Below, in pieces: positions 1-64,000 of a stretch of 64,000 nt of DNA (its first letter is position 1; each line of letters starts with the position of its first letter). Made by a program: the position numbers and the translations under genes. The notes beneath the pieces were generated by a model. It ran no database searches. It was given only the letters and a program-made list of their open reading frames with translations, and was not told the origin of the DNA. The stretch is from the NCBI RefSeq assembly GCF_024758725.1, contig NZ_CP096972.1, forward strand, positions 62,001 through 126,000. Reading direction: 5' to 3'. The stretch is from Sphingomonas sp. SUN039. GTDB taxonomy: Bacteria > Pseudomonadota > Alphaproteobacteria > Sphingomonadales > Sphingomonadaceae.

Positions 1-1136
1 AACAGGTGACGGCACAGCGCTTCCTGCGTCTGGAAATGGATATGCGTCAGCGCGCCGCTCTCCAGGCCGCGCTGTCCGGCCGCGATGACCGAGCGGTCCT
101 CGGCGTGAATGTCGCGCGCCGTCGCCATCGCATATTCGCGCCCAAAGCGTTCGCTGGCGCTGGCGTCGTCGCCGACCCAGTAGAGCCGGATCACGCCCCG
201 CGATTTCGATGCCGAGACCGGATAGACGACATGCGAGAAGTGCTGGACCGCTGTGCCCAGAATGAAGAAATTCGGGAACAGCGCAAAATAGCTGCGGCCG
301 TGCGCCCCTGATACCAGATTACGCTTCGCCGCTGCGACTGCGCCGCGCCCGAAACCGAGCGCCGCGAACGGCTTCACCGCCGGGTCGGGGTTGGAATAGA
401 GCGTTTGCGTCCGGTGCGGCCCGTGAAAGCCGAACGCTGCCGGATAGGCGAACGGATTTTCCGCGCTGAACGCGGCTTCGCCCGAGCGCGAATGGATGAA
501 GCGCAGGTGGTAGTTCTCCTGGAAATTATCGTAGGTCAGCTTCCAGTTGGCATCGATGTCATAGACATATTCGCTGAACGTCGTGGCCTGCGCCACCGGC
601 AGCGTTTCGAGTTGCTCGGCAAGCCCCTGTAGCCAGTCACGCAGCGGCGGCGGGTCGGGCGCGAAGTTGATGAAGATCAACCCTGCACAGACATCGGCCG
701 TAACCTGCTTGAGCGCGCAGTCCTTTTTGTCGATGCCGAACGAAGCGAAATCGGGTGCCGAGAGCAGCGCGCCATCGGTGCCGAAGGTCCACATATGATA
801 GGGACAGCTGAACTTCGACCGTTTCCCCTGCGCCTCCTCGACCAGCTGTGTCCCCCGGTGCGTGCAGACGTTGTGGAATGCGCGGATCACGCCATCCTTG
901 CTGCGCACAATAAGGAGCGAGGCTTTGGCAAACTCGATCTCGCGCCGGATAAAGCTGCCGGGTTCGGGCAGTTCGCAGACATGACCGATCTCGATCCAGC
1001 TCCGCATGAAGACGGCTTTGCGCTCGAGCTCGTAGTAATCGGGATCGTAATAGGGGGCGGCGGGAATGGGCTCTGTGCCGAGGAACGCGACATCGGCGTC
1101 CTTCACCCGTTCGAACATCTGATCCGCATCGGCCAT
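1..1136 (-). CDS. Aromatic ring-hydroxylating dioxygenase, large (Rieske) subunit, 3' end missing
   Basis: This is the oxygenase component of a Rieske non-haem iron system, which hydroxylates or demethylates an organic substrate using electrons from a separate reductase. The first 378 residues are present and the gene runs off the left edge. The Rieske cluster ligands are visible as C91-T-H93 and C111-P-Y-H114. The mononuclear iron site is visible as D203-N-F-Q-E-N-Y-H210-LRFI-H215. The start is ATG at 1136, with GAGGA seven bases upstream. It lies 34 bp after the MarR gene on the same strand and is the last visible gene of the operon that begins at 7828. No reductase or ferredoxin partner is beside it in the window. 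The substrate is unknown; the family assignment is firm. Confidence 0.92.
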   Translation of the reverse strand, partial: MADADQMFERVKDADVAFLGTEPIPAAPYYDPDYYELERKAVFMRSWIEIGHVCELPEPGSFIRREIEFAKASLLIVRSKDGVIRAFHNVCTHRGTQLVEEAQGKRSKFSCPYHMWTFGTDGALLSAPDFASFGIDKKDCALKQVTADVCAGLIFINFAPDPPPLRDWLQGLAEQLETLPVAQATTFSEYVYDIDANWKLTYDNFQENYHLRFIHSRSGEAAFSAENPFAYPAAFGFHGPHRTQTLYSNPDPAVKPFAALGFGRGAVAAAKRNLVSGAHGRSYFALFPNFFILGTAVQHFSHVVYPVSASKSRGVIRLYWVGDDASASERFGREYAMATARDIHAEDRSVIAAGQRGLESGALTHIHFQTQEALCRHL

Positions 1137-1170
1137 CGCGTCATCCTCGCTTCCCCGCGCGAAGGGTCGG

Positions 1171-1722
1171 TCAGGTCATTCGCCCGCCTCTGGCAAAATC
1201 GTTGAGGATTTGCGCGCACAGCATGATGTCGTCGCGCGAATAGCCTGACAATCGATCCGACAGGAAAGCATCGAGATCATCGCCGAGACGATTGAAGACC
1301 TTGCGTCCCGCCGGGGTGAGCGACAGCGTGGCGCGGCGACCGTCGGTCTTGTCGCGCCCCTGGACGATCAACCCGGCATCGGCGAGCTTGTTGAGCTCGG
1401 CCGTGATCAGGCTGCGTCCGACCTTGTAGAACTCGGCGAGTTCATGCGGCGCAATCGGACCTCTGCCGATCATCCCGATGATCCACGGCCCGCGTGGTCC
1501 CAGCGAGAACTCGACGCAGAGCGCTTTGGTGGCATGGGTAAACTGACCCCGCGCCGAAGTCAGCGCATGGGTGAAGGCGCGCATATCCTCATGGCTGAGC
1601 GCGCGCTCAGCCGTTCCGGAATTTTCGACTGCGCGAAGCGGCACCGCTGACTGTTCCCTTGAGTGGCGGGCCTGCCCTAATCGCCTGCGCGCCTTCGGCG
1701 CAAGGCTAACTGCGCTGTCCAC
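1171..1722 (-). CDS. MarR-family transcriptional regulator
   Basis: This is a cytoplasmic winged-helix DNA-binding protein. The recognition region runs from about residue 92 (IAPHELAEFYKVGRSLITAE) into a wing with the DGRRATLSLT motif typical of MarR. The GTG start at 1722 gives 183 residues, which is about 40 longer than usual. An internal ATG at 1584 would give a normal-sized 137-residue protein. The GTG is supported by its position only 5 bp after the HiPIP stop, which suggests translational coupling. Lying inside the operon between the exported redox proteins and the Rieske oxygenase, it probably controls this operon or the divergent receptor in response to a substrate. That role is inferred from position only. 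Confidence 0.85.
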   Translation of the reverse strand: MDSAVSLAPKARRRLGQARHSREQSAVPLRAVENSGTAERALSHEDMRAFTHALTSARGQFTHATKALCVEFSLGPRGPWIIGMIGRGPIAPHELAEFYKVGRSLITAELNKLADAGLIVQGRDKTDGRRATLSLTPAGRKVFNRLGDDLDAFLSDRLSGYSRDDIMLCAQILNDFARGGRMT

Positions 1723-1727
1723 GGATT

Positions 1728-2033
1728 TCAGCCCTTCTTAGCCCAGGACCGGCAGACGCCGGTCGCGCCGACCGGTCCGCCCGTCAGCAGTTGGCATTTG
1801 CCGCAGCCTGCCGCCGTCGCTGTGAAGAAGGCGCATTGGCCGCAGGCCTTGGCGGGGTCTGTCGATACCGGCACGAACCCCAATGCCTTACGCATGCTTT
1901 TTTGGCTGGCGGGTAGCGTGTCGGGGTTGAAGCATACCGCATCGGCGGCGCGCGCTGCGGTTGCGAACCCGAAAGCGACGAGCGGTGCGACGCCCGCAAG
2001 GCCGAGGAAAGTACGTCTAGTGCTGGGGGGCAT
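1728..2033 (-). CDS. High-potential iron-sulfur protein (HiPIP), Tat-exported
   Basis: This is a small periplasmic electron carrier holding a 4Fe-4S cluster. The protein has 101 residues. It begins with a Tat-type signal (STRRTFLGLAG followed by a hydrophobic stretch ending near ATAARA). The cluster ligands fit the HiPIP pattern: C64, C67, C80 and C94, with the family's QLL/GG spacing between the last two. Two extra cysteines (C34, C77) are present. ATG at 2033 was chosen over the longer open frame because the signal peptide starts there. It overlaps the end of the VOC gene by 17 bp. HiPIPs usually pass electrons between a cytochrome and a terminal enzyme, which fits its neighbours: cytochrome c', the haem lipoprotein and the Rieske oxygenase. 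Confidence 0.85.
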   Translation of the reverse strand: MPPSTRRTFLGLAGVAPLVAFGFATAARAADAVCFNPDTLPASQKSMRKALGFVPVSTDPAKACGQCAFFTATAAGCGKCQLLTGGPVGATGVCRSWAKKG

Positions 2034-2487
2034 GGCTCGGCTCCGGGCTGATGCGGCGTTCGACCAGTTCGAACAAATAGCCGTCAGGGTCGGCAATTGT
2101 CATGATGCGATACCCCTTCATCACGTCGCGGATGGGGGAGGGCGCATAGCCCGCCGCCTTGAGCCGCGCAGCTATCGCGTCGAGGTCGGGCACGCGCAGC
2201 GCGATGCGGCTGAGGCCGTTGCCCTGGACGATCTTCGCGCCGCTCTTGCCTTCGTTGAGCAGGATGATGCCCGGTTGCGGGTGCTCCTTGCTGAAACCCA
2301 GGATGATCTCGCGCGCTGTGCCGCGCGGAATTTCCGCCACAACGACCATACCGAGTCCGGCCGTGTAGAAACGCAGCGACGTGTCGATTGTGCTGGTCCG
2401 CAGACTCGGTCCTATCAGGGTCGGAAGTTCCTGCGCCGTCGCGGGGATCGCCGCAACGGCCAGCAACAGCGCGGCAATCCGCCTCAT
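2017..2487 (-). CDS. Secreted VOC (glyoxalase/extradiol-like fold) protein
   Basis: The 156-residue protein has a Sec signal peptide (MRRIAALLLAVAAIPATAQ) followed by one vicinal-oxygen-chelate domain. The two beta-alpha-beta-beta-beta halves are recognisable, from DTSLRFYTAGLGM through the C-terminal segment IADPDGYLFELVER. VOC proteins are usually cytoplasmic, so an exported version is unusual and suggests a periplasmic substrate-binding or ring-modifying role. The start at 2487 overlaps the stop of the DUF1552 gene as ATGA. An upstream in-frame start would lack a signal at its N-terminus, so the shorter form was chosen. The exact reaction cannot be told from sequence. Confidence 0.78.
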   Translation of the reverse strand: MRRIAALLLAVAAIPATAQELPTLIGPSLRTSTIDTSLRFYTAGLGMVVVAEIPRGTAREIILGFSKEHPQPGIILLNEGKSGAKIVQGNGLSRIALRVPDLDAIAARLKAAGYAPSPIRDVMKGYRIMTIADPDGYLFELVERRISPEPSHAPQH

Positions 2488-3824
2488 GCGACCAACTCGC
2501 CGATGCTCTTGTTGGTTTCCAGACTCGCCGCGCCCCATTTGTCGACCGACACGCCCATCAACTGCTGGAGCGTCAGCCCGACGCGCGCGACCGAGGTGCC
2601 TTCGCCCTTGATATGCTGGCCGGTCTTCACGCGACCGCCGCCGCTGCCGGCAGTCATCATCGGGATATTGTCGATGGTGTGGAATTTGGCGAATTCGGTC
2701 TCGCTGTGCGCGAAGACGAGCGTGTTATCGAGCAATGTGCGGTCGCCCTCCTTCACCCCGTCGAGCGCCGAAACGAACGTCGTCCATCCTTCCATGCACT
2801 TGTTGACGAACCAGGTCGCGTCGGGCTGATAGCCCAAACGACTATCGAGCGGTTCCTCGTGCGTCAGCTGGTGGTGGGTGATCGTGCTGCCGATGCGGGT
2901 CAGCGACGACGCGCCGTTGTTGAAATTCATGTTGAACACCCGCGTGTTGTCGCACGCCAGCGCCATCACCAGCAGGTCGGTCATGAGCTTGTGGTTGACC
3001 ATGACGTTTTCGATGTCGGCGGTCACCGGGCGCTCATTGGGCGCGGCGGGGACGACACAGGCCTGCTTCGGCTCGGGCTTGGTGAGTTCCACGTCGAGCT
3101 GCTTTTCGATCTGGCGCAGCGAAGTGAAATACTGGTCGAGCTTGGCCTTGTCGGCGGCCCCGAGCCGCGCGTCGAGCGCCTGGCGCTGGTCGCCGATGGC
3201 CGACAGCACGCTGCGCCGTGCCATCGTGGCGGGATCGGGCGTGAAGTCGGCCTTGTTCGGATCGCGGAAGCCGGTGCCGAACAGCCGCGCGTAGAGCGCA
3301 GCGGGCGACCCTTCCGCCGGGTTGAGATTGCCGTTGCCGCGTCCGCTGAGCGAGTTGCGCGGGTCGCCGGTCGAGGAGAGTTCGAGCGAGCGAAAGCGGG
3401 TGCGCGTGCCGATGACGTCGCCGATCAGCACGTCGAAAGAGGCGGCGGGAAGGTTGCCCTCCGCCGTCGCCGCCATACCGGTGCGGATGCCGATGCCGCC
3501 GCTGGTGTGCGGCAGGTTGGCCTTGCCATCGAGCGGAATGTTGAAGTCCGACAGGATGTTGATCTTGTGCTGCAGCGCGCGGATCGGTTCGAGTTCGGGT
3601 TTGAGGTCGTAATCCTTGCCGACCTTGTCGGGGTACCAGCGGTTCGGGTTGACGCCGAGACCCCAGAACCACGCGCCGAAGCGGACCGGCATCGGCGCAC
3701 CGGTCGCGGCCATCGCCGTGCCGTTCCCATCGAGGAAAATGTCGAGCAGCGGCAGGCCGACCGCGACGGCCGCCCCTTGCAACGAGCCGCGCAGCAGGCT
3801 GCGACGGTTGAAATCGAAGGTCAT
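2484..3824 (-). CDS. DUF1552 protein, Tat-exported
   Basis: This 446-residue protein belongs to the DUF1552 family, whose members are often encoded next to DUF1587/1592-type cytochromes. It carries a twin-arginine signal (NRRSLLRGSLQG) and then a region with FGAWFWGLGVNPNRWYP near residue 50. The body resembles secreted alkaline-phosphatase-superfamily-like folds (FAHSETEFAKFH, HTIDNIPMMTAGSGGG), but that comparison is tentative. The function of the family is not established. The ATG at 3824 overlaps the stop of the upstream DUF1592 gene by four bases, and its own stop overlaps the VOC start in the same way. The strict pairing with the haem protein suggests that the two act together in the periplasm. 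Confidence 0.85.
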   Translation of the reverse strand: MTFDFNRRSLLRGSLQGAAVAVGLPLLDIFLDGNGTAMAATGAPMPVRFGAWFWGLGVNPNRWYPDKVGKDYDLKPELEPIRALQHKINILSDFNIPLDGKANLPHTSGGIGIRTGMAATAEGNLPAASFDVLIGDVIGTRTRFRSLELSSTGDPRNSLSGRGNGNLNPAEGSPAALYARLFGTGFRDPNKADFTPDPATMARRSVLSAIGDQRQALDARLGAADKAKLDQYFTSLRQIEKQLDVELTKPEPKQACVVPAAPNERPVTADIENVMVNHKLMTDLLVMALACDNTRVFNMNFNNGASSLTRIGSTITHHQLTHEEPLDSRLGYQPDATWFVNKCMEGWTTFVSALDGVKEGDRTLLDNTLVFAHSETEFAKFHTIDNIPMMTAGSGGGRVKTGQHIKGEGTSVARVGLTLQQLMGVSVDKWGAASLETNKSIGELVA

Positions 3825-5500
3825 CGGCGTGTTCCCATGTTCGAGAAGGCAACGGTGGTGGGGGCGCCCAATGGCTTGACGGCGACCCGCCAGGCATCGG
3901 GCATGGTCGCGACCTGCTGGAACAGGTCGGCGATCCGGTAGCCCTTGGCAGCGAAGGTCTTTTGCAGGACGGCAGAGGCCTCCAGCGCGTCCTCGGTCGA
4001 GCGGCCCGTCGCATATTCGAGCGCGCGGTTGGCGACGCACTCGGTGGTGGCGGGATTGGCGGCGAGCGCCCGACCCAGTCCCGCAGCACCCGTAACCGCG
4101 ACATCCTCGACCTTCGACGACACGTCGATGGGCGCGCCATTCTCGGTCTTGCGCCCCGACCCAATCCCGTCGAATCGTTCGAGCGGCAGGCCGATGGGAT
4201 CGGTCAGGGTATGGCACCCCGCACAGACCGGATCGCTGTTGTGCACGCTCAGCCGGATGCGCGCGGTCGGCATCGTCTTGTTGTTGATGTCCTGCACGGC
4301 GGTGAAATTCACATTGCCCGGCGGGTTCGGGACCGGCTGGCAGAGCAGCAGTTCCCGCACAGCGCGCCCCCGGATCGTCGGCGAGCTGCGCCCCGAATGC
4401 GAATAGAGCGCGAGGAATCCGGCCTGCGCCAACAGCCCGGCCCGGTCTCCGTCGGCGGGAAATTCCTGGGCTTCCCACCCGACGGCTGCGCGCACCGGCA
4501 CCTGATAGACCGTGCCCAGCGCACGCGTCATGAAAGTGCGGCGCGTCGTGAACAGGTCACGATAATCGCCGCCGCGGGTCACGAGCTGGTCGACGATGGT
4601 GCGCAGCATCTGTTCGGGCAGCGCCATCGCCACATCGCGGTTGAAACGCGGATAGACGAGCGGATCCTTGGCGATCTCGTCGAACTTTTCGAACAGCAGC
4701 ATGTCGGCGAAAAAGGCGCGCACGCCCGCCTCGAAGCGCGGCGAGGCGACCATGTGCCGGGCGATGGCATCGAGCTTGGCGGGGTCGTTCAGGTCGCCGT
4801 TAGCGGCTGCCGTCAGCAGGACATCGTTCGGCGCCGAATTCCACAGGAGAAAGCTGAGCCGTGCTGCGCGGGCATAATCGTCGATCCGAAGCTCGCCCGC
4901 ATGCATTGGGTCCGGCTCGGCGGTTTCGATGACATAGAGGAAGTCGGGCGCGACAAGCATTGCGGCAAGAGCAAGTTCGAGTCCCTTGTGAAACGATCCG
5001 GTCTTGAGCGTGCCCGCGTCGGCCATTGCGGCATAGGCAGCAAGCTCGCCCTGGGTCATCGGGCGACGGAACAGGTAGCGGCCGATGTGGGCGAGGACTG
5101 CACGCGTACAGCCATTGTCGGGCATGGTCGCGTTCCTGGGCGTGCAGCGCAGGAACGAGGCGCGATGCGCGTCATCGAACACTTGCCCGGCGATGCTGCG
5201 CGCCATCGCGTCGAATTGCTCGAGGCCGGTCGGCGAGATCGTGGCGCTGGTCGCGCCGGTCGCGATCAGCTGGTGCTGTGGACGCACGATCGGCTCGAAA
5301 CGACCCGCGACCCGGATGTCGGTACCGAAGATGTCGGCGATGGTGTTGCGATATTGCGCTTCGGTCAGCCGCCGCATCGCCACGACCTGCCCGAGTGGGC
5401 GGGAGGCGGCCGCCGGCGCGGCGGCGCTAACCTTCACCTCCTCCTTCGGCGCGCAGGACGGGAGTGCGAGCGCGGCAAGGATGAGGGCGAGCCGTTTCAC
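3821..5500 (-). CDS. DUF1592/1588/1585-type cytochrome c lipoprotein
   Basis: This is a 559-residue exported protein of the multi-domain DUF1587-1592-1595-1588-1585 family, best known from planctomycetes and myxobacteria. A lipoprotein signal ends in LALPSC with the lipidated cysteine at residue 16. The N-terminal part contains the RRLTEAQYRNTIADIFG motif typical of the first domain. A single c-type haem site, C426-AG-C429-H430, lies in the C-terminal third, and the region after it (DPIGLPLERFDGIG) is also typical. The start is GTG at 5500, which overlaps the upstream stop as GTGA. It is predicted to be a membrane-anchored periplasmic redox protein partnered with the DUF1552 product. The substrate is unknown. 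Confidence 0.88.
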   Translation of the reverse strand: MKRLALILAALALPSCAPKEEVKVSAAAPAAASRPLGQVVAMRRLTEAQYRNTIADIFGTDIRVAGRFEPIVRPQHQLIATGATSATISPTGLEQFDAMARSIAGQVFDDAHRASFLRCTPRNATMPDNGCTRAVLAHIGRYLFRRPMTQGELAAYAAMADAGTLKTGSFHKGLELALAAMLVAPDFLYVIETAEPDPMHAGELRIDDYARAARLSFLLWNSAPNDVLLTAAANGDLNDPAKLDAIARHMVASPRFEAGVRAFFADMLLFEKFDEIAKDPLVYPRFNRDVAMALPEQMLRTIVDQLVTRGGDYRDLFTTRRTFMTRALGTVYQVPVRAAVGWEAQEFPADGDRAGLLAQAGFLALYSHSGRSSPTIRGRAVRELLLCQPVPNPPGNVNFTAVQDINNKTMPTARIRLSVHNSDPVCAGCHTLTDPIGLPLERFDGIGSGRKTENGAPIDVSSKVEDVAVTGAAGLGRALAANPATTECVANRALEYATGRSTEDALEASAVLQKTFAAKGYRIADLFQQVATMPDAWRVAVKPLGAPTTVAFSNMGTRR

Positions 5501-6633
5501 TTCGTTGCTCCCGCGATCTGCGCCGCCGGGACGCGGTCGAACACGAACGCAGGTACGGCAGCGACGTCGAACGCGGCGGACACCGTCGTGCACTGCCCGG
5601 TCGTGGGATCGCGGCCGCCATCAGCGAGTTTCTTGAGCGTGTTGTATTGCGCGGCGCAGTCCATCCCCGCGCCGACCGCCGCGCCGAAGCCGCCGGTGAC
5701 CGTCGACAGGATCACGTTGAGCGGCGTCTGATAGGCACCCATCAATCCCGAGATCGATCCGTCTGGCGCGAAGTTCAGGCGCAGGCGCGCGTCGCGCAGA
5801 TCGTATTCGCCGCGCTGGCCGCGCAAACCCCCGTGGCCGAAAATGCGCCGCAGCCGCATGTCGACCGGTGCGCTGGTCAGAACGCCCTTGTCGATCCGCC
5901 CGTGCAGGACATTGCGCCATTTGGCGGTGTGGCCGACGGTGAAACTCGCGCCGGGCAGGATGTTCTGGCGGCTGTCGGAAATCGGCAGGTCGTCGGTCGA
6001 GGCGAAGACGATTTCGACGTTTTCGTCGCGGTCGAAACTGTCGATGCCGCGCACGATCATGACCATCGCATGTTCGCCGGTGACGAGGTTGATCTTGGCA
6101 CCGCGCACGATATCGCCCGCCTTGCCGTCGACGCCGCGATAATTTCTCGTGCAGCCCATCGCGCGATAGGCCTGGTTGTCGATGCCGCGCTCGCCCCTGG
6201 GTCCGACGAACTCGGTATGGCCGCAGCCGCCTTTTTCCTGGTCCATGTCGAGGCCGATCGCGGTCTTGCCCTTATATTCGGCTTGCGTCGCACGTTCGGG
6301 GAAGAGTTCGGGATCGGCGCAGATATTGGTGTTGTTCGGGCCGAACGCCCAGGCTGCGGAGGCTTTGACGAGTTCGGCCTCACCCGCAGGTGCCGACATG
6401 CGCGTACGATCGGGCGGGGCGAGCGTCTTGAGGAAATTCTCGCGCAGCGACCCGGCGAGCCCTTCCGGGCAATCGTCCTTGCCCTGATAAATCGAGGGCG
6501 CGAACTCGGTGATGACGAAACCCAGCTCGCCGTCGGTGGGCAGCGGGGGGCCGACCGGAGCTTTGTCCGCCGCGCCGAGTGTGAAGAGCGCAGCGACGGC
6601 AAGCGCCGGTCGGGCAAGGCTGGAAAAGCGCAT
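5497..6633 (-). CDS. Exported protein of unknown function, operon-linked to DUF1592/DUF1552
   Basis: I do not recognise this 378-residue protein. It starts with a Sec signal peptide (MRFSSLARPALAVAALF, probable cleavage near LGAAD). The mature part is rich in loops and glycine and has a few cysteines, for example in GPNNTNICADPELFP, in GGCGHTEF and close to the C-terminus. No CxxCH haem motif or transmembrane helix follows the signal. Its start shares one base with the stop of the preceding gene (TGATG) and its stop overlaps the GTG of the DUF1592 gene. Such tight coupling suggests it belongs to the same complex, perhaps as a structural or substrate-binding subunit. That is inference from position. 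Confidence 0.75.
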   Translation of the reverse strand: MRFSSLARPALAVAALFTLGAADKAPVGPPLPTDGELGFVITEFAPSIYQGKDDCPEGLAGSLRENFLKTLAPPDRTRMSAPAGEAELVKASAAWAFGPNNTNICADPELFPERATQAEYKGKTAIGLDMDQEKGGCGHTEFVGPRGERGIDNQAYRAMGCTRNYRGVDGKAGDIVRGAKINLVTGEHAMVMIVRGIDSFDRDENVEIVFASTDDLPISDSRQNILPGASFTVGHTAKWRNVLHGRIDKGVLTSAPVDMRLRRIFGHGGLRGQRGEYDLRDARLRLNFAPDGSISGLMGAYQTPLNVILSTVTGGFGAAVGAGMDCAAQYNTLKKLADGGRDPTTGQCTTVSAAFDVAAVPAFVFDRVPAAQIAGATK

Positions 6634-7358
6634 CACTGTCGCTCCGTCGAGAGGGTGAGCAGGACATCGCCGGCAGCCACGTCGGTCGATGACGCGTCGG
6701 CGGCAACGAACACCGCCGATCCGCGCCACGCCCATTGCGGGCGGTCGCGGTCGCGCAGGATGGTCCAGTCGCCGACGGGAAGGCTTGCGGCTGCGGCAGC
6801 GAAAGGCGTGCGCGCCCCGCACGCGCTGGCACACGCCGACGCAAACAAGGCACGCCCGCCGGAATCTGCCAGGACATAGCCGACGTCGGTCAGACGGGCA
6901 TCGACCGACGGCGGTGCGACGATCTCGGGTTTGGGAGGGATATAGCCGAGCGCCAGGAACAGATCCTTCCAGTGGTCGCCGCCGATGTCTCCCGGCTTTG
7001 CGTCGGCGTTAAAGGCGAAGACCGGACTCCCGTCGAATGCCCATTGCGGACCTTGCGCTCCCTGAACGACCGTCCAGCTGCCGACCGGTTTGGCGTCGCC
7101 CGGTGCCTTCAGCGGCGTCCAAGCCGCCGCGCACGGCCCGGTGCAATAAGTCAGCGTCAAGCTGGTTCGCGCGCGCACGCTGCGCAGGCTCAGGCCGTAA
7201 AGCGTGCGCCCGTCCTTGCCGACATAGACACGTCCCAGCGGGCTGGAACCGGTCGACACGCCCGACGGAAATGCTGCAGCGTCCGGGGTTGCCGCAACAG
7301 CCCCCGATGTTATGGCAAGCGCCAGCCCCAGCGCGAGCAATCGGCGTACGCGCATCAT
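6633..7358 (-). CDS. Secreted-repeat (COG4315-like) exported protein
   Basis: This 241-residue protein has a Sec signal (RRLLALGLALAITSGAVA). Two divergent repeats follow that resemble the secreted repeat found in COG4315-type lipoproteins: a strand pattern with GRTLYGL, a cysteine pair in TYCTGPCAAAWTPL, then VGSWTVVQGAQGPQWAFDG. The second copy reads GRALFASACASACGARTPF and VGDWTILRDRDRPQWAWRG. The family is of unknown biochemical role but is periplasmic or surface exposed. ATG at 7358 was chosen because it overlaps the upstream stop as ATGA; an upstream TTG is less likely. The repeat relation between residues of about 60-130 and 160-230 is visible directly. Confidence 0.75.
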   Translation of the reverse strand: MMRVRRLLALGLALAITSGAVAATPDAAAFPSGVSTGSSPLGRVYVGKDGRTLYGLSLRSVRARTSLTLTYCTGPCAAAWTPLKAPGDAKPVGSWTVVQGAQGPQWAFDGSPVFAFNADAKPGDIGGDHWKDLFLALGYIPPKPEIVAPPSVDARLTDVGYVLADSGGRALFASACASACGARTPFAAAAASLPVGDWTILRDRDRPQWAWRGSAVFVAADASSTDVAAGDVLLTLSTERQ

Positions 7359-7828
7359 GTCTTTTCGACCCGGAACGCCTTGTGGCAAGCGGCACAGGTC
7401 TGGCCGAGCGCCTTGGCCTGAACCCGTATCGCCGCCGCATCGCCCGATTGCGCGGCGGCGGCAAAGACCTGTGCCTGTCTGGCGAAATTATCCTGGGCGG
7501 CTTTGAACTGTGCGGGTTGCGTCCAGATTTCGGGCCTGGCAGCCGTCTTCACGCCGGGACGCGGGCCGCTCCCGGCGGGGAAAAACCCGTATTGCGCCTG
7601 CGCCGTGCTGCGGATCTGGCGGGCCGAGAGCTGCACGATAAAGACTTGCGGCGCGGGCTTGCGGAGCTCGTCGTTAACATTCTTGAACGCCGCGCCGAGT
7701 TCGCGATAGCTGTCGATGCGCGCTTTGTACGGGTCCGCACCGGCCGCAACGATGGGCGCGGCCGTCAGGGCCAGCGTCGCAACTGCGGCAGCGCCGACAT
7801 TGCGGTATATTCCCCTCGTCCACTGCAT
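7355..7828 (-). CDS. Cytochrome c'/c-556-like protein
   Basis: This 157-residue periplasmic cytochrome is first in the operon. A Sec signal covers roughly residues 1-30. The mature domain is helical, and the only haem-binding motif, C145-AA-C148-H149, lies close to the C-terminus, as is characteristic of the cytochrome c'/c-556 four-helix-bundle class. Proteins of this class carry electrons or bind NO and other small ligands. The ATG at 7828 is preceded by AGGATCGGCAGG. An upstream TTG five codons earlier was rejected. The gene faces the TonB-dependent receptor across the 294-bp divergent region and probably sets the transcription start of the whole redox operon. Confidence 0.85.
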   Translation of the reverse strand: MQWTRGIYRNVGAAAVATLALTAAPIVAAGADPYKARIDSYRELGAAFKNVNDELRKPAPQVFIVQLSARQIRSTAQAQYGFFPAGSGPRPGVKTAARPEIWTQPAQFKAAQDNFARQAQVFAAAAQSGDAAAIRVQAKALGQTCAACHKAFRVEKT

Positions 7829-7866
7829 CCTGCCGATCCTCAATCTATTTTCTCATACTCGTGATA

Positions 7867-7881
7867 GTTCAACAATTGAAC
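7867..7881. promoter_or_regulatory. Perfect dyad (GTTCAA-N3-TTGAAC), candidate operator
   Basis: This perfect inverted repeat with 6-bp arms and a 3-bp spacer lies 38 bp upstream of the cytochrome c' start, inside the divergent region between the redox operon and the receptor gene. The rest of the 294-bp region (7829-8122) shows no open reading frame, and no clear sigma-70 boxes were picked out. A MarR or TetR dimer encoded in this window could bind here; that assignment is a guess. Confidence 0.45.
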
Positions 7882-8122
7882 CTGTAAAGCCACGCCGTCA
7901 CGTTGCGATGCCGTTGCGTTTCAGGCGAAATTTTTCGGAAACGACAGAAAATGCCGCAAAAGCGCCATCGGCGATGCCGGATGTTCTCACAATCGCGGCG
8001 GCGATATATGGGAAATGACGGTGCGTCGGTTCTTCACCTTTGCCCGTTTCGCGCATACCCGCTGTCAGGAATGACGGGATCGACAACCGACCCGCAAAGA
8101 CCTCGGAGGGGAGGATCGTCTC

Positions 8123-10876
8123 GTGAAATCCATTCAGAAACTTGCTTTGGTCGGCGTCAGCCTTGGCGCGCTCATGGTGCCGGTTCAGGTCGCAGCGCAG
8201 GCGCCAAAGCCCGCAGAGGCCGATGCCAAGGACGCCGATATCGTCGTTACCGGCACGCTGATTCGCAACACACAGGTCGTCGGATCGCAAACCCTAACGG
8301 TCGATGCCGCCAAGATCACCGAGCGGGCCGCGACCTCGACCAACGAATTGCTGCGGGCCATCCCGCAAATTGCAAATACGTTCAACGGCCGGATCGAGGG
8401 TGACCCGCGTGGCGTCTCCGGAAATGGCACGTCGATCACGCGTCCCAATCTCCGTAACATTCCGTCGACCGGCGCGTCGTCGGGTGCGCTTACCCTGTTG
8501 ATGGTCGATGGCATGCGCCTCACCCCGGTCGGTGTGAATCAGGCCTCGGTCGATCCCGACGTTATTCCCGTTGCTGTGCTCGAAGGCATCGATATCGTGA
8601 CCGATGGCGGCTCTTCGCTTTATGGCGCAGACGCGGTTGCGGGCGTCATGAACTTCCGTTCGATGCGGAAGTTCGACGGTATCAAGATCGACGGCAATTC
8701 CGCCCATGGGACGACGATCAGGGGGTATAAGGCCTGGGATGCTGCGCTGACGGTCGGCACGAGCTGGGCAACCGGCAATGCCTATATTTCGGGCGGTTAC
8801 TCGCACCGCAACCTCATCCAGAATTTTCAGGCCCCCTGGACGTCGGGCCTGTCGTACACCGCCGCAGGCATAGGCAGTTTTTCTGGCACCCAGTGCAACA
8901 GCCCCGTTGGTACGCAGATCACCTACCGCTATCTTGCGATTCCCGGCGTGTTCACCGGCTGGACCAACAATCCAGCAGCGGGCGGTGCCACGACGCCTAT
9001 CGGTACGCCTTGTGACGATGTCGCCACCGGCACCTATCTGCCCGAACAAAAGCGTATGAACGTCTTTGCCGCCGTTTCGCAGCAGTTCGGTGACAATGTC
9101 GACCTGCGCGTCACGGCTTATTGGGTGAAGCGCGATACCTACATCAATTCCTTTGCACGCGGTTACACGACTCCGGCACAGGCCGCCCCGTCGGGCGCGC
9201 CGGGGACGCTAGGCGCGCCGGCAACCTCGCCAACAACGATTCTGGGCGGCACAGGTTTCTCTTTTCTGCCCAATGCGGCCTATCGCAACGCGTTTCAGAC
9301 CGTCGGGTTCGAGACTTGGGGCATCTCGCCCGAACTGAAGGTCAAGCTGGGTGGAGATTGGCAGTTGCGGGTCAGCACCCATTACGGTCGCTCGACCAAC
9401 TCGCAGAGCTTCCCTGGCACCGATGCCGTCAAGGCGCAGTGCTATATCAGCGGAACGAGCGGCGGCAGTACCGCTGCATGCAACGGGATCGCCGGCGGCC
9501 AGCTCAATCCGCTGAACGCCGCAGCCGCGAGCGCCGCCGTCATCAACGACATCCTCAACTATACGAGCGCACAGGACACGAAGCACGAATTGTTCTATGC
9601 TCGGGCGGTTATCGACGGCTCGCTCTTCACTTTGCCCGGTGGCGAAGCGAAGATTGCTGGCGGCATCGAATTTCAGAACAACAAGGCGCAGAGCCGGATC
9701 AATGCAGGCACGTTCGGCTCGATCAGCGCCGTTCCGTTCAGCAGCTACAGCCGCAACGCAAAGTCGGCTTTCGCAGAAGTCTCGCTGCCGATCACGACCT
9801 TTGCTACGGTAAACGGGTCGGTTCGCTACGACGACTATAGTGACTTCGGCACCACGACGAATCCGAGCATCGGTTTCAAGCTGACACCCGCACCTTGGCT
9901 CAAGCTGTTCGGACACTGGAACACGTCGTTCAACGCGCCGACTGCCATTGACGGGTTTGCGTTCGGTACCGGCCGTTTTGTCTGCGGGATTTATGTGGCG
10001 GGGAGTACTGTCGCCTCGCAACGTCCCAATGATCCGCTGGGGCGCGACACGAGCAGGCAGGGGACCTGCGCCATGGTCTTGCAAGGGTCGCGACCGGGCC
10101 TGAAGCCGCAAACTGCCACAAGCTGGGCTGTAGGCTTTGAAGTGACACCGACACGCAACATCAAATTCGGCGGTCAGTTCTACTCCATTGCGCTGAAGAA
10201 TACGCTGGGCAGTGTGAACCCGGCCGACAGCACGACCTACACGACGAACCCGACGTTCTACACCTACAACGTCACATCGACCCAATATGCTGCCATTTTG
10301 GGGACGCTTGTGAACGGTGCTCAACTCGGCGCGCAGCAGCCGTCCGGTAACATCGCTTTGATCGTGGATACCCGTACCACCAACCTGAATGCAGCGAGGC
10401 TGGAAGGTGTGGATTTCAACGCGGCGATCACATGGGATCTGGATGATGTGAACAAGCTGACACTCGGCCTGGATGGGACACGCCAGACCCGTGCGCAGCT
10501 TTCTACCAACGGCTTGCTCACGAATGAGCTGTCGCGTGGTAGTCCGGCGCTGACCGCGATAACCTATCTCGCGCTCAGCGGGGGGCCGTTTACCGCCCGG
10601 ATTGCGTTCAACCATTCTGGCCGCTTCACCGACAATTCCCTGAATAATCTCGGCGTTGCCGAAGAAGTGAATCCTTTCACGACGACCGATGTAAGCGTTG
10701 GGTACAGCTTCAGGAATGTCGATGGCCCCCTCAGCGGTCTGTCGGTGCGGCTGAACATCGACAATGCGTTTGAAACGACGCCGCAGACGATCAGGCGCGC
10801 AAACACGAACAACGTAAGCTACAACAACTGGACATTGGGTCGCGTGGTCAAGCTGGGCGCGAGCTTCAAGTTCTGA
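8123..10876 (+). CDS. TonB-dependent outer-membrane receptor
   Basis: This 917-residue protein takes up a ligand across the outer membrane using TonB/ExbBD energy. A signal peptide (residues 1-26, ending VQVAAQ) precedes a plug domain that starts around DADIVVTGTLIRN and includes SSLYGADAVAGVMNFR, the conserved end of the plug. The remainder forms the beta barrel and ends in phenylalanine (KLGASFKF), as expected for BAM-assembled proteins. The start is GTG at 8123, behind a strong GGAGGGGAGG ribosome site. Sphingomonads use many such receptors for uptake of aromatic and hydrophobic compounds. Its divergent position from the periplasmic redox operon suggests that it supplies that operon's substrate. 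Confidence 0.93.
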   Translation: MKSIQKLALVGVSLGALMVPVQVAAQAPKPAEADAKDADIVVTGTLIRNTQVVGSQTLTVDAAKITERAATSTNELLRAIPQIANTFNGRIEGDPRGVSGNGTSITRPNLRNIPSTGASSGALTLLMVDGMRLTPVGVNQASVDPDVIPVAVLEGIDIVTDGGSSLYGADAVAGVMNFRSMRKFDGIKIDGNSAHGTTIRGYKAWDAALTVGTSWATGNAYISGGYSHRNLIQNFQAPWTSGLSYTAAGIGSFSGTQCNSPVGTQITYRYLAIPGVFTGWTNNPAAGGATTPIGTPCDDVATGTYLPEQKRMNVFAAVSQQFGDNVDLRVTAYWVKRDTYINSFARGYTTPAQAAPSGAPGTLGAPATSPTTILGGTGFSFLPNAAYRNAFQTVGFETWGISPELKVKLGGDWQLRVSTHYGRSTNSQSFPGTDAVKAQCYISGTSGGSTAACNGIAGGQLNPLNAAAASAAVINDILNYTSAQDTKHELFYARAVIDGSLFTLPGGEAKIAGGIEFQNNKAQSRINAGTFGSISAVPFSSYSRNAKSAFAEVSLPITTFATVNGSVRYDDYSDFGTTTNPSIGFKLTPAPWLKLFGHWNTSFNAPTAIDGFAFGTGRFVCGIYVAGSTVASQRPNDPLGRDTSRQGTCAMVLQGSRPGLKPQTATSWAVGFEVTPTRNIKFGGQFYSIALKNTLGSVNPADSTTYTTNPTFYTYNVTSTQYAAILGTLVNGAQLGAQQPSGNIALIVDTRTTNLNAARLEGVDFNAAITWDLDDVNKLTLGLDGTRQTRAQLSTNGLLTNELSRGSPALTAITYLALSGGPFTARIAFNHSGRFTDNSLNNLGVAEEVNPFTTTDVSVGYSFRNVDGPLSGLSVRLNIDNAFETTPQTIRRANTNNVSYNNWTLGRVVKLGASFKF

Positions 10877-10909
10877 TCCGGCGTTAACCCGCTTTCCCGG
10901 TTCAGGGGC

Positions 10910-10947
10910 ATCGGCCGGGCAGTTCGCTGTCCGGCCGATTTGCTTTG
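10910..10947 (+). terminator. Rho-independent terminator with UUCG tetraloop
   Basis: A strong hairpin follows the receptor gene. The arms are 10910-10922 and 10927-10939, with one G-U wobble, closing on a TTCG tetraloop (10923-10926). A T-rich tail (TTGCTTTGC) follows. It probably ends the receptor transcript before the TetR gene. Confidence 0.75.
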
Positions 10948-11044
10948 CGAAACAGGGTTTTCGCCACGGCGATAGACGGCGGCTTGCCTTGACTCTCGAC
11001 GCCGGCCGATCAGGAGTGGCGCATAGGTGACGAAGGATGCGACA

Positions 11045-11731
11045 ATGACCGAGCCCCGCAAACGCCGGTCGCGCGATCCGGTGGCAACGCGTGCGGACAT
11101 ATTGGAAGCAGCGTGCACGCTGCTCGCCAAGGACGGGCCCGAGGGGATCAGCCTGTCCGAAGTCGCCAAGCTTGCAGGTATCAACCGCGGCACCGCCTAC
11201 CAGCATTTCGAAACGCGTGAAAAGCTGATCGAGGCGACCACCGAATGGGTGTCGGACAAGATGTTCCGCGCGGTGTTCGGCGATCCGGAGACGCTGGGCG
11301 AACGCAATGTCGGCGAAGTCGATATCGCGAGCCTGACCGACCGGTTGCACATGTTCGCGATGGACAATCCCGAACTGTGCCGGATCTGGTTGTTGCAATT
11401 GCTGTCCTCGCCAGAACCGTCGCGCGATCCGTTCTGGCGCGAATATGAAGGGTCGCTCGCCCGCTTCGCGGCGACCGAATTCGCCCAGCCGGGGATCGAT
11501 ACGGAGGCGCTGTCGGTGCTCAACCTGGCGGGGGCCTTCCTGTGGCCGGTGTGGGCGCGGTCGCATGCGCATGGCGACGACGACCGGCGCAGCCTTGCGG
11601 TGCGCTTTTCGCAAGAGGCGCTCCGCCTCAGCATGTACGGATCGCTGCAAAGCGAGAACTATCCGCTGATCGCCGAACGGCTGGGCCGCGCGCCCAAGGT
11701 GCCGGTCAAGCTCCGCGCCGTCGGCGGCTGA
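11045..11731 (+). CDS. TetR-family transcriptional regulator
   Basis: This is a 228-residue repressor-type protein. The N-terminal helix-turn-helix is typical: [17 protein letters not shown], then [30 protein letters not shown]. The C-terminal ligand-binding domain is not assignable to a ligand. ATG at 11045 has AAGGA seven bases upstream and is preferred over a GTG six codons earlier. The gene stands directly before the acryloyl-CoA reductase-like, acyl-CoA ligase and SDR genes with only 32 bp to the next start. It is therefore likely to be part of, or to control, that unit. Confidence 0.88.
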
Positions 11732-11763
11732 GCTATTTTCCCATCGCATTCGAAGGACAAGCC

Positions 11764-12747
11764 ATGTTTTCAGCCATTGTGATCGACAAGACCGACGACC
11801 AGCAGAGCGTTTCGCTCCAGCAGGTCGATGAGGCGCAACTTCCCGAAGGCGATGTGACGATCGACGTCGACTATTCGACGCTGAACTACAAGGACGGGCT
11901 GGCGATCACGGGCAAGTCGCCGATTGCCCGCAAGTTTCCGATGGTACCGGGCATCGATCTGGTCGGAACGGTGCGCGACAGCAGCCATGCCGACTGGAAG
12001 GCAGGCGACCGGGTCGTGCTCAACGGCTGGGGCGTCGGCGAGGGGCATTGGGGCGGCCTGTCGCAGGTCGCACGGTTGAAGGGCGAGTGGCTGGTGCCGC
12101 TGCCCGCTGCGTTCAGCGGCAAGCAGGCGATGGCGATCGGCACGGCGGGCTACACCGCAGCTCTGTGCGTCGATGCGCTGGTTGCTGCAGGCGTGACGCC
12201 CGATCAGGGCGAAGTGCTGGTGACAGGCGCAACCGGCGGGGTCGGCAGTGTCGCGGTGGCGTTGCTCAAAAAGGCCGGGTTTACAGTGGTCGGCTCAACC
12301 GGAAAAGCATCCGAACACGCGTATCTGACGCAGCTCGGCGCCGACGAGATCATCGACCGTGCGACCCTGTCCGAGCGTGGCAAGCCATTGCAGCGCGAAC
12401 GCTGGGCGGGTGTCGTCGATTCGGTCGGCAGCACGACGCTCGCCAATGCCTGTGCGGCGACCAAATACGGCGGCGCGGTCGCGGCCTGCGGCCTCGCGGG
12501 CGGCGCGGATTTCCCCGCCACGGTCATGCCGTTCATTCTGCGCGGTGTGCGCCTGCTCGGCGTGGACAGCGTGATGGCGCCCAAGGGGCCGCGCATGGCG
12601 GCATGGGCCCGGCTGGCACGCGACCTCGACCCCGCGTTGCTCGACGTGATCGCGCACGAGATCGGGCTGGGCGAGGCGATTGCCGCCGCGGCCGACCTGA
12701 TCGACGGCAAGGTGCGCGGGCGCGTGCTCGTCGATGTCAACCGCTAG
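11764..12747 (+). CDS. YhdH/AcuI-like zinc-independent alcohol dehydrogenase family reductase
   Basis: This 327-residue medium-chain reductase belongs to the YhdH/AcuI branch. Its characterised members reduce acryloyl-CoA to propionyl-CoA with NADPH. The N-terminal GroES-like fold includes the signature [16 protein letters not shown] and the [12 protein letters not shown] segment. The Rossmann motif is [20 protein letters not shown]. No structural zinc cysteine cluster is present, as expected. The ATG has AAGGAC upstream. The 14-bp overlap with the following ligase gene argues for a shared transcript. Here the substrate may be another alpha,beta-unsaturated thioester or enone rather than acryloyl-CoA. 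Confidence 0.85.
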
Positions 12748-14377
12748 CACGCCTTCGATCATTTACGGCCCGCCGCTCGACGAGGAGCAGGGCATCGGCG
12801 ATCTCACGCTCGGTGGATGGCTGCGCGCGGCGACGGCACAGGGCGGCAAGCGCGAAGCGCTGGTCCTGCACGAGGACGGGCAGGCGATCCGCTGGAGCCA
12901 TGCCGAACTTTGGGACCAGGCGAATGCGGTCGCGCGCGCGCTGATCGCGTGCGGCGTCGGCAAGGGCACGCGGGTCGGCGTGCTGATGACCAACCGGCCC
13001 GAATTTCTGGCGGCGGCGTTCGGGACGGCGCTTGCGGGCGGGGTCGCGACGACCTTCAGCACGTTTTCGACGCAAGCCGAGCTCGATTACCTGCTTCAGG
13101 CGTCGTGCGTGTCGGTGCTGCTCGTCGAGCGCAAAGTTCTCAAGAAGGACTTTGTCGAAATGCTCGCCGGGCTCGGGCAGGAAGACTATCCCTACCTCAC
13201 TTACGTCGCCACCGTCGGCACGCCGACCGACGACGTCGAGGGCTGGGACTCTTTCGTTGCGCGCGGCAACGCTGTCCCACAGGCACAGGTCGATGCACGC
13301 GCAGCCGGCGTTTCGCCTGCCGATACCGGCGTGCTGTTCTTCTCCTCGGGATCGACCGCCAAGCCGAAAGGCGTGCTGAGTTCGCATCGCGGGGTCACGC
13401 TGCAACTGTGGCGCTGGCGGCGGTTCAATAAGGCGGAATCCGACGCGCGGGCGTGGTCGGCGAACGGGTTTTTCTGGTCGGGCAATTTCTGCATGGCATT
13501 GGGCGGCGCGCTGACGGCGGGAGGCAGCCTCGTCCTGCAAAAGACCTTCGATCCCGCAGAAGCGCTTACGCTGATGGAGGCGGAGCGCGTGACCATGGCC
13601 TATGCCTGGCCGCATCAATATGCCCAGCTCGAGGCCGCACCGAACTGGCTCTCAGTCGATCTATCGGCGCTGCATTACGTCAACACCACCTATGCGTTCG
13701 GCAAGCACCCGACCGTCAAGACCGACTGGCAGGAGCCGTGGCACGCGTACGGCAATACCGAGACCTTCACGATCAATTCGATCTTCGATTCGGGGACGCC
13801 GGTGGAGCGGATCAACAACAGCCATGGCGAGCCGCTGGCGGGCAATGTCTTCAAGATCGTCGATCCGCTGACCGGTGCGGTCGTGCCGATGGGCGAACGC
13901 GGCGAGATCGCGGTCAAGGGGCCGACGCTGATGATGGGCTATCTCGGAATCCCGCTCGCCGACTCGCTCGACAGCGAGGGATTCTTCCGCACCGGCGACG
14001 GCGGCTATGTCGATGCAGAGAACCGGCTCTATTGGGAGGGGCGGCTCAACGACATAATCAAGACCGGCGGCGCGAATGTGTCGCCGATCGAGGTCGACGA
14101 GCTGATCAAGACCTGCCCGGGCGTGAAGGTGTGCCAGACCGTCGGCGTGCCGCATGATACGCTCGGCGAACTGGTGGTCAGCTGCATCGTCCCGCACGCG
14201 GATGCGACGCTCGATGAAGCGGCGGTGCAGGCCTTCGCCAAGGCGCAGCTCGCCAGTTTCAAAGTGCCGCGCCGCGTCCTGTTCTTCGCCGAGGACGAGA
14301 TCGCGCTGACGGGGACATCGAAGATCAAGACCGCCGATCTGCGCGCGCTCGCCGCGAAGCGGCTGGATGGAGAATAA
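12734..14377 (+). CDS. Acyl/aryl-CoA ligase (AMP-dependent synthetase family)
   Basis: This 547-residue enzyme activates a carboxylic acid to its CoA thioester with ATP. The core motifs of the adenylate-forming family are present in order: [12 protein letters not shown] (phosphate loop), [11 protein letters not shown], and [18 protein letters not shown] followed by [19 protein letters not shown]. The catalytic lysine is near the C-terminus in [13 protein letters not shown]. The overall pattern recalls feruloyl- or cyclohexanecarboxyl-CoA ligases, but specificity is not readable. The ATG at 12734 lies inside the end of the reductase gene. The next start (SDR) is 4 bp after its stop, so the genes form an operon. 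Confidence 0.88.
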
Positions 14378-14381
14378 CGAC

Positions 14382-15140
14382 ATGGGCAAGTTCACCGGCA
14401 AGATAGTGCTCGTGACTGGCGGGGCCGCAGGTTTGGGCCGCGCTTACGCCGAGACCTTCGCCACCGAGGGCGCGCATCTGATCCTCGCCGACATCGATGA
14501 AGCCGGAATGGCGGAAACGCAGCGGCTGGTGGAAGCGCTTGGTGCGACGGCGGAATGGCATCGCTGCGACATGTCCGACGAGGCGCAGATCAACGCGCTG
14601 GGGGCTGCCGTGCTGGGCAAGCACGACCGGCTAGATGTGCTCATCAACAATGCCGGACTGCATCTGGGCGAAATCGCGCGCGGCTTCTTCGGGCTCGGTC
14701 AGGCGAAGTGGCAGTATTTCTACGCGGTCAACGTCATCGGCCCGCTGCTGCTCGCCGAGGCCCTGCGCCCCGCGCTCGCCAAGGCAGAGGGCCTCATCAT
14801 CAACAAATCGTCGATGGCGAGCTACCAGCCGCAGACCGCCTACGGCATCACCAAGGCGTCGCTCAACATCTTCACCCATGCCATGGCCGCCCAGTTCGGC
14901 GTCGACGGCATCCGCTGCGTCGCGATCGCGCCCGGCCTGATGGAAACGCCCGCGTCGAAGGGCGGCGTTGCCGACGACAATTGGGAACGGATCAAGGGGA
15001 TGCAGTCGGTCAAGCGCCAGGGGACGGCACAGGATATCGCCAACCTCGGGCTGTTTCTCGCCTCCGACGAGGGCAGCTTCGTCAACAACCAGGTCATCCT
15101 GTGCGATGGCGGCAACGCGATGCGCGGTTTCCGGATGTGA
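14382..15140 (+). CDS. Short-chain dehydrogenase/reductase (SDR)
   Basis: This 252-residue classical SDR oxidises or reduces an alcohol/ketone with NAD(P). The cofactor motif is TGGAAGLGRAYAETF, followed by D at the end of the second strand (LADIDE), which favours NAD. The NNAG motif and the catalytic S...YGITK triad residues are present (SSMASYQPQTAYGITKAS). ATG at 14382 was chosen because GGAG lies nine bases upstream, whereas the ATG at 14367 overlaps the ligase coding end. The stop overlaps the next gene's GTG. A role in oxidising a hydroxyacyl-CoA or ring hydroxyl formed downstream of the ligase is inferred. Confidence 0.88.
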   Translation: MGKFTGKIVLVTGGAAGLGRAYAETFATEGAHLILADIDEAGMAETQRLVEALGATAEWHRCDMSDEAQINALGAAVLGKHDRLDVLINNAGLHLGEIARGFFGLGQAKWQYFYAVNVIGPLLLAEALRPALAKAEGLIINKSSMASYQPQTAYGITKASLNIFTHAMAAQFGVDGIRCVAIAPGLMETPASKGGVADDNWERIKGMQSVKRQGTAQDIANLGLFLASDEGSFVNNQVILCDGGNAMRGFRM

Positions 15141-15562
15141 CCGAATTCGATGACTGGCGAGCGATCTGTGAACTGAAGGCGCGTTATTGCCGATGCCTCG
15201 ATACCAAGGACTGGGCGGGCTACGCGGCGGTCTTTACCGATGACGTCGTCATCGACACCACGGCGGCAGGCGGACCGCGATTCGAGGGGCGCGACATCGC
15301 CGTTGCGGGTGTCCGCGCTGCTGTAGAACGCGCGATCACGACGCATCACGTCCACAACCCCGAGATCCTCGTCGACGGCGACACGGCAACCGCCATCTGG
15401 GCGATGCAGGACCGCAACATCTGGCCCGAGGGCCGCGCGCTACTCGGCTTCGGGCATTATCACGAGCGCTATGTCCGGACGGACGGCAAATGGCGGATCG
15501 CGGAATCGCGGCTCACGCGGTTGCATATAGACTATGTCGGGGACGGCTCCACCCCGACGTGA
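15137..15562 (+). CDS. SnoaL-like/NTF2-fold protein
   Basis: This 141-residue protein shows the cone-shaped NTF2/SnoaL pattern: an N-terminal ICELKARYCRCLDTKDWAGYAAVFTDDVVID segment, a central sheet, and a C-terminal sheet ending KWRIAESRLTRLHIDYV. Members include isomerases, dehydratases and small ring-hydroxylating dioxygenase beta-like folds; this one has no definite catalytic assignment. It starts with GTG at 15137, overlapping the SDR stop by four bases, so it is the last gene of the 11.0-15.6 kb operon. The residue after the opening segment (DTTAAGGPRFEGRDIAVAGV) is typical of the family. Confidence 0.8.
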   Translation: MTEFDDWRAICELKARYCRCLDTKDWAGYAAVFTDDVVIDTTAAGGPRFEGRDIAVAGVRAAVERAITTHHVHNPEILVDGDTATAIWAMQDRNIWPEGRALLGFGHYHERYVRTDGKWRIAESRLTRLHIDYVGDGSTPT

Positions 15563-15576
15563 CGTAAAGAACGGTT

Positions 15577-15783
15577 TCAGCCGTTGGATGCTTCGTCGCT
15601 CAGCGAGATCGCCCGCGACGGGCATTGGTCGACAGCGCGACGGACCAAATCCTCGAGCTCCGCTGGCACCTCGCCGACGAGTATGGTGGCATAGCCGTCG
15701 TCGTGGAGTTCGAACACTTCGGGGCTGATCCCCACGCAGATGCCGAACCCCGCGCAGACCTCCGGATCGATGCGGACTTTCAT
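15577..15783 (-). CDS. 3Fe-4S ferredoxin, P450 partner
   Basis: This 68-residue ferredoxin carries electrons to the P450 encoded directly upstream. The visible ligands are C10, C16 and C54 in CAGFGICVG and QCPSRAI. The second position of the usual four-cysteine motif is glycine (AGFG), which fits a 3Fe-4S cluster as in other P450 ferredoxins. The start at 15783 overlaps the P450 stop as ATGA, so the two are translated together. No ferredoxin reductase gene is adjacent, so one must be provided from elsewhere. Confidence 0.92.
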   Translation of the reverse strand: MKVRIDPEVCAGFGICVGISPEVFELHDDGYATILVGEVPAELEDLVRRAVDQCPSRAISLSDEASNG

Positions 15784-17096
15784 CGCGGCGCTGCTTCCAC
15801 CGCGTCGAACTCGATTGCGATATGCGTCAGGCCACGCAGGATGAAGGTCGGCAGGTAGCTGTAGCGGCGCGCGTCCGCCGGGCCGTGGACGCTCTCGTCG
15901 ATGCGGATGTCGCTGGTCCGGTCGAACATGCGGTTGAGCGCGACGACTGTTTCCGCTCGCGCGAGCGGGGCACCGGGGCAGGCGTGGCGACCGGCGCCGA
16001 AGGCGATGTGCAGCCGCGCGTTCTTGCGGTCGAGCTGGAACTCGCCCGGGTTCTCGAACTTGCGGGCGTCGCGGTTGGCGGCAGCGTTGGCGACGTAGAG
16101 AAAAGTGCCTGCGGGCACATCGACGCCGCCCAGCGTCGTCGGCTTCTTCACCAAGCGGAAATCGCCCTTCACCGGCCCTTCGATCCGCAGGCATTCCTCG
16201 ACGAAATTGGGGATCAGGCTGCGGTCCTCGCGCAGGGTTTTCTGGATATCGGGGCGTTCGGCGATCGTCTTGAAGGCATAGCTGAGCAGGCGGACTGTGG
16301 TTTCCTGTCCGGCGGCAAACACATTGGCGGCAATGCGCGCGACCTCGATCGGTTCGGGCACATCGCCGCCGGGGAAAGTGGCAGCGGCGAGCTCGGTCAG
16401 GATGCCGTCCTTCGGGTTGACCCTGCGATCCGCGATATACCAGGAGAATTTGTCGTAGAGCCATTCGAGCGGCCCGTGGTTGACCTCGCCATCGGTGCCG
16501 CCGACAACTGCCCCGCCGCTGTCCTGCTCGACGCGGATCAAGTGCTTGCGGAACTCGATGCGGTCCTCTGGCGGCACGCCGAGCAGATCGGCGACGACGA
16601 GCACCGCGAATTGCTGGGCAAACTCGTTCTGGAACTCGCATTCGCCGCGCGCCAGAAACGTGTCGATCTGCTGGTCGGCCAGCTTCCACATGAAGTCCTC
16701 ATTCTCCTTGAGGCGCTTCGGCGTGATCAGCGACATGAGCAGGGCACGGTGCTTGGTGTGCTCGGGCGGGTCCATCGTCGGCAACTGATCGTGGAAGGCG
16801 GTCTGGTCGCGATATTCCTCGATCAGTTCCGAAATGTCGTCGTTCCCGCGACCCTCCAGCGGGATCGGGCAACCCGCGAACGGGCCGCTGGTCGACATGA
16901 CATTGGAGAAGCGGGCGGGGTCGTTATAGACCTCCAGCGCCTCGTTATAGCCGGTGACCATGACTATGCCCTGGTGCGGCTCGCGCATGACCGGGCACTG
17001 GTCGCGCAGATGGTCGAAATAGGTGTAGGGATCGGTGACGAACCGGTCGCTCAGAAAGAAATTATGCGCGTCGAAGTCGTTGAGCGTCTCGGTCAT
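15780..17096 (-). CDS. Bacterial cytochrome P450
   Basis: This 438-residue soluble monooxygenase inserts one oxygen atom into an organic substrate. The I-helix motif is A262-G-Q-E-T-T267, with an unusual glutamate in place of the common aspartate before threonine. The K-helix E301-x-x-R304 and the haem loop FGAGRHACPG with axial cysteine C373 are intact. The ATG at 17096 follows GAGGGAGAG. The gene forms a two-gene unit with its ferredoxin and is divergent from the MarR-EmrA-EmrB genes. No substrate can be assigned; sphingomonad P450s of this class often hydroxylate terpenoid or steroid skeletons. Confidence 0.93.
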   Translation of the reverse strand: MTETLNDFDAHNFFLSDRFVTDPYTYFDHLRDQCPVMREPHQGIVMVTGYNEALEVYNDPARFSNVMSTSGPFAGCPIPLEGRGNDDISELIEEYRDQTAFHDQLPTMDPPEHTKHRALLMSLITPKRLKENEDFMWKLADQQIDTFLARGECEFQNEFAQQFAVLVVADLLGVPPEDRIEFRKHLIRVEQDSGGAVVGGTDGEVNHGPLEWLYDKFSWYIADRRVNPKDGILTELAAATFPGGDVPEPIEVARIAANVFAAGQETTVRLLSYAFKTIAERPDIQKTLREDRSLIPNFVEECLRIEGPVKGDFRLVKKPTTLGGVDVPAGTFLYVANAAANRDARKFENPGEFQLDRKNARLHIAFGAGRHACPGAPLARAETVVALNRMFDRTSDIRIDESVHGPADARRYSYLPTFILRGLTHIAIEFDAVEAAPR

Positions 17097-17228
17097 GATC
17101 TCTCCCTCGCGCGTCCCGCCGCAGAATGTCGGGTCGCGAATGTCTGAAAACCTGTGCCGGAGACTAACCGGCTTGCCGCGCATCGGCTACCGGAGCGGCC
17201 GTCGGCCCCACGCTTATCGCCCGAACGA

Positions 17229-17257
17229 TTGACAATAGTAAGCATCGTTATTAATTC
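17229..17257 (+). promoter_or_regulatory. Possible sigma-70 promoter of the MarR-EmrAB unit
   Basis: A consensus TTGACA stands at 17229-17234. At the expected spacing there is only a poor -10 candidate (TAATTC, 17252-17257). The stretch is AT-rich against GC-rich surroundings and lies 8-36 bp before the MarR ATG. The flanking AATAG...TTATT half-sites might form an imperfect operator. Confidence 0.35.
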
Positions 17258-17264
17258 CACGCTT

Positions 17265-17711
17265 ATGGACGAGAATCCCGGATCACGGCTGGCCGATGTC
17301 GCGCGGCTGATGCGCCGTTCTTTCGACGCGCGCGCACGCGGCATCGGCGTGACGCGGCCGCAATGGCAGGTCTTGTCGGCGCTGCGCCGTCACGAGGGTG
17401 TCAATCAGGGCAAGCTCGCCGACCTGCTCGACGTCGAACCGATCACCGTGTGCCGCATGGTCGACCGGTTGCAGGAGGCCGATCTGGTCGAGCGCCGCAC
17501 CGATCCCGCCGACCGGCGGTCGTGGCGGCTTTATCTTACGGCCAAGGCGCATGACCTGTTGGGCCACCTGCGCCCGCTTGCCGAGGAGATGATCGAGGAG
17601 GCGTTCGATGGCGTGGATCAGAACGACCGGGTCCGCCTGATGGCAACGCTCGATCGCATCCACCAGAATCTGTCACGCCGCCCCCCTGAGCCAATGGTGT
17701 CGCATGGCTGA
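17265..17711 (+). CDS. MarR-family regulator of the adjacent efflux pump
   Basis: This 148-residue winged-helix regulator shows the full MarR core: TRPQWQVLSALRRHEGVNQG, KLADLLDVEPITVCRMVDRL, then LVERRTDPADRRSWRLYLT with the conserved wing DPADRRSW. ATG at 17265 was preferred over the longer open frame because the family core starts about 30 residues later. It overlaps the membrane-fusion protein gene by 8 bp. MarR-EmrA-EmrB gene order is the classic arrangement in which the regulator represses the pump until a phenolic or hydrophobic ligand binds. It may also control the divergent P450-ferredoxin unit. Confidence 0.88.
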   Translation: MDENPGSRLADVARLMRRSFDARARGIGVTRPQWQVLSALRRHEGVNQGKLADLLDVEPITVCRMVDRLQEADLVERRTDPADRRSWRLYLTAKAHDLLGHLRPLAEEMIEEAFDGVDQNDRVRLMATLDRIHQNLSRRPPEPMVSHG

Positions 17712-18768
17712 CAGCGATCCCCGCATCGACGTCGGGACGGCGCCTGTGCTGAACCCGCCGAAGCGTACCCTGCGGCAGCGGTTCGGCAAGGTTGCGCTGA
17801 TGGCGTTTGTGCCGCTGCTGCTCGTTGCGGGCGCGGTCTGGTATTACACCGCCAACGACCATTATGTGTCGACCGACAATGCCTATGTGCGTCAGGACAA
17901 GGTGTCGGTCAGCGCGGAGGTCGGCGGGCGGATCGTCGAGGTCGGCGTCAAGGAAAACCAGCCGGTCAGGGCAGGGCAGTTGCTGTTCCGCATCGACCCC
18001 GAGCCGTTCCGTATCGCCATGGCGCAGGCCGATGCGACGATCGCGGCCGCGCAGGTCAAGGTGATCGGCGCGGAAACCGCCTATCAGACGACTGGGGTCG
18101 ATATCGCCAGCGCGCGCGAGGGCGTGACCTTTTACACGGCGGAATATCGCCGTCAGGCCGAGCTGATGCAGAGCGGCTTTACGACGCGAGCGCGGCTCGA
18201 GGCGGCGGAACATGCGCTGTCCGACGCACGTGCCAAGCTCGCCAATGCCGAAGGGGACGCGATCAAGGCGCGCGCGGCGCTGGCAACCGGATCGGCGGCG
18301 CCCGGAGTCAATCCGGCGGTACTGGCCGGGCAGGTGCAAAAACGGCAGGCGGCGTATAATCTGACCAAGACCGAGGCGCGTGCACCTGTGGCCGGTGTCG
18401 TCAGCCAGGCGGACCGGCTGCAGGTCGGCCAGATGATGACGCAGGGGCTGCCGGCCGTCAGCATCGTCGTCAGCGACCGCAGCTGGGTCGAGGCGAATTT
18501 CAAGGAAACCGACCTCAGGAACATGCGCGTCGGACAACCCGCCGAGCTCACCCTCGACGCCTATCCCGATCTGAAGCTGACAGGGCATATCGCCAGCATC
18601 GGCGCGGGGACCGGCGCGGAATTTTCGGTGCTGCCCGCGCAGAACGCCAACGGCAACTGGGTCAAGGTGACGCAGCGTATTCCGGTACGCATCGCCATCG
18701 ACGGCAAGCCGTCACGCGCGTTGATCGCAGGGCTATCGACGCATGTCCGTATCGACACTGCCAAGTAG
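17704..18768 (+). CDS. EmrA-type periplasmic adaptor (HlyD family)
   Basis: This 354-residue membrane-fusion protein links an inner-membrane MFS exporter to an outer-membrane channel. A single N-terminal membrane helix (VALMAFVPLLLVAGAVWYY) is followed by the lipoyl-like half-motifs (VSAEVGGRIVEVGVKENQPV and ARAPVAGVVSQADRLQVGQ). An alpha-helical hairpin (about residues 105-200) lies between them and a beta-barrel domain follows. It overlaps the MarR gene upstream and the transporter gene downstream (26 bp). No outer-membrane TolC-type partner is encoded nearby. Confidence 0.92.
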   Translation: MADSDPRIDVGTAPVLNPPKRTLRQRFGKVALMAFVPLLLVAGAVWYYTANDHYVSTDNAYVRQDKVSVSAEVGGRIVEVGVKENQPVRAGQLLFRIDPEPFRIAMAQADATIAAAQVKVIGAETAYQTTGVDIASAREGVTFYTAEYRRQAELMQSGFTTRARLEAAEHALSDARAKLANAEGDAIKARAALATGSAAPGVNPAVLAGQVQKRQAAYNLTKTEARAPVAGVVSQADRLQVGQMMTQGLPAVSIVVSDRSWVEANFKETDLRNMRVGQPAELTLDAYPDLKLTGHIASIGAGTGAEFSVLPAQNANGNWVKVTQRIPVRIAIDGKPSRALIAGLSTHVRIDTAK

Positions 18769-20332
18769 CGCCGCCGCGAGGCCCGCGCCGATTACAGCGT
18801 CGGTCGCCGATGTCGCGACCCTGCCGAGCAAGCATACGGGGCTACTCATGGCTGCGGTCATGGGCATTTCGATATGCCAGTTCCTCGACCTGACCATTGC
18901 CAATGTCGCCCTGCCGCACATGCGAACCAGCCTGGGTGCATCGATGGAGTCGATCAGCTGGGTGCTGACCAGCTTCATCATCGCGGGTGTGCTCGTGCTG
19001 CCGCTGACCGGCTGGCTGTCCGACCGGCTGGGGTCGCGTAACCTGTTTCTCGGCGCGTCGGTCGTGTTCGTGATCGCCTCGATGCTGTGCGGCGCGGCGA
19101 CCTCGCTCGAGGAAATGGTGGTCTTCCGGGCAATCCAGGGGATGGCCTCGGCATTTATCGGGCCGCTGTCGCAGACGATCATGTTCGACATCAACCGGCC
19201 GAGCAAACAGGCGAATGCCATGTCGATCTGGGGGATGGTGGTGATGATCGCGCCGATCAGCGGGCCGTTCCTTGGCGGTTATCTGACCGAAACGCTCAAC
19301 TGGCGCTGGGTGTTTTACGTCAACCTGCCGGTCGGCATCCCCGCGTTGGCATTGCTGTGGTGGCTGTTGCCGTCGCGTCCGGTCGTGCGGCGGCGGCTGG
19401 ACGTCTTCGGAGCCGTAATGTTGGGACTCGGGCTGTGCGGCCTACAACTGATGCTCGACCGGGGGCAGAACAACGACTGGTTCGAATCGCGCGAAACTGT
19501 GGTCGAATTGCTGTTCGCGCTCAGCTGTTTCTGGGTCTTCATCGTCCATACGCGCTCGGTGGATCATCCGCTGTTCGAAGGAGCGATGGTCCGCGATCCG
19601 AATTTCCTCGCGGCCTTGGGGTTCATGGCCGTGCTCGGCGTCACCAATGTCGCGCTCTCCTCGGTACTGCCGACGATGTACCAGAATGTGTACGGCTACG
19701 ACGTGATCGATACGGGCATGCTGATGGCCCCGCGCGGCTGTGGGGTTTTGCTGACGATGCTCATCACCAACCGGCTCATGGGAAAGGTCGACACGCGCAT
19801 ATTGATCAGCGCAGGTTATCTGGTTGCCGCCGCCTCGATGTGGACGATGACCCGCTGGTCGCTCGATATGGGCGCGCAACAGATCGTCGTGTCGGCGTTT
19901 ATCCAGGGGTTGGGACTGGGCTTTGTGTTCGTGCCGATCAACCTGATCGCGTTTTCGACGCTGTTGCCGCGCCACCGCACCGACGGCACGACGTTGATGA
20001 CCCTGTTCCGCAACCTGGGGTCCAGCTTCGGCATTTCGGTGATCGTTACCACGCTGGCGCGCAATATGCAGACCAGCCATGCCGATATCGCGGGCGCCGT
20101 CACCTCGTACAATCTGCCGGTCGATCCGGCCTCGACGGCGGCGCAGCTGGGCAGCATCGGCGAGGCGGCGATGGCTATGCTCAACGGCGAAGTGACGCGG
20201 CAGGCGGCGATGATCGCCTATCTCGACAATTTCTACATGTTGTTCTGGCTGCTGCTCGCCATCGTGCCGCTGCCCTGGCTGCTCAAGCGGCCTGGCGGTG
20301 CCATCCGGCAGGAGGCGGTCCATGTCGATTGA
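18743..20332 (+). CDS. EmrB/QacA-type MFS efflux transporter (DHA2, 14 TMS)
   Basis: This 529-residue proton-driven exporter has the expected drug:H+ antiporter-2 features. Helix 1 contains QFLDLTIANVALPHM, corresponding to motif D1. GWLSDRLGSRNLFLGA is motif A between helices 2 and 3. The GPFLGGYLTETLNWRWVFYVNLPVG stretch in helix 5 is motif C and beyond. About 14 hydrophobic helices are visible. With the preceding adaptor it forms an EmrAB-like tripartite pump. Given the surrounding catabolic genes it probably exports toxic substrate or intermediates, a role inferred from context. Confidence 0.92.
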   Translation: MSVSTLPSSAAARPAPITASVADVATLPSKHTGLLMAAVMGISICQFLDLTIANVALPHMRTSLGASMESISWVLTSFIIAGVLVLPLTGWLSDRLGSRNLFLGASVVFVIASMLCGAATSLEEMVVFRAIQGMASAFIGPLSQTIMFDINRPSKQANAMSIWGMVVMIAPISGPFLGGYLTETLNWRWVFYVNLPVGIPALALLWWLLPSRPVVRRRLDVFGAVMLGLGLCGLQLMLDRGQNNDWFESRETVVELLFALSCFWVFIVHTRSVDHPLFEGAMVRDPNFLAALGFMAVLGVTNVALSSVLPTMYQNVYGYDVIDTGMLMAPRGCGVLLTMLITNRLMGKVDTRILISAGYLVAAASMWTMTRWSLDMGAQQIVVSAFIQGLGLGFVFVPINLIAFSTLLPRHRTDGTTLMTLFRNLGSSFGISVIVTTLARNMQTSHADIAGAVTSYNLPVDPASTAAQLGSIGEAAMAMLNGEVTRQAAMIAYLDNFYMLFWLLLAIVPLPWLLKRPGGAIRQEAVHVD

Positions 20333-20350
20333 TCCTGGGGGACCGATGCA

Positions 20351-21133
20351 ATGAGCCTGTACACGACGATCCAACTCCACAATGTGCCCGCCGGGCGCGA
20401 AGCCGATTATGCGGCGTGGTTCGACGGCAAGCACGCGGCGGATGTCGGTGCCTTGCGCGGATTCCGCAGCGCCGACCGGTTCGAGGTCACGCCCGAACAG
20501 ATCATGCCCGACATTCCGCAGCCGTGGCGGTTCATGAGCGTCTACGAGTTCGACTATCCCGCACCCGAAATTGACCTACCCGCGCTCGGGCCGCTGCTGG
20601 CGGAGGCGCGTGATGCGGGGCTGATCGAGACCGCGACCGACAGCGAGCGGATCTACAGCTATGCGATGTATTCGGATTGGGTATTCAGCGCGAACCATCA
20701 TGCGGGCAAGCCGCTCTCCAGCGTGTTCATCATCCTCGCCAATTTCGTCGCGGGGCGCGAAGCCGAGTACCACACATGGTACAAGGACGTGCACATGCCC
20801 GAGGTGTCGCTGGTCCCCGGCTTCGTCGGCATGAAGCGGGGCCGCATCTCGCCGCTCCAGATCGAGCCGCGCCGCTATTGCCCCGGCAGCGACCTCGTCT
20901 TCTGCGCGCACCAGACCGACGACCTGATGTTCACCATCCGCGATTTCAGCGCGCGCGCTGGCGGACGCAGCCCCAGCGGCATCGCGATGGAGCCGCGCTC
21001 GTCGTCAGGCTCGACCGCGCGGACGGTGCATTTCTTCCGCAAGATCAGCGGGGCCGAGTTCTGGGACGGCGGGATAGCGTATGATGGCGATTTGTCGGTG
21101 TATCCGCCGGACTTTGCGCGACCGGCTGGGTAG
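20351..21133 (+). CDS. Tandem-duplicated dimeric alpha/beta-barrel (EthD-like) protein
   Basis: This 260-residue protein is made of two related ferredoxin-like halves. Residues of about 12-45 (NVPAGREADYAAWFDGKHAA...GFRSADRF) match residues of about 132-165 (NFVAGREAEYHTWYKDVHMP...GFVGMKRG). Each has the W-(Y/F)...H pattern seen in EthD and related dimeric alpha/beta-barrel proteins. A fused tandem would act as a built-in dimer. Such folds serve as small monooxygenases, dehydratases or chaperones; no catalytic assignment is possible. The ATG at 20351 follows a GGGGGACC ribosome site 18 bp after the pump gene. It may start a unit with the downstream SDR and aldehyde dehydrogenase. Confidence 0.72.
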   Translation: MSLYTTIQLHNVPAGREADYAAWFDGKHAADVGALRGFRSADRFEVTPEQIMPDIPQPWRFMSVYEFDYPAPEIDLPALGPLLAEARDAGLIETATDSERIYSYAMYSDWVFSANHHAGKPLSSVFIILANFVAGREAEYHTWYKDVHMPEVSLVPGFVGMKRGRISPLQIEPRRYCPGSDLVFCAHQTDDLMFTIRDFSARAGGRSPSGIAMEPRSSSGSTARTVHFFRKISGAEFWDGGIAYDGDLSVYPPDFARPAG

Positions 21134-21144
21134 GGCCATCGCGC

Positions 21145-21204
21145 GCGCGATAAGGCCCGGTGGCCCGCTGTCATGCGGAGCGGCAGCGCGATAAGGCTCG
21201 TGGC
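21145..21204. repeat. Two imperfect 19/20-bp direct repeats
   Basis: Copies at 21145-21164 and 21186-21204 share GCGCGATAAGGC followed by CG and TGGC, with one substitution and one single-base indel. They lie in the 95-bp gap before the SDR gene. They may be a binding-site pair or a chance duplication. Confidence 0.5.
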
Positions 21205-21228
21205 TCTAGTCGATTTACGGAGTTTGAA

Positions 21229-21969
21229 GTGGGCAAGACGATCGTCATTACCGGCGCGGGCGACGGCCTCGGCCGTGCGCTTGCGCGGCGGTTTGCTGCC
21301 GATGGCGAGACGGTAGTGCTGCTCGGGCGGACGTTGTCGAAAGTGCAGGCGGTTGCCGACGAGATCGGTGCGCCGCATTTCGCGATCCACTGCGATGTCG
21401 GCGATCCCGACAGCGTGCGCGCGGCCTTTGCCGAGATCGCCAAGCGACATCCGAAGATCGATGTGCTCATCAACAACGCTGCGATCTACGAACCGTTCAC
21501 GCTCGCCGAAGTGCGCGACGATCAGATCACCGGACAGCTGACGACGAACGTCGCGGGACCGATTTTTTGTTCACGCGAGGCACTGCCGCTGATGGCGGGC
21601 GGCGGGCATATCCTCAACGTCAGCAGCGAATCGTCGCACATCAAGATGCCGATGCTCTGGCTCTATGCCGGGACCAAGACCGCGCTCGAATATATGTCCG
21701 ATATGTGGGGTAACGAGCTGGCGGCGCAGGGCGTGCGCGTGACAGTGGTTCGCGCGGGCATGATGATGGACGAGACCAAGACCGGATCGAGCTGGCCGAT
21801 GGATGTTTCGGTGCGCTTCGCCACCGAGAATGCCAAGGTCGGCTTAAACCTGCGCGAGCGGCCGATCTCGCACTATAATTCGGTCACCGACGCCTTCCGC
21901 GCGGTGCTCGATATGCCGCCCGACCTCCACATCGGCATGGTCACCCTCAGCGGCCGCAAGAAAGCCTAA
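21229..21969 (+). CDS. Short-chain dehydrogenase/reductase (SDR)
   Basis: This 246-residue classical SDR has cofactor motif TGAGDGLGRALARRF, an NNAAI segment, and catalytic residues in SSESSHIKMPMLWLYAGTK (Y-x3-K). An arginine in the LLGRTL segment after strand 2 suggests NADPH use. The GTG at 21229 is preceded by GGAG at a good distance; no ATG start fits the domain. The gene ends 9 bp before the aldehyde dehydrogenase start, so the two are cotranscribed. Alcohol oxidation followed by aldehyde oxidation to an acid is a likely joint function. Confidence 0.85.
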   Translation: MGKTIVITGAGDGLGRALARRFAADGETVVLLGRTLSKVQAVADEIGAPHFAIHCDVGDPDSVRAAFAEIAKRHPKIDVLINNAAIYEPFTLAEVRDDQITGQLTTNVAGPIFCSREALPLMAGGGHILNVSSESSHIKMPMLWLYAGTKTALEYMSDMWGNELAAQGVRVTVVRAGMMMDETKTGSSWPMDVSVRFATENAKVGLNLRERPISHYNSVTDAFRAVLDMPPDLHIGMVTLSGRKKA

Positions 21970-21978
21970 GGAACAAGC

Positions 21979-23445
21979 ATGACCGTACTCCCCGACGCGA
22001 AACTCTATATCGATGGCGTTGTGCGCGATGCCGAGGGCGGCAAGACCTTCGACATTATCGGCCCGTGGACAGGTGCCTCGGTCGGGGTGGCGGCGGATGC
22101 CTCTGCGGCGGACGTCGAGGCAGCGATCGCCGCGGCGCGGCGGGCGTTCGACCACACCGACTGGTCGACGAACACCGCGCTGCGCGTCGATCTCGTCCAG
22201 AAGCTCTACGACCTGTTTGACGCGAACCGCGACCGCTTGTCGGATCTGGCGCGGAACGAAGCGGGCGCGGCGATGGGCGCGGTAGGGCGCGCGCATGTCG
22301 ATATGGCGATGGACGGATTCGCCGATTACATCCGCATCTTTCCGAAGGTCGAATGGGAGAAGGATTACGGCGTCCGCCCCGCCTTTGGCTTCGACCACGA
22401 CCGCAAGGCAGTGCGCGAGGCGGTCGGCGTGGTCGCCGCGATCACGCCGTGGAACGTGCCGTTCTATGTGAATGTTGGGAAGGTCGCCGCCGCGCTGCTC
22501 GCGGGCTGCACCGTCATCCTGAAGCCTGCGCCCAATACGCCCGGCATGGGCGCGATCTTCGGTGAGTTTGCCGCGCAACTGAGTTTCCCGGCGGGCGTGC
22601 TCAACGTCATCACCTCGGAAGACCCGGCGCTGGTGGGCGAGATGCTTGTCGCCGACCCGCGCGTCGACCTGATCTCGTTCACCGGCTCGACCGGCGTCGG
22701 CAAGCGCATCATGGAAAAGGGCGCGGCGACCTTGAAGCGCGTTTTCCTCGAACTCGGCGGCAAATCGGCCAAGATCGTGCTGGAGGATGCGCCGAATTTC
22801 CAGATGGAAATCGCATCGTCGATGCTTGTCTTTCACGCGGGGCAGGGCTGCGCGGTCCAGTCGCGGCTGTTGGTGCACAAGAGCCGCTACGCCGAGGCGG
22901 TGGCTATCCTCAAAGGCGCGTACGCGGCGTTCTCCGAAAAATGGGGCGCGTTTGACGAGCCCACACACATCATGGGTCCGGTCGTGTCGCAGCGCCAGAA
23001 GGACCGCGTGATGAGCTATATCGAGCTCGGCCAGCAGGAGGGCGCGACCCTGATCGCGGGCGGCAAGGCGGCAACCGACAAGGGCGGCGGCTTCTTCATC
23101 GAGCCGACCTGTTTCGCCGATGTCACCAACGACATGCGGATCGCGCAGGAGGAAATCTTCGGCCCCGTGCTGGTCGTGATCCCGTTCGAGGACGACGAGG
23201 ACGCGATCCGCATCGCCAACGACAGCGCCTATGGCCTGGGTGGCGGTGTCGCCTCGGCCGACCTCGACCGCGCGATGAAGATCGCGCGCCGCGTGCGTAC
23301 CGGCACGATGAGCGTCAATGGCGGCATGAGCATCGCGGGCGACATCCCCTTCGGCGGCTACAAGGCCAGCGGCATGGGCCGCGAATGGGGGGTTGAGGGA
23401 ATCGAAGAATTCCTCGAAACGAAACTGATTGCAGTTCGTTTGTGA
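21979..23445 (+). CDS. NAD(P)-dependent aldehyde dehydrogenase
   Basis: This 488-residue enzyme oxidises an aldehyde to the acid. The catalytic residues are all visible: N159 in TPWNVPFY, E258 in LELGGKSAK, and the nucleophile C291 in GQGCAVQSR. The conserved EEIFGPVL segment and the C-terminal PFGGYKASGMGREWG are also present. Length is normal for the family. It follows the SDR by 9 bp and precedes a TetR gene by 30 bp. The product acid could feed the acyl-CoA ligases encoded elsewhere in the window. Substrate range is unknown. Confidence 0.93.
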   Translation: MTVLPDAKLYIDGVVRDAEGGKTFDIIGPWTGASVGVAADASAADVEAAIAAARRAFDHTDWSTNTALRVDLVQKLYDLFDANRDRLSDLARNEAGAAMGAVGRAHVDMAMDGFADYIRIFPKVEWEKDYGVRPAFGFDHDRKAVREAVGVVAAITPWNVPFYVNVGKVAAALLAGCTVILKPAPNTPGMGAIFGEFAAQLSFPAGVLNVITSEDPALVGEMLVADPRVDLISFTGSTGVGKRIMEKGAATLKRVFLELGGKSAKIVLEDAPNFQMEIASSMLVFHAGQGCAVQSRLLVHKSRYAEAVAILKGAYAAFSEKWGAFDEPTHIMGPVVSQRQKDRVMSYIELGQQEGATLIAGGKAATDKGGGFFIEPTCFADVTNDMRIAQEEIFGPVLVVIPFEDDEDAIRIANDSAYGLGGGVASADLDRAMKIARRVRTGTMSVNGGMSIAGDIPFGGYKASGMGREWGVEGIEEFLETKLIAVRL

Positions 23446-23475
23446 CGGTCATTCGCCGGGGGTTCGACGGGTTAA

Positions 23476-24189
23476 GTGGAAGCAGCGCAACGTATCGTAG
23501 CACCGGGGCCGGTTGGCGCACGGGCTAAGGCGGTCAGCCACAATCTCGCGGGCCAGCGCTTGGGCCGCAAGGGGCGCGACACGCGCGACCGGATCATTGC
23601 GGCGGCGCATGAAATCCTGTCCGAACAGCCGGGAACGGCGCTGACGCTGAGCGAGGTCGCACGACGTGCCTCGCTGCGGATGGGGTCGCTGTATCTCTAT
23701 TTCGCCGACATGACCGAACTCGTGCTCGCGATGCTCGAACCGGTGATGGCGACCGCCGAGGACGCCTATGTCGGGCTGGCGCGAGACCGGTGGAGCGACA
23801 ATGAGCTCGGCGCGCGGACCTATGACTTCGTCTGCGCCTATCACGGATTCTGGGTGCAGCACTCGAACCTGCTCCACCTGCGTAACTCGATGTCCGACCG
23901 CAACGACGACCGCATGATGATTCACCGCATCCGCGCCGCACAGCCGGTGATGCGGCTGATGGTCGAACAGATGGACGGCGATCTATCGAACCCCGAGGCC
24001 CCTGCGGTAAGCATGGCGACTGCGCTGATGACCGGGCTTGAACGCGTCGCGACGGTAACGACCGACGCCAACATTCCCGCCGTGGTGCGCGGCCCGGTAT
24101 GGGAACGCCGCGAACCGCTGCTGCGTGCTGAGGCGCGCTTGCTCGAATTGGGAATCCGGGATTACCGGCTGCTCGCCACGAAAGGGTAG
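23476..24189 (+). CDS. TetR-family transcriptional regulator
   Basis: This 237-residue regulator has a helix-turn-helix with TRDRIIAAAHEILSEQPG, LTLSEVARRASLRMGSLYLYFADMTELVLAML. An extension of about 36 residues precedes the DNA-binding domain if the GTG at 23476 is correct; this extra length is uncertain because no in-frame ATG lies between. It ends 5 bp from the convergent enoyl-CoA hydratase gene. It probably regulates the preceding SDR-aldehyde dehydrogenase unit. Confidence 0.82.
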   Translation: MEAAQRIVAPGPVGARAKAVSHNLAGQRLGRKGRDTRDRIIAAAHEILSEQPGTALTLSEVARRASLRMGSLYLYFADMTELVLAMLEPVMATAEDAYVGLARDRWSDNELGARTYDFVCAYHGFWVQHSNLLHLRNSMSDRNDDRMMIHRIRAAQPVMRLMVEQMDGDLSNPEAPAVSMATALMTGLERVATVTTDANIPAVVRGPVWERREPLLRAEARLLELGIRDYRLLATKG

Positions 24190-24194
24190 CGCCG

Positions 24195-24995
24195 CTACTC
24201 GTCATTGCCGCCGATGTTCTTGATGTAGCGCTCCACCCCTTCGAGATAGGCCGGGTTCAGCATCAGCGCGCTGTTGGCCATGCGCTCGACATGGCGCGCG
24301 GTGTCGCGGCCGACTTCGGCGGCCATGTCGATGGCGATCTTGGCCGCACCCATCTGCTCGGGGTTGTTCTTCCTCAGATGGCGGCAGAAATCGAGTGCTG
24401 CGGCGTCGAACCCCTCGTCGGGCAGCACGTCATGGGCGAGGCCCATCACCATCGCTTTGTCGGCATCGGCCTTTTGGTTGGCCATGATCAGCCAGCGCGC
24501 CCAGTGCGGGCCGCAGATGCGGGTCAAGCGGCTGACGCCGTTGCTCGCGGGCAGCACGCCGAACAGCCCTTCGGGAAACGAGAACGACGCCGACTTCGCC
24601 GCGAGCCGGAAGTCGCACGACAGCGCGAGTTCGAGACCGCCGCCGACGCAGGTCGCATGGATGGCCGCGACGATCGGTTTTTCGATATGCTCCATCTCGT
24701 CGTAGATGCGGTGCATACCGTGCAGGCCGCGGCGGTGGTTCTCGCGGATGCCGCTCGGCGTGCGGGGATAGCTGGCTGGTGCGCCGCTTTTCATATCGGC
24801 CCCGGCGCTGAAATAGCGGCCATTGGCGCGGACCAGCATGACTTTCAATTCGGGCGTGTCGCGGAAGCGGTGCAGCGCGACTTCGAACAGCGCCATCGTC
24901 TCTGCCGACAGCGCATTGAGCTTGTCGGGGCGGTTGAGGCTGGCGATCAGGATGCCGTCGGCTTCCTCGGTCAGCAGGTGCGGTTCTTCGGCCAT
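24195..24995 (-). CDS. Enoyl-CoA hydratase/isomerase family protein
   Basis: This 266-residue crotonase-fold enzyme acts on a CoA thioester. The oxyanion-hole segments are FSAGADMKSG and CVGGGLELALSCDFRLAAKSA. The second hydratase glutamate position falls in FSFPEGLFGVLPASNG, where the usual PE(I/L) is kept as PEG. The C-terminal helices end in NPAYLEGVERYIKNIGG. It is 9 bp downstream of the fused acyl-CoA dehydrogenase on the same strand, fitting consecutive beta-oxidation steps: dehydrogenation, then hydration. The exact reaction (hydratase or isomerase) is not certain. Confidence 0.88.
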   Translation of the reverse strand: MAEEPHLLTEEADGILIASLNRPDKLNALSAETMALFEVALHRFRDTPELKVMLVRANGRYFSAGADMKSGAPASYPRTPSGIRENHRRGLHGMHRIYDEMEHIEKPIVAAIHATCVGGGLELALSCDFRLAAKSASFSFPEGLFGVLPASNGVSRLTRICGPHWARWLIMANQKADADKAMVMGLAHDVLPDEGFDAAALDFCRHLRKNNPEQMGAAKIAIDMAAEVGRDTARHVERMANSALMLNPAYLEGVERYIKNIGGNDE

Positions 24996-25004
24996 GCGCC
25001 CACC

Positions 25005-27206
25005 CTAGCTTCGTGTACGCGGCAGGCCCAGCCCGCGTTCGGCGATCATGCTGCGGTGGACCTCGCTGGTGCCACCATAGATCGTCGCGCCCTGAGCGTG
25101 GCGGTAGAAGATGTTGATCTCCGCCGCCGCACCCTTGCGCTTCGACAGCGATAACGGCGCGGTCAGATCGAGCAAATCGCGCGCGTCGGACTGGAACACT
25201 TCGGAAGAGAACATCTTCGCCATCGGACCGTAAGCCAGATTGGGCTTCTTTTCGGTCGCGGCCCAGTTGGCGCGGAACGTGATCAGCTCGGATACCCAGG
25301 TGTTCGCTGTCGTCCGGGCGAGCCGCACCTGCGCCGAGGAATCCTCGATCAGCGGCTTGCCCCGATAGACGATCTCGCGGCACAGTTCTTCGGCCGCAGC
25401 GAGCATCTTGCGCTGGTATTTCGCAAAACCGCCGCCGTGCTCGAGTTCCAGGCTGGCACTCATCGTCTTCACCCCGCCATCGACTTCGCCCAGCCGCCAG
25501 CTATCGGGGATTTTGACGCCGTCGTAAAAGGTGATGTTCGTGCGCTCGTCCTGGAAGGTGTAAACCGGCTGGATCGTTACGCCCTCCGCCTTCAGGGGCA
25601 CGATGAACATCGTCAGCCCCTTGTGCTTGGCGACTTCGGTGTTGGTGCGGCAGAGCATCAGGACATAGGTGGACAGGTTCGCGCCGCTGGTGAACATCTT
25701 GGTGCCGTCGATCCGCCAGCCGTTGCCGTCGGGGGTGGCTTTGCACTGTGCAGCGAAGACATCCGAACCGGAGCCCGGCTCCGAATAGCCGAGGCTGCAA
25801 ATCACCTCGCCCGACATGATCTGTGGCAACACTTCGGCCTTCAGCTCGTCCGATCCGAAGCGGTTGATGATGAGCGACACCATCTGCGATACGCCCGCCG
25901 CCGGGTTGTTGTACCCCTCGATTTCCAGCGCATCCATCGCGGCGGTCTTGGCATAGGCGGATAGCCCGCGCCCGCCGACGTCTTTGGGTAGCCCGAGGAA
26001 CAGCAGGTTTTCGGCGGCGAGTTTGCGGTTCAGCTCGGGATTATAGCCCTCCCAGCTGTAATGGAACGTGTCGCGCATTTCGGGCGTCACGTTCTTGGCG
26101 AAGAACGTGGCGATCTCGTCGGCAATGGCGCGGGCATCTTCGCCGAGGTCGAAATCGATGGGCATGTCGCCGACATCGGGCAGGGCGGTCGTTTCGCCCG
26201 AATACAGACGCCGTCCGGCTTCCTCGATCAAGCGCTGCGGGTCGCCGAGCACCAGCGGCCAGGCCTTGGCGCGCAGGTTATACAGGAAGATGTCGTATTC
26301 GGTCGTAAGGCCATAGCCGCCGAAGGTGTGCAGCGCCTGCGCCACTGTCCGCGCACAGGCATCGGCATTCCACCAGGACGCAAGCGAAATCGCAGCCCCT
26401 GCGGTCGCCGCGCCATCGGCGATGTCGCGGATTGCGCGCCAGATGAGGAACTTGCCACCGTCGACGTCGCACAGCCTGTCGGCGAGCGGATGCGAAATCC
26501 CTTGGAATTGGCCGATGAACTGGTCGAACTGCTTGCGCTCGCAAGCATAGGCTGAGGCGAGCTTCAACGCTTCGCGCCCGATCCCGGCAAGACCCGCCGC
26601 GATGAGCAGTTTCCATTCCTCGACTGCTGCCGCGAACGTCGCGAGCGCCTCGCTGCCCGAACCGAGCACGATGTGCGGATGCGCGCCGAGGGCGATTTCG
26701 GCTATCGGTGTCGAGGCGAGATTGTCCTCTGCGGTGCGCGCGCTTTCGGGCACATTGACGAGGACGACCTGATCCCCGTTATGCGCGACGATTGCTTCGG
26801 CAACTGCCCCACCCGCTACCCATTGCACCGGCTGTGCCGCGACATCATGCAGCGCCACCGTGGCGACTGCCTCGCCGGTCGAAACGCGCGCAAGCAGATC
26901 TTCCGCCCCGCCGAACTGAGCCAAAAGTCGCGCGGTTACCAGCGTTTCGGCGAGCGGACCCGACACCAGAGTCCGTCCGGCCTCTTCCATCAGCAACGCC
27001 GCGTCGAACAGTCCGAGCCCAAGGCCGCCTGCGGCTTCGGGAACGCGGATCGAGAAAGCTCCGAGTTCGCCCAATCCTGTCCACAGTGCAGAATCAAAAC
27101 CCGACGGCATCGCTGCGCGCACCCCTGCCGTGCTGCTGTGCTCGTCCAGAAACCGCGCGAACATGTCGCGCAGCATCTCCTGATCGTCGGTGAGGGCGAA
27201 GTTCAT
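25005..27206 (-). CDS. Fused double acyl-CoA dehydrogenase
   Basis: This 733-residue protein contains two complete acyl-CoA dehydrogenase modules where family members normally have one of about 380 residues. The first module (about 1-340) starts FALTDDQEMLRDMFARFL and contains RKQFDQFIGQFQGISHPLADRL and GGYGLTTEYDIFLYNLRA. The second (about 345-733) contains YSEPGSGSDVFAAQCKA and ends in YGGTSEVHRSMIAERGLGLPR. Actinobacterial steroid-catabolic enzymes build a shared active site from two such subunits encoded separately; here they are one chain. It precedes the enoyl-CoA hydratase gene by 9 bp and follows the SDR by 10 bp, forming a three-gene operon. Confidence 0.9.
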   Translation of the reverse strand: MNFALTDDQEMLRDMFARFLDEHSSTAGVRAAMPSGFDSALWTGLGELGAFSIRVPEAAGGLGLGLFDAALLMEEAGRTLVSGPLAETLVTARLLAQFGGAEDLLARVSTGEAVATVALHDVAAQPVQWVAGGAVAEAIVAHNGDQVVLVNVPESARTAEDNLASTPIAEIALGAHPHIVLGSGSEALATFAAAVEEWKLLIAAGLAGIGREALKLASAYACERKQFDQFIGQFQGISHPLADRLCDVDGGKFLIWRAIRDIADGAATAGAAISLASWWNADACARTVAQALHTFGGYGLTTEYDIFLYNLRAKAWPLVLGDPQRLIEEAGRRLYSGETTALPDVGDMPIDFDLGEDARAIADEIATFFAKNVTPEMRDTFHYSWEGYNPELNRKLAAENLLFLGLPKDVGGRGLSAYAKTAAMDALEIEGYNNPAAGVSQMVSLIINRFGSDELKAEVLPQIMSGEVICSLGYSEPGSGSDVFAAQCKATPDGNGWRIDGTKMFTSGANLSTYVLMLCRTNTEVAKHKGLTMFIVPLKAEGVTIQPVYTFQDERTNITFYDGVKIPDSWRLGEVDGGVKTMSASLELEHGGGFAKYQRKMLAAAEELCREIVYRGKPLIEDSSAQVRLARTTANTWVSELITFRANWAATEKKPNLAYGPMAKMFSSEVFQSDARDLLDLTAPLSLSKRKGAAAEINIFYRHAQGATIYGGTSEVHRSMIAERGLGLPRTRS

Positions 27207-27216
27207 ATCATCTTGC

Positions 27217-28041
27217 CTATTCTGGCTTAGCGCGGCGCATCATGACGCTGAGATCGACCTGGCCGGTTGCCACACCGCCCATAAAGCCCCCGTCCACGGG
27301 AAAAACGACGCCGTTGACGATGCTCGCCAGTGCGCTGTTGAGCAGCACCAGCCCGCCCGCCTGTTCCTCCGGCGTCGAATAACGGCCCATCGGTTCAGCG
27401 GCGGCATCGACGACGTCCTTGCCCGATGCCGCGTGGAAGGCCGCCATCATCGGCGTTTGCGTCGGCGAGGGCAGCGTGCAGTTGATCCGGATGCCCTGTT
27501 TGATGAGCTTCGCACCCATGAACTGCGTCCAGACGATGATGTTCTCTTTCGAGAAGGCATAGCCATTGTCGACCGTCGCCATATTCGCTTCGCACCACGC
27601 GACCGCCGCGTCGAAACCCTGCGTTGCGATGATTTCCATGCTCGTCGGGATACGGCGGCTCCAGCCGAGCCCGCCCGTGGACGCAATGCTGGCAATCGCG
27701 CCGCCCCGGCCCATCAACGGCAGTACCGCTTCGGTCAAATGCCGCGTGCCGATGAAATTAACCTTCATCACGTCCATCGCCGGGAAGGATTGCGGCAGGC
27801 CCGCGCAGTTGAACAGCGCATCGACCTTGCCACCGATGGCCGCAACGCCCGCATCGATTGACTCGGGGTCGCGCAGATCGACGGTGTTGAAAGAGGCGAG
27901 CGGCAGCGCGCAGGGCTTGAAGTCGAGTCCGTGAACCTCGGCACCCAGATCGAGCAACAATTTGGCGGTCGCTTCGCCCATCCCCGAAAAGCAGCCGCTG
28001 ACGATGACGCGTTTGCCTTTATATCCCAAAACGTCGGTCAT
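27217..28041 (-). CDS. Short-chain dehydrogenase, 3-alpha-HSD/carbonyl-reductase-like
   Basis: This 274-residue SDR has motif VSGCFSGMGEATAKLLLDLG with D in the HGLDFK segment (NAD preference), NCAGLP in place of NNAG, and catalytic NGYAFSKEN. The replacement of TGxxxGxG by SGCFSGMG and the short D-L-R loop resemble the 3-alpha-hydroxysteroid dehydrogenase/carbonyl reductase branch. ATG at 28041 was chosen because GGAGACGGTG precedes it directly; the longer frame has no ribosome site. It is the first gene of the operon with the fused dehydrogenase and hydratase. It is divergent from the DUF35 gene across 142 bp. Confidence 0.85.
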   Translation of the reverse strand: MTDVLGYKGKRVIVSGCFSGMGEATAKLLLDLGAEVHGLDFKPCALPLASFNTVDLRDPESIDAGVAAIGGKVDALFNCAGLPQSFPAMDVMKVNFIGTRHLTEAVLPLMGRGGAIASIASTGGLGWSRRIPTSMEIIATQGFDAAVAWCEANMATVDNGYAFSKENIIVWTQFMGAKLIKQGIRINCTLPSPTQTPMMAAFHAASGKDVVDAAAEPMGRYSTPEEQAGGLVLLNSALASIVNGVVFPVDGGFMGGVATGQVDLSVMMRRAKPE

Positions 28042-28183
28042 CACCGTCTCCGCCAAGCTGTCTCGTGCCTGTTCTAGATAAGAGAACGGCGGACCGATCA
28101 ACTGCCGCGCGCCCTAATCGTCGCGGCGATACGGCGGGCGCGCCTCCTTGCCATCGCGTATCCCCTGCGCGACAGCTTGGCGT

Positions 28184-28588
28184 ATGACATGGCAACGCTC
28201 GCGCATCCGGCTGGACCGTGACAATCGCGCCTTCTGGACCGGCGGTGCCGAAGGCAAGCTCAACATCGTCCGGTGCGACGATTGCGGGCAGTTCACCCAT
28301 CCGCCGCGCGAAATCTGCCGCCATTGCCAGTCGGAAAATGTCGCGCCGCATGCCGTCGCGGGGACGGGTGCGGTCGATACCTATACGGTCAACTACCAGG
28401 CGTGGGCCAAGGACATGGAGGTGCCCTTCGTCATTGCTCGGGTGCGGCTCGACGATGTGCCGGGCGTCTATCTGACGACAAACATCGTCAACTGCCCGGT
28501 CGATGCGGTCGATATCGACGATCGGGTGAAGGTCGTGTTCGAGGAGCAGGACGGCATCTGGTATCCACTGTTCGAGAAGGTCGCCTGA
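28184..28588 (+). CDS. DUF35 OB-fold acyl-CoA-associated protein with zinc ribbon
   Basis: This 134-residue protein has a rubredoxin-like zinc ribbon (C31-DD-C34 ... C45-RH-C48) followed by a DUF35 OB fold. Members bind CoA thioesters and partner thiolase-like enzymes; the C-terminal domain of ChsH2 in steroid side-chain degradation is the best known example, where it is needed for the Ltp2 aldolase. Here the gene shares one base with the next start (TGATG), and the next gene encodes a thiolase-like protein. That is the same pairing. ATG at 28184 gives the family's normal N-terminus. Confidence 0.9.
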   Translation: MTWQRSRIRLDRDNRAFWTGGAEGKLNIVRCDDCGQFTHPPREICRHCQSENVAPHAVAGTGAVDTYTVNYQAWAKDMEVPFVIARVRLDDVPGVYLTTNIVNCPVDAVDIDDRVKVVFEEQDGIWYPLFEKVA

Positions 28589-29748
28589 TGGCGGGCGAGG
28601 CCTATATCACCGGCATCGGCATGTCGGAGGTAGGCGTGCGGCTGACCCGCTCGGCCATCGGCTTGACCGTCGACGCGGTGAAGGAAGCCATCGCCGACGC
28701 CGGGCTGACGCTCGACCAGATCGATGGCGTCTCGACCTATCCGGGCAAGATGCAAGCGTTCCTCGGCTTCTCGCCGATCAGCACCGACGATCTGATCGAA
28801 GTGCTCGGTTTGAAGACGCGCTGGCACGCCGGGACCGGCGAGGCGACAGCGCAACTCGGGGCAATTACCGACGCGGCGAGCGCGGTGAAGGCGGGCCTCG
28901 CACGGCATGTCATTTGTTTCCGCACCGTATACGAGGCAGCGGCGCTGGCGCGGCCCGACGAATACCCGCCGATGCAGCGCCGCAACGACATCACCGGCGG
29001 CTCGCAATGGGTGTCGCCGTTCGGCGCGTTCTCGGCTGCCTGCTGGACCGCGCAATTCGCGACGCGCCACATGAAGCGCTACGGCCTGACGCGCGAACAG
29101 CTCGCGCAGGTCGCGCTCAACGATCACCGCAACGCCGCGCTCAACCCGCGCGCTATCGTCCGCGAGCCGCTGACGATGGACAAATACATGTCCGCGCGGA
29201 TGATTACGACGCCGTTCTGTCTTTACGATTGCGACCGCTTCACCGATGCGTCGACGGTGGTGATCGTGTCGGCGGGCGATGCACTCGACGAGGTCAAGTC
29301 GCAGCCGATCCGCATCGCCGCCTCGGCCGGGTCGCTCGAACGCTACAGCTGGGATCAGGCCGAATGGGCGAGCGCCTATCCGACCGGGCGCGATCTGTGG
29401 AAGAACACCGATTATTCTGTGAAGGACGTCGATACCGTCCAGTTCTATGACGGCTTCGCTTTCCAGCCGATCACTTGGCTCGAGGGCCTCGGCTTCTGCG
29501 AGGTCGGTGAGGGCGGGCGTTTCATCGAGGGCGGCACGCGCATCGCCCGCGACGGCGAATTGCCGATGAATACCGGCGGCGGGCAATTGGGTTGGGGTCG
29601 TCTGCACGGCTTCGGCTTCGCCTTCGAAAGCGTAGTGCAATTGCGCGGGGACGGCGGGGCACGCCAGATCGCTGGCGACCCCAAGGTTGCAGTCGCGACG
29701 TCGGGCGGCGGGCCGATGGCGGCGGCGCTGCTGCTCGCGAAGGACTGA
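28588..29748 (+). CDS. Thiolase-like (Ltp2/SCP2-type) protein, probable aldolase or degenerate thiolase
   Basis: This 386-residue protein has the thiolase fold (AYITGIGMSEVGVRLTRSAIGL..., then VQFYDGFAFQPITWLEGLG and MNTGGGQLGWGRLHGFGF). The usual nucleophilic cysteine is not apparent in the GEATAQLGAI region, and the GHPxGATG motif is replaced by WGRLHGFGF. The protein therefore probably does not perform ordinary thiolysis. This matches Ltp2-type enzymes that cleave CoA thioesters by retro-aldol chemistry with a DUF35 partner. Its DUF35 partner is encoded directly upstream. Assignment as an aldolase is an inference from pairing and missing residues. Confidence 0.82.
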   Translation: MAGEAYITGIGMSEVGVRLTRSAIGLTVDAVKEAIADAGLTLDQIDGVSTYPGKMQAFLGFSPISTDDLIEVLGLKTRWHAGTGEATAQLGAITDAASAVKAGLARHVICFRTVYEAAALARPDEYPPMQRRNDITGGSQWVSPFGAFSAACWTAQFATRHMKRYGLTREQLAQVALNDHRNAALNPRAIVREPLTMDKYMSARMITTPFCLYDCDRFTDASTVVIVSAGDALDEVKSQPIRIAASAGSLERYSWDQAEWASAYPTGRDLWKNTDYSVKDVDTVQFYDGFAFQPITWLEGLGFCEVGEGGRFIEGGTRIARDGELPMNTGGGQLGWGRLHGFGFAFESVVQLRGDGGARQIAGDPKVAVATSGGGPMAAALLLAKD

Positions 29749-29750
29749 AC

Positions 29751-30461
29751 TTGAGCACCGGTTTTCGCCGCCGGTTTCGCATTACCCCGCGCGCTGACAG
29801 TGTGACGGCGGCGGTCGAGGACGATTTTCACTGTATGGCAGTGACGCTGGCACATGACGGTACCACCATCGCGAGTGTCGATGCGGTCATGGACCGCTGG
29901 CCCTGGACGACCTGCCCAGGCGCAACGACGGAACTGGCGAAGACCTTCACCGGAACCGCGCTGGCCGAGGTCGCGAGGCGCGGCCTGAAGAACTCGAACT
30001 GCACCCATCTCTACGACCTCGCGGTGTTCGCTGCCGCACACGCTAGGGAGGCCGATGCGACCATTTACGACGTGTTCGTCGGCGACAAGGTCGCGGGGCG
30101 CAAGCACTGCGAAATCCGCCGTAATGACGCGGTCGTTCTCGACTGGGCGATGGAGCACGACGTTCTCGTTACGCCTGAAACGCTTGCCGGAACGCATGTG
30201 ATGCAACTGCGCGACTGGATCGCGTCGCTCGATCCGGCCACGCGAGAGGCGGCGCGTGTCCTGCAATGGGCGTCGCTGATCGCACACGGTCGCGATATCC
30301 CGCTCGCCGATCAGTCCGACGCAACGCGGATGCCGCCCAATTGCTTCACCTTCCAGCCCGACCGGGCCAAACGCGCGCAGCGGACCGGTGAGATTGTCGA
30401 TTTCAGCGACAGCGCACGCCGCCCGCTCGACCATTTCGACGGGCGGCGGTTCGCGCGTTAG
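29751..30461 (+). CDS. DUF2889 protein
   Basis: This 236-residue protein belongs to DUF2889, a family of unknown role that recurs in catabolic clusters for cyclic compounds. The domain is recognisable from FRRRFRITPRADSV, EDDFHCMAVTLAHDG and DRWPWTTCPGATTELAKTFTG, then cysteines in NSNCTHLYDLAV. The start is TTG at 29751, with AAGGA six bases before it; no ATG would retain the N-terminal family motif. It begins 2 bp after the thiolase-like stop. Its stop overlaps that of the convergent amidohydrolase by four bases. Confidence 0.8.
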   Translation: MSTGFRRRFRITPRADSVTAAVEDDFHCMAVTLAHDGTTIASVDAVMDRWPWTTCPGATTELAKTFTGTALAEVARRGLKNSNCTHLYDLAVFAAAHAREADATIYDVFVGDKVAGRKHCEIRRNDAVVLDWAMEHDVLVTPETLAGTHVMQLRDWIASLDPATREAARVLQWASLIAHGRDIPLADQSDATRMPPNCFTFQPDRAKRAQRTGEIVDFSDSARRPLDHFDGRRFAR

Positions 30462-31726
30462 AAGGGCAGATTGTACAGCGCGACCGCATTGTCCTGTAGC
30501 ACCTTCTTCTTCACCTCGTACGAATAGCCGCCGAGCACATCGACGATGTGTGCCTGCACGCCCGGGTAGAGCGAGGTCGGATGCGGGAAGTCGGTTTCGA
30601 ACATGACCTTATCGACACCGATCTCCTCGAGAAGCAGCTTGGGTCCAGCACTTTCGAACCAGAAGGTGCACCAGAAATGGTCTCGGAAATACTCCTTTGG
30701 GCGGCGTGAGAGGCTCGCCTTGCTGCTTGGCATCATCTCCCGGAACTGGTGCTCCAGCGCCTCGACCGCGAAGGGCACCCAGCCCATGCCGCTTTCGATC
30801 AGGCCGATCTTGAGGTTCGGATGGCGGTCGAGCCGTCCCGACACCATCCAGTTACCCAGCGTCGCGGCATTGCCGATGCTGAACATCGTCGCCACCACCG
30901 CCAGCGTCTGTTCGAAGCCGAAGCCCTCCCAGGTGATCGTGTTGGGATCTACGCCCGAATTGAGATGGAAGTTGATCGGCGTGCCGGTGTCCGAACACAT
31001 TTCGAGGAACGGCGTCCAGTAATCGCTGAGGAAGCTCGGCACGCCAACGCGCTCGGGCGTGTCGGGCAGAACGAAGCCCTTGATCCCGTTGTCGATGCAG
31101 CGCCGTGCCTCGCGGTTGAGCGCTTCCTGGCTCCAGAAGGGTAGGTGCCCCATGTTGAAGATGCGCTGGTTCGAAACCTGCTGAAATTCCATCGATGCGT
31201 CGTTGTAGATGCGGATGATCGTCTCGGCGAGTTCGGGATCGCCGAGGGACATCAGCGACCCCGCCTGGGTTACGCCGCTATTCTGATAGCAGACCTGGGC
31301 ATAGACGCCCATGTCATCCATCGCCTGCAGCCGCTCCTTCATCAAATGGCCGCCGGGGTGCGCCTGTTCGAGTTTGGGGAAGGCAAGTCGGCCGAGCAGC
31401 TTGTTGTTGTCCTTGCGGATGACATTGCCGCCCATCGACCCGAAGTTGCGGTCGCCGACATACCAGCGCTCGACCCCATCATTGTCGAGCTTCACATAGG
31501 GCACCTTGTCTTTGTAGCGCGCGGGCGCGCGGCTGGTGAACAGATCGGGTGCTTCGGTGATGTGGGTGTCGGTATCGACGATCTTGATCCCCGCCAGCGA
31601 CGGGTCGAGACCGCCTGACTGGGTCGCGTAATCGACCTCGCGGATCACGCCGCCTTCGGTGTATCCTTCGGCCGACCAGTATTTCTTCGCGGCCTGCGCC
31701 ATTTCGGCGGCATCGGTTTCAGCCAT
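30458..31726 (-). CDS. Amidohydrolase-2 family metal-dependent hydrolase
   Basis: This 422-residue protein has the ACMSD/LigY-like amidohydrolase-2 fold. The N-terminal metal motif is degenerate-looking but present as DTDTHITEAPDLF. The C-terminal FETDFPHPTSLYP contains the characteristic D-(F/Y)-P-H. The middle segment INFHLNSGVD supplies another histidine. Enzymes of this family decarboxylate or hydrolyse ring-cleavage products, often with zinc. The ATG is preceded by GGAGAGCAATC. The gene follows the IclR regulator by 31 bp on the same strand, so the regulator and enzyme are probably cotranscribed. Confidence 0.85.
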   Translation of the reverse strand: MAETDAAEMAQAAKKYWSAEGYTEGGVIREVDYATQSGGLDPSLAGIKIVDTDTHITEAPDLFTSRAPARYKDKVPYVKLDNDGVERWYVGDRNFGSMGGNVIRKDNNKLLGRLAFPKLEQAHPGGHLMKERLQAMDDMGVYAQVCYQNSGVTQAGSLMSLGDPELAETIIRIYNDASMEFQQVSNQRIFNMGHLPFWSQEALNREARRCIDNGIKGFVLPDTPERVGVPSFLSDYWTPFLEMCSDTGTPINFHLNSGVDPNTITWEGFGFEQTLAVVATMFSIGNAATLGNWMVSGRLDRHPNLKIGLIESGMGWVPFAVEALEHQFREMMPSSKASLSRRPKEYFRDHFWCTFWFESAGPKLLLEEIGVDKVMFETDFPHPTSLYPGVQAHIVDVLGGYSYEVKKKVLQDNAVALYNLPF

Positions 31727-31757
31727 GATTGCTCTCCGTTCGCGATTTCGGGCGGGT

Positions 31758-32564
31758 TCAGGCGGCGTGGAACAGCGGCTGGACCATGGCAACGGGGGCG
31801 GTGTCGCCCTCGGCCGAACGCCCGACTGCATCGGACAGGCTGTGGAGCAATGCCGAGGCATCGATGGCAGCCGAGGGCTCATACACAAGGCCGATCGCCA
31901 GCGGCTGGTTCTCGGGCTGGTCGGGGAGCAGTACGGCAGTGATATCGGCAATCGAACCGAACCCGGCAACGCCGCTGGCATGCCCATGGTCGCGGCACTG
32001 CTGGACGATGGCCGACATTTCCGAGGTCGAGAACTTCCGTTCCGGCGAAGCCTCGGCGTTGAGGCGACGGATCATCCCTTCGCGGCGCGGCGCGGCGACG
32101 GTCGAAAGGAGCAACCAGCCGATGGCGCTGTCCGACAGATGTTCCTGCTGGCCGCCGCAGAAGCCGGCGGGACCGGAGGTCCGCAGTGGGCGCTTGCCGG
32201 CACGCCAGTTGAAGATCTGCGCCTTCAGCCCGACCATACCGAACACGGCAACGCCGAGTCCTGTCTGTGCCGACAGGCGGTCGATCAGGCCGGTCAGGCG
32301 ACCGTCGCGGACCATACCGGGCTGCACCGCCGTGCCGAGCATCGCGGCCCGCGGCGTCGGCGCATAGGAGCGGGAACAGGGATTTTTGTAGAGCAGCCCG
32401 AGATCGACCAGGCTGGAGAGAAGTTCGGAGGTGCTCGACTGCGGGCGGTTGAAGCGGCGGACGATGTCCATCACCGTGGCCTCGGGATGCTCCTCGTCAA
32501 AGAATTCGAGCACTTCGATTACGCGCTTGGCAATTTTTGCCTTGTTCGACTCGACTGACGCCAC
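31758..32564 (-). CDS. IclR-type transcriptional regulator
   Basis: This 268-residue regulator has an N-terminal winged helix (RVIEVLEFFDEEHPEATVMD, IVRRFNRPQSSTSELLSSLVDLGLL) and a GAF-like effector domain behind it. The GTG at 32564 was chosen because a strong GAGGAG ribosome site stands seven bases upstream; the longer open frame lacks one. A perfect dyad at 32592-32609 lies just upstream of the start and is a likely autoregulatory operator. IclR proteins commonly control aromatic and acyl-CoA catabolic genes, which fits both neighbours. Confidence 0.85.
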   Translation of the reverse strand: MASVESNKAKIAKRVIEVLEFFDEEHPEATVMDIVRRFNRPQSSTSELLSSLVDLGLLYKNPCSRSYAPTPRAAMLGTAVQPGMVRDGRLTGLIDRLSAQTGLGVAVFGMVGLKAQIFNWRAGKRPLRTSGPAGFCGGQQEHLSDSAIGWLLLSTVAAPRREGMIRRLNAEASPERKFSTSEMSAIVQQCRDHGHASGVAGFGSIADITAVLLPDQPENQPLAIGLVYEPSAAIDASALLHSLSDAVGRSAEGDTAPVAMVQPLFHAA

Positions 32565-32591
32565 GGTCCTTCTCCTCTCGCTCTTTTTTAT

Positions 32592-32609
32592 ATGAACAGG
32601 GTTGTTCAT
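32592..32609. promoter_or_regulatory. Perfect dyad ATGAACA-GGGT-TGTTCAT, candidate IclR operator
   Basis: Two 7-bp arms separated by four bases lie 28 bp upstream of the IclR GTG start. Position and symmetry fit a dimer-binding site for self-control. The core half-site GAACA/TGTTC is similar to that of the dyad at 7867-7881. Confidence 0.5.
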
Positions 32610-32633
32610 TAAGCGACGGGGGTCTGTCAAACG

Positions 32634-32656
32634 AAAAATGACATCATGTCGTTTTT
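32634..32656. promoter_or_regulatory. A/T-flanked palindrome between ligase and IclR gene
   Basis: The core GACATCATGTC is a perfect odd palindrome flanked by AAAAA on the left and TTTTT on the right, with one mismatched pair between. It stands 18 bp after the ligase stop, so it may act as a terminator for that gene. As a hairpin the loop would be short, and an operator role is equally possible. Confidence 0.4.
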
Positions 32657-32674
32657 ACACGGTCTTTCGATCTT

Positions 32675-34153
32675 TCAGGCACGGACTATCTTGTCGGACT
32701 CGAACAGGCGGCGGACAGCGGGCCGGTCGATCTTCAGCGATGGCGTGCGCGGAATATCTTCGAAAAACAGATACTTGGTCGGGATATGGGGCGCGAGCAG
32801 ATGACGACGCAAATGCGAGTCGAGCGAGTCGATGGCGGGAGTCGCGACTCCGGGTTTCAGGCGCAGCGCCGCAACCGGGACCTGTCCCAGACGCGCATCG
32901 GCGATGCCGGTGACGGCGGCTTCGGCGACATCGGGATGCAGCATCAGCGCGCGTTCGACCGACTCGGGCAGCACCTTGAAACCGCCGCGCATGATCGCCC
33001 CGTCGGCGCGCCCGTGGATGTACAGAAAGCCGTCGGTATCGATCCGCGCGATGTCCGACGTACGGATCCAGTCGGCTCCGAGTCGCGGCGAGACGACTTC
33101 GAGCAGACCCTCCCGACCGGCGGCAAGGACGATGCCGCTATACGGATCGACGATCCGCAGCTGTGCCCCGGGCATCGCGCGCCCGACGGTTCCGAGCTTG
33201 CGGCGTCCCCATTCCGCGTGAAGGTCCAGCGTCATCGCCGCGACCGGCCCGGCAAATTCGGTTGCGCCATAGGAGATGAGGATCGGGATGCCGTAGCGAT
33301 CCTCGAAAGCCGCCTGCACTACGGGGTCGAGCGGCGCGGCGCCGACGCCCAGCACCCGCAGCGACGACAGGTCGTCAACGGGCACATCCGCATCGATCAC
33401 CTGCTGCACGAACGACGGCGGCAGACCCGAATGGGTCGGTCGGTATTGCTTCACATAAGTGTGCCAATCCGCCAGCGCGAAGCGTTCGAGCAGGACGATG
33501 CGCTGCCCGCGCAGCAGCATCGGCAACGTCGAATACAGACCGGTGATGTTGCCGAGCGGGAAATACAGCAGGAACGGCGGCAGCGTTTCGGGATTGTTTC
33601 CCTGTTGCCGCGCGAGCGCACTGTCGACGAAATGCCGTTCGATCAGCGCATAGGGGATCGCGAACTGCTTGGGTGGACCGGTGGTGCCGCTGGTCAGGAT
33701 TTCGATCTGTGGCGGGCCGGACGGTGCCGTGGATCGCCCCTTCGGGCCAGACTCGGGTGCCGCACGCGCGCCCATGCCGTCGAGGATGATGGCCGGTATC
33801 CCTAGCGCGTCAAGCTCGGGGGCGAAGTCTTGCGCCTCGACGATGAGCGCCGCCGGTTGCAACCGTGCGACGTCGCGGGCCATGCCAGCGCCCGACTGGA
33901 ACGCATAGACCATGCGGATCGTGCGTCCGTCCGCGATGAGCGCGAGCAGGGCAGCAAGCGCGGCGGGGCGATTGCGCGGGATAAAGGCGACCGGCGCGCC
34001 GGGGCCGATTCCGCTGGCGACGAGCAACGCATGGACTTCGCCCGCCACGCGCGCGAGATCGCCCCAGCCGTACCAATCCCCGCCGAATTCGATCGCCGGA
34101 CGGGCGGGATCACGTGCCAGTGCGTCGGTGCTCAGTTGCTGCAGACTGGTCAA
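32675..34153 (-). CDS. Acyl-CoA ligase (AMP-dependent synthetase family)
   Basis: This 492-residue adenylate-forming enzyme has TSGTTGPPKQFAIP (phosphate loop), ISYGATEFAGPVA, and TSDIARIDTDGFLYIHGRADG with GGFKVLPESVERAL. The C-terminal lysine is in TPSLKIDRPAV. It would make a CoA thioester from a carboxylic acid. The only start consistent with family length is TTG at 34153, with AAGGA nine bases upstream, since no ATG or GTG lies close. It is divergent from the crotonase gene with only 42 bp between starts. Confidence 0.83.
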   Translation of the reverse strand: MTSLQQLSTDALARDPARPAIEFGGDWYGWGDLARVAGEVHALLVASGIGPGAPVAFIPRNRPAALAALLALIADGRTIRMVYAFQSGAGMARDVARLQPAALIVEAQDFAPELDALGIPAIILDGMGARAAPESGPKGRSTAPSGPPQIEILTSGTTGPPKQFAIPYALIERHFVDSALARQQGNNPETLPPFLLYFPLGNITGLYSTLPMLLRGQRIVLLERFALADWHTYVKQYRPTHSGLPPSFVQQVIDADVPVDDLSSLRVLGVGAAPLDPVVQAAFEDRYGIPILISYGATEFAGPVAAMTLDLHAEWGRRKLGTVGRAMPGAQLRIVDPYSGIVLAAGREGLLEVVSPRLGADWIRTSDIARIDTDGFLYIHGRADGAIMRGGFKVLPESVERALMLHPDVAEAAVTGIADARLGQVPVAALRLKPGVATPAIDSLDSHLRRHLLAPHIPTKYLFFEDIPRTPSLKIDRPAVRRLFESDKIVRA

Positions 34154-34195
34154 TCGGACAGTTCCTTCGGACGTATTCGGGAGTAAGTCGCGGTG

Positions 34196-35032
34196 ATGCG
34201 GCCCGATAGCCTTTCCGACGATCCCGCTCTCCTCGCCGCGCCGCCGATATCGGCAGACGCCGTGCGCGCCGGGATGGCGGCGCAACCGGCGGCGGCGCGC
34301 GCGCTGCTCGATCTGCTGGCCATGATCGATCTCGATGATGCGATGCACGGGCTGGAGCAGGAATCGCTTGAATATGGCCGGCTGCAGGGAAGCGACGCGC
34401 ACGGGCGTTGGCTGGCACAGCGCATACCGGCTGCTGTGTACCGCGAACCCGGGCGCGTCCGGATCGAACGAATTGGCAATGTCATCGACATCGTCCTCGA
34501 CCGACCGTGGGCGCTCAATGCTATCGATCGCCCGATGCGCGATGCGTTGCATGAGGGGTTCACCGTTGCCGCGCTCGATCCGGAAGTGATGGCGGTCCGC
34601 TTGCGCGGTGCGGGGCGGGCGTTCTGTATAGGGGGGGACCTCGACGAATTCGGCACGACCCGCGATCCGGCGGTGGCCCATGCGATCCGGATGGAGACAC
34701 TTCCCGCGCATGCCATCGTCCGATGCGGCGGGAAGTTCACGGCGCATGTGCAGGGCGGCTGCGTCGGCGCCGGGCTCGAGATGGCGGCGTTCGCGCATCG
34801 CTTCACGGCGACAGCCGATGCCTGGTTCCAGCTCCCCGAACTGGCGATGGGGCTGATCCCCGGCGCAGGCGGGTGCGTGTCGGTGCCGCGCCGCATCGGG
34901 CGCGCGCGGACGGCGGCGATGATCCTGTCGGGCAAGCGGATCGGTGCGCGCACGGCGTTAGCCTGGGGCCTGATCGACGCGATCATGGACGATGTTCCCG
35001 TCGATCATGGTCAGGCGGACATCGGCGGCTGA
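34196..35032 (+). CDS. Enoyl-CoA hydratase/isomerase family protein
   Basis: This 278-residue crotonase-fold protein has an unusual N-terminal extension of about 95 residues before the core begins at VIDIVLDRPWALNAIDRPMRDAL. The oxyanion-hole segments are CIGGDLDEFGTT and CVGAGLEMAAFAHRF, and PELAMGLIPGAGGCV retains a hydratase-like glutamate. ATG at 34196 follows a GTG one codon earlier; either may be used. The last 75 bp overlap, in convergent orientation, the coding end of the amidohydrolase gene on the other strand. The extension may act as a helical oligomerisation segment. Confidence 0.8.
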   Translation: MRPDSLSDDPALLAAPPISADAVRAGMAAQPAAARALLDLLAMIDLDDAMHGLEQESLEYGRLQGSDAHGRWLAQRIPAAVYREPGRVRIERIGNVIDIVLDRPWALNAIDRPMRDALHEGFTVAALDPEVMAVRLRGAGRAFCIGGDLDEFGTTRDPAVAHAIRMETLPAHAIVRCGGKFTAHVQGGCVGAGLEMAAFAHRFTATADAWFQLPELAMGLIPGAGGCVSVPRRIGRARTAAMILSGKRIGARTALAWGLIDAIMDDVPVDHGQADIGG

Positions 35033-36340
35033 CAGCCGTATCCGCGCCGCCGCCCAGTCGCGGTCGAGCAGGCACAGATCGGCCGGCGCGCCCGGTTGGA
35101 TGCGACGTTCGCAGGTCAGATCGTGCGGGTCGGCGAGGAACAGGCCGAGCGCCGCCTCGGGCGTCAACGCCTCCGCCGCACCGAGCATCGGCCCGTCACG
35201 CGTCGTGCGCGAAACGGCGGCGGCCATCGACGCCCAAGGGTCGGCCCCGCCGAACGGCGCGTCGCTGCCCGCTGCCAAGGTTACGCCCGCATCGGTGAAG
35301 GCGCGCAGCCGGTAGAGTGCGGGCAGATCGCGCGGCTCGACGTCACGCGCATAACGGTCGCCGCGCTCGGCAATGAAATGCGGCTGCGACACCGCCCACA
35401 AACCCATCCGTGCGATTTCGGCGACCAGCGTATCGGGCGCGATTCCGGCATGTTCGATGCGATCGCCGCGCATCGGTCCGCCGGCGTCGAGCACGGTGAG
35501 TGCGAACACCAGTTCGGCCTCGGTCGTGCAATGCACCGCGACGCCGCGTCCCTGTTCATGCGCGGCCCGCGCAAAGGCAATCGTGGCGTCGAGGTCGGGG
35601 AAGGCGGCTTCGTGCAGATGCAGCTTGGCCGGGCCAAGCATCAGACACGGGTCGAAATCGGCACCTGCCAGCATCAACGACCCGGCCAGTACCGTTTTTT
35701 GGACGAGCCGACCTGCCGCCTGTTCCGTGCGGAAGTGCGCGACGGTCGCGATGTCGTTGGCGGGGGTCATGTCGGTCAGGCCGGTCACCCCCATTGCGGC
35801 GAGTTGCGCGCTGACCGTTTCGAATCGGGGCGGGATGCTGACGAGTGTTTCGCGCAGCCAGGGGTCTTCGTCGAACAATCGCCCGGTCGTGCGGTCGAAC
35901 CCCGGCGGCGGCGCGGCACGCCTGAGCAGTTCGTCGATTGCGAGGCTGTTGAGAAACCACATCCGCCCCGAACGATGCTGGATGCGAACCGGGCGATGCG
36001 GCACGAGTCCGTCGAGCATCGCCGTGTCGAGCATCCCCGCGACGCTCTCGTGATAGCCGATACCGCGCATCCAGCCCTCGCCGGGTCGCGCGAGCGCTTT
36101 GGCCAGTGCCGCCTCGTCCGAGACCTCGGGCGGACCGCACGCCACCGATGCAGCCTTGGCGGCCAGCGCGGCGAGATGGATATGATGGTCGTGCAGGCCA
36201 GGGAGCAGTGCGCCGCCCTGCGCCTCGATCACGGGCTCGCCATCGTTCGCATCCAGTCGCCCGACCGCCGCGATCCGCTCTCCGGCGATGCGGACATCGG
36301 CAATGCCCTGCTGCCAGACCTCGGCGCCTCTGATCAGCAT
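34958..36340 (-). CDS. Amidohydrolase family protein (YtcJ/imidazolonepropionase-like)
   Basis: This 460-residue metal-dependent hydrolase starts with a small beta domain (MLIRGAEVWQQGIADVRIAG) and then the metal motif PGLHDHHIH. Later motifs are VAVHCTTEAEL, RIEHAGIAPD and AGSDAPFGGADP, and the second half of the beta domain closes the C-terminus (ADVRLTMIDGNIVH). These are all typical of the YtcJ-type amidohydrolase-3 group, which hydrolyses amide or cyclic substrates. ATG at 36340 overlaps the CoA transferase stop by 7 bp, so it is last in the operon running from 40358. Specific substrate unknown. Confidence 0.83.
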   Translation of the reverse strand: MLIRGAEVWQQGIADVRIAGERIAAVGRLDANDGEPVIEAQGGALLPGLHDHHIHLAALAAKAASVACGPPEVSDEAALAKALARPGEGWMRGIGYHESVAGMLDTAMLDGLVPHRPVRIQHRSGRMWFLNSLAIDELLRRAAPPPGFDRTTGRLFDEDPWLRETLVSIPPRFETVSAQLAAMGVTGLTDMTPANDIATVAHFRTEQAAGRLVQKTVLAGSLMLAGADFDPCLMLGPAKLHLHEAAFPDLDATIAFARAAHEQGRGVAVHCTTEAELVFALTVLDAGGPMRGDRIEHAGIAPDTLVAEIARMGLWAVSQPHFIAERGDRYARDVEPRDLPALYRLRAFTDAGVTLAAGSDAPFGGADPWASMAAAVSRTTRDGPMLGAAEALTPEAALGLFLADPHDLTCERRIQPGAPADLCLLDRDWAAARIRLSAADVRLTMIDGNIVHDRVDQAPG

Positions 36341-37323
36341 AACCGCGCTTCGCTCAGCGCCAGCGCAGCTACGCCACTCATCGACAGGACAAGGCGTGCG
36401 CCGGTGCCGCGTTGTCGCTGCTCCAGCGCCATCCGCGCCGCGTAGAGTCCAGTCAGCGGATCGGCGATCGCATCGCCGACGATGCCGACCTTGCCCGTCG
36501 CCCGAAATTCCCCAGCGCTCAGCCCGCCTGCCACGCCGCAATCGTCACCGAACCCGATCCAGTTGGCGGCATCGCCCGCGATGCCGTGCGCCGTGATCGT
36601 GATCCAGATCAGCCCCGGCACTTCGCGCACCAGCGCATCGGCATCGATCCCCGTCTGCAGCAGCGCACGCGGTCGCGCGGCCTCGACTACATAATCCGCG
36701 CCACGGATCAGCGCGATTAGGGCGTCGCGACCTTCCGCCGTGCGGAAGTCGAGCGTTCGATGCTCCTTGGCACCATTGAGCCGGGTGTAGAGCGCCGGAT
36801 CGCCGGAGCGCAGCGCGTCGGGACGGTTCGGGCTTTCGGCTTTGACCACCTCCGCACCGCTTGCCCCGAGCAGATGCGCACAGAGCGGCCCTGCCCAGAG
36901 CGCCGAAAGGTCGATGACGCGCGGCCGTTCACGCGATGGCCCGCGCGGCAGGCCGACCGTTTTGACAATGCACGCGAGGCTCACCGGCTGCTCGTCGAGA
37001 TGCGCGACGGCAAGCCCCAGCGCGCGCCCGTGCGCCACGATTTCGCCAGCTTGCACCCCTGTCATGTGCGCCGCGATGTCGGCCTCGGTAACGTCCTTCT
37101 CTCCGAACAGCGCGGGCAGCAGGTCGAGATCGTCGGCCCGCGCCAGGTTAAGCGCCACATGTCCGTCGCTAGCAGCGTGGAAACGGCAGCTGCTTTGGCG
37201 AGGTGTTCGTTTCATCGTCTGCGCGCCGCTCATACACGAAATCGCATTCGATCCGGTCAGTGCGGCCAGCGCCGCAAGCTGCTTGTCGGCCCAGCGCGTC
37301 AGCGAAGCGTGGAGGTCATCCAC
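36334..37323 (-). CDS. Family III CoA transferase (CaiB/BaiF-like), short form
   Basis: This 329-residue protein carries the family III core RVIDLSALWAGPLCAHLLGASGAEVVKAES, then LNGAKEHRTLDFRTAEGRDAL, and a catalytic aspartate candidate in FGDDCGVAGGL. Before the core lies about 130 residues that do not look like the usual N-terminus, and the typical C-terminal extension is absent, so the domain order looks rearranged relative to standard members of about 400 residues. The start is GTG at 37323, overlapping the ligase stop by eight bases. It probably moves CoA between acids within the pathway. Confidence 0.78.
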   Translation of the reverse strand: MDDLHASLTRWADKQLAALAALTGSNAISCMSGAQTMKRTPRQSSCRFHAASDGHVALNLARADDLDLLPALFGEKDVTEADIAAHMTGVQAGEIVAHGRALGLAVAHLDEQPVSLACIVKTVGLPRGPSRERPRVIDLSALWAGPLCAHLLGASGAEVVKAESPNRPDALRSGDPALYTRLNGAKEHRTLDFRTAEGRDALIALIRGADYVVEAARPRALLQTGIDADALVREVPGLIWITITAHGIAGDAANWIGFGDDCGVAGGLSAGEFRATGKVGIVGDAIADPLTGLYAARMALEQRQRGTGARLVLSMSGVAALALSEARLC

Positions 37324-38812
37324 CGAATAGTGTTTTGACTTCGCGGCGGAGCAGCTTGCCCATTTCATTGTAGGGCAAGGCGTCAACGAACAGGAGCCGT
37401 TCGGGAACGCGCGAGGAGCGAAGGCGGGCGCGGACGAGTTCCTTGAGGTCGGCTTCGGCAGGGCGCGTATGGCCGTCGCGGACAACGAGCGCCACGCCGA
37501 CTGCTTCGCCCCATTCGACCGACGGCACCGCAACCGCCGCCGCATCGGCAATGGCGTCGTGGGCCAGCAGCACGTCCTCGATCTCGCCCGGCGACATGTT
37601 CTCGCCGCCGCGCACGATGACGTCGTCGGCCCGGCCGCTGAGGAACAGATAGCCCTCGTCGTCGATGTATCCGGCGTCGCGTGTCGGGAACCAGCCGTCG
37701 GCGTCCAGCGCACTCTTCTCGCGATACTCGCCCGACACCTGGTCGCCGCGCAGGTAGATTTCGCCTGCCTCGCCGACCGGGCAGCAACGCCCGTCCTCGT
37801 CGCGGATTTCGAGCTCGATGGTCGGCAGCGGCCGCCCCACTGACGATAGCCGCGCGCGAACCGTCGGGTCGTCGGAGGCATGCGCCGCGCGGTGTTCGTC
37901 GGGGCCGAGCAGGGCGACGGTCGAGCTGGTTTCGGTAAGACCATAGGCGTTGGTGAAGCCGGTCGCGGGAAACAGGTCGAGCGCGCGGTGGATGAGTTCG
38001 AGCGGCATCTTGCCGCCGCCATAGGAAATGGCGCGCAGGTTGGAGATGTCCGCCGATGTCCCCTTGTCCATCGCCTCGATGATCCGCGACAGCATTGTCG
38101 GCACGACAAAGGCGTTGGTGACGCGCTCGGTCCCCGCCAGTGCGACCCAGCCTTCGGGTGAAAAGGCGGGGAGCATGACGATGCGGCGCTGTGCGTAGAT
38201 CGAACTCATCAACGCGGAAATGCCCGCGATATGATAGGGCGGCACCGAGACCAGCGCGGCATCGCTCTCCTCGGCGGACGCAAACTCGACCGTGCCGAGG
38301 ATGTACGACAGCAGGTTGGCATGGCGCAGGATTGCCGCTTTGGGCGCGGCCGTGGTGCCGCTGGTGAACAGCTGGACGGCGATGCCCTTGCCGCTGTCGT
38401 AATCGCGGCCTTCGGCTACGGTCGCGGCCTGCGCCGCTGCGGTGAAATCGGCGCGGGCATAGGTCTTGTGCACCTGCCCCCCGGCCAGTGCCTCGACCCG
38501 TGCGACATCGCCGACGATCAGCGCAGGCGCAATCCGCCCGAGCAGCGCGGCAAGATCGGCATCGGCGAGCCGATAGTTGAGCGGGCAATAGGGCACGCCC
38601 GCGAGCGCTGCACCGAACAGCGCGATCACTGCGGCTTCGCTGCTTTCGTCGAGCAGAGCGACATGGCTCGCGCCGCTGGCCTCGATCAACTCTGCGGCGC
38701 CGCGCGCAGCGGTCAGCAGTTCGCCATAGGTCCAGCGTGTGCCATCGCAGACAAGGCCGATGCGGTCAGGAGCCGAGTCCCCCGCCATTTCAAGCAGCAG
38801 CGCGATGTTCAT
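37316..38812 (-). CDS. Long-chain-acid-type CoA ligase
   Basis: This 498-residue adenylate-forming enzyme has FTSGTTAAPKAAILRHANL, a GFTNAYGLTETSSTVAL motif and PTRDAGYIDDEGYLFLSGRADDVIVRGGENMSP. The C-terminal catalytic lysine lies in LPYNEMGKLLRREV. All core residues for acyl-adenylate formation and CoA transfer are present and the length is standard. It lies in the minus-strand operon between the two CoA transferases. The window thus has three such ligases, each with a different sequence, which suggests several different acids are activated. Confidence 0.9.
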   Translation of the reverse strand: MNIALLLEMAGDSAPDRIGLVCDGTRWTYGELLTAARGAAELIEASGASHVALLDESSEAAVIALFGAALAGVPYCPLNYRLADADLAALLGRIAPALIVGDVARVEALAGGQVHKTYARADFTAAAQAATVAEGRDYDSGKGIAVQLFTSGTTAAPKAAILRHANLLSYILGTVEFASAEESDAALVSVPPYHIAGISALMSSIYAQRRIVMLPAFSPEGWVALAGTERVTNAFVVPTMLSRIIEAMDKGTSADISNLRAISYGGGKMPLELIHRALDLFPATGFTNAYGLTETSSTVALLGPDEHRAAHASDDPTVRARLSSVGRPLPTIELEIRDEDGRCCPVGEAGEIYLRGDQVSGEYREKSALDADGWFPTRDAGYIDDEGYLFLSGRADDVIVRGGENMSPGEIEDVLLAHDAIADAAAVAVPSVEWGEAVGVALVVRDGHTRPAEADLKELVRARLRSSRVPERLLFVDALPYNEMGKLLRREVKTLFGG

Positions 38813-38830
38813 TGGGCTGCCGCTCGCCGA

Positions 38831-39121
38831 TCAGTCGGACGCAGGCAGGGGTTTGGCGTCCTTGATGCCCAGCGCGGCGCCATCGACCGACAGCGACCCC
38901 TTGCCCGGCTTGACGCACAGCAGTTCGAAAGTGTTCGCCGCATCGACGTAGCGCTTGCCGATCAGCGATCCGTTGGCATGGTCGCTACTCAGCGAACCCG
39001 GCGTGTCCGGCTTGCCCTCGGCCATCGCCGTGCCGCCGCACTCGATCGTCCCGGCGCCTGCGCGGATGACCATCACCTCCGTATCGCAGACCTGGCTCTT
39101 GAGTTTGGTTCCGGGCTTCAT
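38831..39121 (-). CDS. Small conserved protein of unknown function with CDTEV motif
   Basis: I cannot assign a function to this 96-residue protein. Its N-terminal half has the pattern KLKSQVCDTEVMVIRAGAG then ECGGTAM, with two cysteines about 16 residues apart that could bind a metal. The C-terminal half contains KRYVDAANTFELLCVKPGKG and LSVDGAALGIKDAKPLP. No signal peptide or membrane helix is seen. GAGGA lies seven bases before the ATG at 39121. It is 10 bp from the CoA transferase gene and 18 bp from the ligase gene, so it belongs to their operon and probably supports CoA-thioester chemistry or binding. Confidence 0.7.
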   Translation of the reverse strand: MKPGTKLKSQVCDTEVMVIRAGAGTIECGGTAMAEGKPDTPGSLSSDHANGSLIGKRYVDAANTFELLCVKPGKGSLSVDGAALGIKDAKPLPASD

Positions 39122-39131
39122 GATATCATCC

Positions 39132-40358
39132 TCAAGCAATCGCGCCCTTGGCTTTTAGGTCCTCGATCCGGTCCCATTCAAGACCGAGTTCCATCAGGAC
39201 CAGTTCGGTGTGCTCCGACGCCTGCGGGGCGCGCGTCGTTTCGAGCGGCTTGTGATCGAACTGCACCGGCCCGCGCACCAGTTTCAGCGGCGCGCCGCCG
39301 TCCGCCGCCTCGACCTCGACGATCATGTCGTTGGCGAGCACCTGATTGTCTTTCAGTAAGTCCTCGAAGCTCTGCACTGGGGCCCATTGCCCGCGCATCG
39401 TCCGCAAATGCTCTTTCCAATAAGCGAAGGGCTGTTTGGCAAACGCCTCGACCATCAGGTCGCTGGCGGTGCGGGCATTGTCGAATAGTGCCAGCGGCTC
39501 GGAAAAGCGCGGGTCGTCAGCGAGTTCGGGGATACCCAAATGCTCGAAGGTGTCGCGGATCAGGCCGGTCGGGCTGTTGATGCACAGGTTGATCGTCCCC
39601 CCGTCCGATGTGCGGTAATTGCCGTTGAACGGGCTGCGCGCGCCACCGCCGGAAACCGGCATCGAGTTGCGGACCGAGACGCCGGTTTCCATCAGCTGTG
39701 AAATGACCGCGCCCGATGCCCACCATGCCGTGCTAAGCAGGGAGACGTCGATCTCGGTCGCCTCGCCCGTTTTTTCGCGGTGGTAGAGCGCGCCCGAAAT
39801 GCCGCCCGCGATAAACATACCGCCGATGGAGTCGCCAAATGCCGGGATTCCTTGGCCCAGCGGCCCCGGCAGTTCCTCGGGTGTCATGGCGTGGGCGATA
39901 CCGCTACGCGACCAGAAGCAGGTGCCGTCGAACCCGCCGACCTCGCGCTCGTCGCCCTTGTCGCCCAGCGCGCTGCCGCGCGCATAGATGATGTCGGGAT
40001 TGACCGCGCGGATATGCTCGACGTCGAACTTGTTCTTCTGGCGCACCTGCGGAAGGTAATTGGTCAGGAACACGTCGCAGGTCTTGGCGAGCTCGTAGAG
40101 CACTTCCTGTCCGTCGGGCGTCGAGATATCGATGCCGACGCTGCGCTTGCCGCGGTTGGGATGTTCGATCAGCGTGTGGCGCAGCGGATCGAGCGTCACG
40201 CCCCCCATATTCAGGAAACCGCGCTGGGTATCGCCGCGCTTGGGATGCTCGACCTTGATGACGTCCGCGCCCCAATCGGCGAGGATGCCGCCTGCAGCAG
40301 GCACGAAGGTGAACTGCGCTACTTCCAGCACACGCACACCTTTCATGACATGGGTCAT
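39132..40358 (-). CDS. CaiB/BaiF family III CoA transferase
   Basis: This 408-residue enzyme moves CoA from a donor thioester to a free acid. The core reads [30 protein letters not shown] with [13 protein letters not shown] and D144 in [10 protein letters not shown] as the expected catalytic aspartate. Length and C-terminal region are standard for the family. It is first in the minus-strand operon running to the amidohydrolase at 34958. It faces the SDR gene at 40546 across 187 bp of promoter region. It would allow an acid to be activated without ATP. Confidence 0.92.
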
Positions 40359-40545
40359 GGTCGCTCGATCTCCCCTCGGCGCGGCAGCCGCACCCTTGTT
40401 GCCTTACGACTAGAAGCTGTCCCCCGCGCCGCAACCCCGCATCGCGGCTGTCGCGGGCGCTATCGCTCGCACGATGCCGGACGGACGCGATTTGCTATCG
40501 AGCGTCAGGGCGATAACGGATCGGGCACTAGTCGGGAGAGCTGCC

Positions 40546-41337
40546 ATGGAAATCACGTCCTCACTTGCCGCTGTCGTAACCGGCGGCGCATCCGGCCTCG
40601 GGCTCGCGAGCGCAAAGGCGTTGCGCGCGGCGGGGGTAAAGGTGGCGATTTTCGACATTGCCGAGGCTGGTCCCGCCATCGCGGAAGAAATCGGCGCGAC
40701 TTTCCACCGGGTCGATATCATGTCGGAGGAGAGCGTGGTCGCCGGCTTCGACGCGGCGCGCGCGGCGAACGGGCAGGAACGCATTTTGGTTCACTGCGCG
40801 ATGGTCGCGGGCGGGGGGAAGACCGTCGGCTTCGACAAGACCACCGGCGGTTTCAAGCGTGCGCCGACGGAGGGGTTCGAGCGCGGCATGTTGGGCATCG
40901 CAGTCGCGAGCTACCGCATGGCGTCGATTGCGGCGCTCGGCATGGCGGGTGAGGATCCGCTCAACGACGACGGCGAGCGCGGGACGATTATCCTGACCTC
41001 GTCCTGTGCTTCGCAGGACGGGCAGATCGGGCAGGTGACCTATGGATCGGGCAAGGGTGCCGTCAACGCGATGGTCCTGCCGATGGCCCGCGACCTGATG
41101 GACCTCGGCATCCGCGTGAACGCGATCCTCCCCGGTACCTTCGCGACCCCGCCGATGCTGGGGGTGAAGGACCGCGCGCCCGCCGTGTTCGCGGGGCTGG
41201 AGGCAGCGGTGCCGTTCCCGAAGCGCCTCGGCAAGCCCGACGAGTTCGGCAGCCTGATGATGGAACTGGTCCGCAATACCTATTTCAACGGTCAGTGCGT
41301 GCGGCTGGATGGCGCAATCCGGATGCCGCCGCGATAA
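40546..41337 (+). CDS. Short-chain dehydrogenase, type-II 3-hydroxyacyl-CoA dehydrogenase-like
   Basis: This 263-residue SDR has VTGGASGLGLASAKALRAAG, D in AIFDIAEAG (NAD preference), and catalytic SSCASQDGQIGQVTYGSGKGA. The insertion of RGTIILTSSCAS after a long acidic loop, and the ending NGQCVRLDGAIRMPPR, resemble HSD17B10-type 3-hydroxyacyl-CoA dehydrogenases. ATG at 40546 is preceded by GGAGAGCTGCC. It is read divergently from the CoA transferase operon and ends in a terminator. Oxidation of a 3-hydroxyacyl-CoA is the likely reaction. Confidence 0.87.
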   Translation: MEITSSLAAVVTGGASGLGLASAKALRAAGVKVAIFDIAEAGPAIAEEIGATFHRVDIMSEESVVAGFDAARAANGQERILVHCAMVAGGGKTVGFDKTTGGFKRAPTEGFERGMLGIAVASYRMASIAALGMAGEDPLNDDGERGTIILTSSCASQDGQIGQVTYGSGKGAVNAMVLPMARDLMDLGIRVNAILPGTFATPPMLGVKDRAPAVFAGLEAAVPFPKRLGKPDEFGSLMMELVRNTYFNGQCVRLDGAIRMPPR

Positions 41338-41682
41338 GGGATCGGCGCTGACGCGCCGTTTTTGGCAGATTTCCGCCAAAGGTCACAAAGGTCACACCTG
41401 AAACGATATAGCCGAGGTGCTTGCGAAGCCCCGTGCGCTCGACCGCGCGCGCGGTGCGAATTCTGCGTCCGTGGGACGGATAGACAGGTTTGAAAGAGCG
41501 GCACGGATATCGAATCACGTAACATGCTGGCTGAGGGCGCAAGTGTAGGAAAGCATTTTTGTTCACGTTTTGGACCGAAATAGGACCGGTTGGTCGCATC
41601 TCGGTTGTCGCCGACATTTCGCTCGTTCCAGCGCGTAATCTGCTCACTCGAAAGCGGATACGCCCCGCCGCGCACATCGTGA
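41338..41682. other. 345-bp non-coding stretch with tandem 9-mers and a gene relic
   Basis: After the terminator there are two tandem copies of AAAGGTCAC (41378-41395). The next 270 bp carry no convincing reading frame and are less GC-rich than their surroundings. The right end contains copy A of the 29-bp repeat (41667-41695), whose minus strand in one frame still reads as the thiolase C-terminal motif (RYALITMCAAG) before diverging. This stretch therefore looks like a junction left by recombination. Confidence 0.55.
41344..41363 (+). terminator. Rho-independent terminator
   Basis: Arms GGCGC (41344-41348) and GCGCC (41353-41357) close on a four-base loop and are followed by GTTTTT. It stands 6 bp after the SDR stop. 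Confidence 0.65.
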
Positions 41683-41695
41683 TCAGCGCGTAGCG
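41667..41695. repeat. 29-bp exact direct repeat, copy A
   Basis: These bases are identical to 43458-43486. Allowing one mismatch on each side extends the match to 37 positions (41663-41700 against 43454-43491 approximately). Copy A forms the last codons and stop of the GlcG/HbpS-like gene, in a different frame from the one used in the thiolase. Confidence 0.9.
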
Positions 41696-42195
41696 GCCGC
41701 AGCGAGTGCAGCATCTTCGGCTGCCGTTCCACCCGAGACACCCAGCGCACCGACGACGCGACCATTCACGATAATCGGTACGCCACCGCCGATCGCGATC
41801 ACCTCGTCCGACGACATTAGCCGTACTTCACCGGCGGTCACGCGTTCCTGAAGTGTCGCCGTGGACACCCTCAGCCGTGCGGCCGTGCGCGCCTTTTGTT
41901 GGGCAAGCCGGATCGACGCATAGGGGGCATCTTCCATCCGGGCGAAGGCGATAAGTTCGCCCGACGGATCGACCACAGCGAAGGCCATCGACATGCTCTT
42001 TTCCGTGGCAAACGCCCGCGCGCGTCCGATGAGCGCCAAGGCGTCGTCGACCGATATCGCGAGGCCGTAGCGCGTCAGTCGCACGGCAGGTGCGGGAGCG
42101 CCGGGGTTCGCCCCGGCTGCAGCCGTTTGCGCCAAGACAGTCGCCGGAATGGCGCAGCCCGCCAACACCGATGCAGCAATTGCCATCCTGATCAT
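41683..42195 (-). CDS. GlcG/HbpS-family exported protein
   Basis: This 170-residue protein has a Sec signal (MIRMAIAASVLAGCAIPATVLAQ) and one GlcG/HbpS domain: GLAISVDDALALIGRARAFA, MAFAVVDPSGELIAFARMEDAP, ASIRLAQQKARTAA, then GGVPIIVNGRVVGALGVSGGTAAEDAA. Members bind haem or small ligands, and some act in redox sensing. The ATG at 42195 overlaps the aldo/keto reductase stop as ATGA. The stop codon is supplied by copy A of the direct repeat, so the native C-terminus may have been altered by recombination. Confidence 0.83.
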   Translation of the reverse strand: MIRMAIAASVLAGCAIPATVLAQTAAAGANPGAPAPAVRLTRYGLAISVDDALALIGRARAFATEKSMSMAFAVVDPSGELIAFARMEDAPYASIRLAQQKARTAARLRVSTATLQERVTAGEVRLMSSDEVIAIGGGVPIIVNGRVVGALGVSGGTAAEDAALAAAATR

Positions 42196-43337
42196 TTACG
42201 GGCCGCCAAGGGTGCCTCGCGGCCCGAATGAACGAGGACCGCATCGGGCAGTCGTTGCCCGCGTACCTCGATGGCACGAACCTGAGCGTTCAAATCGACC
42301 AATTCGCTGCCAGAAAAATGCACGCTGGAGGCTCCGATATTTTGCAACATGTGAGTCGCGTTCGTTGTCCCCGGAATCGGGACGATCCAGGGCTTTTGCG
42401 CCATCAGCCAGGCGAGGGCGATCTGTGCCGGGGCTGCCGCTTTGCGCGCGGCCCATTGCGTGAGAACCGCCACCAGTTGCAGGTTATGCGGCAGGTTCTC
42501 GGGGGTGAACCGCCCTTCCACCGCGCGGATGTCACCGGGCGCGAACCGCGTGTTCGCATCGATCCAGCCGGTCAGGAACTGCGCGCCGAGCGGACTCCAA
42601 GGGACGAAGCCGATGCCCAGTTGCTCGCACAGCGGCAGCACTTCGGCTTCCGGCCCGCGCCACAGCATCGAATATTCATTCTGGACTGCCGTGACCGGCA
42701 ATGCCGCATGGGCGCGGCGCAGCGTATTCAGGCCCATTTCCGAAAGGCCCCAATGCCGCACCTTACCCTGTCGCATCAGGTCTTGAACCGCACCGGCGAC
42801 CTCCTCTATCGGCACGTCGGGATCGACGCGGTGCTGGTAGAGTAGGTCGATCCGGTCCGTGCGGAGGCGTCGCAGCATATTATCGACGACCAGTTTGATA
42901 TGGTCGGGGCGGCTGTTGAGGCCCGGCCGCCGCTCGCCCGTTTGCTGGTCGATGTTCCAGCCGAACTTCGAGGTGATCACGACCCGGTCCCGGAACGGCT
43001 GGATCGCCTCACCGAGGATGCGCTCGCATTCGTGCGGCCCGTAAGCTTCGGCGCAGTCGAAGAATGTGACGCCATGATCGAACGCGGTCCGAATCAGCGC
43101 GACCTGTTCGGGGCGATAGGGCGTCTCGGTCGTATACTTGCGGCGGTTGTTTTGGACGCCGAGGCCGATGCTCGAAACCTCGAGCGAACCCAGCCGCCGT
43201 CGTCCCGCTACGGTGCCTTGCGTCGAACGACCGGCGCGCGGGGCTGCGGCGCGGGCCGCTTGTGTCATAAGTGGCCCGGCGGCGGCGGCGGCGAGGATTG
43301 CCCGACGACCTATCCCGGTCGTGCGTTCGTCAGACAT
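42192..43337 (-). CDS. Tat-exported aldo/keto reductase
   Basis: This 381-residue protein has a twin-arginine signal (GIGRRAILAAAAAGPLM) and then an aldo/keto reductase barrel. The catalytic tetrad is present: D94 and Y99 in FDCAEAYGPHECE, K124 in VVITSKFG and H169 in LLYQHRVDP. The nicotinamide cofactor-binding end is VPIPGTTNATHMLQN. Exported AKRs receive their cofactor before Tat export, so the folded holo-enzyme would act in the periplasm. It forms a two-gene unit with the GlcG/HbpS-like protein. The pair is bracketed by the 29-bp repeats. Confidence 0.87.
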   Translation of the reverse strand: MSDERTTGIGRRAILAAAAAGPLMTQAARAAAPRAGRSTQGTVAGRRRLGSLEVSSIGLGVQNNRRKYTTETPYRPEQVALIRTAFDHGVTFFDCAEAYGPHECERILGEAIQPFRDRVVITSKFGWNIDQQTGERRPGLNSRPDHIKLVVDNMLRRLRTDRIDLLYQHRVDPDVPIEEVAGAVQDLMRQGKVRHWGLSEMGLNTLRRAHAALPVTAVQNEYSMLWRGPEAEVLPLCEQLGIGFVPWSPLGAQFLTGWIDANTRFAPGDIRAVEGRFTPENLPHNLQLVAVLTQWAARKAAAPAQIALAWLMAQKPWIVPIPGTTNATHMLQNIGASSVHFSGSELVDLNAQVRAIEVRGQRLPDAVLVHSGREAPLAARK

Positions 43338-43417
43338 CTCGACTCACTCCCGTTGTGCAATTCCTCCTGCCTACCAGCATTCTGCTGCATTGCGCCAACG
43401 GCGGCTTCCCCTTTGTT

Positions 43418-44674
43418 TTAGACCCGCTCGATCACAATTGCCGGGGCCATCCCCCCTGCCGCGCACATCGTGATCAGCGCGTAGCGCCCGCCGCTGCGTT
43501 CGAGTTCGTCGAGCGCGGTGCCGATCAGAACCGCGCCGGTCGCGCCGATGGGGTGGCCGAGCGCAATCGCGCCGCCGTTGATGTTGAGCTTGGCGCGGTC
43601 GATGCCGAGGTCGCGGATGAACTTCTCGGTCACGACCGCGAAAGCCTCGTTGACTTCGAACACATCGATATCGGCGACGGTCAGCCCGGCCTTGGCGAGC
43701 ACTTTCTTGGCCGCAGGAACCGGCGCATTGAGCATCAGGGTCGGGCAGTCGCCGACGTTTGCCATCGCAACGATGCGCGCGCGGGGTTTGAGGCCGTGCT
43801 TGTCGGCATAGTCCTTCGACGCGAGCAGGATCGCCGCCGCGCCATCGACCACCCCCGATGACGTGCCGACATGGTGGACATGCTCGATCTTCAGGTCGGG
43901 GTATTTCTGGTTGATCAGCCCTGCGAAGGTCGGACCGTCGGGCGCGGAGGGCATCGCGCCGAACATCTCGAATGCGGGCTTCATCGCCGCAAGCGTCTCC
44001 GCCGTCGTGTCGGGGCGCGGATATTCCTCGTGATCGAGCACGACATTGCCGTCGTCGTCGACCACTGGGACCACCGATTTGGCGAAGCGGCCTTCCTTGA
44101 TCGCGACCCCTGCGCGGCGCTGGCTTTCCACGCCGAAGGCTTCGAGTTCGGCGCGCGAAATGCCTTCCTTCGCCGCAATCGCGTCGGCGGCGACGCCCTG
44201 GTGCGACTGCGGATGCGCCGCCTGTAGTCGCGCATTGCCGTTGCTCATGCCGCCCGATGAGCCAAGACCCGCCTCGCGGACTTTGCCGCCGTAATGTGCT
44301 ACGTACGACATCATCTCGGTCCCGCCGGCAATGACCAGGTCTTCCATACCCGACATGATCTGCCCGGCGGCGAGGTTGGTCGCGGTGACGCCCGAGCCAC
44401 AGAAACGATCCAGCGTGACGCCGCTGGCTTTCTGGTCGTATCCCGCGTCGAGCGCGGCCATGCGGCCCATGTCGCCGCCCTGTTGCCCCATCTGCGCACT
44501 TGTGCCCCAGATGATGTCATCGACATCGGCGGTGTTCAGATTGTTGCGGTCCTTCAGCGCCTTGAGCACCGTCGCCGCCAGATGCTGCGGGTGCATGTGC
44601 GACAGCGCGCCTTTGCCCATCTTGCCGATACTGCGCGGCGTGCGGACGGCGTCGATGATATAGGCTTCGGCCAT
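43418..44674 (-). CDS. Acetyl-CoA acetyltransferase (thiolase)
   Basis: This 418-residue classical thiolase cleaves 3-ketoacyl-CoA or condenses acyl-CoAs. The nucleophile is C92 in DRFCGSGVTATN. VNEAFAVV, ALGHPIGATGAVL and the second catalytic cysteine in ITMCAAGGMAPA are all intact. ATG at 44674 begins the usual MAEAYIIDAVRTPRS; the longer frame was rejected. It completes a beta-oxidation set with the dehydrogenase, hydratase and SDR genes of the window. Its 3' end contains copy B of the direct repeat. Confidence 0.94.
   Translation of the reverse strand: MAEAYIIDAVRTPRSIGKMGKGALSHMHPQHLAATVLKALKDRNNLNTADVDDIIWGTSAQMGQQGGDMGRMAALDAGYDQKASGVTLDRFCGSGVTATNLAAGQIMSGMEDLVIAGGTEMMSYVAHYGGKVREAGLGSSGGMSNGNARLQAAHPQSHQGVAADAIAAKEGISRAELEAFGVESQRRAGVAIKEGRFAKSVVPVVDDDGNVVLDHEEYPRPDTTAETLAAMKPAFEMFGAMPSAPDGPTFAGLINQKYPDLKIEHVHHVGTSSGVVDGAAAILLASKDYADKHGLKPRARIVAMANVGDCPTLMLNAPVPAAKKVLAKAGLTVADIDVFEVNEAFAVVTEKFIRDLGIDRAKLNINGGAIALGHPIGATGAVLIGTALDELERSGGRYALITMCAAGGMAPAIVIERV
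43458..43486. repeat. 29-bp exact direct repeat, copy B (inside thiolase)
   Basis: This copy lies in frame inside the thiolase gene and encodes the RYALITMCA active-site segment on the minus strand. The distance to copy A is 1791 bp. Confidence 0.9.
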
Positions 44675-44819
44675 GTCGGTGCTCCGTGGATGTGCAGCGG
44701 GCGCGCGGCCCTTCGCTGATCGATATGGCATGGCCGCCGCGCCTTCGCCAATCGTGCAGGCGATTGATGGCGCGCGGGCTTTCAGCGTCTCGCGTGGTGT
44801 TTAGAACAACTGCTCTTCG

Positions 44820-44912
44820 CCGAGCGCCAGCGAGGTGCTCGTTCGAGCGTTAGCGAGAACCATTGCGGGAAACCTCGCTGACGCTCGGTGGGGCTTCTCG
44901 CTAACGCTCGAA
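44820..44912. repeat. REP-like element of four palindromic units
   Basis: The unit is about 16-18 bp with core CGAGCG-YAGCGAG. Copies in order are 44820-44835 (+), 44842-44859 (+), 44873-44888 (-) and 44895-44912 (-). The second and fourth (TTCGAGCGTTAGCGAGAA and its complement) are a perfect 18-bp inverted repeat; the first and third match at 15 of 16. The whole lies in the 256-bp gap before the MFS gene. Confidence 0.8.
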
Positions 44913-44930
44913 GAAGGAAAGGGGGCGGCA

Positions 44931-46595
44931 ATGACGGAAAGCACCGATGCCGCACCCTTCGGCGGCACCTTCGCGCCTCTGCGCGAGCGCACTTTCCGCA
45001 CGATCTGGTCGGCGAGCCTGCTTTCCAATTTCGGCCAGCTGATTCTTGCGGTCGGGGCGGCGTGGGAAATGACGCGGCTGACCTCGTCGCCCAGCATGGT
45101 TGCGCTCGTCCAGACCGCATCGATGCTGCCGCTGATGCTGGTCGCAGTGCCGGCCGGCGCAATTGCCGACATGTTCGACCGCCGTCGCATCGCAATGTCG
45201 GGTCTCGCCCTTTCGTCGCTGTGCGGTGCGATGCTGACTGCCCTCGCTTTTGCCGGGCTGACGACTCCCTGGGTCATTCTTGCCTTTTGCGCGCTGATCG
45301 GCGCGGGTGTCGCGATCTATGCGCCCGCCTGGCAGGCCTCGATCAGCGAACAGGTCGAGGGGCCGAATGTGCCCGCTGCCATCGCGCTCGGCACGATCAG
45401 CTCGAGCGTCGCGCGCAGCTTCGGTCCGGCCATCGGGGGGTTCATCGTGCTGGCGGCCGGCGCGAAGGCGGCGTTCGCGATCAACGCGCTGTTCTACCTT
45501 CCCTTGCTGCTGGCGTTCTTTTTCTGGAAGCGCCGCCAGGTCCCGTCGCGCTTGCCGCCTGAACGGCTCGACCGCGCGATCGTGTCGGGCATGCGTTATA
45601 TCCGCCATTCGGGACCGATCCGCACTGCCTTGTTCCGCACGTTCATGTTCGGACTGGCGGGCGCGACGGCAACCGCGCTGGCACCGCTGATCGCCAAGGA
45701 TTTGCTGCGCGGCAACGCCGATACCTATGGCATATTGCTGGGTGCGGGCGGCGTCGGCGCAGTGACCGGCGCGTTGCTGGTCGGCTGGTTTCGCAATCGC
45801 TTCGGCACCGAAGGGGCGACGCGATTGCTTGCTATCGCAGGGGGACTGGCGCTGGTGCTGACCGGGTTCAGCCGCTCGCTGCCGCTGACCTGCCTCGGCC
45901 TGTTCATCGGCGGCGGCGCAAACATCCTGACCATCGCGCTGTTCAACATATCGGTTCAGACGGCCGCGCCGCGATGGGTGACGGCGCGCGCCCTGTCGCT
46001 GTTCACCTCGGCGCTGACCGGCGGGATCGCCATCGGTGCCGTGTTCTGGGGCGTGCTGGCCAGCATGACCGATGTTCAGGTTGCGGTCGTCGCCTCCGGC
46101 GTGACGTTGCTCGCGACGGCGCTGTTGTCGGTGTTGATGCCTTTGCCCGAATCGACCGAAGCCGATGTTGCAACGGTCGAGATCGCGCACCAGCCCGAGG
46201 TCGGCATGGCGCTGACCATGCGGTCGGGGCCGGTCGTGATCGAGATCGACTACGACGTCGATCCGGACAGCGCGCGCGATTTCTACATGGCAATGCTTCA
46301 GGTCCAGCGAACGCGCCTGCGGAACGGCGGGTTCGACTGGTCGATGTCGCGCGACATCGCCAATCCGGCGCTGTGGACCGAACGCTATAAATGCCCGACC
46401 TGGGGCGACTATCTCAGGATGCGCGACCGGTTCAGCCAGGCCGATATCGCGCTGCACGAGGCGGCGCGCAGCTTCCACCGCAACACGGGCGATCTGCGCA
46501 TCCGGCGAAAGCTCGAACGCCCGTTCGGCTCGGTGCGGTGGAAGGCCGACACGCCCGATCCGCGCCACGGCACTATCGGCTACATCGGACCTTAA
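44931..46595 (+). CDS. MFS transporter (MFS_3/transmembrane secretion effector type) with C-terminal soluble domain
   Basis: This 554-residue membrane protein has about 11-12 transmembrane helices in residues 15-405, starting TFRTIWSASLLSNFGQLILAVGAAW. The ADMFDRRRIAMSGLALSSL loop is MFS motif A-like. The last 145 residues or so are soluble (from IAHQPEVGMALTMRSGPVVIEIDYDV through RKLERPFGSVRWK) and resemble the extra domain seen in this exporter subfamily. ATG at 44931 has an AAGGAAAGGGGG ribosome site. The REP-like element sits just upstream. Substrate unknown; an iron-chelator or small-molecule exporter is possible. Confidence 0.85.
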   Translation: MTESTDAAPFGGTFAPLRERTFRTIWSASLLSNFGQLILAVGAAWEMTRLTSSPSMVALVQTASMLPLMLVAVPAGAIADMFDRRRIAMSGLALSSLCGAMLTALAFAGLTTPWVILAFCALIGAGVAIYAPAWQASISEQVEGPNVPAAIALGTISSSVARSFGPAIGGFIVLAAGAKAAFAINALFYLPLLLAFFFWKRRQVPSRLPPERLDRAIVSGMRYIRHSGPIRTALFRTFMFGLAGATATALAPLIAKDLLRGNADTYGILLGAGGVGAVTGALLVGWFRNRFGTEGATRLLAIAGGLALVLTGFSRSLPLTCLGLFIGGGANILTIALFNISVQTAAPRWVTARALSLFTSALTGGIAIGAVFWGVLASMTDVQVAVVASGVTLLATALLSVLMPLPESTEADVATVEIAHQPEVGMALTMRSGPVVIEIDYDVDPDSARDFYMAMLQVQRTRLRNGGFDWSMSRDIANPALWTERYKCPTWGDYLRMRDRFSQADIALHEAARSFHRNTGDLRIRRKLERPFGSVRWKADTPDPRHGTIGYIGP

Positions 46596-46606
46596 GGAGG
46601 CAAACC

Positions 46607-47635
46607 ATGCGATATCGCGTCATCCAATGGGCAACCGGCAATATCGGGACACGGTCGCTGCGCGCAGTGATCGAGCATCCGGACATGGACCTCGTCGGGC
46701 TGTGGGTGAGCAATCCGGACAAGGTCGGGCGGGACGCGAGCGAACTGGCCGGGACTGCGCCGTGCGGCGTTATCGCAACGAACTCGGTCGATGCGCTCGT
46801 CGCGACTGAAGCCGATTGCGTGTTGTACATGCGACAGGGGACCGACATCGGCGAACTGTGCCGGTTGCTGGCTTCGGGCAAGAATGTCGTCACCACGCGG
46901 GGTGATTTCCATCATCCGCGCTCGATGGACCCGGACGTGCGCGCGCAGATCGAGGCGGCGTGCGCGGCGGGCGGCACGTCGATCTACAGTACAGGATCGA
47001 GTCCCGGTTTCGTGACCGAGGCGCTGGTCTTGCCGCTGTTGTCGCTGTCGCGGCGGCTCGATTGCCTGACGATCGACGAATATGCCGACATGACCAGCCG
47101 CAACTCGCCCGACCTGCTGTTCAATGTGATGGGCTATGGCGTGTCGCCCGGGCAATTCGACCAGCGCAAGGTCGATTACGTGAAACATGATTTCGCCGGG
47201 TCGCTCGCGCAGGTGGCCGACGCGATCGGGATCGAGATCGACAGCTGGGACGCTTTCGGTGAGCTGTCCGCCGCGCGCAACCGCGTCGAGATTGCGGCGG
47301 GCGTCATCGAGGCAGGCACGGTCGCTGCACAGCGCATCACCATCAGCGGCATGAAGGACGGCAAGCCCCGGCTGCGGTTTCGCGCCAACTGGTATTGCGC
47401 GACCGATATCGAAGACACCGACTGGAATCTGCGCGAGTCCGGCTGGCGGGTGCAGGTCGAGGGCGACACGCCGCTCGACGTCAACATCACCTTCCCCGTC
47501 GCGCCTGAGGATTATGCCGCGTTCACGCCGGGGTTGACCGGGCACCGGGCGGTCAATGCGGTGGCGGCGGTGTGCGAAGCGGCGCCGGGGATCAGAACAA
47601 CCGTCGATCTGCCGCAGGTGGTTGCGGCGCTTTAG
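46607..47635 (+). CDS. Dihydrodipicolinate-reductase-like/amine dehydrogenase family oxidoreductase
   Basis: This 342-residue NAD(P)-binding protein has a Rossmann start YRVIQWATGNIGTRSLRAVIEHP typical of the family that includes 2,4-diaminopentanoate dehydrogenase and many catabolic-cluster homologues. The segment VTTRGDFHHPRS and GTSIYSTGSSPGFVTEALVLPL are further family landmarks. A consensus AAGGAGG site precedes the ATG. It follows the MFS gene by 11 bp, so they form an operon. The stop overlaps that of the convergent mmsB by four bases. The substrate is unknown. Confidence 0.85.
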   Translation: MRYRVIQWATGNIGTRSLRAVIEHPDMDLVGLWVSNPDKVGRDASELAGTAPCGVIATNSVDALVATEADCVLYMRQGTDIGELCRLLASGKNVVTTRGDFHHPRSMDPDVRAQIEAACAAGGTSIYSTGSSPGFVTEALVLPLLSLSRRLDCLTIDEYADMTSRNSPDLLFNVMGYGVSPGQFDQRKVDYVKHDFAGSLAQVADAIGIEIDSWDAFGELSAARNRVEIAAGVIEAGTVAAQRITISGMKDGKPRLRFRANWYCATDIEDTDWNLRESGWRVQVEGDTPLDVNITFPVAPEDYAAFTPGLTGHRAVNAVAAVCEAAPGIRTTVDLPQVVAAL

Positions 47636-48516
47636 CTTTCGCCGCGCAGCGTCGTGATGATTGCGGAAAAGTCGCGGCCCCCCGCGCCACCGTCAACGAA
47701 TGCCTGATAGAGTTCGGCGGCGCGCGCGCCCATCGGGGTGTCGGCATCGACCGAAGCGGCAGCTTGGCGGGCGAGCGACAGGTCTTTCAGCATCAGCGCG
47801 GCGGCAAACCCGCCTTCGTAGTTGCGGTCGGCGGGCGTTTCGGGACCGACGCCGGGGATGGGGCAATAGCTTGTCATCGACCAGCTCTGTCCCGACGACA
47901 CGCTGGCGATGTCGTAAAAGCGTTGCAGGTCGAGGCCGAGCTTGTCGGCGAGCGCGAACGCCTCGCATGTCGCGATCATCGATGCGCCGAGCAGCATGTT
48001 GTTACAGATTTTGGCGGCCTGGCCTGCGCCGTTCGCGCCCGCGTGGATGACGGCCTTGCCCATGTTCGACAGGATCGGCTCGGCGCGCGCGAAGGCCTCT
48101 GCCGATCCGCCGACCATGAAGGTGAGCGTGCCCGCGTTAGCGGCAGCAATCCCGCCCGAGACGGGGGCATCGACCGCGATCAGCCCTTTGGTCTCGGCAA
48201 GCGTCGCCACGTCACGCGCGGTGGTGACGTCGATGGTCGAACAGTCGAGGAGTAGCGTCCCGGCTTTGGCGTGCGGGGCGAGGATCGTTTCGTAGATCTC
48301 GCGGACGTGCTTGCCGGCGGGCAGCATGGTCACGACCGCTTCGGCGTCGGCCACGGCTTCGGCTGCGCTGGCGGCGGGCAGGCATCCGGCGGTCTTGGCG
48401 CGGTGGAGGGCTTCGGAAGACAAGTCGAACGCGCGGACATCATGGCCGGATTTCGCCAGGTTCGCGGCCATGCCGCCGCCCATGTGGCCGAGGCCGATGA
48501 AGGCGATCGTGGTCAT
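47632..48516 (-). CDS. mmsB: 3-hydroxyisobutyrate dehydrogenase
   Basis: This 294-residue beta-hydroxyacid dehydrogenase oxidises 3-hydroxyisobutyrate to methylmalonate semialdehyde in valine catabolism. The cofactor motif is FIGLGHMGGGMAANLAKSGHDV. The substrate-binding DAPVSGGIAAANAGTL and catalytic-lysine segment GAGQAAKICNNMLLG are intact. It is the last gene of a four-gene minus-strand operon with isobutyryl-CoA dehydrogenase, 3-hydroxyisobutyryl-CoA hydrolase and an enoyl-CoA hydratase. The gene for methylmalonate-semialdehyde dehydrogenase (mmsA), often nearby, is not in the window. Confidence 0.93.
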   Translation of the reverse strand: MTTIAFIGLGHMGGGMAANLAKSGHDVRAFDLSSEALHRAKTAGCLPAASAAEAVADAEAVVTMLPAGKHVREIYETILAPHAKAGTLLLDCSTIDVTTARDVATLAETKGLIAVDAPVSGGIAAANAGTLTFMVGGSAEAFARAEPILSNMGKAVIHAGANGAGQAAKICNNMLLGASMIATCEAFALADKLGLDLQRFYDIASVSSGQSWSMTSYCPIPGVGPETPADRNYEGGFAAALMLKDLSLARQAAASVDADTPMGARAAELYQAFVDGGAGGRDFSAIITTLRGES

Positions 48517-48517
48517 G

Positions 48518-49291
48518 CTATTTTCCCGTCCAGTTGCCCGGCCGCTTCTCGACGAAAGCGCTCATGCCTTCGCTCTGGTCGTCGGTGCCGAACAGGCCGT
48601 GAAACAACCGCCGCTCGAAAAGGATGCCCTGCGCGAGATTTGTCTCGAACGCGGCGTTGACCATTTCCTTGTTGGCGATGGCGGCAAGCGGCGGCATCGC
48701 CGCAATGGCGGTTGCGGTCTTGACCGCTTCCTCGACCAGATCGGCGGCGGGCACGACGCGTGCGACGAGGCCGCTGCGCTCGGCTTCCTCCGCGCCCATC
48801 ATCCGGCCGGTCAGGCACATCTCCATCGCCTTGGCCTTGCCGATGGCGCGGGTCAGGCGTTGCGAGCCGCCCATGCCGGGGGTGACGCCCAGCTTGATCT
48901 CGGGCTGACCGAACTTGGCGTTATCGCCCGCAATGATGAAGTCGGCCATCATCGCAACCTCGCACCCGCCGCCCAGCGCAAAGCCGTTGACGGCGGCAAT
49001 CCAGGGCTTGCGGATCGCGGTGATGCGTTCCCAGCCCGCGAAAAAGTTCGCGGCGTACATCGAGGCGAACGACTGGTCCGACATTTCCTTGATGTCCGCG
49101 CCCGCCGCGAACGCCTTTTCGCTGCCAGTCAGGACGAGGCAACGCTGGCCGGGGTCGGCGTCATAGGCGGCGAAGGCGGTGGTCAGATCAGAGAGAATCT
49201 GGCTGTTGAGCGCGTTCAGTGCCTGCGGGCGGTTGAGCGTGACGAGCGTCACGGCTTTACGGGTTTCAACGAGGATGGTTTCGTAAGTCAT
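48518..49291 (-). CDS. Enoyl-CoA hydratase
   Basis: This 257-residue crotonase hydrates 2-enoyl-CoA, probably methacrylyl-CoA in this operon. The start segment [19 protein letters not shown], oxyanion-hole [10 protein letters not shown] and [17 protein letters not shown], and both catalytic glutamates (GCEVA and [12 protein letters not shown]) are present. The ATG at 49291 was preferred over that at 49297 because GGAG is seven bases upstream of it. It starts 11 bp from the REP-like element and ends 1 bp before the mmsB start. Confidence 0.92.
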
Positions 49292-49301
49292 TTTCATTCT
49301 C

Positions 49302-49389
49302 CGTCGCCCCGGACTTGATCCGGGGCTGGGCTTCTTCGTCGTGAAGCCAGCAAAAGGAAGCCTAACCCCGGGTCAAGCCCGGGGCGACG
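49302..49389. repeat. REP-like inverted repeat overlapping the 3' end of the hydrolase gene
   Basis: Arms at 49302-49325 and 49366-49389 (each 24 bp) are complementary with two mismatches and share the core CGTCGCCCCGG-CTTGA. An inner hairpin with GCTTC/GAAGC arms lies between them. The right arm supplies the last codons and the TGA stop of the 3-hydroxyisobutyryl-CoA hydrolase gene. Confidence 0.85.
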
Positions 49390-50419
49390 ATAAAAGGGGA
49401 GTCCATTCCTGCTCGGCGGGCAGCGGCGCGAATACGGCATCCACATCGGCACTGCTTGCATCCGGCACCCAGCGCGGCGCATTATCCTTGTCGATCACGA
49501 CCGCGCGGACGCCCTCGATGAAATCGGGGTGCGCGAGGACGCGGACGGCGATGCGGTACTCCATCCGCATGATATCGGCGAAATCGGTCATCGCCGCACC
49601 CTCGCGCAACTGGCGCAACGCGACGGCCATCGACAGCGGGGATTTGCTGCGGAGCGTCGCCAGTTCCTTCAGCGCCCACTCGCTACCGTCAGCTTCGAGC
49701 GCTGCCATGATTCCGGCCACGCTGTCTCCGGCGAACAGCCGGTCGATATGGGTGCGGTTCTCGACGATGCGGGCGAGCGGGGCACCGACGCCATGGCTTT
49801 TGAGCGTCGCGAAGATATCCGCGCTGTCATTCAACGCGGCGATGGCGGCAGGCACATCCGCGCTCGCGATGTAATGCGTCGCCAGCCCCAACGCGAGGCA
49901 CTCCGCGCCGTCGAGCCGCGCCCCGGTCAGCCCCATGAACTTGCCGACCTGCCCCGGCAGCCGCGACAGATACCAGCTACCGCCGACATCGGGGAACAGG
50001 CCGATTCCGGTTTCGGGCATCGCAAAGCGCGTGTTCTCGGTCGCAATGCGATAACGGCAGGGCAGCGCAATACCGACGCCGCCGCCCATCGTGATGCCGT
50101 CCATGATGCTGACGGTCGGCTTGGGGTAAGTGAACAGCCGGTGGTCGAGCCGGTATTCGGTATGGAAGAACGCCCGCGCCGCAACGCCGTCGCCCTTCAT
50201 GCTGTCGGAGAGCATGCGAATATCGCCACCTGCGCAGAAGCCGCGCCCTTGTGCATGGTCGATCACGACGAGCGCGATTTCGTCGTCGGCTTCGAAATCG
50301 GCCAGCGCATCGAGCATTCGGAGGCACATGTCGGTAGTCAGCGCGTTTAGCGCCTTGGGCCGGTTCAGCCGGATGCGCCCTAGGTGGCCTTCCTTCGCAA
50401 TGAGGACTTCGGCGTTCAC
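49373..50419 (-). CDS. 3-hydroxyisobutyryl-CoA hydrolase
   Basis: This 348-residue crotonase-fold thioesterase releases 3-hydroxyisobutyrate from its CoA thioester in valine breakdown. The motifs are RPKALNALTTDMCLRML, GRGFCAGGDIRMLSDS, GGGVGIALPCRYRIA and PETGIGLFPDVGGSWYLSRL, the last containing the hydrolase-type glutamate and aspartate. The ATG overlaps the acyl-CoA dehydrogenase stop as ATGA. The C-terminal residues (SSPRA) and the stop are encoded by the right arm of the REP-like repeat, so the tail may have been changed by that element's insertion. Confidence 0.9.
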   Translation of the reverse strand: MNAEVLIAKEGHLGRIRLNRPKALNALTTDMCLRMLDALADFEADDEIALVVIDHAQGRGFCAGGDIRMLSDSMKGDGVAARAFFHTEYRLDHRLFTYPKPTVSIMDGITMGGGVGIALPCRYRIATENTRFAMPETGIGLFPDVGGSWYLSRLPGQVGKFMGLTGARLDGAECLALGLATHYIASADVPAAIAALNDSADIFATLKSHGVGAPLARIVENRTHIDRLFAGDSVAGIMAALEADGSEWALKELATLRSKSPLSMAVALRQLREGAAMTDFADIMRMEYRIAVRVLAHPDFIEGVRAVVIDKDNAPRWVPDASSADVDAVFAPLPAEQEWTPLLSSPRA

Positions 50420-51558
50420 TGCCGCAACAAATCCCGCCCGACGATCATCCGCATCACCTGATTGGTCCCCTCAAGGATCGAATGCACCCGCAGGTCGCGC
50501 CAGAAGCGTTCGATGGGGTAATCCTGCAAATAACCGTACCCGCCGAACAATTGCAGCGCGTCATTGGCGACTTTCGACCCTGTATCGGTCGCGAGCCGCT
50601 TCGCCATCGCCGAAAAGCGCGACTTGTCGGGCGCGTTCGCCGTTACCTTGGCCGCCGCCATGTAGAGCAATGCGCGCGCCGCTTCTAAATCGGTCGCCAT
50701 GTCGGCGAGCATGAACTGGGTATTCTGGAAATCAGCGATAGGCTTGCCGAACTGCTGGCGGTCCTTGGTATAGGCAATCGCCTCGTCGAGGCAGCGTTGC
50801 GCACCGCCCAGCGACGCCGCACCGATGTTGATACGCCCGCCATCGAGGCCCATCATCGCGAAGCGGAACCCGTCGCCCTCCGCGCCGACACGGTTGGCGA
50901 CGGGCACTTTCACATTGTCGAAGATCACCTGCGCGGTGGGGGATGCGTTCCAGCCTAGCTTGCGCTCGAACGCGCCGAAGCTGACGCCCGGCATGTCCTT
51001 TTCGATGACGAGGCACGACACGCCTTTCGGCCCCGCCTCGCCGGTGCGGACCATCGTCACGTAAATCTCGTTGACGCCCGCGCCGCTGATGAACTGTTTC
51101 GTCCCGTTGACGACATAATGGTCGCCGTCGAGCTTGGCGGTGGTCTTGAGCGCTGCCGCATCCGATCCGCTGCCCGGTTCGGTCAGGCAATAGGAGGCGA
51201 TTTTGTCCATACCGACCAGCTGCGGCAGATACCGATCCTTGATCTCCGTGCCGCCGAACTGGTCGATCATCCAGCTCGCCATATTGTGGATCGAGATGAA
51301 ACTCGACGTCGCGGTGCAACCGTACGCCATGGCTTCCATGATGAGCGCCGCCTCCAGCCGCCCGAGCCCGATCCCGCCGCGTTCTTCCGCCACATAAATC
51401 GCGCCGAAACCCAGCGCGCCTGCCGCCTTCCACACATCGACGGGGTAATGATGCTTTTCATCCCATTCAGCAGCGAACGGCGTAATCGCATCGGCGGTGA
51501 ACTTGCGGGCCATATCCTGGATCGCGCGCTGGTCGTCGGTGAGGTCGAACTGGGTCAT
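50416..51558 (-). CDS. Isobutyryl-CoA dehydrogenase-type acyl-CoA dehydrogenase
   Basis: This 380-residue flavoprotein is first in the valine-catabolism operon and probably oxidises isobutyryl-CoA to methacrylyl-CoA. The N-terminus MTQFDLTDDQRAIQDMARKF is typical. FAD/substrate motifs CLTEPGSGSDAAALKT and FISGAGVNEIYV follow, and the catalytic glutamate region is RVHSILEGTNQVMRMIVGRDLLRQ, with the usual length. The ATG at 51558 starts the family N-terminus; the longer frame is spurious. Gene order with the hydrolase, hydratase and mmsB gives the specific call. Confidence 0.9.
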   Translation of the reverse strand: MTQFDLTDDQRAIQDMARKFTADAITPFAAEWDEKHHYPVDVWKAAGALGFGAIYVAEERGGIGLGRLEAALIMEAMAYGCTATSSFISIHNMASWMIDQFGGTEIKDRYLPQLVGMDKIASYCLTEPGSGSDAAALKTTAKLDGDHYVVNGTKQFISGAGVNEIYVTMVRTGEAGPKGVSCLVIEKDMPGVSFGAFERKLGWNASPTAQVIFDNVKVPVANRVGAEGDGFRFAMMGLDGGRINIGAASLGGAQRCLDEAIAYTKDRQQFGKPIADFQNTQFMLADMATDLEAARALLYMAAAKVTANAPDKSRFSAMAKRLATDTGSKVANDALQLFGGYGYLQDYPIERFWRDLRVHSILEGTNQVMRMIVGRDLLRQ

Positions 51559-51589
51559 GCGTCTCCAATCGAACCGCGCGCCATTCCGG

Positions 51590-51991
51590 TCAAGCCGCGC
51601 GTGCGATACCCGCCGCGTGCCGCCGCCGGTCGAGCGCAATGCCCGCCAGGTTTTGCGACCGCGCGATTTTGCGAACTCGAACCGTCCGAACGTCGCCGAT
51701 GACTTCAAACGCGTCGAGATGTGCCTGAAGCGCGGGAGTGCGGCAGCGTTGCCTGCCATTGGCCTGCGCGACCACTAATGCCGAATCGCCGAGCAGGACG
51801 AAATCCGTCACCCCGAGCCTCTGCGCCACTCGCAGCGCCGCGATAAGCGCCAGCCATTCGGCGTCGTTGTTAGTGCCATCGCCGAGGTCATCGAAATAAT
51901 GCGTTACCCCACGCGCAACGACGGCGGCCTCCATCGGTCCCGGATTCGGTCGGCACCCGCCGTCAAAGAAAATTTTCAGGCGTTTGGGCAT
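51590..51991 (-). CDS. RNase H-like protein (reverse-transcriptase-like family)
   Basis: This 133-residue protein has the ribonuclease H fold start KIFFDGGCRPNPGP with D10, then E45 in NNDAEWLAL and D69 in LLGDSALVV. These are three of the four metal-binding acidic residues of RNase HI-like proteins. The fourth, usually aspartate in an ADxLA motif, appears replaced in QNLAGIAL, where glycine takes its place. It may cleave RNA-DNA hybrids weakly or act as a nucleic-acid binding remnant. It ends 31 bp upstream of the acyl-CoA dehydrogenase start. It lies 9 bp from the PBP gene on the same strand and may be cotranscribed with it. Confidence 0.8.
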   Translation of the reverse strand: MPKRLKIFFDGGCRPNPGPMEAAVVARGVTHYFDDLGDGTNNDAEWLALIAALRVAQRLGVTDFVLLGDSALVVAQANGRQRCRTPALQAHLDAFEVIGDVRTVRVRKIARSQNLAGIALDRRRHAAGIARAA

Positions 51992-52000
51992 TTCAACGCG

Positions 52001-54052
52001 TCACCGCTTTTCGCGATCTTCCGGCCGTGCGCGAGGTCCAGCCGATATCCCGTCCTTGTCGAGCCGCACATCGAGCGGCGTCCCGCCGATTTCGCCGCGA
52101 AGCGTGACGCTCTGGCCGTTCTCGATCTGCAACTGGGTATCGTTGCCGAGCGGAATGTTGAGGTCGGCGGGGATGTCGAGCGGCACCTCGACAGGCTTGG
52201 CAACCGGCGCGGCGGCGCGCGCGCCGGGAATCGCCCCGCTCATGAAGTCGCGCCAGATTTGCGCCGGGACCGTACCGCCGTTGATCCCCTTCAGCGGCGT
52301 ATTGTCGTCGTTGCCGACCCAGACACCGACGACCAGATCGCCCGCAAAGCCGACGAACAAGGCGTCGCGGCTGTCCTGACTGGTGCCGGTCTTCCCATAA
52401 GCCTTGATCGCCAGATTGGCGCGCCGTCCGGTGCCGTCGGTGACGACCGTTCGCAAAAGGTCGAGCAGCTGGTCGTGCTGGGTGTCGCCGAAAGTCCGGC
52501 GACTTGCGAGCAGACGGTCGAGGAGTCCGGGTTCGGGCTGTTCGACGGCGTGCGGCGACACCGGCCAGCGCCCTGCCGCGACCGACCCATAGGCGGAGGT
52601 GAGTTCGAGCAAGCTCACCCCAGACGAACCCAGCGCCAGCGTCGGGTCGGCGGTCAGCTTGCTGCGGATGCCGAGATCGCGCGCCGCCTCGATCACCATT
52701 TCGGGGCCGAGTTGTTTGTATAGCCGGACGGCGGCGACGTTGCTCGACCGCGCGAACGCCTGTCGCAGCGTGATCTCGCCCCGATAATGTTCGCTGCTGT
52801 TCTTCGGGCGATAGCTGCTGTCGAGGATCGGGCTGTCGTCGATCATAGAATCGGGGGTCATGCCGGAGCGCAGCGCGGCGAGATAGACGAACAGTTTGAA
52901 CGTCGATCCCGGCTGTCGCCGCGCCTGGGTCGCACGGTTGAAGGGTGACGCGTCGTAGCTGCGCCCACCGATCATCGCGACGACATCGCCATTGGTCCGC
53001 ATCGCGACCAGCGCGACCTGCGCCTTGCCCAGCGCTGCGCGTCCGACTGCAGCACGTGCCAGCCGTTGTAACCGCGCGTCGAGCGTCGTGGTGATCTTCG
53101 CATCGGCATAGGCGTCCTCCGCCGTCGCGCGTGCCTGTGGCAGTGCCCAGTCGGCGAAATAGGTGCCGGTCGGCAGTTGCGAGCGGTTGTACAGATTGAG
53201 CGTCGCCGGATCGGTCGCTGCGGCGCGCGCGGGCGTGATTGCGCCGGTCTCGGCCATCGCCGCCAGCACGAGCTGCGACCGCGCCTGCGCGCCGGACAGG
53301 TTGCGCGACGGCGCGAGCTGCGACGGTGCCTTGACCAGCCCCGCCAGCATCGCCGCCTGCGCCAGCGTCAGCTTTTCGGGCTGGCGGTTGAAGTAGTGAC
53401 GCGATGCCGCACGCAGGCCGTAGACATTGTCGCCGAAATAGGCGTTCGACAGATAGCGTTCGAGGATTTCGTCCTTGGTCAGCCAGCCTTCCAGCCAGAA
53501 CGCGATCAGCATTTCGCGCGCTTTCCGCGACAGATTGCGGTCGGCGGTGAGGAAGGTCATTTTCGCGAACTGCTGTGTGATGGTGCTGCCCCCCTGGGTG
53601 CCGCCGCCGCGAAGGTTGTTCCAAGCGGCGCGCGCCAGGCCTCGCGGATCGACGCCCCAATGGCTGTAAAAACGGCGGTCCTCGATCGCGATGAACGCCT
53701 GCGGAACGTGCTTCGGTAGCGTAGCAAGCTTGACCGGCCGGTCGACAATGGCGCCGTTTCGCGCAATCGCCTGCCCGTCGGCGGCAAGCAAGGTCACGCT
53801 GGGCGGCACCATCGGCTGAAGCGATTTCGACAGCGGCGCGGTAAGCGCGAGCCAGGCGAACAGCACGACGAACAGCAGCACGAACGCCTGAAACCCGCGC
53901 TTGACCCAGCGCCACCGGCTGCGAAGTTTGGACGGCGGCGGTTGATCTTGCCCCGGCTGCAATCCGGGGTACGCTGCGGGATCGGCAAAGCCTTGCTCCC
54001 GGCCCGGAACGGGCGCCGACGGTGGATCAAGGACATCGGTACGGTCGATCAT
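52001..54052 (-). CDS. Bifunctional penicillin-binding protein (PBP1-type transglycosylase/transpeptidase)
   Basis: This 683-residue class A PBP polymerises and cross-links peptidoglycan. It has a proline-rich cytoplasmic tail and one membrane helix (FQAFVLLFVVLFAWLALTA). The transglycosylase domain contains EDRRFYSHWGVDPRGLARA and GGSTITQQFAKMTFL. The transpeptidase domain has active serine in the STFK tetrad, SSN and KTGTSQDSRDALF, all intact. A short C-terminal domain follows. It acts at the inner membrane on the periplasmic side. It is next to the tRNA-Arg gene, and 9 bp before the RNase H-like gene. Confidence 0.93.
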   Translation of the reverse strand: MIDRTDVLDPPSAPVPGREQGFADPAAYPGLQPGQDQPPPSKLRSRWRWVKRGFQAFVLLFVVLFAWLALTAPLSKSLQPMVPPSVTLLAADGQAIARNGAIVDRPVKLATLPKHVPQAFIAIEDRRFYSHWGVDPRGLARAAWNNLRGGGTQGGSTITQQFAKMTFLTADRNLSRKAREMLIAFWLEGWLTKDEILERYLSNAYFGDNVYGLRAASRHYFNRQPEKLTLAQAAMLAGLVKAPSQLAPSRNLSGAQARSQLVLAAMAETGAITPARAAATDPATLNLYNRSQLPTGTYFADWALPQARATAEDAYADAKITTTLDARLQRLARAAVGRAALGKAQVALVAMRTNGDVVAMIGGRSYDASPFNRATQARRQPGSTFKLFVYLAALRSGMTPDSMIDDSPILDSSYRPKNSSEHYRGEITLRQAFARSSNVAAVRLYKQLGPEMVIEAARDLGIRSKLTADPTLALGSSGVSLLELTSAYGSVAAGRWPVSPHAVEQPEPGLLDRLLASRRTFGDTQHDQLLDLLRTVVTDGTGRRANLAIKAYGKTGTSQDSRDALFVGFAGDLVVGVWVGNDDNTPLKGINGGTVPAQIWRDFMSGAIPGARAAAPVAKPVEVPLDIPADLNIPLGNDTQLQIENGQSVTLRGEIGGTPLDVRLDKDGISAGPRARPEDREKR

Positions 54053-54119
54053 CGCAGTCGGTGTATTACAAGGCTATAACACGGATAGCGAGGGGGATTT
54101 GTGCATCGCCGAACGGAAA

Positions 54120-54196
54120 TGGCGCGCCCGACAGGAGTCGAACCTGTGGCCTCAAGATTAGAAGTCTCGTGCTCTATCCAGCTGAGCTACGGGCGC
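54120..54196 (-). tRNA. tRNA-Arg (anticodon UCU)
   Basis: The minus strand folds into a complete cloverleaf: acceptor stem GCGCCCG/CGGGCGC, D-arm GCUC...GAGC, anticodon stem CGAGA/UCUUG around loop CUUCUAA, and T-arm ACAGG-UUCGACU-CCUGU. The discriminator is G and the CCA end is encoded (54120-54122). Length is 77 nt. Confidence 0.95.
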
Positions 54197-54237
54197 GTCG
54201 CTTGTGCCGTAGCGCCGATTGCTCCTAGGCTCCAGCC

Positions 54238-54960
54238 ATGAGCACCGACGCCCCCCCGAAACATGTCAGCGCGCGCGATGTCGGCCGCGACGGCTTTCGC
54301 TATTTCGATTTCGTGATGGCGGCGTTCGTCGCGATCCTGCTGCTGTCGAACGTGATCGGGGCCGCGAAGCCGGCGCAGATCTGGGGATTCACTTTCGGTG
54401 CGGGGATTCTGTTTTTCCCCTTGAGCTACATCATCGGCGACGTGCTGACCGAGGTGTACGGCTACGGACGCGCGCGCCGGTGTGTCTGGGCGGGGTTTGC
54501 CGCTGTCCTGTTCATGGCGTTCATGTCATGGGTCGTGGTGTCGCTGCCGCCCGCACCCGGCTGGGAAGGGCAGGCGGCTTACGAGAGCGTATTCGGGCAG
54601 GTGCCGCGCATCGTCCTCGCCTCGGTCGCGGCGTTTTGGGCGGGCGAGTTCGTCAATGCGTTCGTCATGGCCAAGATGAAGATCGCGACGCAGGGCAGGC
54701 ATTTGTGGATGCGGACGATCGGCTCGACGGTGTTCGGACAGGGGGTCGACAGCCTGATCTTCTACCCGCTGGCGTTTCTGGGCGTGTGGGAGACATCGAC
54801 CGTCGTATCGGTGATGGCCGTCAACTGGGCGCTAAAAGTGCTCTGGGAAATCCTGCTGACGCCGGTCACCTATGCGGTGGTCGGCTTCCTGAAGTCCCGC
54901 GAGGGCGTGGACGTGTATGACGAGGGCACCGACTTCACGCCGTTCCGGGCGGCAGTTTAG
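54238..54960 (+). CDS. yhhQ: Queuosine precursor transporter (YhhQ family)
   Basis: This 240-residue membrane protein imports queuosine precursors (preQ0/preQ1) in family members. About six hydrophobic helices are visible, for example [22 protein letters not shown] and [29 protein letters not shown], the latter being the typical family signature. Later signature residues include [16 protein letters not shown] and [21 protein letters not shown]. The start lies 41 bp from the tRNA gene on the other strand. Its stop overlaps the convergent purQ stop by four bases. Confidence 0.93.
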
Positions 54961-55622
54961 GCCAGCTCCAGCAATCCCTCGAACAGTCGCCGGCCGTCGG
55001 TGCCCCCGTGCGCGGCTTCGATCATGCGTTCGGGGTGCGGCATCATGCCGAGCACATTGCCGCCTACGTTGACGATGCCCGCAATGTCGCGTGCGCTGCC
55101 GTTGACGGGCTCGGCGTAGCGAAACACGACGCGGCCTTCGCCTTCGAGCCGGTCGAGCGTGGCCGCGTCGGCAAAGTAATTGCCGTCGTGGTGGGCGACG
55201 GGGAAAGTGACGGTCTCACCATTGGCGTAGCCGCTGGTGAAGGCCGTCTGGCTGTTGGCGACGGTGAGCCGCACATCGCGCCCGACGAAGCGGATGCCCG
55301 CGTTCCGCATCAGCGCGCCGGGCAGAAGTCCCGCTTCGGTCAGCACCTGAAATCCGTTGCAGATGCCGAGTACGGTGCGTCCTTCTCCCGCCGCCGCAAT
55401 CACCGCCTGCATGATCGGCGACCGCGCCGCCATTGCGCCCGAGCGGAGATAGTCGCCGTACGAAAATCCGCCGGGCACGCCGATGATGTCGAGTCCGTCG
55501 GGCAGGGCGGTTTCTCGGTGCCACACCATCGCGGGCGCTGTTCCGGTGACTGCTTCCAGCGCGACCGCCAGGTCACGGTCGCAATTCGACCCGGGAAAGA
55601 CGATGACCGCGCTTCTGGTCAC
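54957..55622 (-). CDS. purQ: Phosphoribosylformylglycinamidine synthase, glutaminase subunit PurQ
   Basis: This 221-residue subunit releases ammonia from glutamine for the fourth step of purine synthesis, in complex with PurL and PurS. The class I amidotransferase triad is visible: C88 in [14 protein letters not shown] and the MPHPERMIE histidine and glutamate near the C-terminus. The N-terminal [15 protein letters not shown] is diagnostic. The start is GTG at 55622, overlapping the purS stop by four bases (GTGA). purL is not in the window. Confidence 0.96.
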
Positions 55623-55846
55623 CGCTCGATCCGGTAATTCTCGATGACTGTGTTCGCGAGCAACTTGCTGCACATCGCATCCAGATCGGCGTCGCTGGTC
55701 GTCTCGGCGACGTCGAGTTCGATCAGCTTGCCCTGCCGGACATCGTCGATGCCGGTGAAGCCCAGCCCTTCGAGTGCATGGTGGATGGCCTTGCCCTGCG
55801 GGTCGAGGACGCCGGGTTTCAGCGTGACGATGACACGGATTTTCAT
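55619..55846 (-). CDS. purS: Phosphoribosylformylglycinamidine synthase subunit PurS
   Basis: This 75-residue small subunit couples PurQ and PurL in FGAM synthesis. The complete family pattern is visible: [40 protein letters not shown] and [17 protein letters not shown]. It stands directly before purQ with overlapping codons. The gene usually found upstream, purC, is 3.1 kb away on the same strand and is separated by the Slam/TbpB-like gene pair and a small reading frame. Confidence 0.95.
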
Positions 55847-55943
55847 GGGGGGCAGCCTATGAACGCGGGGCCGCGCACGGGCAAGTGTTCATCGATTTTT
55901 AGGAGAATCGGCGCAGGCTTTACAGCCAAAGGACACGTCCGAC

Positions 55944-56093
55944 ATGGGATTCATTGCGACCGCGCTGTTCGTGTGCCTGTTCGTCTTCGGGCCGCAGGTG
56001 CTCGGCTATTCGGACGATGACGGCGGTATCAAGCTCGCCCTGTTCGCGACTTTCGCGTTCGGGGTGCTCGCGGGGTACCGCGCGCGCGGCTAG
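55944..56093 (+). CDS. Small hydrophobic protein (49 aa)
   Basis: The frame encodes a 49-residue protein with two hydrophobic stretches (FIATALFVCLFVFGPQVLGY and IKLALFATFAFGVLAGY) flanking an acidic YSDDDGG loop, ending in RARG. A ribosome site (AAAGGA) is 12 bases before the ATG at 55944. The stop overlaps the convergent Slam-like gene by four bases. It looks like a two-helix membrane hairpin protein. Function unknown; the call rests on composition and the ribosome site. Confidence 0.55.
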   Translation: MGFIATALFVCLFVFGPQVLGYSDDDGGIKLALFATFAFGVLAGYRARG

Positions 56094-57445
56094 AAATAGC
56101 GGGCGAGGTTGAACGCGAAGCGCGACCGCTTGCTTTCATAGAGCGACAGCGACGAGGCGTTGAGCGTGTAGGTATAGCTGACGCTGGGCGAAAACCCCAT
56201 GACGCGGAGCGCACGGACGCCCGCGTAGATGCGGCCAGACAGCCGCCAGTCGGCGCGCGGCGTGTCCGAGAAAGCGGCGAGCGGCGCGCCATAGGTCGCG
56301 CGGCTCGCGGTGCCGGTAATCCCGGCGTTGATCCCGTGCGGCAGTTCGCCGCCTAGTCCCAGCGACAGGCCGAATTCCTTGCTCGAATAGGCTTCCTCGT
56401 TCAGCCGGTCGGCGCGTGCGAACAGGCTGGCACTGGCGATCAGCGACCGCGCGACGACGCGCTCGTAGGTGGCATAAAGCGCGAAATTCCAGCCCGAATA
56501 GGCCTCCTGAAAGCCAGAGGCCGAATGGCGGGCATCGAGCGTCAGTCCGACCCGCTGGTCGTCGCCGATCGTATGCTGGACGGCGAGGCGTGCACCCAGT
56601 TGAGTCACGGCGCGGTCGCCACCGTACCAGCGCTGAAGCCCCAGCCCCTGCAGCGAGATGGAGGTTTCCTCCGACGGGCGGAATTCGGGTCCGGCGGCCA
56701 GCTGGACGGTATAATCGTCGTTGGCGGTGCCCTTGTAGTTCACTCCCTGCGCGTCGCCATCGACCAGAAATGCGCCGCGCTCGCCGATCTTGAAGCGCCA
56801 ACCCGCCGAAATACTGGCGGTCTGCCCCAGGCCCGAACGCGCACGGGCATTTTCGTCGAGGGTCAGCGGAATCGTCTGGTTGCCGACGACGAGATCGACG
56901 GTCTCGGCACTGGTGCCGCTGTTTATGTTGGTATCGGGCGCAAAGCCGAATTCGGTCGAGACGTGCCAGGGACGCCGGTCGCGCAAAATGCCGCGCTGCG
57001 CCTGAATCGTCGCACGGATTTCGGGAGTCAGCGCGCCGTCCTGCGCGGCGAGGCGGAAATGATAGGCGGCCCCGCCGTCCTTGCCCTGCATCATCAGCGC
57101 GCGCGCGAGTTCGAGGCGGACGCGTGTCTGTTTCGGATCGATGGCGAGCGAGGCGCGGAATTCCTTGATCGCGGTCGCGGTATCGCCGGTTTCGACCGCG
57201 ACATATCCGGCCAGAAAATGCGCTTCCATTCCCGCCGACGGTGCCTGACGCAAAGCGGCGATGAAGGGCCGCGCCTCTTCGAAGCGGCGTTGTTCGACCA
57301 GCGCCGAGGCATGGCCCAGCAGCTGGTCGGGGGTCAGCTGAATCTGGCAGGTGCCATTGGCGCAGGTTTCGGCCAGCGGCGCGGCAGCTAGGGGAACTCC
57401 GGAAAGGGACAGGACGGCGAGCGGAAGGGCGAGCGCTGCGCGCAC
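56090..57445 (-). CDS. Slam-like surface lipoprotein assembly modifier (DUF560 beta barrel)
   Basis: This 451-residue outer-membrane protein has a signal peptide, then tetratricopeptide-like helices (about residues 35-150, for example AIKEFRASLAIDPKQTRVRLELARALM). A C-terminal barrel region starts near WHVSTEFGFAPDTNINSGTS. It ends in phenylalanine (NLARYF) as BAM substrates do. This N-TPR plus C-barrel arrangement and the APDTNIN signature match Slam proteins, which move lipoproteins of the TbpB/fHbp type to the cell surface. GTG at 57445 lies one base after the stop of the TbpB-like gene. That pairing supports the call. Confidence 0.82.
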   Translation of the reverse strand: MRAALALPLAVLSLSGVPLAAAPLAETCANGTCQIQLTPDQLLGHASALVEQRRFEEARPFIAALRQAPSAGMEAHFLAGYVAVETGDTATAIKEFRASLAIDPKQTRVRLELARALMMQGKDGGAAYHFRLAAQDGALTPEIRATIQAQRGILRDRRPWHVSTEFGFAPDTNINSGTSAETVDLVVGNQTIPLTLDENARARSGLGQTASISAGWRFKIGERGAFLVDGDAQGVNYKGTANDDYTVQLAAGPEFRPSEETSISLQGLGLQRWYGGDRAVTQLGARLAVQHTIGDDQRVGLTLDARHSASGFQEAYSGWNFALYATYERVVARSLIASASLFARADRLNEEAYSSKEFGLSLGLGGELPHGINAGITGTASRATYGAPLAAFSDTPRADWRLSGRIYAGVRALRVMGFSPSVSYTYTLNASSLSLYESKRSRFAFNLARYF

Positions 57446-57446
57446 C

Positions 57447-58754
57447 TTAGGGCTTCTTTCCCTTGAACGCGCCGACGATGTCGATGCGCTGGTCGGGGTT
57501 GCCGCCGACGATGCGGAACCCGCCGCCGACTTCCTCTGCCGCAGGGCCGAAGAACGCGCCGTCAATGGTCGATCCTGCGATGTTGACGATCGGGCTATAG
57601 CCATTGGTTGTCGCACCGAAGCGGGCCGACTGGAATTGACCGATGAAGCCGCCGGTCCGGACGAGGTCGATGGTCGCGGTGCCGGATGCGGTGAAGGTTG
57701 TCCCCAGCGCAATCGTGCTCTGCTGCGGCGAGGTCTGGTAGTCGTAGATCGGACGCCCGACGATACCGTCGAGTTTCAGACCTACTGCGCCGGTCGCGAA
57801 ATTGACACTCGTCGACGATGTACCCGAAATCCACTGGAAGTAATTAGGATAGGAGCCTGTGCCGGCGTCGAGTGTCGGATTGAACACCATCGTTGCGAGC
57901 ATCGTGCCGGTATAGGTGCCGCTGCCGGTCTTGGGCACTGCATTCTGGTCGGTCTGCAGACCATAAGCAAAGGCACCACGTTCGAGGTGCCAGATGGTTT
58001 GACCGATCGTCTTTCCGGTGCTGAGCGTTTGTGGCTGCCAACTGAACGCGTTGCGGATGAAGCCCGCGAGCGAGACGTATTTTGTCCCGTTGGTCCCGGG
58101 GCGTTCGAAGAACAGGTTGGTGGCCTGATAGCTTGCGGCCACTGCCGAATTGCCGGGACGCGGCGGTGTGTTGTTGTCCCCATAGATGACGAAGCCGGAG
58201 CCGCTGGCGAGGTACAGCGAACGCGGGTCGCCGTCGCCTGCTTGAAGATAGGCATAGTTCGAATTCTGCCCGATGCCGCCATAACCGCTGAGATCGTCGA
58301 CGCCCCATTGCGGCGTGCGGGCCCCGGCAAAGTCGGTGCGCGAAGCGGGGTCCTGGAAACGGGTGTCGGTGTTGTTGTTGTTCACGTCCTTGACGACCAG
58401 CGTGAAGATTGCATCGCGCGGGTCGTAGCTCAGCGAAATCTTGCTGCTGCGGACGGTCGAGGAATAACCGCCAAAGGCATAGCCCTGTTGCGAATCGTCG
58501 CCCGGGAAAGGGCTGGCACCATTGGTGACCGTGCGATCGTCGGTATTGTAATCCATCACCAGCGTGCCGCCGATGCCCTGATAGGTGCGCGGCGCGGTCG
58601 GCGTGACGAATTCGGCATAGGGGTCGGTCGCCGCCGTTGTCCCGGTCCCGCTGGTGCCGCTCGAAACGGCCGTGCCGCTCGCGCTTTGGGTGTCGCCGCC
58701 GCTACACGCGGTCAGCGAAGTGGCAGTCAGCAGCAGGATCGCGAGATTACGCAT
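57447..58754 (-). CDS. TbpB-like surface lipoprotein (predicted Slam client)
   Basis: This 435-residue protein has a lipoprotein signal (LTATSLTACSGG, lipid attachment at C17) and a Ser/Thr/Gly-rich linker. The C-terminal third looks like the eight-stranded barrel of transferrin-binding-protein-B-like proteins: GTATIDLVRTGGFIGQFQSA, then TIDGAFFGPAAEEVGGGFR and VGAFKGKK. A similar segment appears in the middle, so two barrel-like halves are possible. The ligand is unknown. The protein is probably exported to the outer leaflet of the outer membrane by the Slam encoded next. ATG at 58754 has a GGAGCG ribosome site. Confidence 0.8.
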   Translation of the reverse strand: MRNLAILLLTATSLTACSGGDTQSASGTAVSSGTSGTGTTAATDPYAEFVTPTAPRTYQGIGGTLVMDYNTDDRTVTNGASPFPGDDSQQGYAFGGYSSTVRSSKISLSYDPRDAIFTLVVKDVNNNNTDTRFQDPASRTDFAGARTPQWGVDDLSGYGGIGQNSNYAYLQAGDGDPRSLYLASGSGFVIYGDNNTPPRPGNSAVAASYQATNLFFERPGTNGTKYVSLAGFIRNAFSWQPQTLSTGKTIGQTIWHLERGAFAYGLQTDQNAVPKTGSGTYTGTMLATMVFNPTLDAGTGSYPNYFQWISGTSSTSVNFATGAVGLKLDGIVGRPIYDYQTSPQQSTIALGTTFTASGTATIDLVRTGGFIGQFQSARFGATTNGYSPIVNIAGSTIDGAFFGPAAEEVGGGFRIVGGNPDQRIDIVGAFKGKKP

Positions 58755-58862
58755 CGGGGTCGCTCCAGTAGGGGCCTGTGAAGCCCGGTCCCCCATGGAG
58801 TAAGCCGTGAATGGTTAACGCAGCGCTAAAGGCCGTTACTTTTTGTGGGGAGTTTAGGAGTG

Positions 58863-58990
58863 TTCAAACCCTCTTCGCTTTGCGGAGAGGGCGGCGAAGC
58901 GAAGCGCAGCCGGGAGAGGATTGAAGTGCACGCGGTCGTGCCTCTCCCGATGCTTCGCATCGCCCTCTCCGCACGGCGGAGAGGGTTGAA
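58863..58990. repeat. REP-like inverted repeat beyond the purC 3' end
   Basis: Outer arms TTCAAACCCTC (58863-58873) and GAGGGTTGAA (58981-58990) enclose two further inner units containing CGGAGAGGG and CCCTCTCC. The inner halves share the pattern GAGAGG, then a GC-rich segment with GAAGC, then CGGGAGAGG. The element lies in the 237-bp gap between the TbpB-like gene start and the purC stop. Confidence 0.75.
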
Positions 58991-58991
58991 A

Positions 58992-59771
58992 CTACCGTCC
59001 CCGCTTCTTCCGCTGGGCATCCAGATCGAGCACGACATTATCGGCACCCTCGGGCAGCAAACCCAGCCGCCGCGCGACTTCCTGATAGGCTTCGACTTCA
59101 CCGCCCAGGTCGCGGCGGAAACGGTCTTTGTCGAGCTTTTCGTTGGTCGCCATGTCCCACAAGCGGCATCCGTCGGGGCTGATCTCGTCGGCGAGGATGA
59201 CGCGGGCGTAGTCATTGTCCCAGATGCGCCCGAACTCGAGCTTGAAATCGACCAGCTTGATGCCGATCCCGGCGAAGAGCCCGCACATGAAGTCGTTGAT
59301 CCGGATCGCCATGTCGGCGATGTCGTGCATCTCGTCCTGCGACGCCCAGCCGAACGCGGCGATATGTTCGTCGGTGATCATCGGATCGCCGAGCGCGTCG
59401 TCCTTGTAATAATATTCGATGATGGTGCGGGGCAGCTGCGTCCCCTCCTCGATGCCGAGCCGCGTCGAGATCGAGCCCGCCGCGACATTGCGGACGACGA
59501 CTTCGATCGGGATGATCTCGACTTGCCGGATCAGTTGCTCGCGCATGTTCAGGCGGCGCATGAAATGGTGCGGCACGCCGATGGTACCGAGCAGCGTGAA
59601 GATATGCTCCGAAATCCGGTTGTTGAGCACGCCCTTGCCGTTGATCGTCCCCTTTTTCTGGGCGTTGAACGCCGTCGCATCGTCCTTGAAATACTGGATC
59701 AGCGTGCCGGGCTCGGGCCCTTCGTACAAAATCTTGGCCTTGCCTTCGTAGATCTGGCGGCGGCGGGTCAT
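58992..59771 (-). CDS. purC: Phosphoribosylaminoimidazole-succinocarboxamide synthase
   Basis: This 259-residue enzyme joins aspartate to CAIR with ATP in purine synthesis (SAICAR synthase). The start [20 protein letters not shown], then [54 protein letters not shown] and [13 protein letters not shown] are all classic. ATG at 59771 is preceded by GGAATTGCC. It ends just beyond the REP-like element. In related genomes purC, purS and purQ are usually consecutive; here about 3.1 kb separates them. Confidence 0.96.
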
Positions 59772-59885
59772 GGCAATTCCTGTTCGCAACAAAGCAATAT
59801 GCCCCGGCAAGCGCGCGTCGAGCGGGCGGCCGGGGCTTCGCGGGGCGCTATAGCGGGGCGGGAAGCAGCGCGCAAACGCGCCGGG

Positions 59886-60527
59886 TCAGTGCGCGGTGCG
59901 GCGCAGGAACGCGAAATTATAGTCGCTGTCGTCGATCCAGATGCGCGGCGGCAAATCGCCGAGCGGAGCATACGCCAAGCCGCGCATCGCGAGTTCCTCG
60001 ATCACGCCAGGATGTCCGCGCCGGTCGTTCCAGCCGATCACGAGCAGGCCGCCGCCGTTCAGCGACGTAGTACAGGCATCGACGACACGCGTCTGGGCCG
60101 CATAGCCATAGACCCCGAATCCGAACAGTCCGGTCAGAAAAATCGCATCGAACCGCACATCGGGCAGCAACTCGGGGAGCGCGCCGATGTCGCCGGTGAC
60201 ATGACGCCCGGGCACGCCGTGCGGCGCGGCGGCGGGATCGTAATCGATCGTCCAGCACTCCGCCCCGTGTGTCGTTACCCGTGCGGGATAATCGGCCGTA
60301 TAGCCGCGCACGCCCGCAAGCAGGATGCGTCCGCCCGCTGCGGCTACCTGCGGGAAAATGTGATCGCGCAGCACTTCGCGATCGGGTGCGGCGGCGATGA
60401 GCGCCTCTTCGCGCGCGCGCGTCAGATGTAGGCGCGACAGAAATTTCACGATCGCGCGCCGCGATGGAATGCGCTGGTCCAGCATATGCGCCGCGCAGTC
60501 GCGGCGCGCCGTCGAAAATTGTGCCAT
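59886..60527 (-). CDS. Class I SAM-dependent methyltransferase-like protein
   Basis: This 213-residue protein has a Rossmann-like pattern with weak motif I (GRILLAGVRGYTADYP), an acidic residue after strand 2 (WTIDYDPAA), and FDAIFLTGLFGFGVYGY ahead of the strand-4 position. The C-terminus ends DDSDYNFAFLRR. The first 60 residues include a basic helix (RRAIVKFLSRLHLTRAREEAL). The G-x-G loop is less canonical than usual, so binding of SAM is probable but not certain. It is divergent from the phosphoribosyltransferase gene across 126 bp. Confidence 0.65.
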   Translation of the reverse strand: MAQFSTARRDCAAHMLDQRIPSRRAIVKFLSRLHLTRAREEALIAAAPDREVLRDHIFPQVAAAGGRILLAGVRGYTADYPARVTTHGAECWTIDYDPAAAPHGVPGRHVTGDIGALPELLPDVRFDAIFLTGLFGFGVYGYAAQTRVVDACTTSLNGGGLLVIGWNDRRGHPGVIEELAMRGLAYAPLGDLPPRIWIDDSDYNFAFLRRTAH

Positions 60528-60653
60528 GCCCCGACATCTTCCCCAAGACTCGGTTTACGTTATTTCACACACGGAACGAGGTCAAATCGGGCGGAACGAC
60601 CGGTGCAACGGAATTGGGTTGCGGTCGGCGCGCATCGCTGTGAAGCAGCGTGC

Positions 60654-61223
60654 ATGACCGAAAAAATCTACCTTACCGCCAACGATCTTCTCGCCGACTC
60701 ATTCCGTCTCGGCATGCAGGTGGTCGACAGCGGCTTTGCGCCGACGCACCTCGTGGGCATCTGGCGCGGCGGGGCGCCCGTCGGCATCGCAGTGCAGGAG
60801 CTGCTCGAATATAAGGGCGTGCCGTGCGACCATATCGCGGTGCGGACCTCGTCCTATTCGGGGATCGACCGGCAGGACGCCGAGGTCCGCGTGTTCGCGC
60901 TCGGCTATCTTATCGACACGCTGGGGCCGGACGACCGTTTGCTCGTCATCGACGACGTGTTCGACAGCGGGCGCAGCATTGCCGCGTTCCTGCGCGAGCT
61001 CGCGGTGCGCTGCCGCCACAATATGCCGCGCGAGGTGCGGATTGCGACGGTGTGGTACAAGCCGTCGCGCAACCGGACGGCGCTGAAGCCCGACTTTTAC
61101 GTTCATGCGACCGAGGAGTGGCTGGTGTTCCCGCACGAAATCGACGGGTTGAGCGAAGCCGAAATCCGCGCGTACAAGCCCGAGGTGGCGATCATCCTGG
61201 GCGAACAGGCGGTGGACGCATGA
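60654..61223 (+). CDS. Purine phosphoribosyltransferase (xanthine/hypoxanthine type)
   Basis: This 189-residue type I phosphoribosyltransferase makes nucleotides from free purine base and PRPP. The PRPP-binding loop LLVIDDVFDSGRSIAAFL is diagnostic. An upstream segment HLVGIWRGGAPVGIAVQELL is the pyrophosphate loop. The C-terminal HATEEWLVFPHEIDGLSEAEIR is typical of the xanthine/hypoxanthine branch. ATG at 60654 was chosen from domain start; the longer frame is non-coding. The stop overlaps the adenine deaminase start by four bases, forming a purine-salvage operon. Confidence 0.9.
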   Translation: MTEKIYLTANDLLADSFRLGMQVVDSGFAPTHLVGIWRGGAPVGIAVQELLEYKGVPCDHIAVRTSSYSGIDRQDAEVRVFALGYLIDTLGPDDRLLVIDDVFDSGRSIAAFLRELAVRCRHNMPREVRIATVWYKPSRNRTALKPDFYVHATEEWLVFPHEIDGLSEAEIRAYKPEVAIILGEQAVDA

Positions 61224-62257
61224 GCAACGGGTTCGCCAGTGCCGCAGACCGTCGCGAATTTATCGCCGGACTGCCCAAGGCCGAATTGCATTTGCATATC
61301 GAGGGGTCGCTCGAACCAGAGTTGATGTTCGCGCTCGCCGAACGCAACGGGGTCGCGATCCCCTTCTCGAGCGTCGAGGAAGTCCGCGCCGCTTATGCCT
61401 TTTCCAACCTGCAGGATTTTCTCGACATCTATTATCAGGGGATGGCCGTCCTGTTGACCGAGAATGATTTCTACGACCTGACCATGGCCTATCTCGCGCG
61501 CGTCCACGCCGATGCGGTGCGCCATGTCGAAATCTTTTTCGATCCGCAGGGGCATACCGAACGCGGTGTCGCGTTCGCGACGGTGATTGGCGGCATCACC
61601 CGCGCGCTCGACGCGGCGCAGGCGCAATGGGGCATGTCCTCGCGCCTCATCATGTGCTTCCTGCGCCATCTGAGCGAAGCAGAGGCAGAGGCAACGCTCG
61701 ATCAGGCCCTGCCGCATCTCGAACGCATCCACGGCGTGGGTCTGGACTCGTCGGAAAACGGCCACCCGCCCGCCAAATTCGCGCGCGTCTTCGCCCGCGC
61801 CCGTTCGCTGGGCCTGAAACTCGTAGCGCATGCGGGCGAGGAGGGGCCGCCGGCTTATGTTTACGAGGCACTCGACGTGCTCGGCGTGGACCGCATCGAT
61901 CATGGCAACCGCTCGCTCGAAGACCCGGCGCTGGTCGCGCGGCTGGCGGCCTCGGGGATGACGCTGACCGTCTGCCCGCTGTCGAACCTGAAACTGTGCG
62001 TGGTCGACGACCTGCACGCGCATCCTCTAAAGACGATGCTGGATGCAGGATTGGCGGCGACGGTCAATTCGGACGACCCGGCGTATTTCGGGGGCTATGT
62101 GAACGCGAATTTCATCGGCGTCGCCGACGCGCTCGACCTGTCGCGCGAAGAACTGCTCGCGCTCGCGCGTAACAGTTTTACGGGGTCGTTCTTGCCCGAC
62201 AACGAGCAGGGCGCGCATCTCGCCGCTATCGATGCCTGGAACCGGGCACACCCGTGA
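61220..62257 (+). CDS. Adenosine/adenine deaminase family protein
   Basis: This 345-residue metal-dependent deaminase turns adenine (or adenosine) into the oxo form, which the preceding phosphoribosyltransferase could then salvage. Metal ligands include H24 and H26 in [41 protein letters not shown] and [16 protein letters not shown] follow in order. The [11 protein letters not shown] segment favours the adenine-deaminase branch of the family. ATG at 61220 overlaps the previous stop. The stop overlaps the glutaminase GTG by four bases. Confidence 0.92.
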
Positions 62258-63186
62258 CCCTCGACTTGCAGTCAATCGTCGACGGGATCGTGTCGGAGGC
62301 TGCGACGGCGCAGGATCGCGGCAAGGTCGCCGACTATATCCCCTCGCTCGGGTGTATCGACCCCGCGCAGTTCGGTATTGCCATCGTCACGCCCGACGGC
62401 AGCGTCCATACCGGCGGCGATGCCGCAGTGCCGTTCTCGATCCAGTCGGTGTCGAAGGTGTTCGCGCTCACCCTCGCGTTGGGGAAGGTTGGCGGCGACT
62501 TGTGGCAGCGCGTGGGGGTCGAGCCGTCGGGATCGGCGTTCAATTCGGTTGTCCAGCTTGAGGCGGAAAAGGGCATTCCGCGCAATCCGTTCATCAACGC
62601 CGGGGCCATCGTGGTCAGCGATGTCGTGCTGGGCAGCGGCGAGTCGCGCGACGCCATCGGCGATATCCTGCGCTTCGTCCGCTTCGTCAGCGGCGACGGC
62701 AGCGTCTTCATCGACAGCGCGGTCGCCAATTCGGAGGCCGATACCGGTTTCAGGAACGTGGCCCTCGCCAACTACATGCGCGCCTTCGGCAACATGGCGC
62801 ACCGCGTGGACGACGCGCTCAAAGTCTATTTCCACCAATGCGCCATCGCCATGTCGTGTCGCCAGCTCGCGATGGCCGGACGCTATCTGATGATGGACGG
62901 GATCAATCCCGATACCGGGCGCGCGGTCGTAACCCCGGTGCGCGCGCGGCGCATATTGTCGCTGATGCTGACCTGCGGCCATTACGACGGATCGGGCGAA
63001 TTCGCTTTCCGCGTCGGCATCCCCGGCAAGTCGGGCGTCGGCGGCGGCATCCTTGCGGTGGTGCCGGGCAAGGCGAGCATTGCGGTATGGTCGCCCGGCC
63101 TCAACGCGCGCGGCAATTCGAAGCTCGGCAGCGAGGCGCTCGAACGCCTTGCCGCGGCGACGAACTGGAATGTGTTTACGGCGTAG
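62254..63186 (+). CDS. glsA: Glutaminase A
   Basis: This 310-residue enzyme hydrolyses glutamine to glutamate and ammonia. The serine-dependent active site is visible as S65-V-S-K68 in [15 protein letters not shown], with later signature residues in [14 protein letters not shown] and [16 protein letters not shown]. The C-terminal [29 protein letters not shown] is typical. The start is GTG at 62254, coupled to the deaminase. It closes the three-gene nitrogen/purine operon. Confidence 0.94.
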
Positions 63187-63253
63187 GTTCATTGCCGGAA
63201 CATTCGATGGAACGACTCGTTCTGCGATTCACTAAATTAAACAGGAGGATCGC

Positions 63254-63595
63254 ATGACCGAAATTCGCAACCCTGACGGGACCACGACGCGCGTCGACAA
63301 CAACCAGCCTTATGTCGAACCGCGCCGCAGCAACGGCGGCACCATGATCGCCGTCGTGCTGATCGCGATTGTCGCTATCGTGGGAGTGCTGTTCGCTACC
63401 GGGTTCTGGAGCGCATCGGTCAAGGGCGGCAATCTGCCTACGGTCAGCGTCAAGGGCGGCGACCTTCCCGACGTCAACGTGAAGTCGAAGGAAATCGTGG
63501 TGGGAACGACGAAAACCAGCGTGACCGTCCCGAAGCTCGAGACCAAGAAAACGACGATCGACGTGCCGACGGTCGGGGTCAAGGACGACAAATAG
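63254..63595 (+). CDS. Single-pass membrane protein of unknown function
   Basis: This 113-residue protein has a short cytoplasmic N-terminus, one membrane helix (MIAVVLIAIVAIVGVLFATGFW) and then a periplasmic tail rich in Lys, Gly and Val. The tail contains near-repeats: ASVKGGNLPTVSVKGGDLPDVNVK and later TTKTSVTVPKLETKKTTIDVP. AGGAGG is placed eight bases before the ATG. The repeat-like tail suggests a structural or binding role. No family was recognised. It ends just before a strong terminator. Confidence 0.65.
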   Translation: MTEIRNPDGTTTRVDNNQPYVEPRRSNGGTMIAVVLIAIVAIVGVLFATGFWSASVKGGNLPTVSVKGGDLPDVNVKSKEIVVGTTKTSVTVPKLETKKTTIDVPTVGVKDDK

Positions 63596-63620
63596 GCCGT
63601 CGTTCGACGAAACCCTATCA

Positions 63621-63653
63621 AAAGGCACCCTTCCCGCCGGGAAGGGTGCCTTT
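63621..63653. terminator. Strong bidirectional terminator
   Basis: A perfect 15-bp stem (63621-63635 with 63639-63653) closes on a 3-base loop. It has AAA on the left and TTT on the right, so it can end transcripts from both sides. It lies between the small membrane protein gene and the convergent DUF4349 gene. Confidence 0.9.
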
Positions 63654-63667
63654 CTCACCTATGAGGC

Positions 63668-64000
63668 TCAGCTTTCGAAAGGTGCAGCCGCTGCTTCCTT
63701 CTGGTTGCCTAAGCGGCGGACGCCTAACCATGCCATGCCGCCGAGCAACGCTAAAGGCCATAGTGCGCCGAGCAGGTAAGCTAGCATGGATGCAATCGCG
63801 GCGCCCGACCCGGCACCGCTGCTAACGCCCTGTTTCCACGCATCGCCGAGCGCAGCAGGCGCGACTTCATAGTTGAAGCGGACGGGGGTGGTTGCGAGGC
63901 TCTCGACCTTGGCATCGCGCGTTTCGCCGAGTTCGCGGAGTTGTGCGCGCACTTCGCCCGAGCGCGCCACGAGTTGTCCCCGCGCATCCTTCGACAGGCC
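63668..64000 (-). CDS. DUF4349-like membrane protein, 5' end missing
   Basis: Only the last 110 residues are inside the window. They show the end of a predicted coiled coil (VARSGEVRAQLRELGETRDA), the segment TTPVRFNYEVAPAAL, and a C-terminal membrane helix (MLAYLLGALWPLALLGGMAWLG) with a short basic/acidic tail. This matches the C-terminus of DUF4349 proteins, which are lipoprotein- or membrane-anchored with an extracytoplasmic coiled coil. The start lies beyond base 64000. The function is unknown. Confidence 0.7.
   Translation of the reverse strand, partial: GLSKDARGQLVARSGEVRAQLRELGETRDAKVESLATTPVRFNYEVAPAALGDAWKQGVSSGAGSGAAIASMLAYLLGALWPLALLGGMAWLGVRRLGNQKEAAAAPFES

What the first reader, a model, noticed from the sequence alone, without database searches (positions are those of the whole stretch)
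1728..7828. Undescribed periplasmic redox operon: seven exported proteins with three cofactor types
Seven consecutive overlapping genes all encode exported products: cytochrome c', secreted-repeat protein, unknown 378-aa protein, DUF1592-type haem lipoprotein, Tat DUF1552 protein, secreted VOC protein and Tat HiPIP. MarR and Rieske oxygenase genes follow. Five of the joints are ATGA, GTGA or TGATG. Established: DUF1592 and DUF1552 families are often adjacent and have no known reaction. Inference: the operon oxidises a substrate in the periplasm and passes electrons through cytochrome and HiPIP, with uptake by the divergent TonB receptor.
Basis: partly seen in the sequence, partly recalled or inferred. 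Interest (0 to 1): 0.78.

Follow-up and report, generated by a model that had tools for sequence, protein, structure and literature searches.

The report
Conserved periplasmic redox operon, function unknown
A run of seven overlapping genes for exported proteins, four of them of unknown function and three carrying predicted haem or iron-sulphur groups, is part of a gene set found in many bacteria that probably oxidises an unknown substrate outside the inner membrane; the reaction has not been shown.

Summary
Seven overlapping minus-strand genes (7828-1728) encode exported proteins: cytochrome c', Lipoprotein_15 repeat protein (rep15), a 378-aa protein without Pfam family (U378), a one-haem DUF1592-type lipoprotein (PSD), a Tat DUF1552 protein (HXX), VOC and Tat HiPIP; MarR and Rieske genes follow. 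Comparison turns this into a conserved module. Of 78 loci fetched by HXX similarity, 52 have full flanks: PSD and U378 in 52 of 52, rep15 38, cyt c' 26, HiPIP 21, cyt b561 17, VOC 13. In two genome samples U378 was found only in genomes with HXX (7 of 199, 6 of 385). HiPIP occurs in 2 of 149 Sphingomonadaceae, both in this operon. So PSD-HXX-U378 is the core; redox carriers are variable partners, VOC and the TonB receptor weak ones. Most likely it is a periplasmic oxidoreductase passing electrons to HiPIP or cytochrome c' (inferred). A 2017 paper calls the function of such genes unknown; my searches found none. One Chol11 copy lies beside bile-salt side-chain genes, so a knockout test is practical. 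New variant of the PSCyt3/DUF1552 pair.

The parts
7355..7828 (-). cytochrome c' (class II c-type cytochrome), Sec-type signal peptide by eye, CxxCH near the C-terminus
   Evidence: PF01322 82.9 bits vs cut-off 26.5; best PDB matches are cytochromes c'
6633..7358 (-). secreted Lipoprotein_15 repeat protein (rep15)
   Evidence: PF03640 30.2 bits vs 24.4; near HXX in 38 of 52 full-flank loci; rep15 and U378 share one frame in extra copies in L095 and L090
5497..6633 (-). U378: exported protein with no Pfam or NCBIfam family, core of the module; several Cys and Asp conserved
   Evidence: 60 family members, the window's included, gave only matches of E 0.018 or worse; C55 C161 D152 N153 Y301 D338 in 60 of 60
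3821..5500 (-). PSD: DUF1587-DUF1595-DUF1592-DUF1588-DUF1585 protein, lipoprotein here by eye, one c-type haem motif CAGCH
   Evidence: five Pfam families above cut-off; H420 C426 C429 H430 in 46 of 46 aligned
2484..3824 (-). HXX: Tat-type DUF1552 protein of a subtype with H-x-x-T-H-[E]-E in place of H-x-x-S-H-H
   Evidence: PF07586 185 bits vs 30; H106 D131 D225 R237 E240 H278 H318 H322 D366 H382 in 51 of 51 rows
2017..2487 (-). exported single-domain VOC protein
   Evidence: PF00903 54.4 bits vs 20.6; 13 of 52 full-flank loci
1728..2033 (-). Tat-type high-potential iron-sulphur protein (HiPIP), C-x2-C ... C-x13-C
   Evidence: PF01355 28.7 bits vs 22; PDB 3h31 E 3.1e-8
1171..1722 (-). MarR-type regulator (start GTG 1722 or GTG 1644)
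   Evidence: PF12802 31.1 bits vs 27; near the module in 7 of 52 full-flank loci
1..1136 (-). Rieske oxygenase alpha subunit, runs off the window start (395 aa in the genome)
   Evidence: PF00848 and PF00355; L024:15949-17136; 64% identical Rieske beside the module in L032; 3 of 52 full-flank loci
8123..10876 (+). divergent TonB-dependent receptor; a neighbour, not a conserved part
   Evidence: PF00593, PF07715; same receptor type in 2 of 78 loci

Best explanation
The operon encodes a periplasmic oxidoreductase system. HXX, exported folded by the Tat route, is the likely catalytic subunit, with an invariant set of His/Asp residues that could hold a metal site. The one-haem PSD protein is its electron-transfer partner. 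U378 with rep15 is a structural or substrate-binding part. Electrons removed from an organic substrate that reaches the periplasm pass through the PSD haem to HiPIP and/or cytochrome c', and from there to a b561-type cytochrome and the quinone pool, or to a terminal oxidase. Shown: gene content, the conserved core, co-inheritance, and the variable carriers. Read by eye: export signals. Inferred: that HXX, PSD and U378 form a complex, that HXX is catalytic, the direction of electron flow, and an organic substrate.
For: U378 and PSD beside HXX in 52 of 52 full-flank loci. U378 found only in genomes with HXX over its cut-off: 7 genomes of 199 and 6 of 385. 30 of 52 loci carry a redox carrier. HiPIP in 2 of 149 Sphingomonadaceae, both in this operon (Fisher p 5e-4); in Alphaproteobacteria 3 of the 6 HiPIP genomes are among the 6 module genomes of 385 (p 4e-5). 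Loci labelled Gammaproteobacteria (Haliea and Halioglobus included) have PSD-HXX-U378-HiPIP in 4 of 5, the fifth being cut at HXX; loci labelled Myxococcales or Myxococcota have PSD-HXX-U378 in 4 of 4, with HiPIP in 2. The distant true-HXXSHH type, with a two-haem PSD, has cyt c' and b561 downstream in 3 of 4 Sphingomonadaceae loci. Distances co-vary: HXX-PSD r 0.91, HXX-U378 r 0.93. U378 and rep15 fused in extra copies in L095 and L090. Outside the named families only four gene families recur in the same-strand runs, the commonest in 4 loci. Two genomes list five copies each, five being the number scored, which fits diverse organic substrates better than one inorganic one (inference).
Against: 22 of 52 loci have no cyt c', HiPIP or b561 nearby, so carriers may be supplied elsewhere or not be needed; two of the four module genomes in the HiPIP sample of 149 have no HiPIP match. 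No cytoplasmic catabolic gene was seen to recur widely inside the run, and the window's degradation cluster is hardly conserved with the operon. No fold could be predicted, no solved relative was found by sequence, and profile comparison did not tie HXX to DUF1501 or sulfatases. Co-variation of distances also follows from shared ancestry. No expression or biochemical data were seen in what I read.
Confidence: 0.5

Rival explanations
1. The electron flow is reversed: quinol electrons pass through b561 and cyt c'/HiPIP to PSD-HXX, which reduces or detoxifies something in the periplasm (peroxide, nitric oxide, a toxic quinone or other xenobiotic).
For: Cytochromes c' are known for binding NO (recalled). 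A MarR regulator follows the window's run, and a response regulator family lies near 11 loci and a histidine kinase family near 10 of the 79 compared (78 and the window; Pfam names from L030). No catabolic enzyme recurs widely in the run.
Against: HiPIPs usually have high potentials and act as electron donors to oxidases or photosystems (recalled), awkward for a reductase. Several copies in some genomes and placement in degradation regions in some loci fit catabolism better.
Confidence: 0.2
2. A substrate-specific form of the best explanation: the module belongs to steroid or terpenoid uptake and first oxidation in sphingomonads.
For: In Sphingobium sp. Chol11 one of two module copies lies beside an ACAD-ACAD...amidase-Rieske-amidohydrolase-CoA ligase cluster whose order matches Nov2c221/222, 227, 228 and 230 of bile-salt side-chain degradation (PMC8399759 passages; PMC12175502 passages). 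Megaplasmids of 11 Sphingobium isolates with Tom names have HXX and U378 matches; [quoted passage not shown] Sphingobium herbicidovorans MH, listed in PMC8399759 among cholate degraders, has a copy. The window holds a ChsH2-like/thiolase pair, P450 and acyl-CoA ligases.
Against: The Chol11 cluster is convergent, not co-transcribed. In S. herbicidovorans the 25 kb seen hold the module without that cluster, and its U378 is annotated as two frames. The second copy in Chol11 and TomTYG64 lies beside hydroxypyruvate isomerase and glxR genes. Chol11 and TomTYG64 are 84-99% identical over the block, the TonB receptor (60%) excepted, so shared synteny is weak evidence. The Chol11 passages that I read do not mention these genes.
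Confidence: 0.15
3. HXX is a hydrolase (alkaline-phosphatase-like, as I recall for DUF1501) acting on a polymer or ester; PSD is a haem-bearing scaffold or sensor, and carriers are only co-regulated.
For: PSCyt genes of lake Verrucomicrobia are often near sulfatase genes, and some carry carbohydrate-binding modules (PMC5615132 section 13); a table in PMC6004670 lists a Cellvibrio DUF1592 protein with CBM2. Invariant His/Asp residues fit a hydrolytic metal site equally well.
Against: Profile comparison gave no link of HXX to DUF1501 or sulfatases (probability under 4%, a weak test). HiPIP and cyt c' co-occurrence far above background is unexplained by hydrolysis alone.
Confidence: 0.13

Closest known systems
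PSCyt3/PSD proteins of Planctomycetes and Verrucomicrobia with their neighbour genes (PMC5615132)
   Same: PSCyt3 and PSD domains in one protein; the paper says that PSCyt3 genes are usually next to one family of unknown genes, which I take to be DUF1552 (the supplement that shows it was not seen)
   Different: Here PSD has one haem motif, HXX has T-H-[E]-E instead of S-H-H, U378 is a constant partner, and cyt c', HiPIP, b561 and Lipoprotein_15 genes often join the run
True HXXSHH loci of Sphingomonadaceae (L025, L026, L027)
   Same: PSD-HXX followed by cyt c' and cytochrome b561
   Different: Two haem motifs in PSD (CSRCH and CAACH or CASCH), an ankyrin-repeat protein and no U378, Lipoprotein_15, VOC or HiPIP found; HXX only 26-28% identical
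HiPIP / cytochrome c' electron carriers of proteobacteria
   Same: HiPIP cysteine pattern and Tat-type signal; class II cytochrome c
   Different: Linked to an enzyme-like core of unknown function rather than to photosynthesis or a known oxidase
Bile-salt side-chain degradation cluster of Sphingobium sp. Chol11 (scd4AB, bsa, sclA)
   Same: A module copy lies beside it
   Different: Convergent, separate run; that copy has cyt c' and b561, and no HiPIP, VOC or Lipoprotein_15 was found beside it (L086)

Membership tests
PF07586 HXXSHH (DUF1552) | profile score over the curated cut-off | tested here: met
   185 bits vs 30; match ends at profile position 286 of 307
PF07586 HXXSHH (DUF1552) | the H-x-x-S-H-H motif that gives the family its name | tested here: not met
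   HQLTHE here; H318, T321, H322 in 47 of 47 and E323 in 39 of 47 subtype rows, while the 4 true-type rows have H-x-x-S-H-H
PSCyt3-PSD cytochrome family | DUF1587, 1595, 1592, 1588 and 1585 in one protein with CxxCH in DUF1588 | tested here: met
   all five above cut-off; CAGCH at 426-430
PSCyt3-PSD cytochrome family | N-terminal second haem motif, as in the distant true-type PSD proteins | tested here: not met
   absent in the 8 subtype rows, present in the 4 true-type rows; the 45 further subtype rows hold only the profile-matched part and do not test it
HiPIP | PF01355 over cut-off, four cysteine ligands | tested here: met
   28.7 bits vs 22; alignment to 3h31
cytochrome c' | PF01322 over cut-off with C-terminal CxxCH | tested here: met
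   82.9 bits vs 26.5
cytochrome c' | five-coordinate haem | not testable with these tools
   needs spectroscopy
VOC metalloenzymes | two conserved metal-ligand histidines at the usual places (recalled) | tested here: not met
   Gly and Arg at the two places in the window protein, by eye on the alignment; positions recalled, so a lead only
alkaline phosphatase / DUF1501 superfamily (for HXX) | detectable profile similarity to DUF1501 or sulfatase | tested here: inconclusive
   hhalign probability 0.09-3.2%; unrelated controls 0.03-0.65%; DUF1501 against sulfatase itself 0.18%, so the test has little power
Ring_hydroxyl_A Rieske oxygenases (neighbour) | Rieske and catalytic domains | tested here: met
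   PF00355 and PF00848; nearest PDB sequence carnitine monooxygenase, E 3.8e-34

The most novel reading that the evidence does not exclude
HXX-PSD-U378 is an undescribed class of periplasmic metallo-oxidoreductase: a Tat-exported DUF1552 catalytic subunit and a one-haem PSD electron subunit that dehydrogenate organic molecules outside the cytoplasm and plug into whichever carrier the host has (HiPIP, cytochrome c' or b561). The PSCyt3/DUF1552 pairs of Planctomycetes and Verrucomicrobia would then be enzymes of the same class.
Probability: 0.35. Interest if true: 0.85.

Novelty: new variant of a known kind. Interest (0 to 1): 0.62.

Why it matters
[quoted passage not shown] This operon type ties such a protein and its DUF1552 partner to named electron carriers and to a new constant partner. 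It also occurs in cultured sphingomonads, one of which (Chol11) has published gene-deletion mutants (PMC8044976, PMC12175502, passages), so an old question becomes directly testable.

Tried and rejected
Strict seven-gene operon: rejected as the unit, because VOC (13 of 52), HiPIP (21 of 52) and cyt c' (26 of 52) come and go while U378, PSD and HXX do not.

Uptake by the divergent TonB receptor: not supported; that receptor type was seen in 2 of 78 loci, one of them the locus of a profile seed. TonB receptors are common in sphingomonads (recalled), so other receptors near loci were not counted as evidence.

The 11-51 kb degradation cluster as pathway partner: hardly supported. At 45% identity or more, over more than 70% of the query, one amidohydrolase of the window recurred in 2 of the 79 loci compared. 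Of genes just outside the window, the SDR beside the Rieske gene recurred in 2 (L054, L059); five others recurred in 1 or 2 loci each.

HXX as a DUF1501/sulfatase relative: no signal; the DUF1501 set included over-long reading frames, which weakens the test.

Promoters and terminators: the scan of 1000-8400 found nothing above shuffles; this does not test transcript starts.

Rows dropped: G134 and G327, G543, below the family cut-off; for G134 the 20-kb neighbourhood showed no relative of the window's proteins. G068, E 4.5e-4 with two stops inside. 26 of 78 loci were left out of the full-flank counts because of contig ends; over all 78 the counts are PSD 78, U378 74, rep15 47, HiPIP 32, cyt c' 30, b561 20, VOC 20. 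One search kept only the best 80 of 401 relatives, so the counts describe the nearest ones. In one search, 12 of 14 U378 places have a listed HXX within 5 kb on the same contig; the other two are in G441 and G520, where only five HXX candidates were scored.

Literature searches: no paper with both DUF1592 and DUF1552 or DUF1592 with Sphingo; two name DUF1552; three name any of six related terms; four name at least two of another set; two hold HiPIP, sphingomonad and periplasm terms (listing only); two searches were for Chol11 and tomatine. What I saw: PMC5615132, passages and section 13; PMC7789669, PMC6004670, PMC2754498, PMC8399759, PMC12175502, PMC8044976 and PMC10653915, passages only.

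Notebook error: the entry says 12 tomato-root megaplasmids; recount gives 11 Tom-named records plus S. [quoted passage not shown]


Full report
OBSERVATION. The seven genes are present as described, at 7828-1728 on the minus strand, with five joints of the ATGA, GTGA or TGATG kind and a 17-base overlap at the sixth. Pfam names six of the seven: cytochrome c', Lipoprotein_15, the five planctomycete-type domains (DUF1587, 1595, 1592, 1588, 1585), HXXSHH (DUF1552), VOC and HiPIP; the 378-aa protein matches no Pfam or NCBIfam family, and the 60 members of its alignment gave only Pfam matches of E 0.018 or worse. A MarR gene and a Rieske oxygenase gene follow. Export signals were read by eye. HXX (PF07586) has one match in this 3.53-Mb one-contig genome, and 1 of 7 species of its genus has it.

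HOW I NAME THE PARTS. PSD is the DUF1592-type protein, HXX the DUF1552 protein, U378 the 378-aa protein, rep15 the Lipoprotein_15 protein.

CONSERVED MODULE IN THE FAMILY. In 199 genomes HXX is over the cut-off in 11. Seven carry the window's subtype and all seven carry U378; the other four (G031, G046, G144, G164) carry the true HXXSHH type and show no U378. In 51 aligned rows the subtype is at least 50% identical to the window and the true type 26-28%. In the seven subtype neighbourhoods fetched U378, PSD and HXX lie side by side (in L032 the gene caller missed U378, which is seen).

CONSERVED MODULE WIDELY. A scan of the species-genome collection with the HXX alignment gave 401 relatives; the best 80 became 78 loci, labelled Sphingomonadales, Rhodospirillales, Caulobacteraceae, Gammaproteobacteria, Myxococcota, Vicinamibacteria and others by their record titles (metagenome labels may be wrong). 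In the 52 loci with at least 6 kb before and 4 kb after HXX, within 6.5 kb and on the same strand: PSD 52, U378 52, rep15 38, cyt c' 26, HiPIP 21, b561 17, VOC 13, MarR 7, Rieske 3. In the 20 full-flank loci of L037-L060 (68-79% identical HXX): rep15 20, cyt c' 19, HiPIP 15, b561 11, VOC 9, MarR 7, Rieske 2. In the other 32: rep15 18, cyt c' 7, HiPIP 6, b561 6, VOC 4. The profiles were iterated on these loci, so I checked with other samples. In 385 Alphaproteobacteria U378 occurs in exactly the six genomes whose HXX is over the cut-off, and 12 of 14 U378 places have a listed HXX within 5 kb. In G337 one of three HXX copies has U378 beside it; the other two score like the true type (not inspected further).

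CARRIERS. Background is low. HiPIP is found in 2 of 149 Sphingomonadaceae (G000, G021), both in this operon; two other module genomes of that sample, G071 and G139, have no match. It is found in 6 of 385 Alphaproteobacteria, 3 of them module genomes, one directly upstream of U378 (G441:C10) and one about 28 kb away (G520). Fisher tests gave 5e-4 and 4e-5. Cytochrome c' occurs in 41 of 149 genomes, one to four matches each, against 19 of 20 near loci here. Five loci are labelled Gammaproteobacteria, Haliea or Halioglobus: four have PSD-HXX-U378-HiPIP and the fifth ends at HXX. Four labelled Myxococcales or Myxococcota have PSD-HXX-U378, two of them with HiPIP. The true type in L025-L027 is followed by cyt c' and b561 too, L028 is not. 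The window's genome has a second cyt c'-b561 pair elsewhere (L160), which could serve as the missing membrane partner.

CO-INHERITANCE AND FUSION. Pairwise distances co-vary strongly (HXX-PSD 0.91 over 74 loci, HXX-U378 0.93 over 72, HXX-cyt c' 0.83 over 31, HXX-HiPIP 0.75 over 31, HXX-VOC 0.70 over 20; none of 500 shuffles reached these). Shared ancestry contributes to this. U378 and rep15 share one stop-to-stop frame in L095 (681 aa) and L090 (619 aa); both are extra copies near a module whose own U378 and rep15 are separate. In 82 same-strand runs, outside the named families only four gene families recur, the commonest in 4 loci.

RESIDUES. HXX keeps H106, D131, D225, R237, E240, H278, H318, H322, D366 and H382 in 51 of 51 rows of both types. 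The subtype has T321 and E324 in 47 of 47. PSD keeps H420, C426, C429 and H430 in the 12 rows of both types and in 46 of 46 subtype rows; the Met after the haem motif in the four true-type rows is Thr in 25 and Met in 18 of 46 subtype rows. These are candidates for a metal site and a haem site, not proof. The VOC protein lacks the usual metal-ligand histidines (recalled positions), so it is unlikely to be a typical VOC metalloenzyme.

MECHANISM. The best reading is a periplasmic oxidoreductase with interchangeable carriers. Direction of electron flow and substrate are inferred. The strongest lead on substrate is indirect. In Sphingobium sp. Chol11 one of two copies lies about 3.2 kb from the acyl-CoA dehydrogenase pair of a cluster whose gene order matches published bile-salt side-chain genes Nov2c221/222, 227, 228 and 230. 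A 2021 review says that side-chain degradation in these bacteria is catalysed by yet unknown enzymes (PMC8399759). The runs are convergent, the second copy has a different neighbourhood, and in the 25 kb seen of S. herbicidovorans the module stands without the cluster, with U378 annotated as two frames, so this stays a lead.

LIMITS. PDB sequence searches found no relative of HXX, PSD, U378 or rep15 beyond chance. No transcript or biochemical evidence was available.

VERDICT. Observation confirmed; interpretation partly supported; a new variant of the PSCyt3/DUF1552 pair with a new constant partner and defined redox carriers.

Noticed in passing
window 15577-17096, 28184-29748: P450 beside a small ferredoxin-like frame (by eye); ChsH2-like OB-fold/zinc-ribbon protein beside a thiolase-like protein, as in steroid side-chain aldolases (recalled); many acyl-CoA genes around.
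   Followed up: partly
L165:3173-8586 and L165:11821 to L166:2746 (Chol11): A module copy lies beside the bile-salt side-chain degradation cluster of Sphingobium sp. Chol11; by gene count it would be about Nov2c211-215.
   Followed up: partly
L155, L156 (pTomTYG64a): Megaplasmids of 11 Tom-named Sphingobium isolates have HXX matches, 10 of them two places; in TomTYG64 the second copy is beside IclR, hydroxypyruvate isomerase and glxR genes.
   Followed up: partly
L158:8983-10328 (S. herbicidovorans pMSHV): U378 is annotated there as two overlapping frames, so it may be split in that plasmid.
   Followed up: no
L030:2537-4665: An OmpR-type response regulator and a histidine kinase stand divergent from the module; related genes lie near 11 and 10 of 79 loci.
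   Followed up: partly
L095:9075-11117, L090:4667-6523: Extra copies of U378 and the Lipoprotein_15 protein share one reading frame near the module.
   Followed up: yes
L095:3527-3937; L090, L096, L110: A CHRD-domain gene (named on L095) or a relative lies directly upstream of the module in four runs and near seven loci; PQQ-dehydrogenase-like genes lie near six loci.
   Followed up: no
L032:1072-2732, 5032-5949: In G172 a module copy lies near genes that look like F420 biosynthesis and an F420-dependent oxidoreductase (by eye, recalled).
   Followed up: no
window 41683-42186: HbpS-like haem-degrading domain protein next to an aldo/keto reductase.
   Followed up: no
L160:5893-7055 (G000:C1:19892-21054): A second, stand-alone cytochrome c' and cytochrome b561 pair in the window's genome.
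   Followed up: partly
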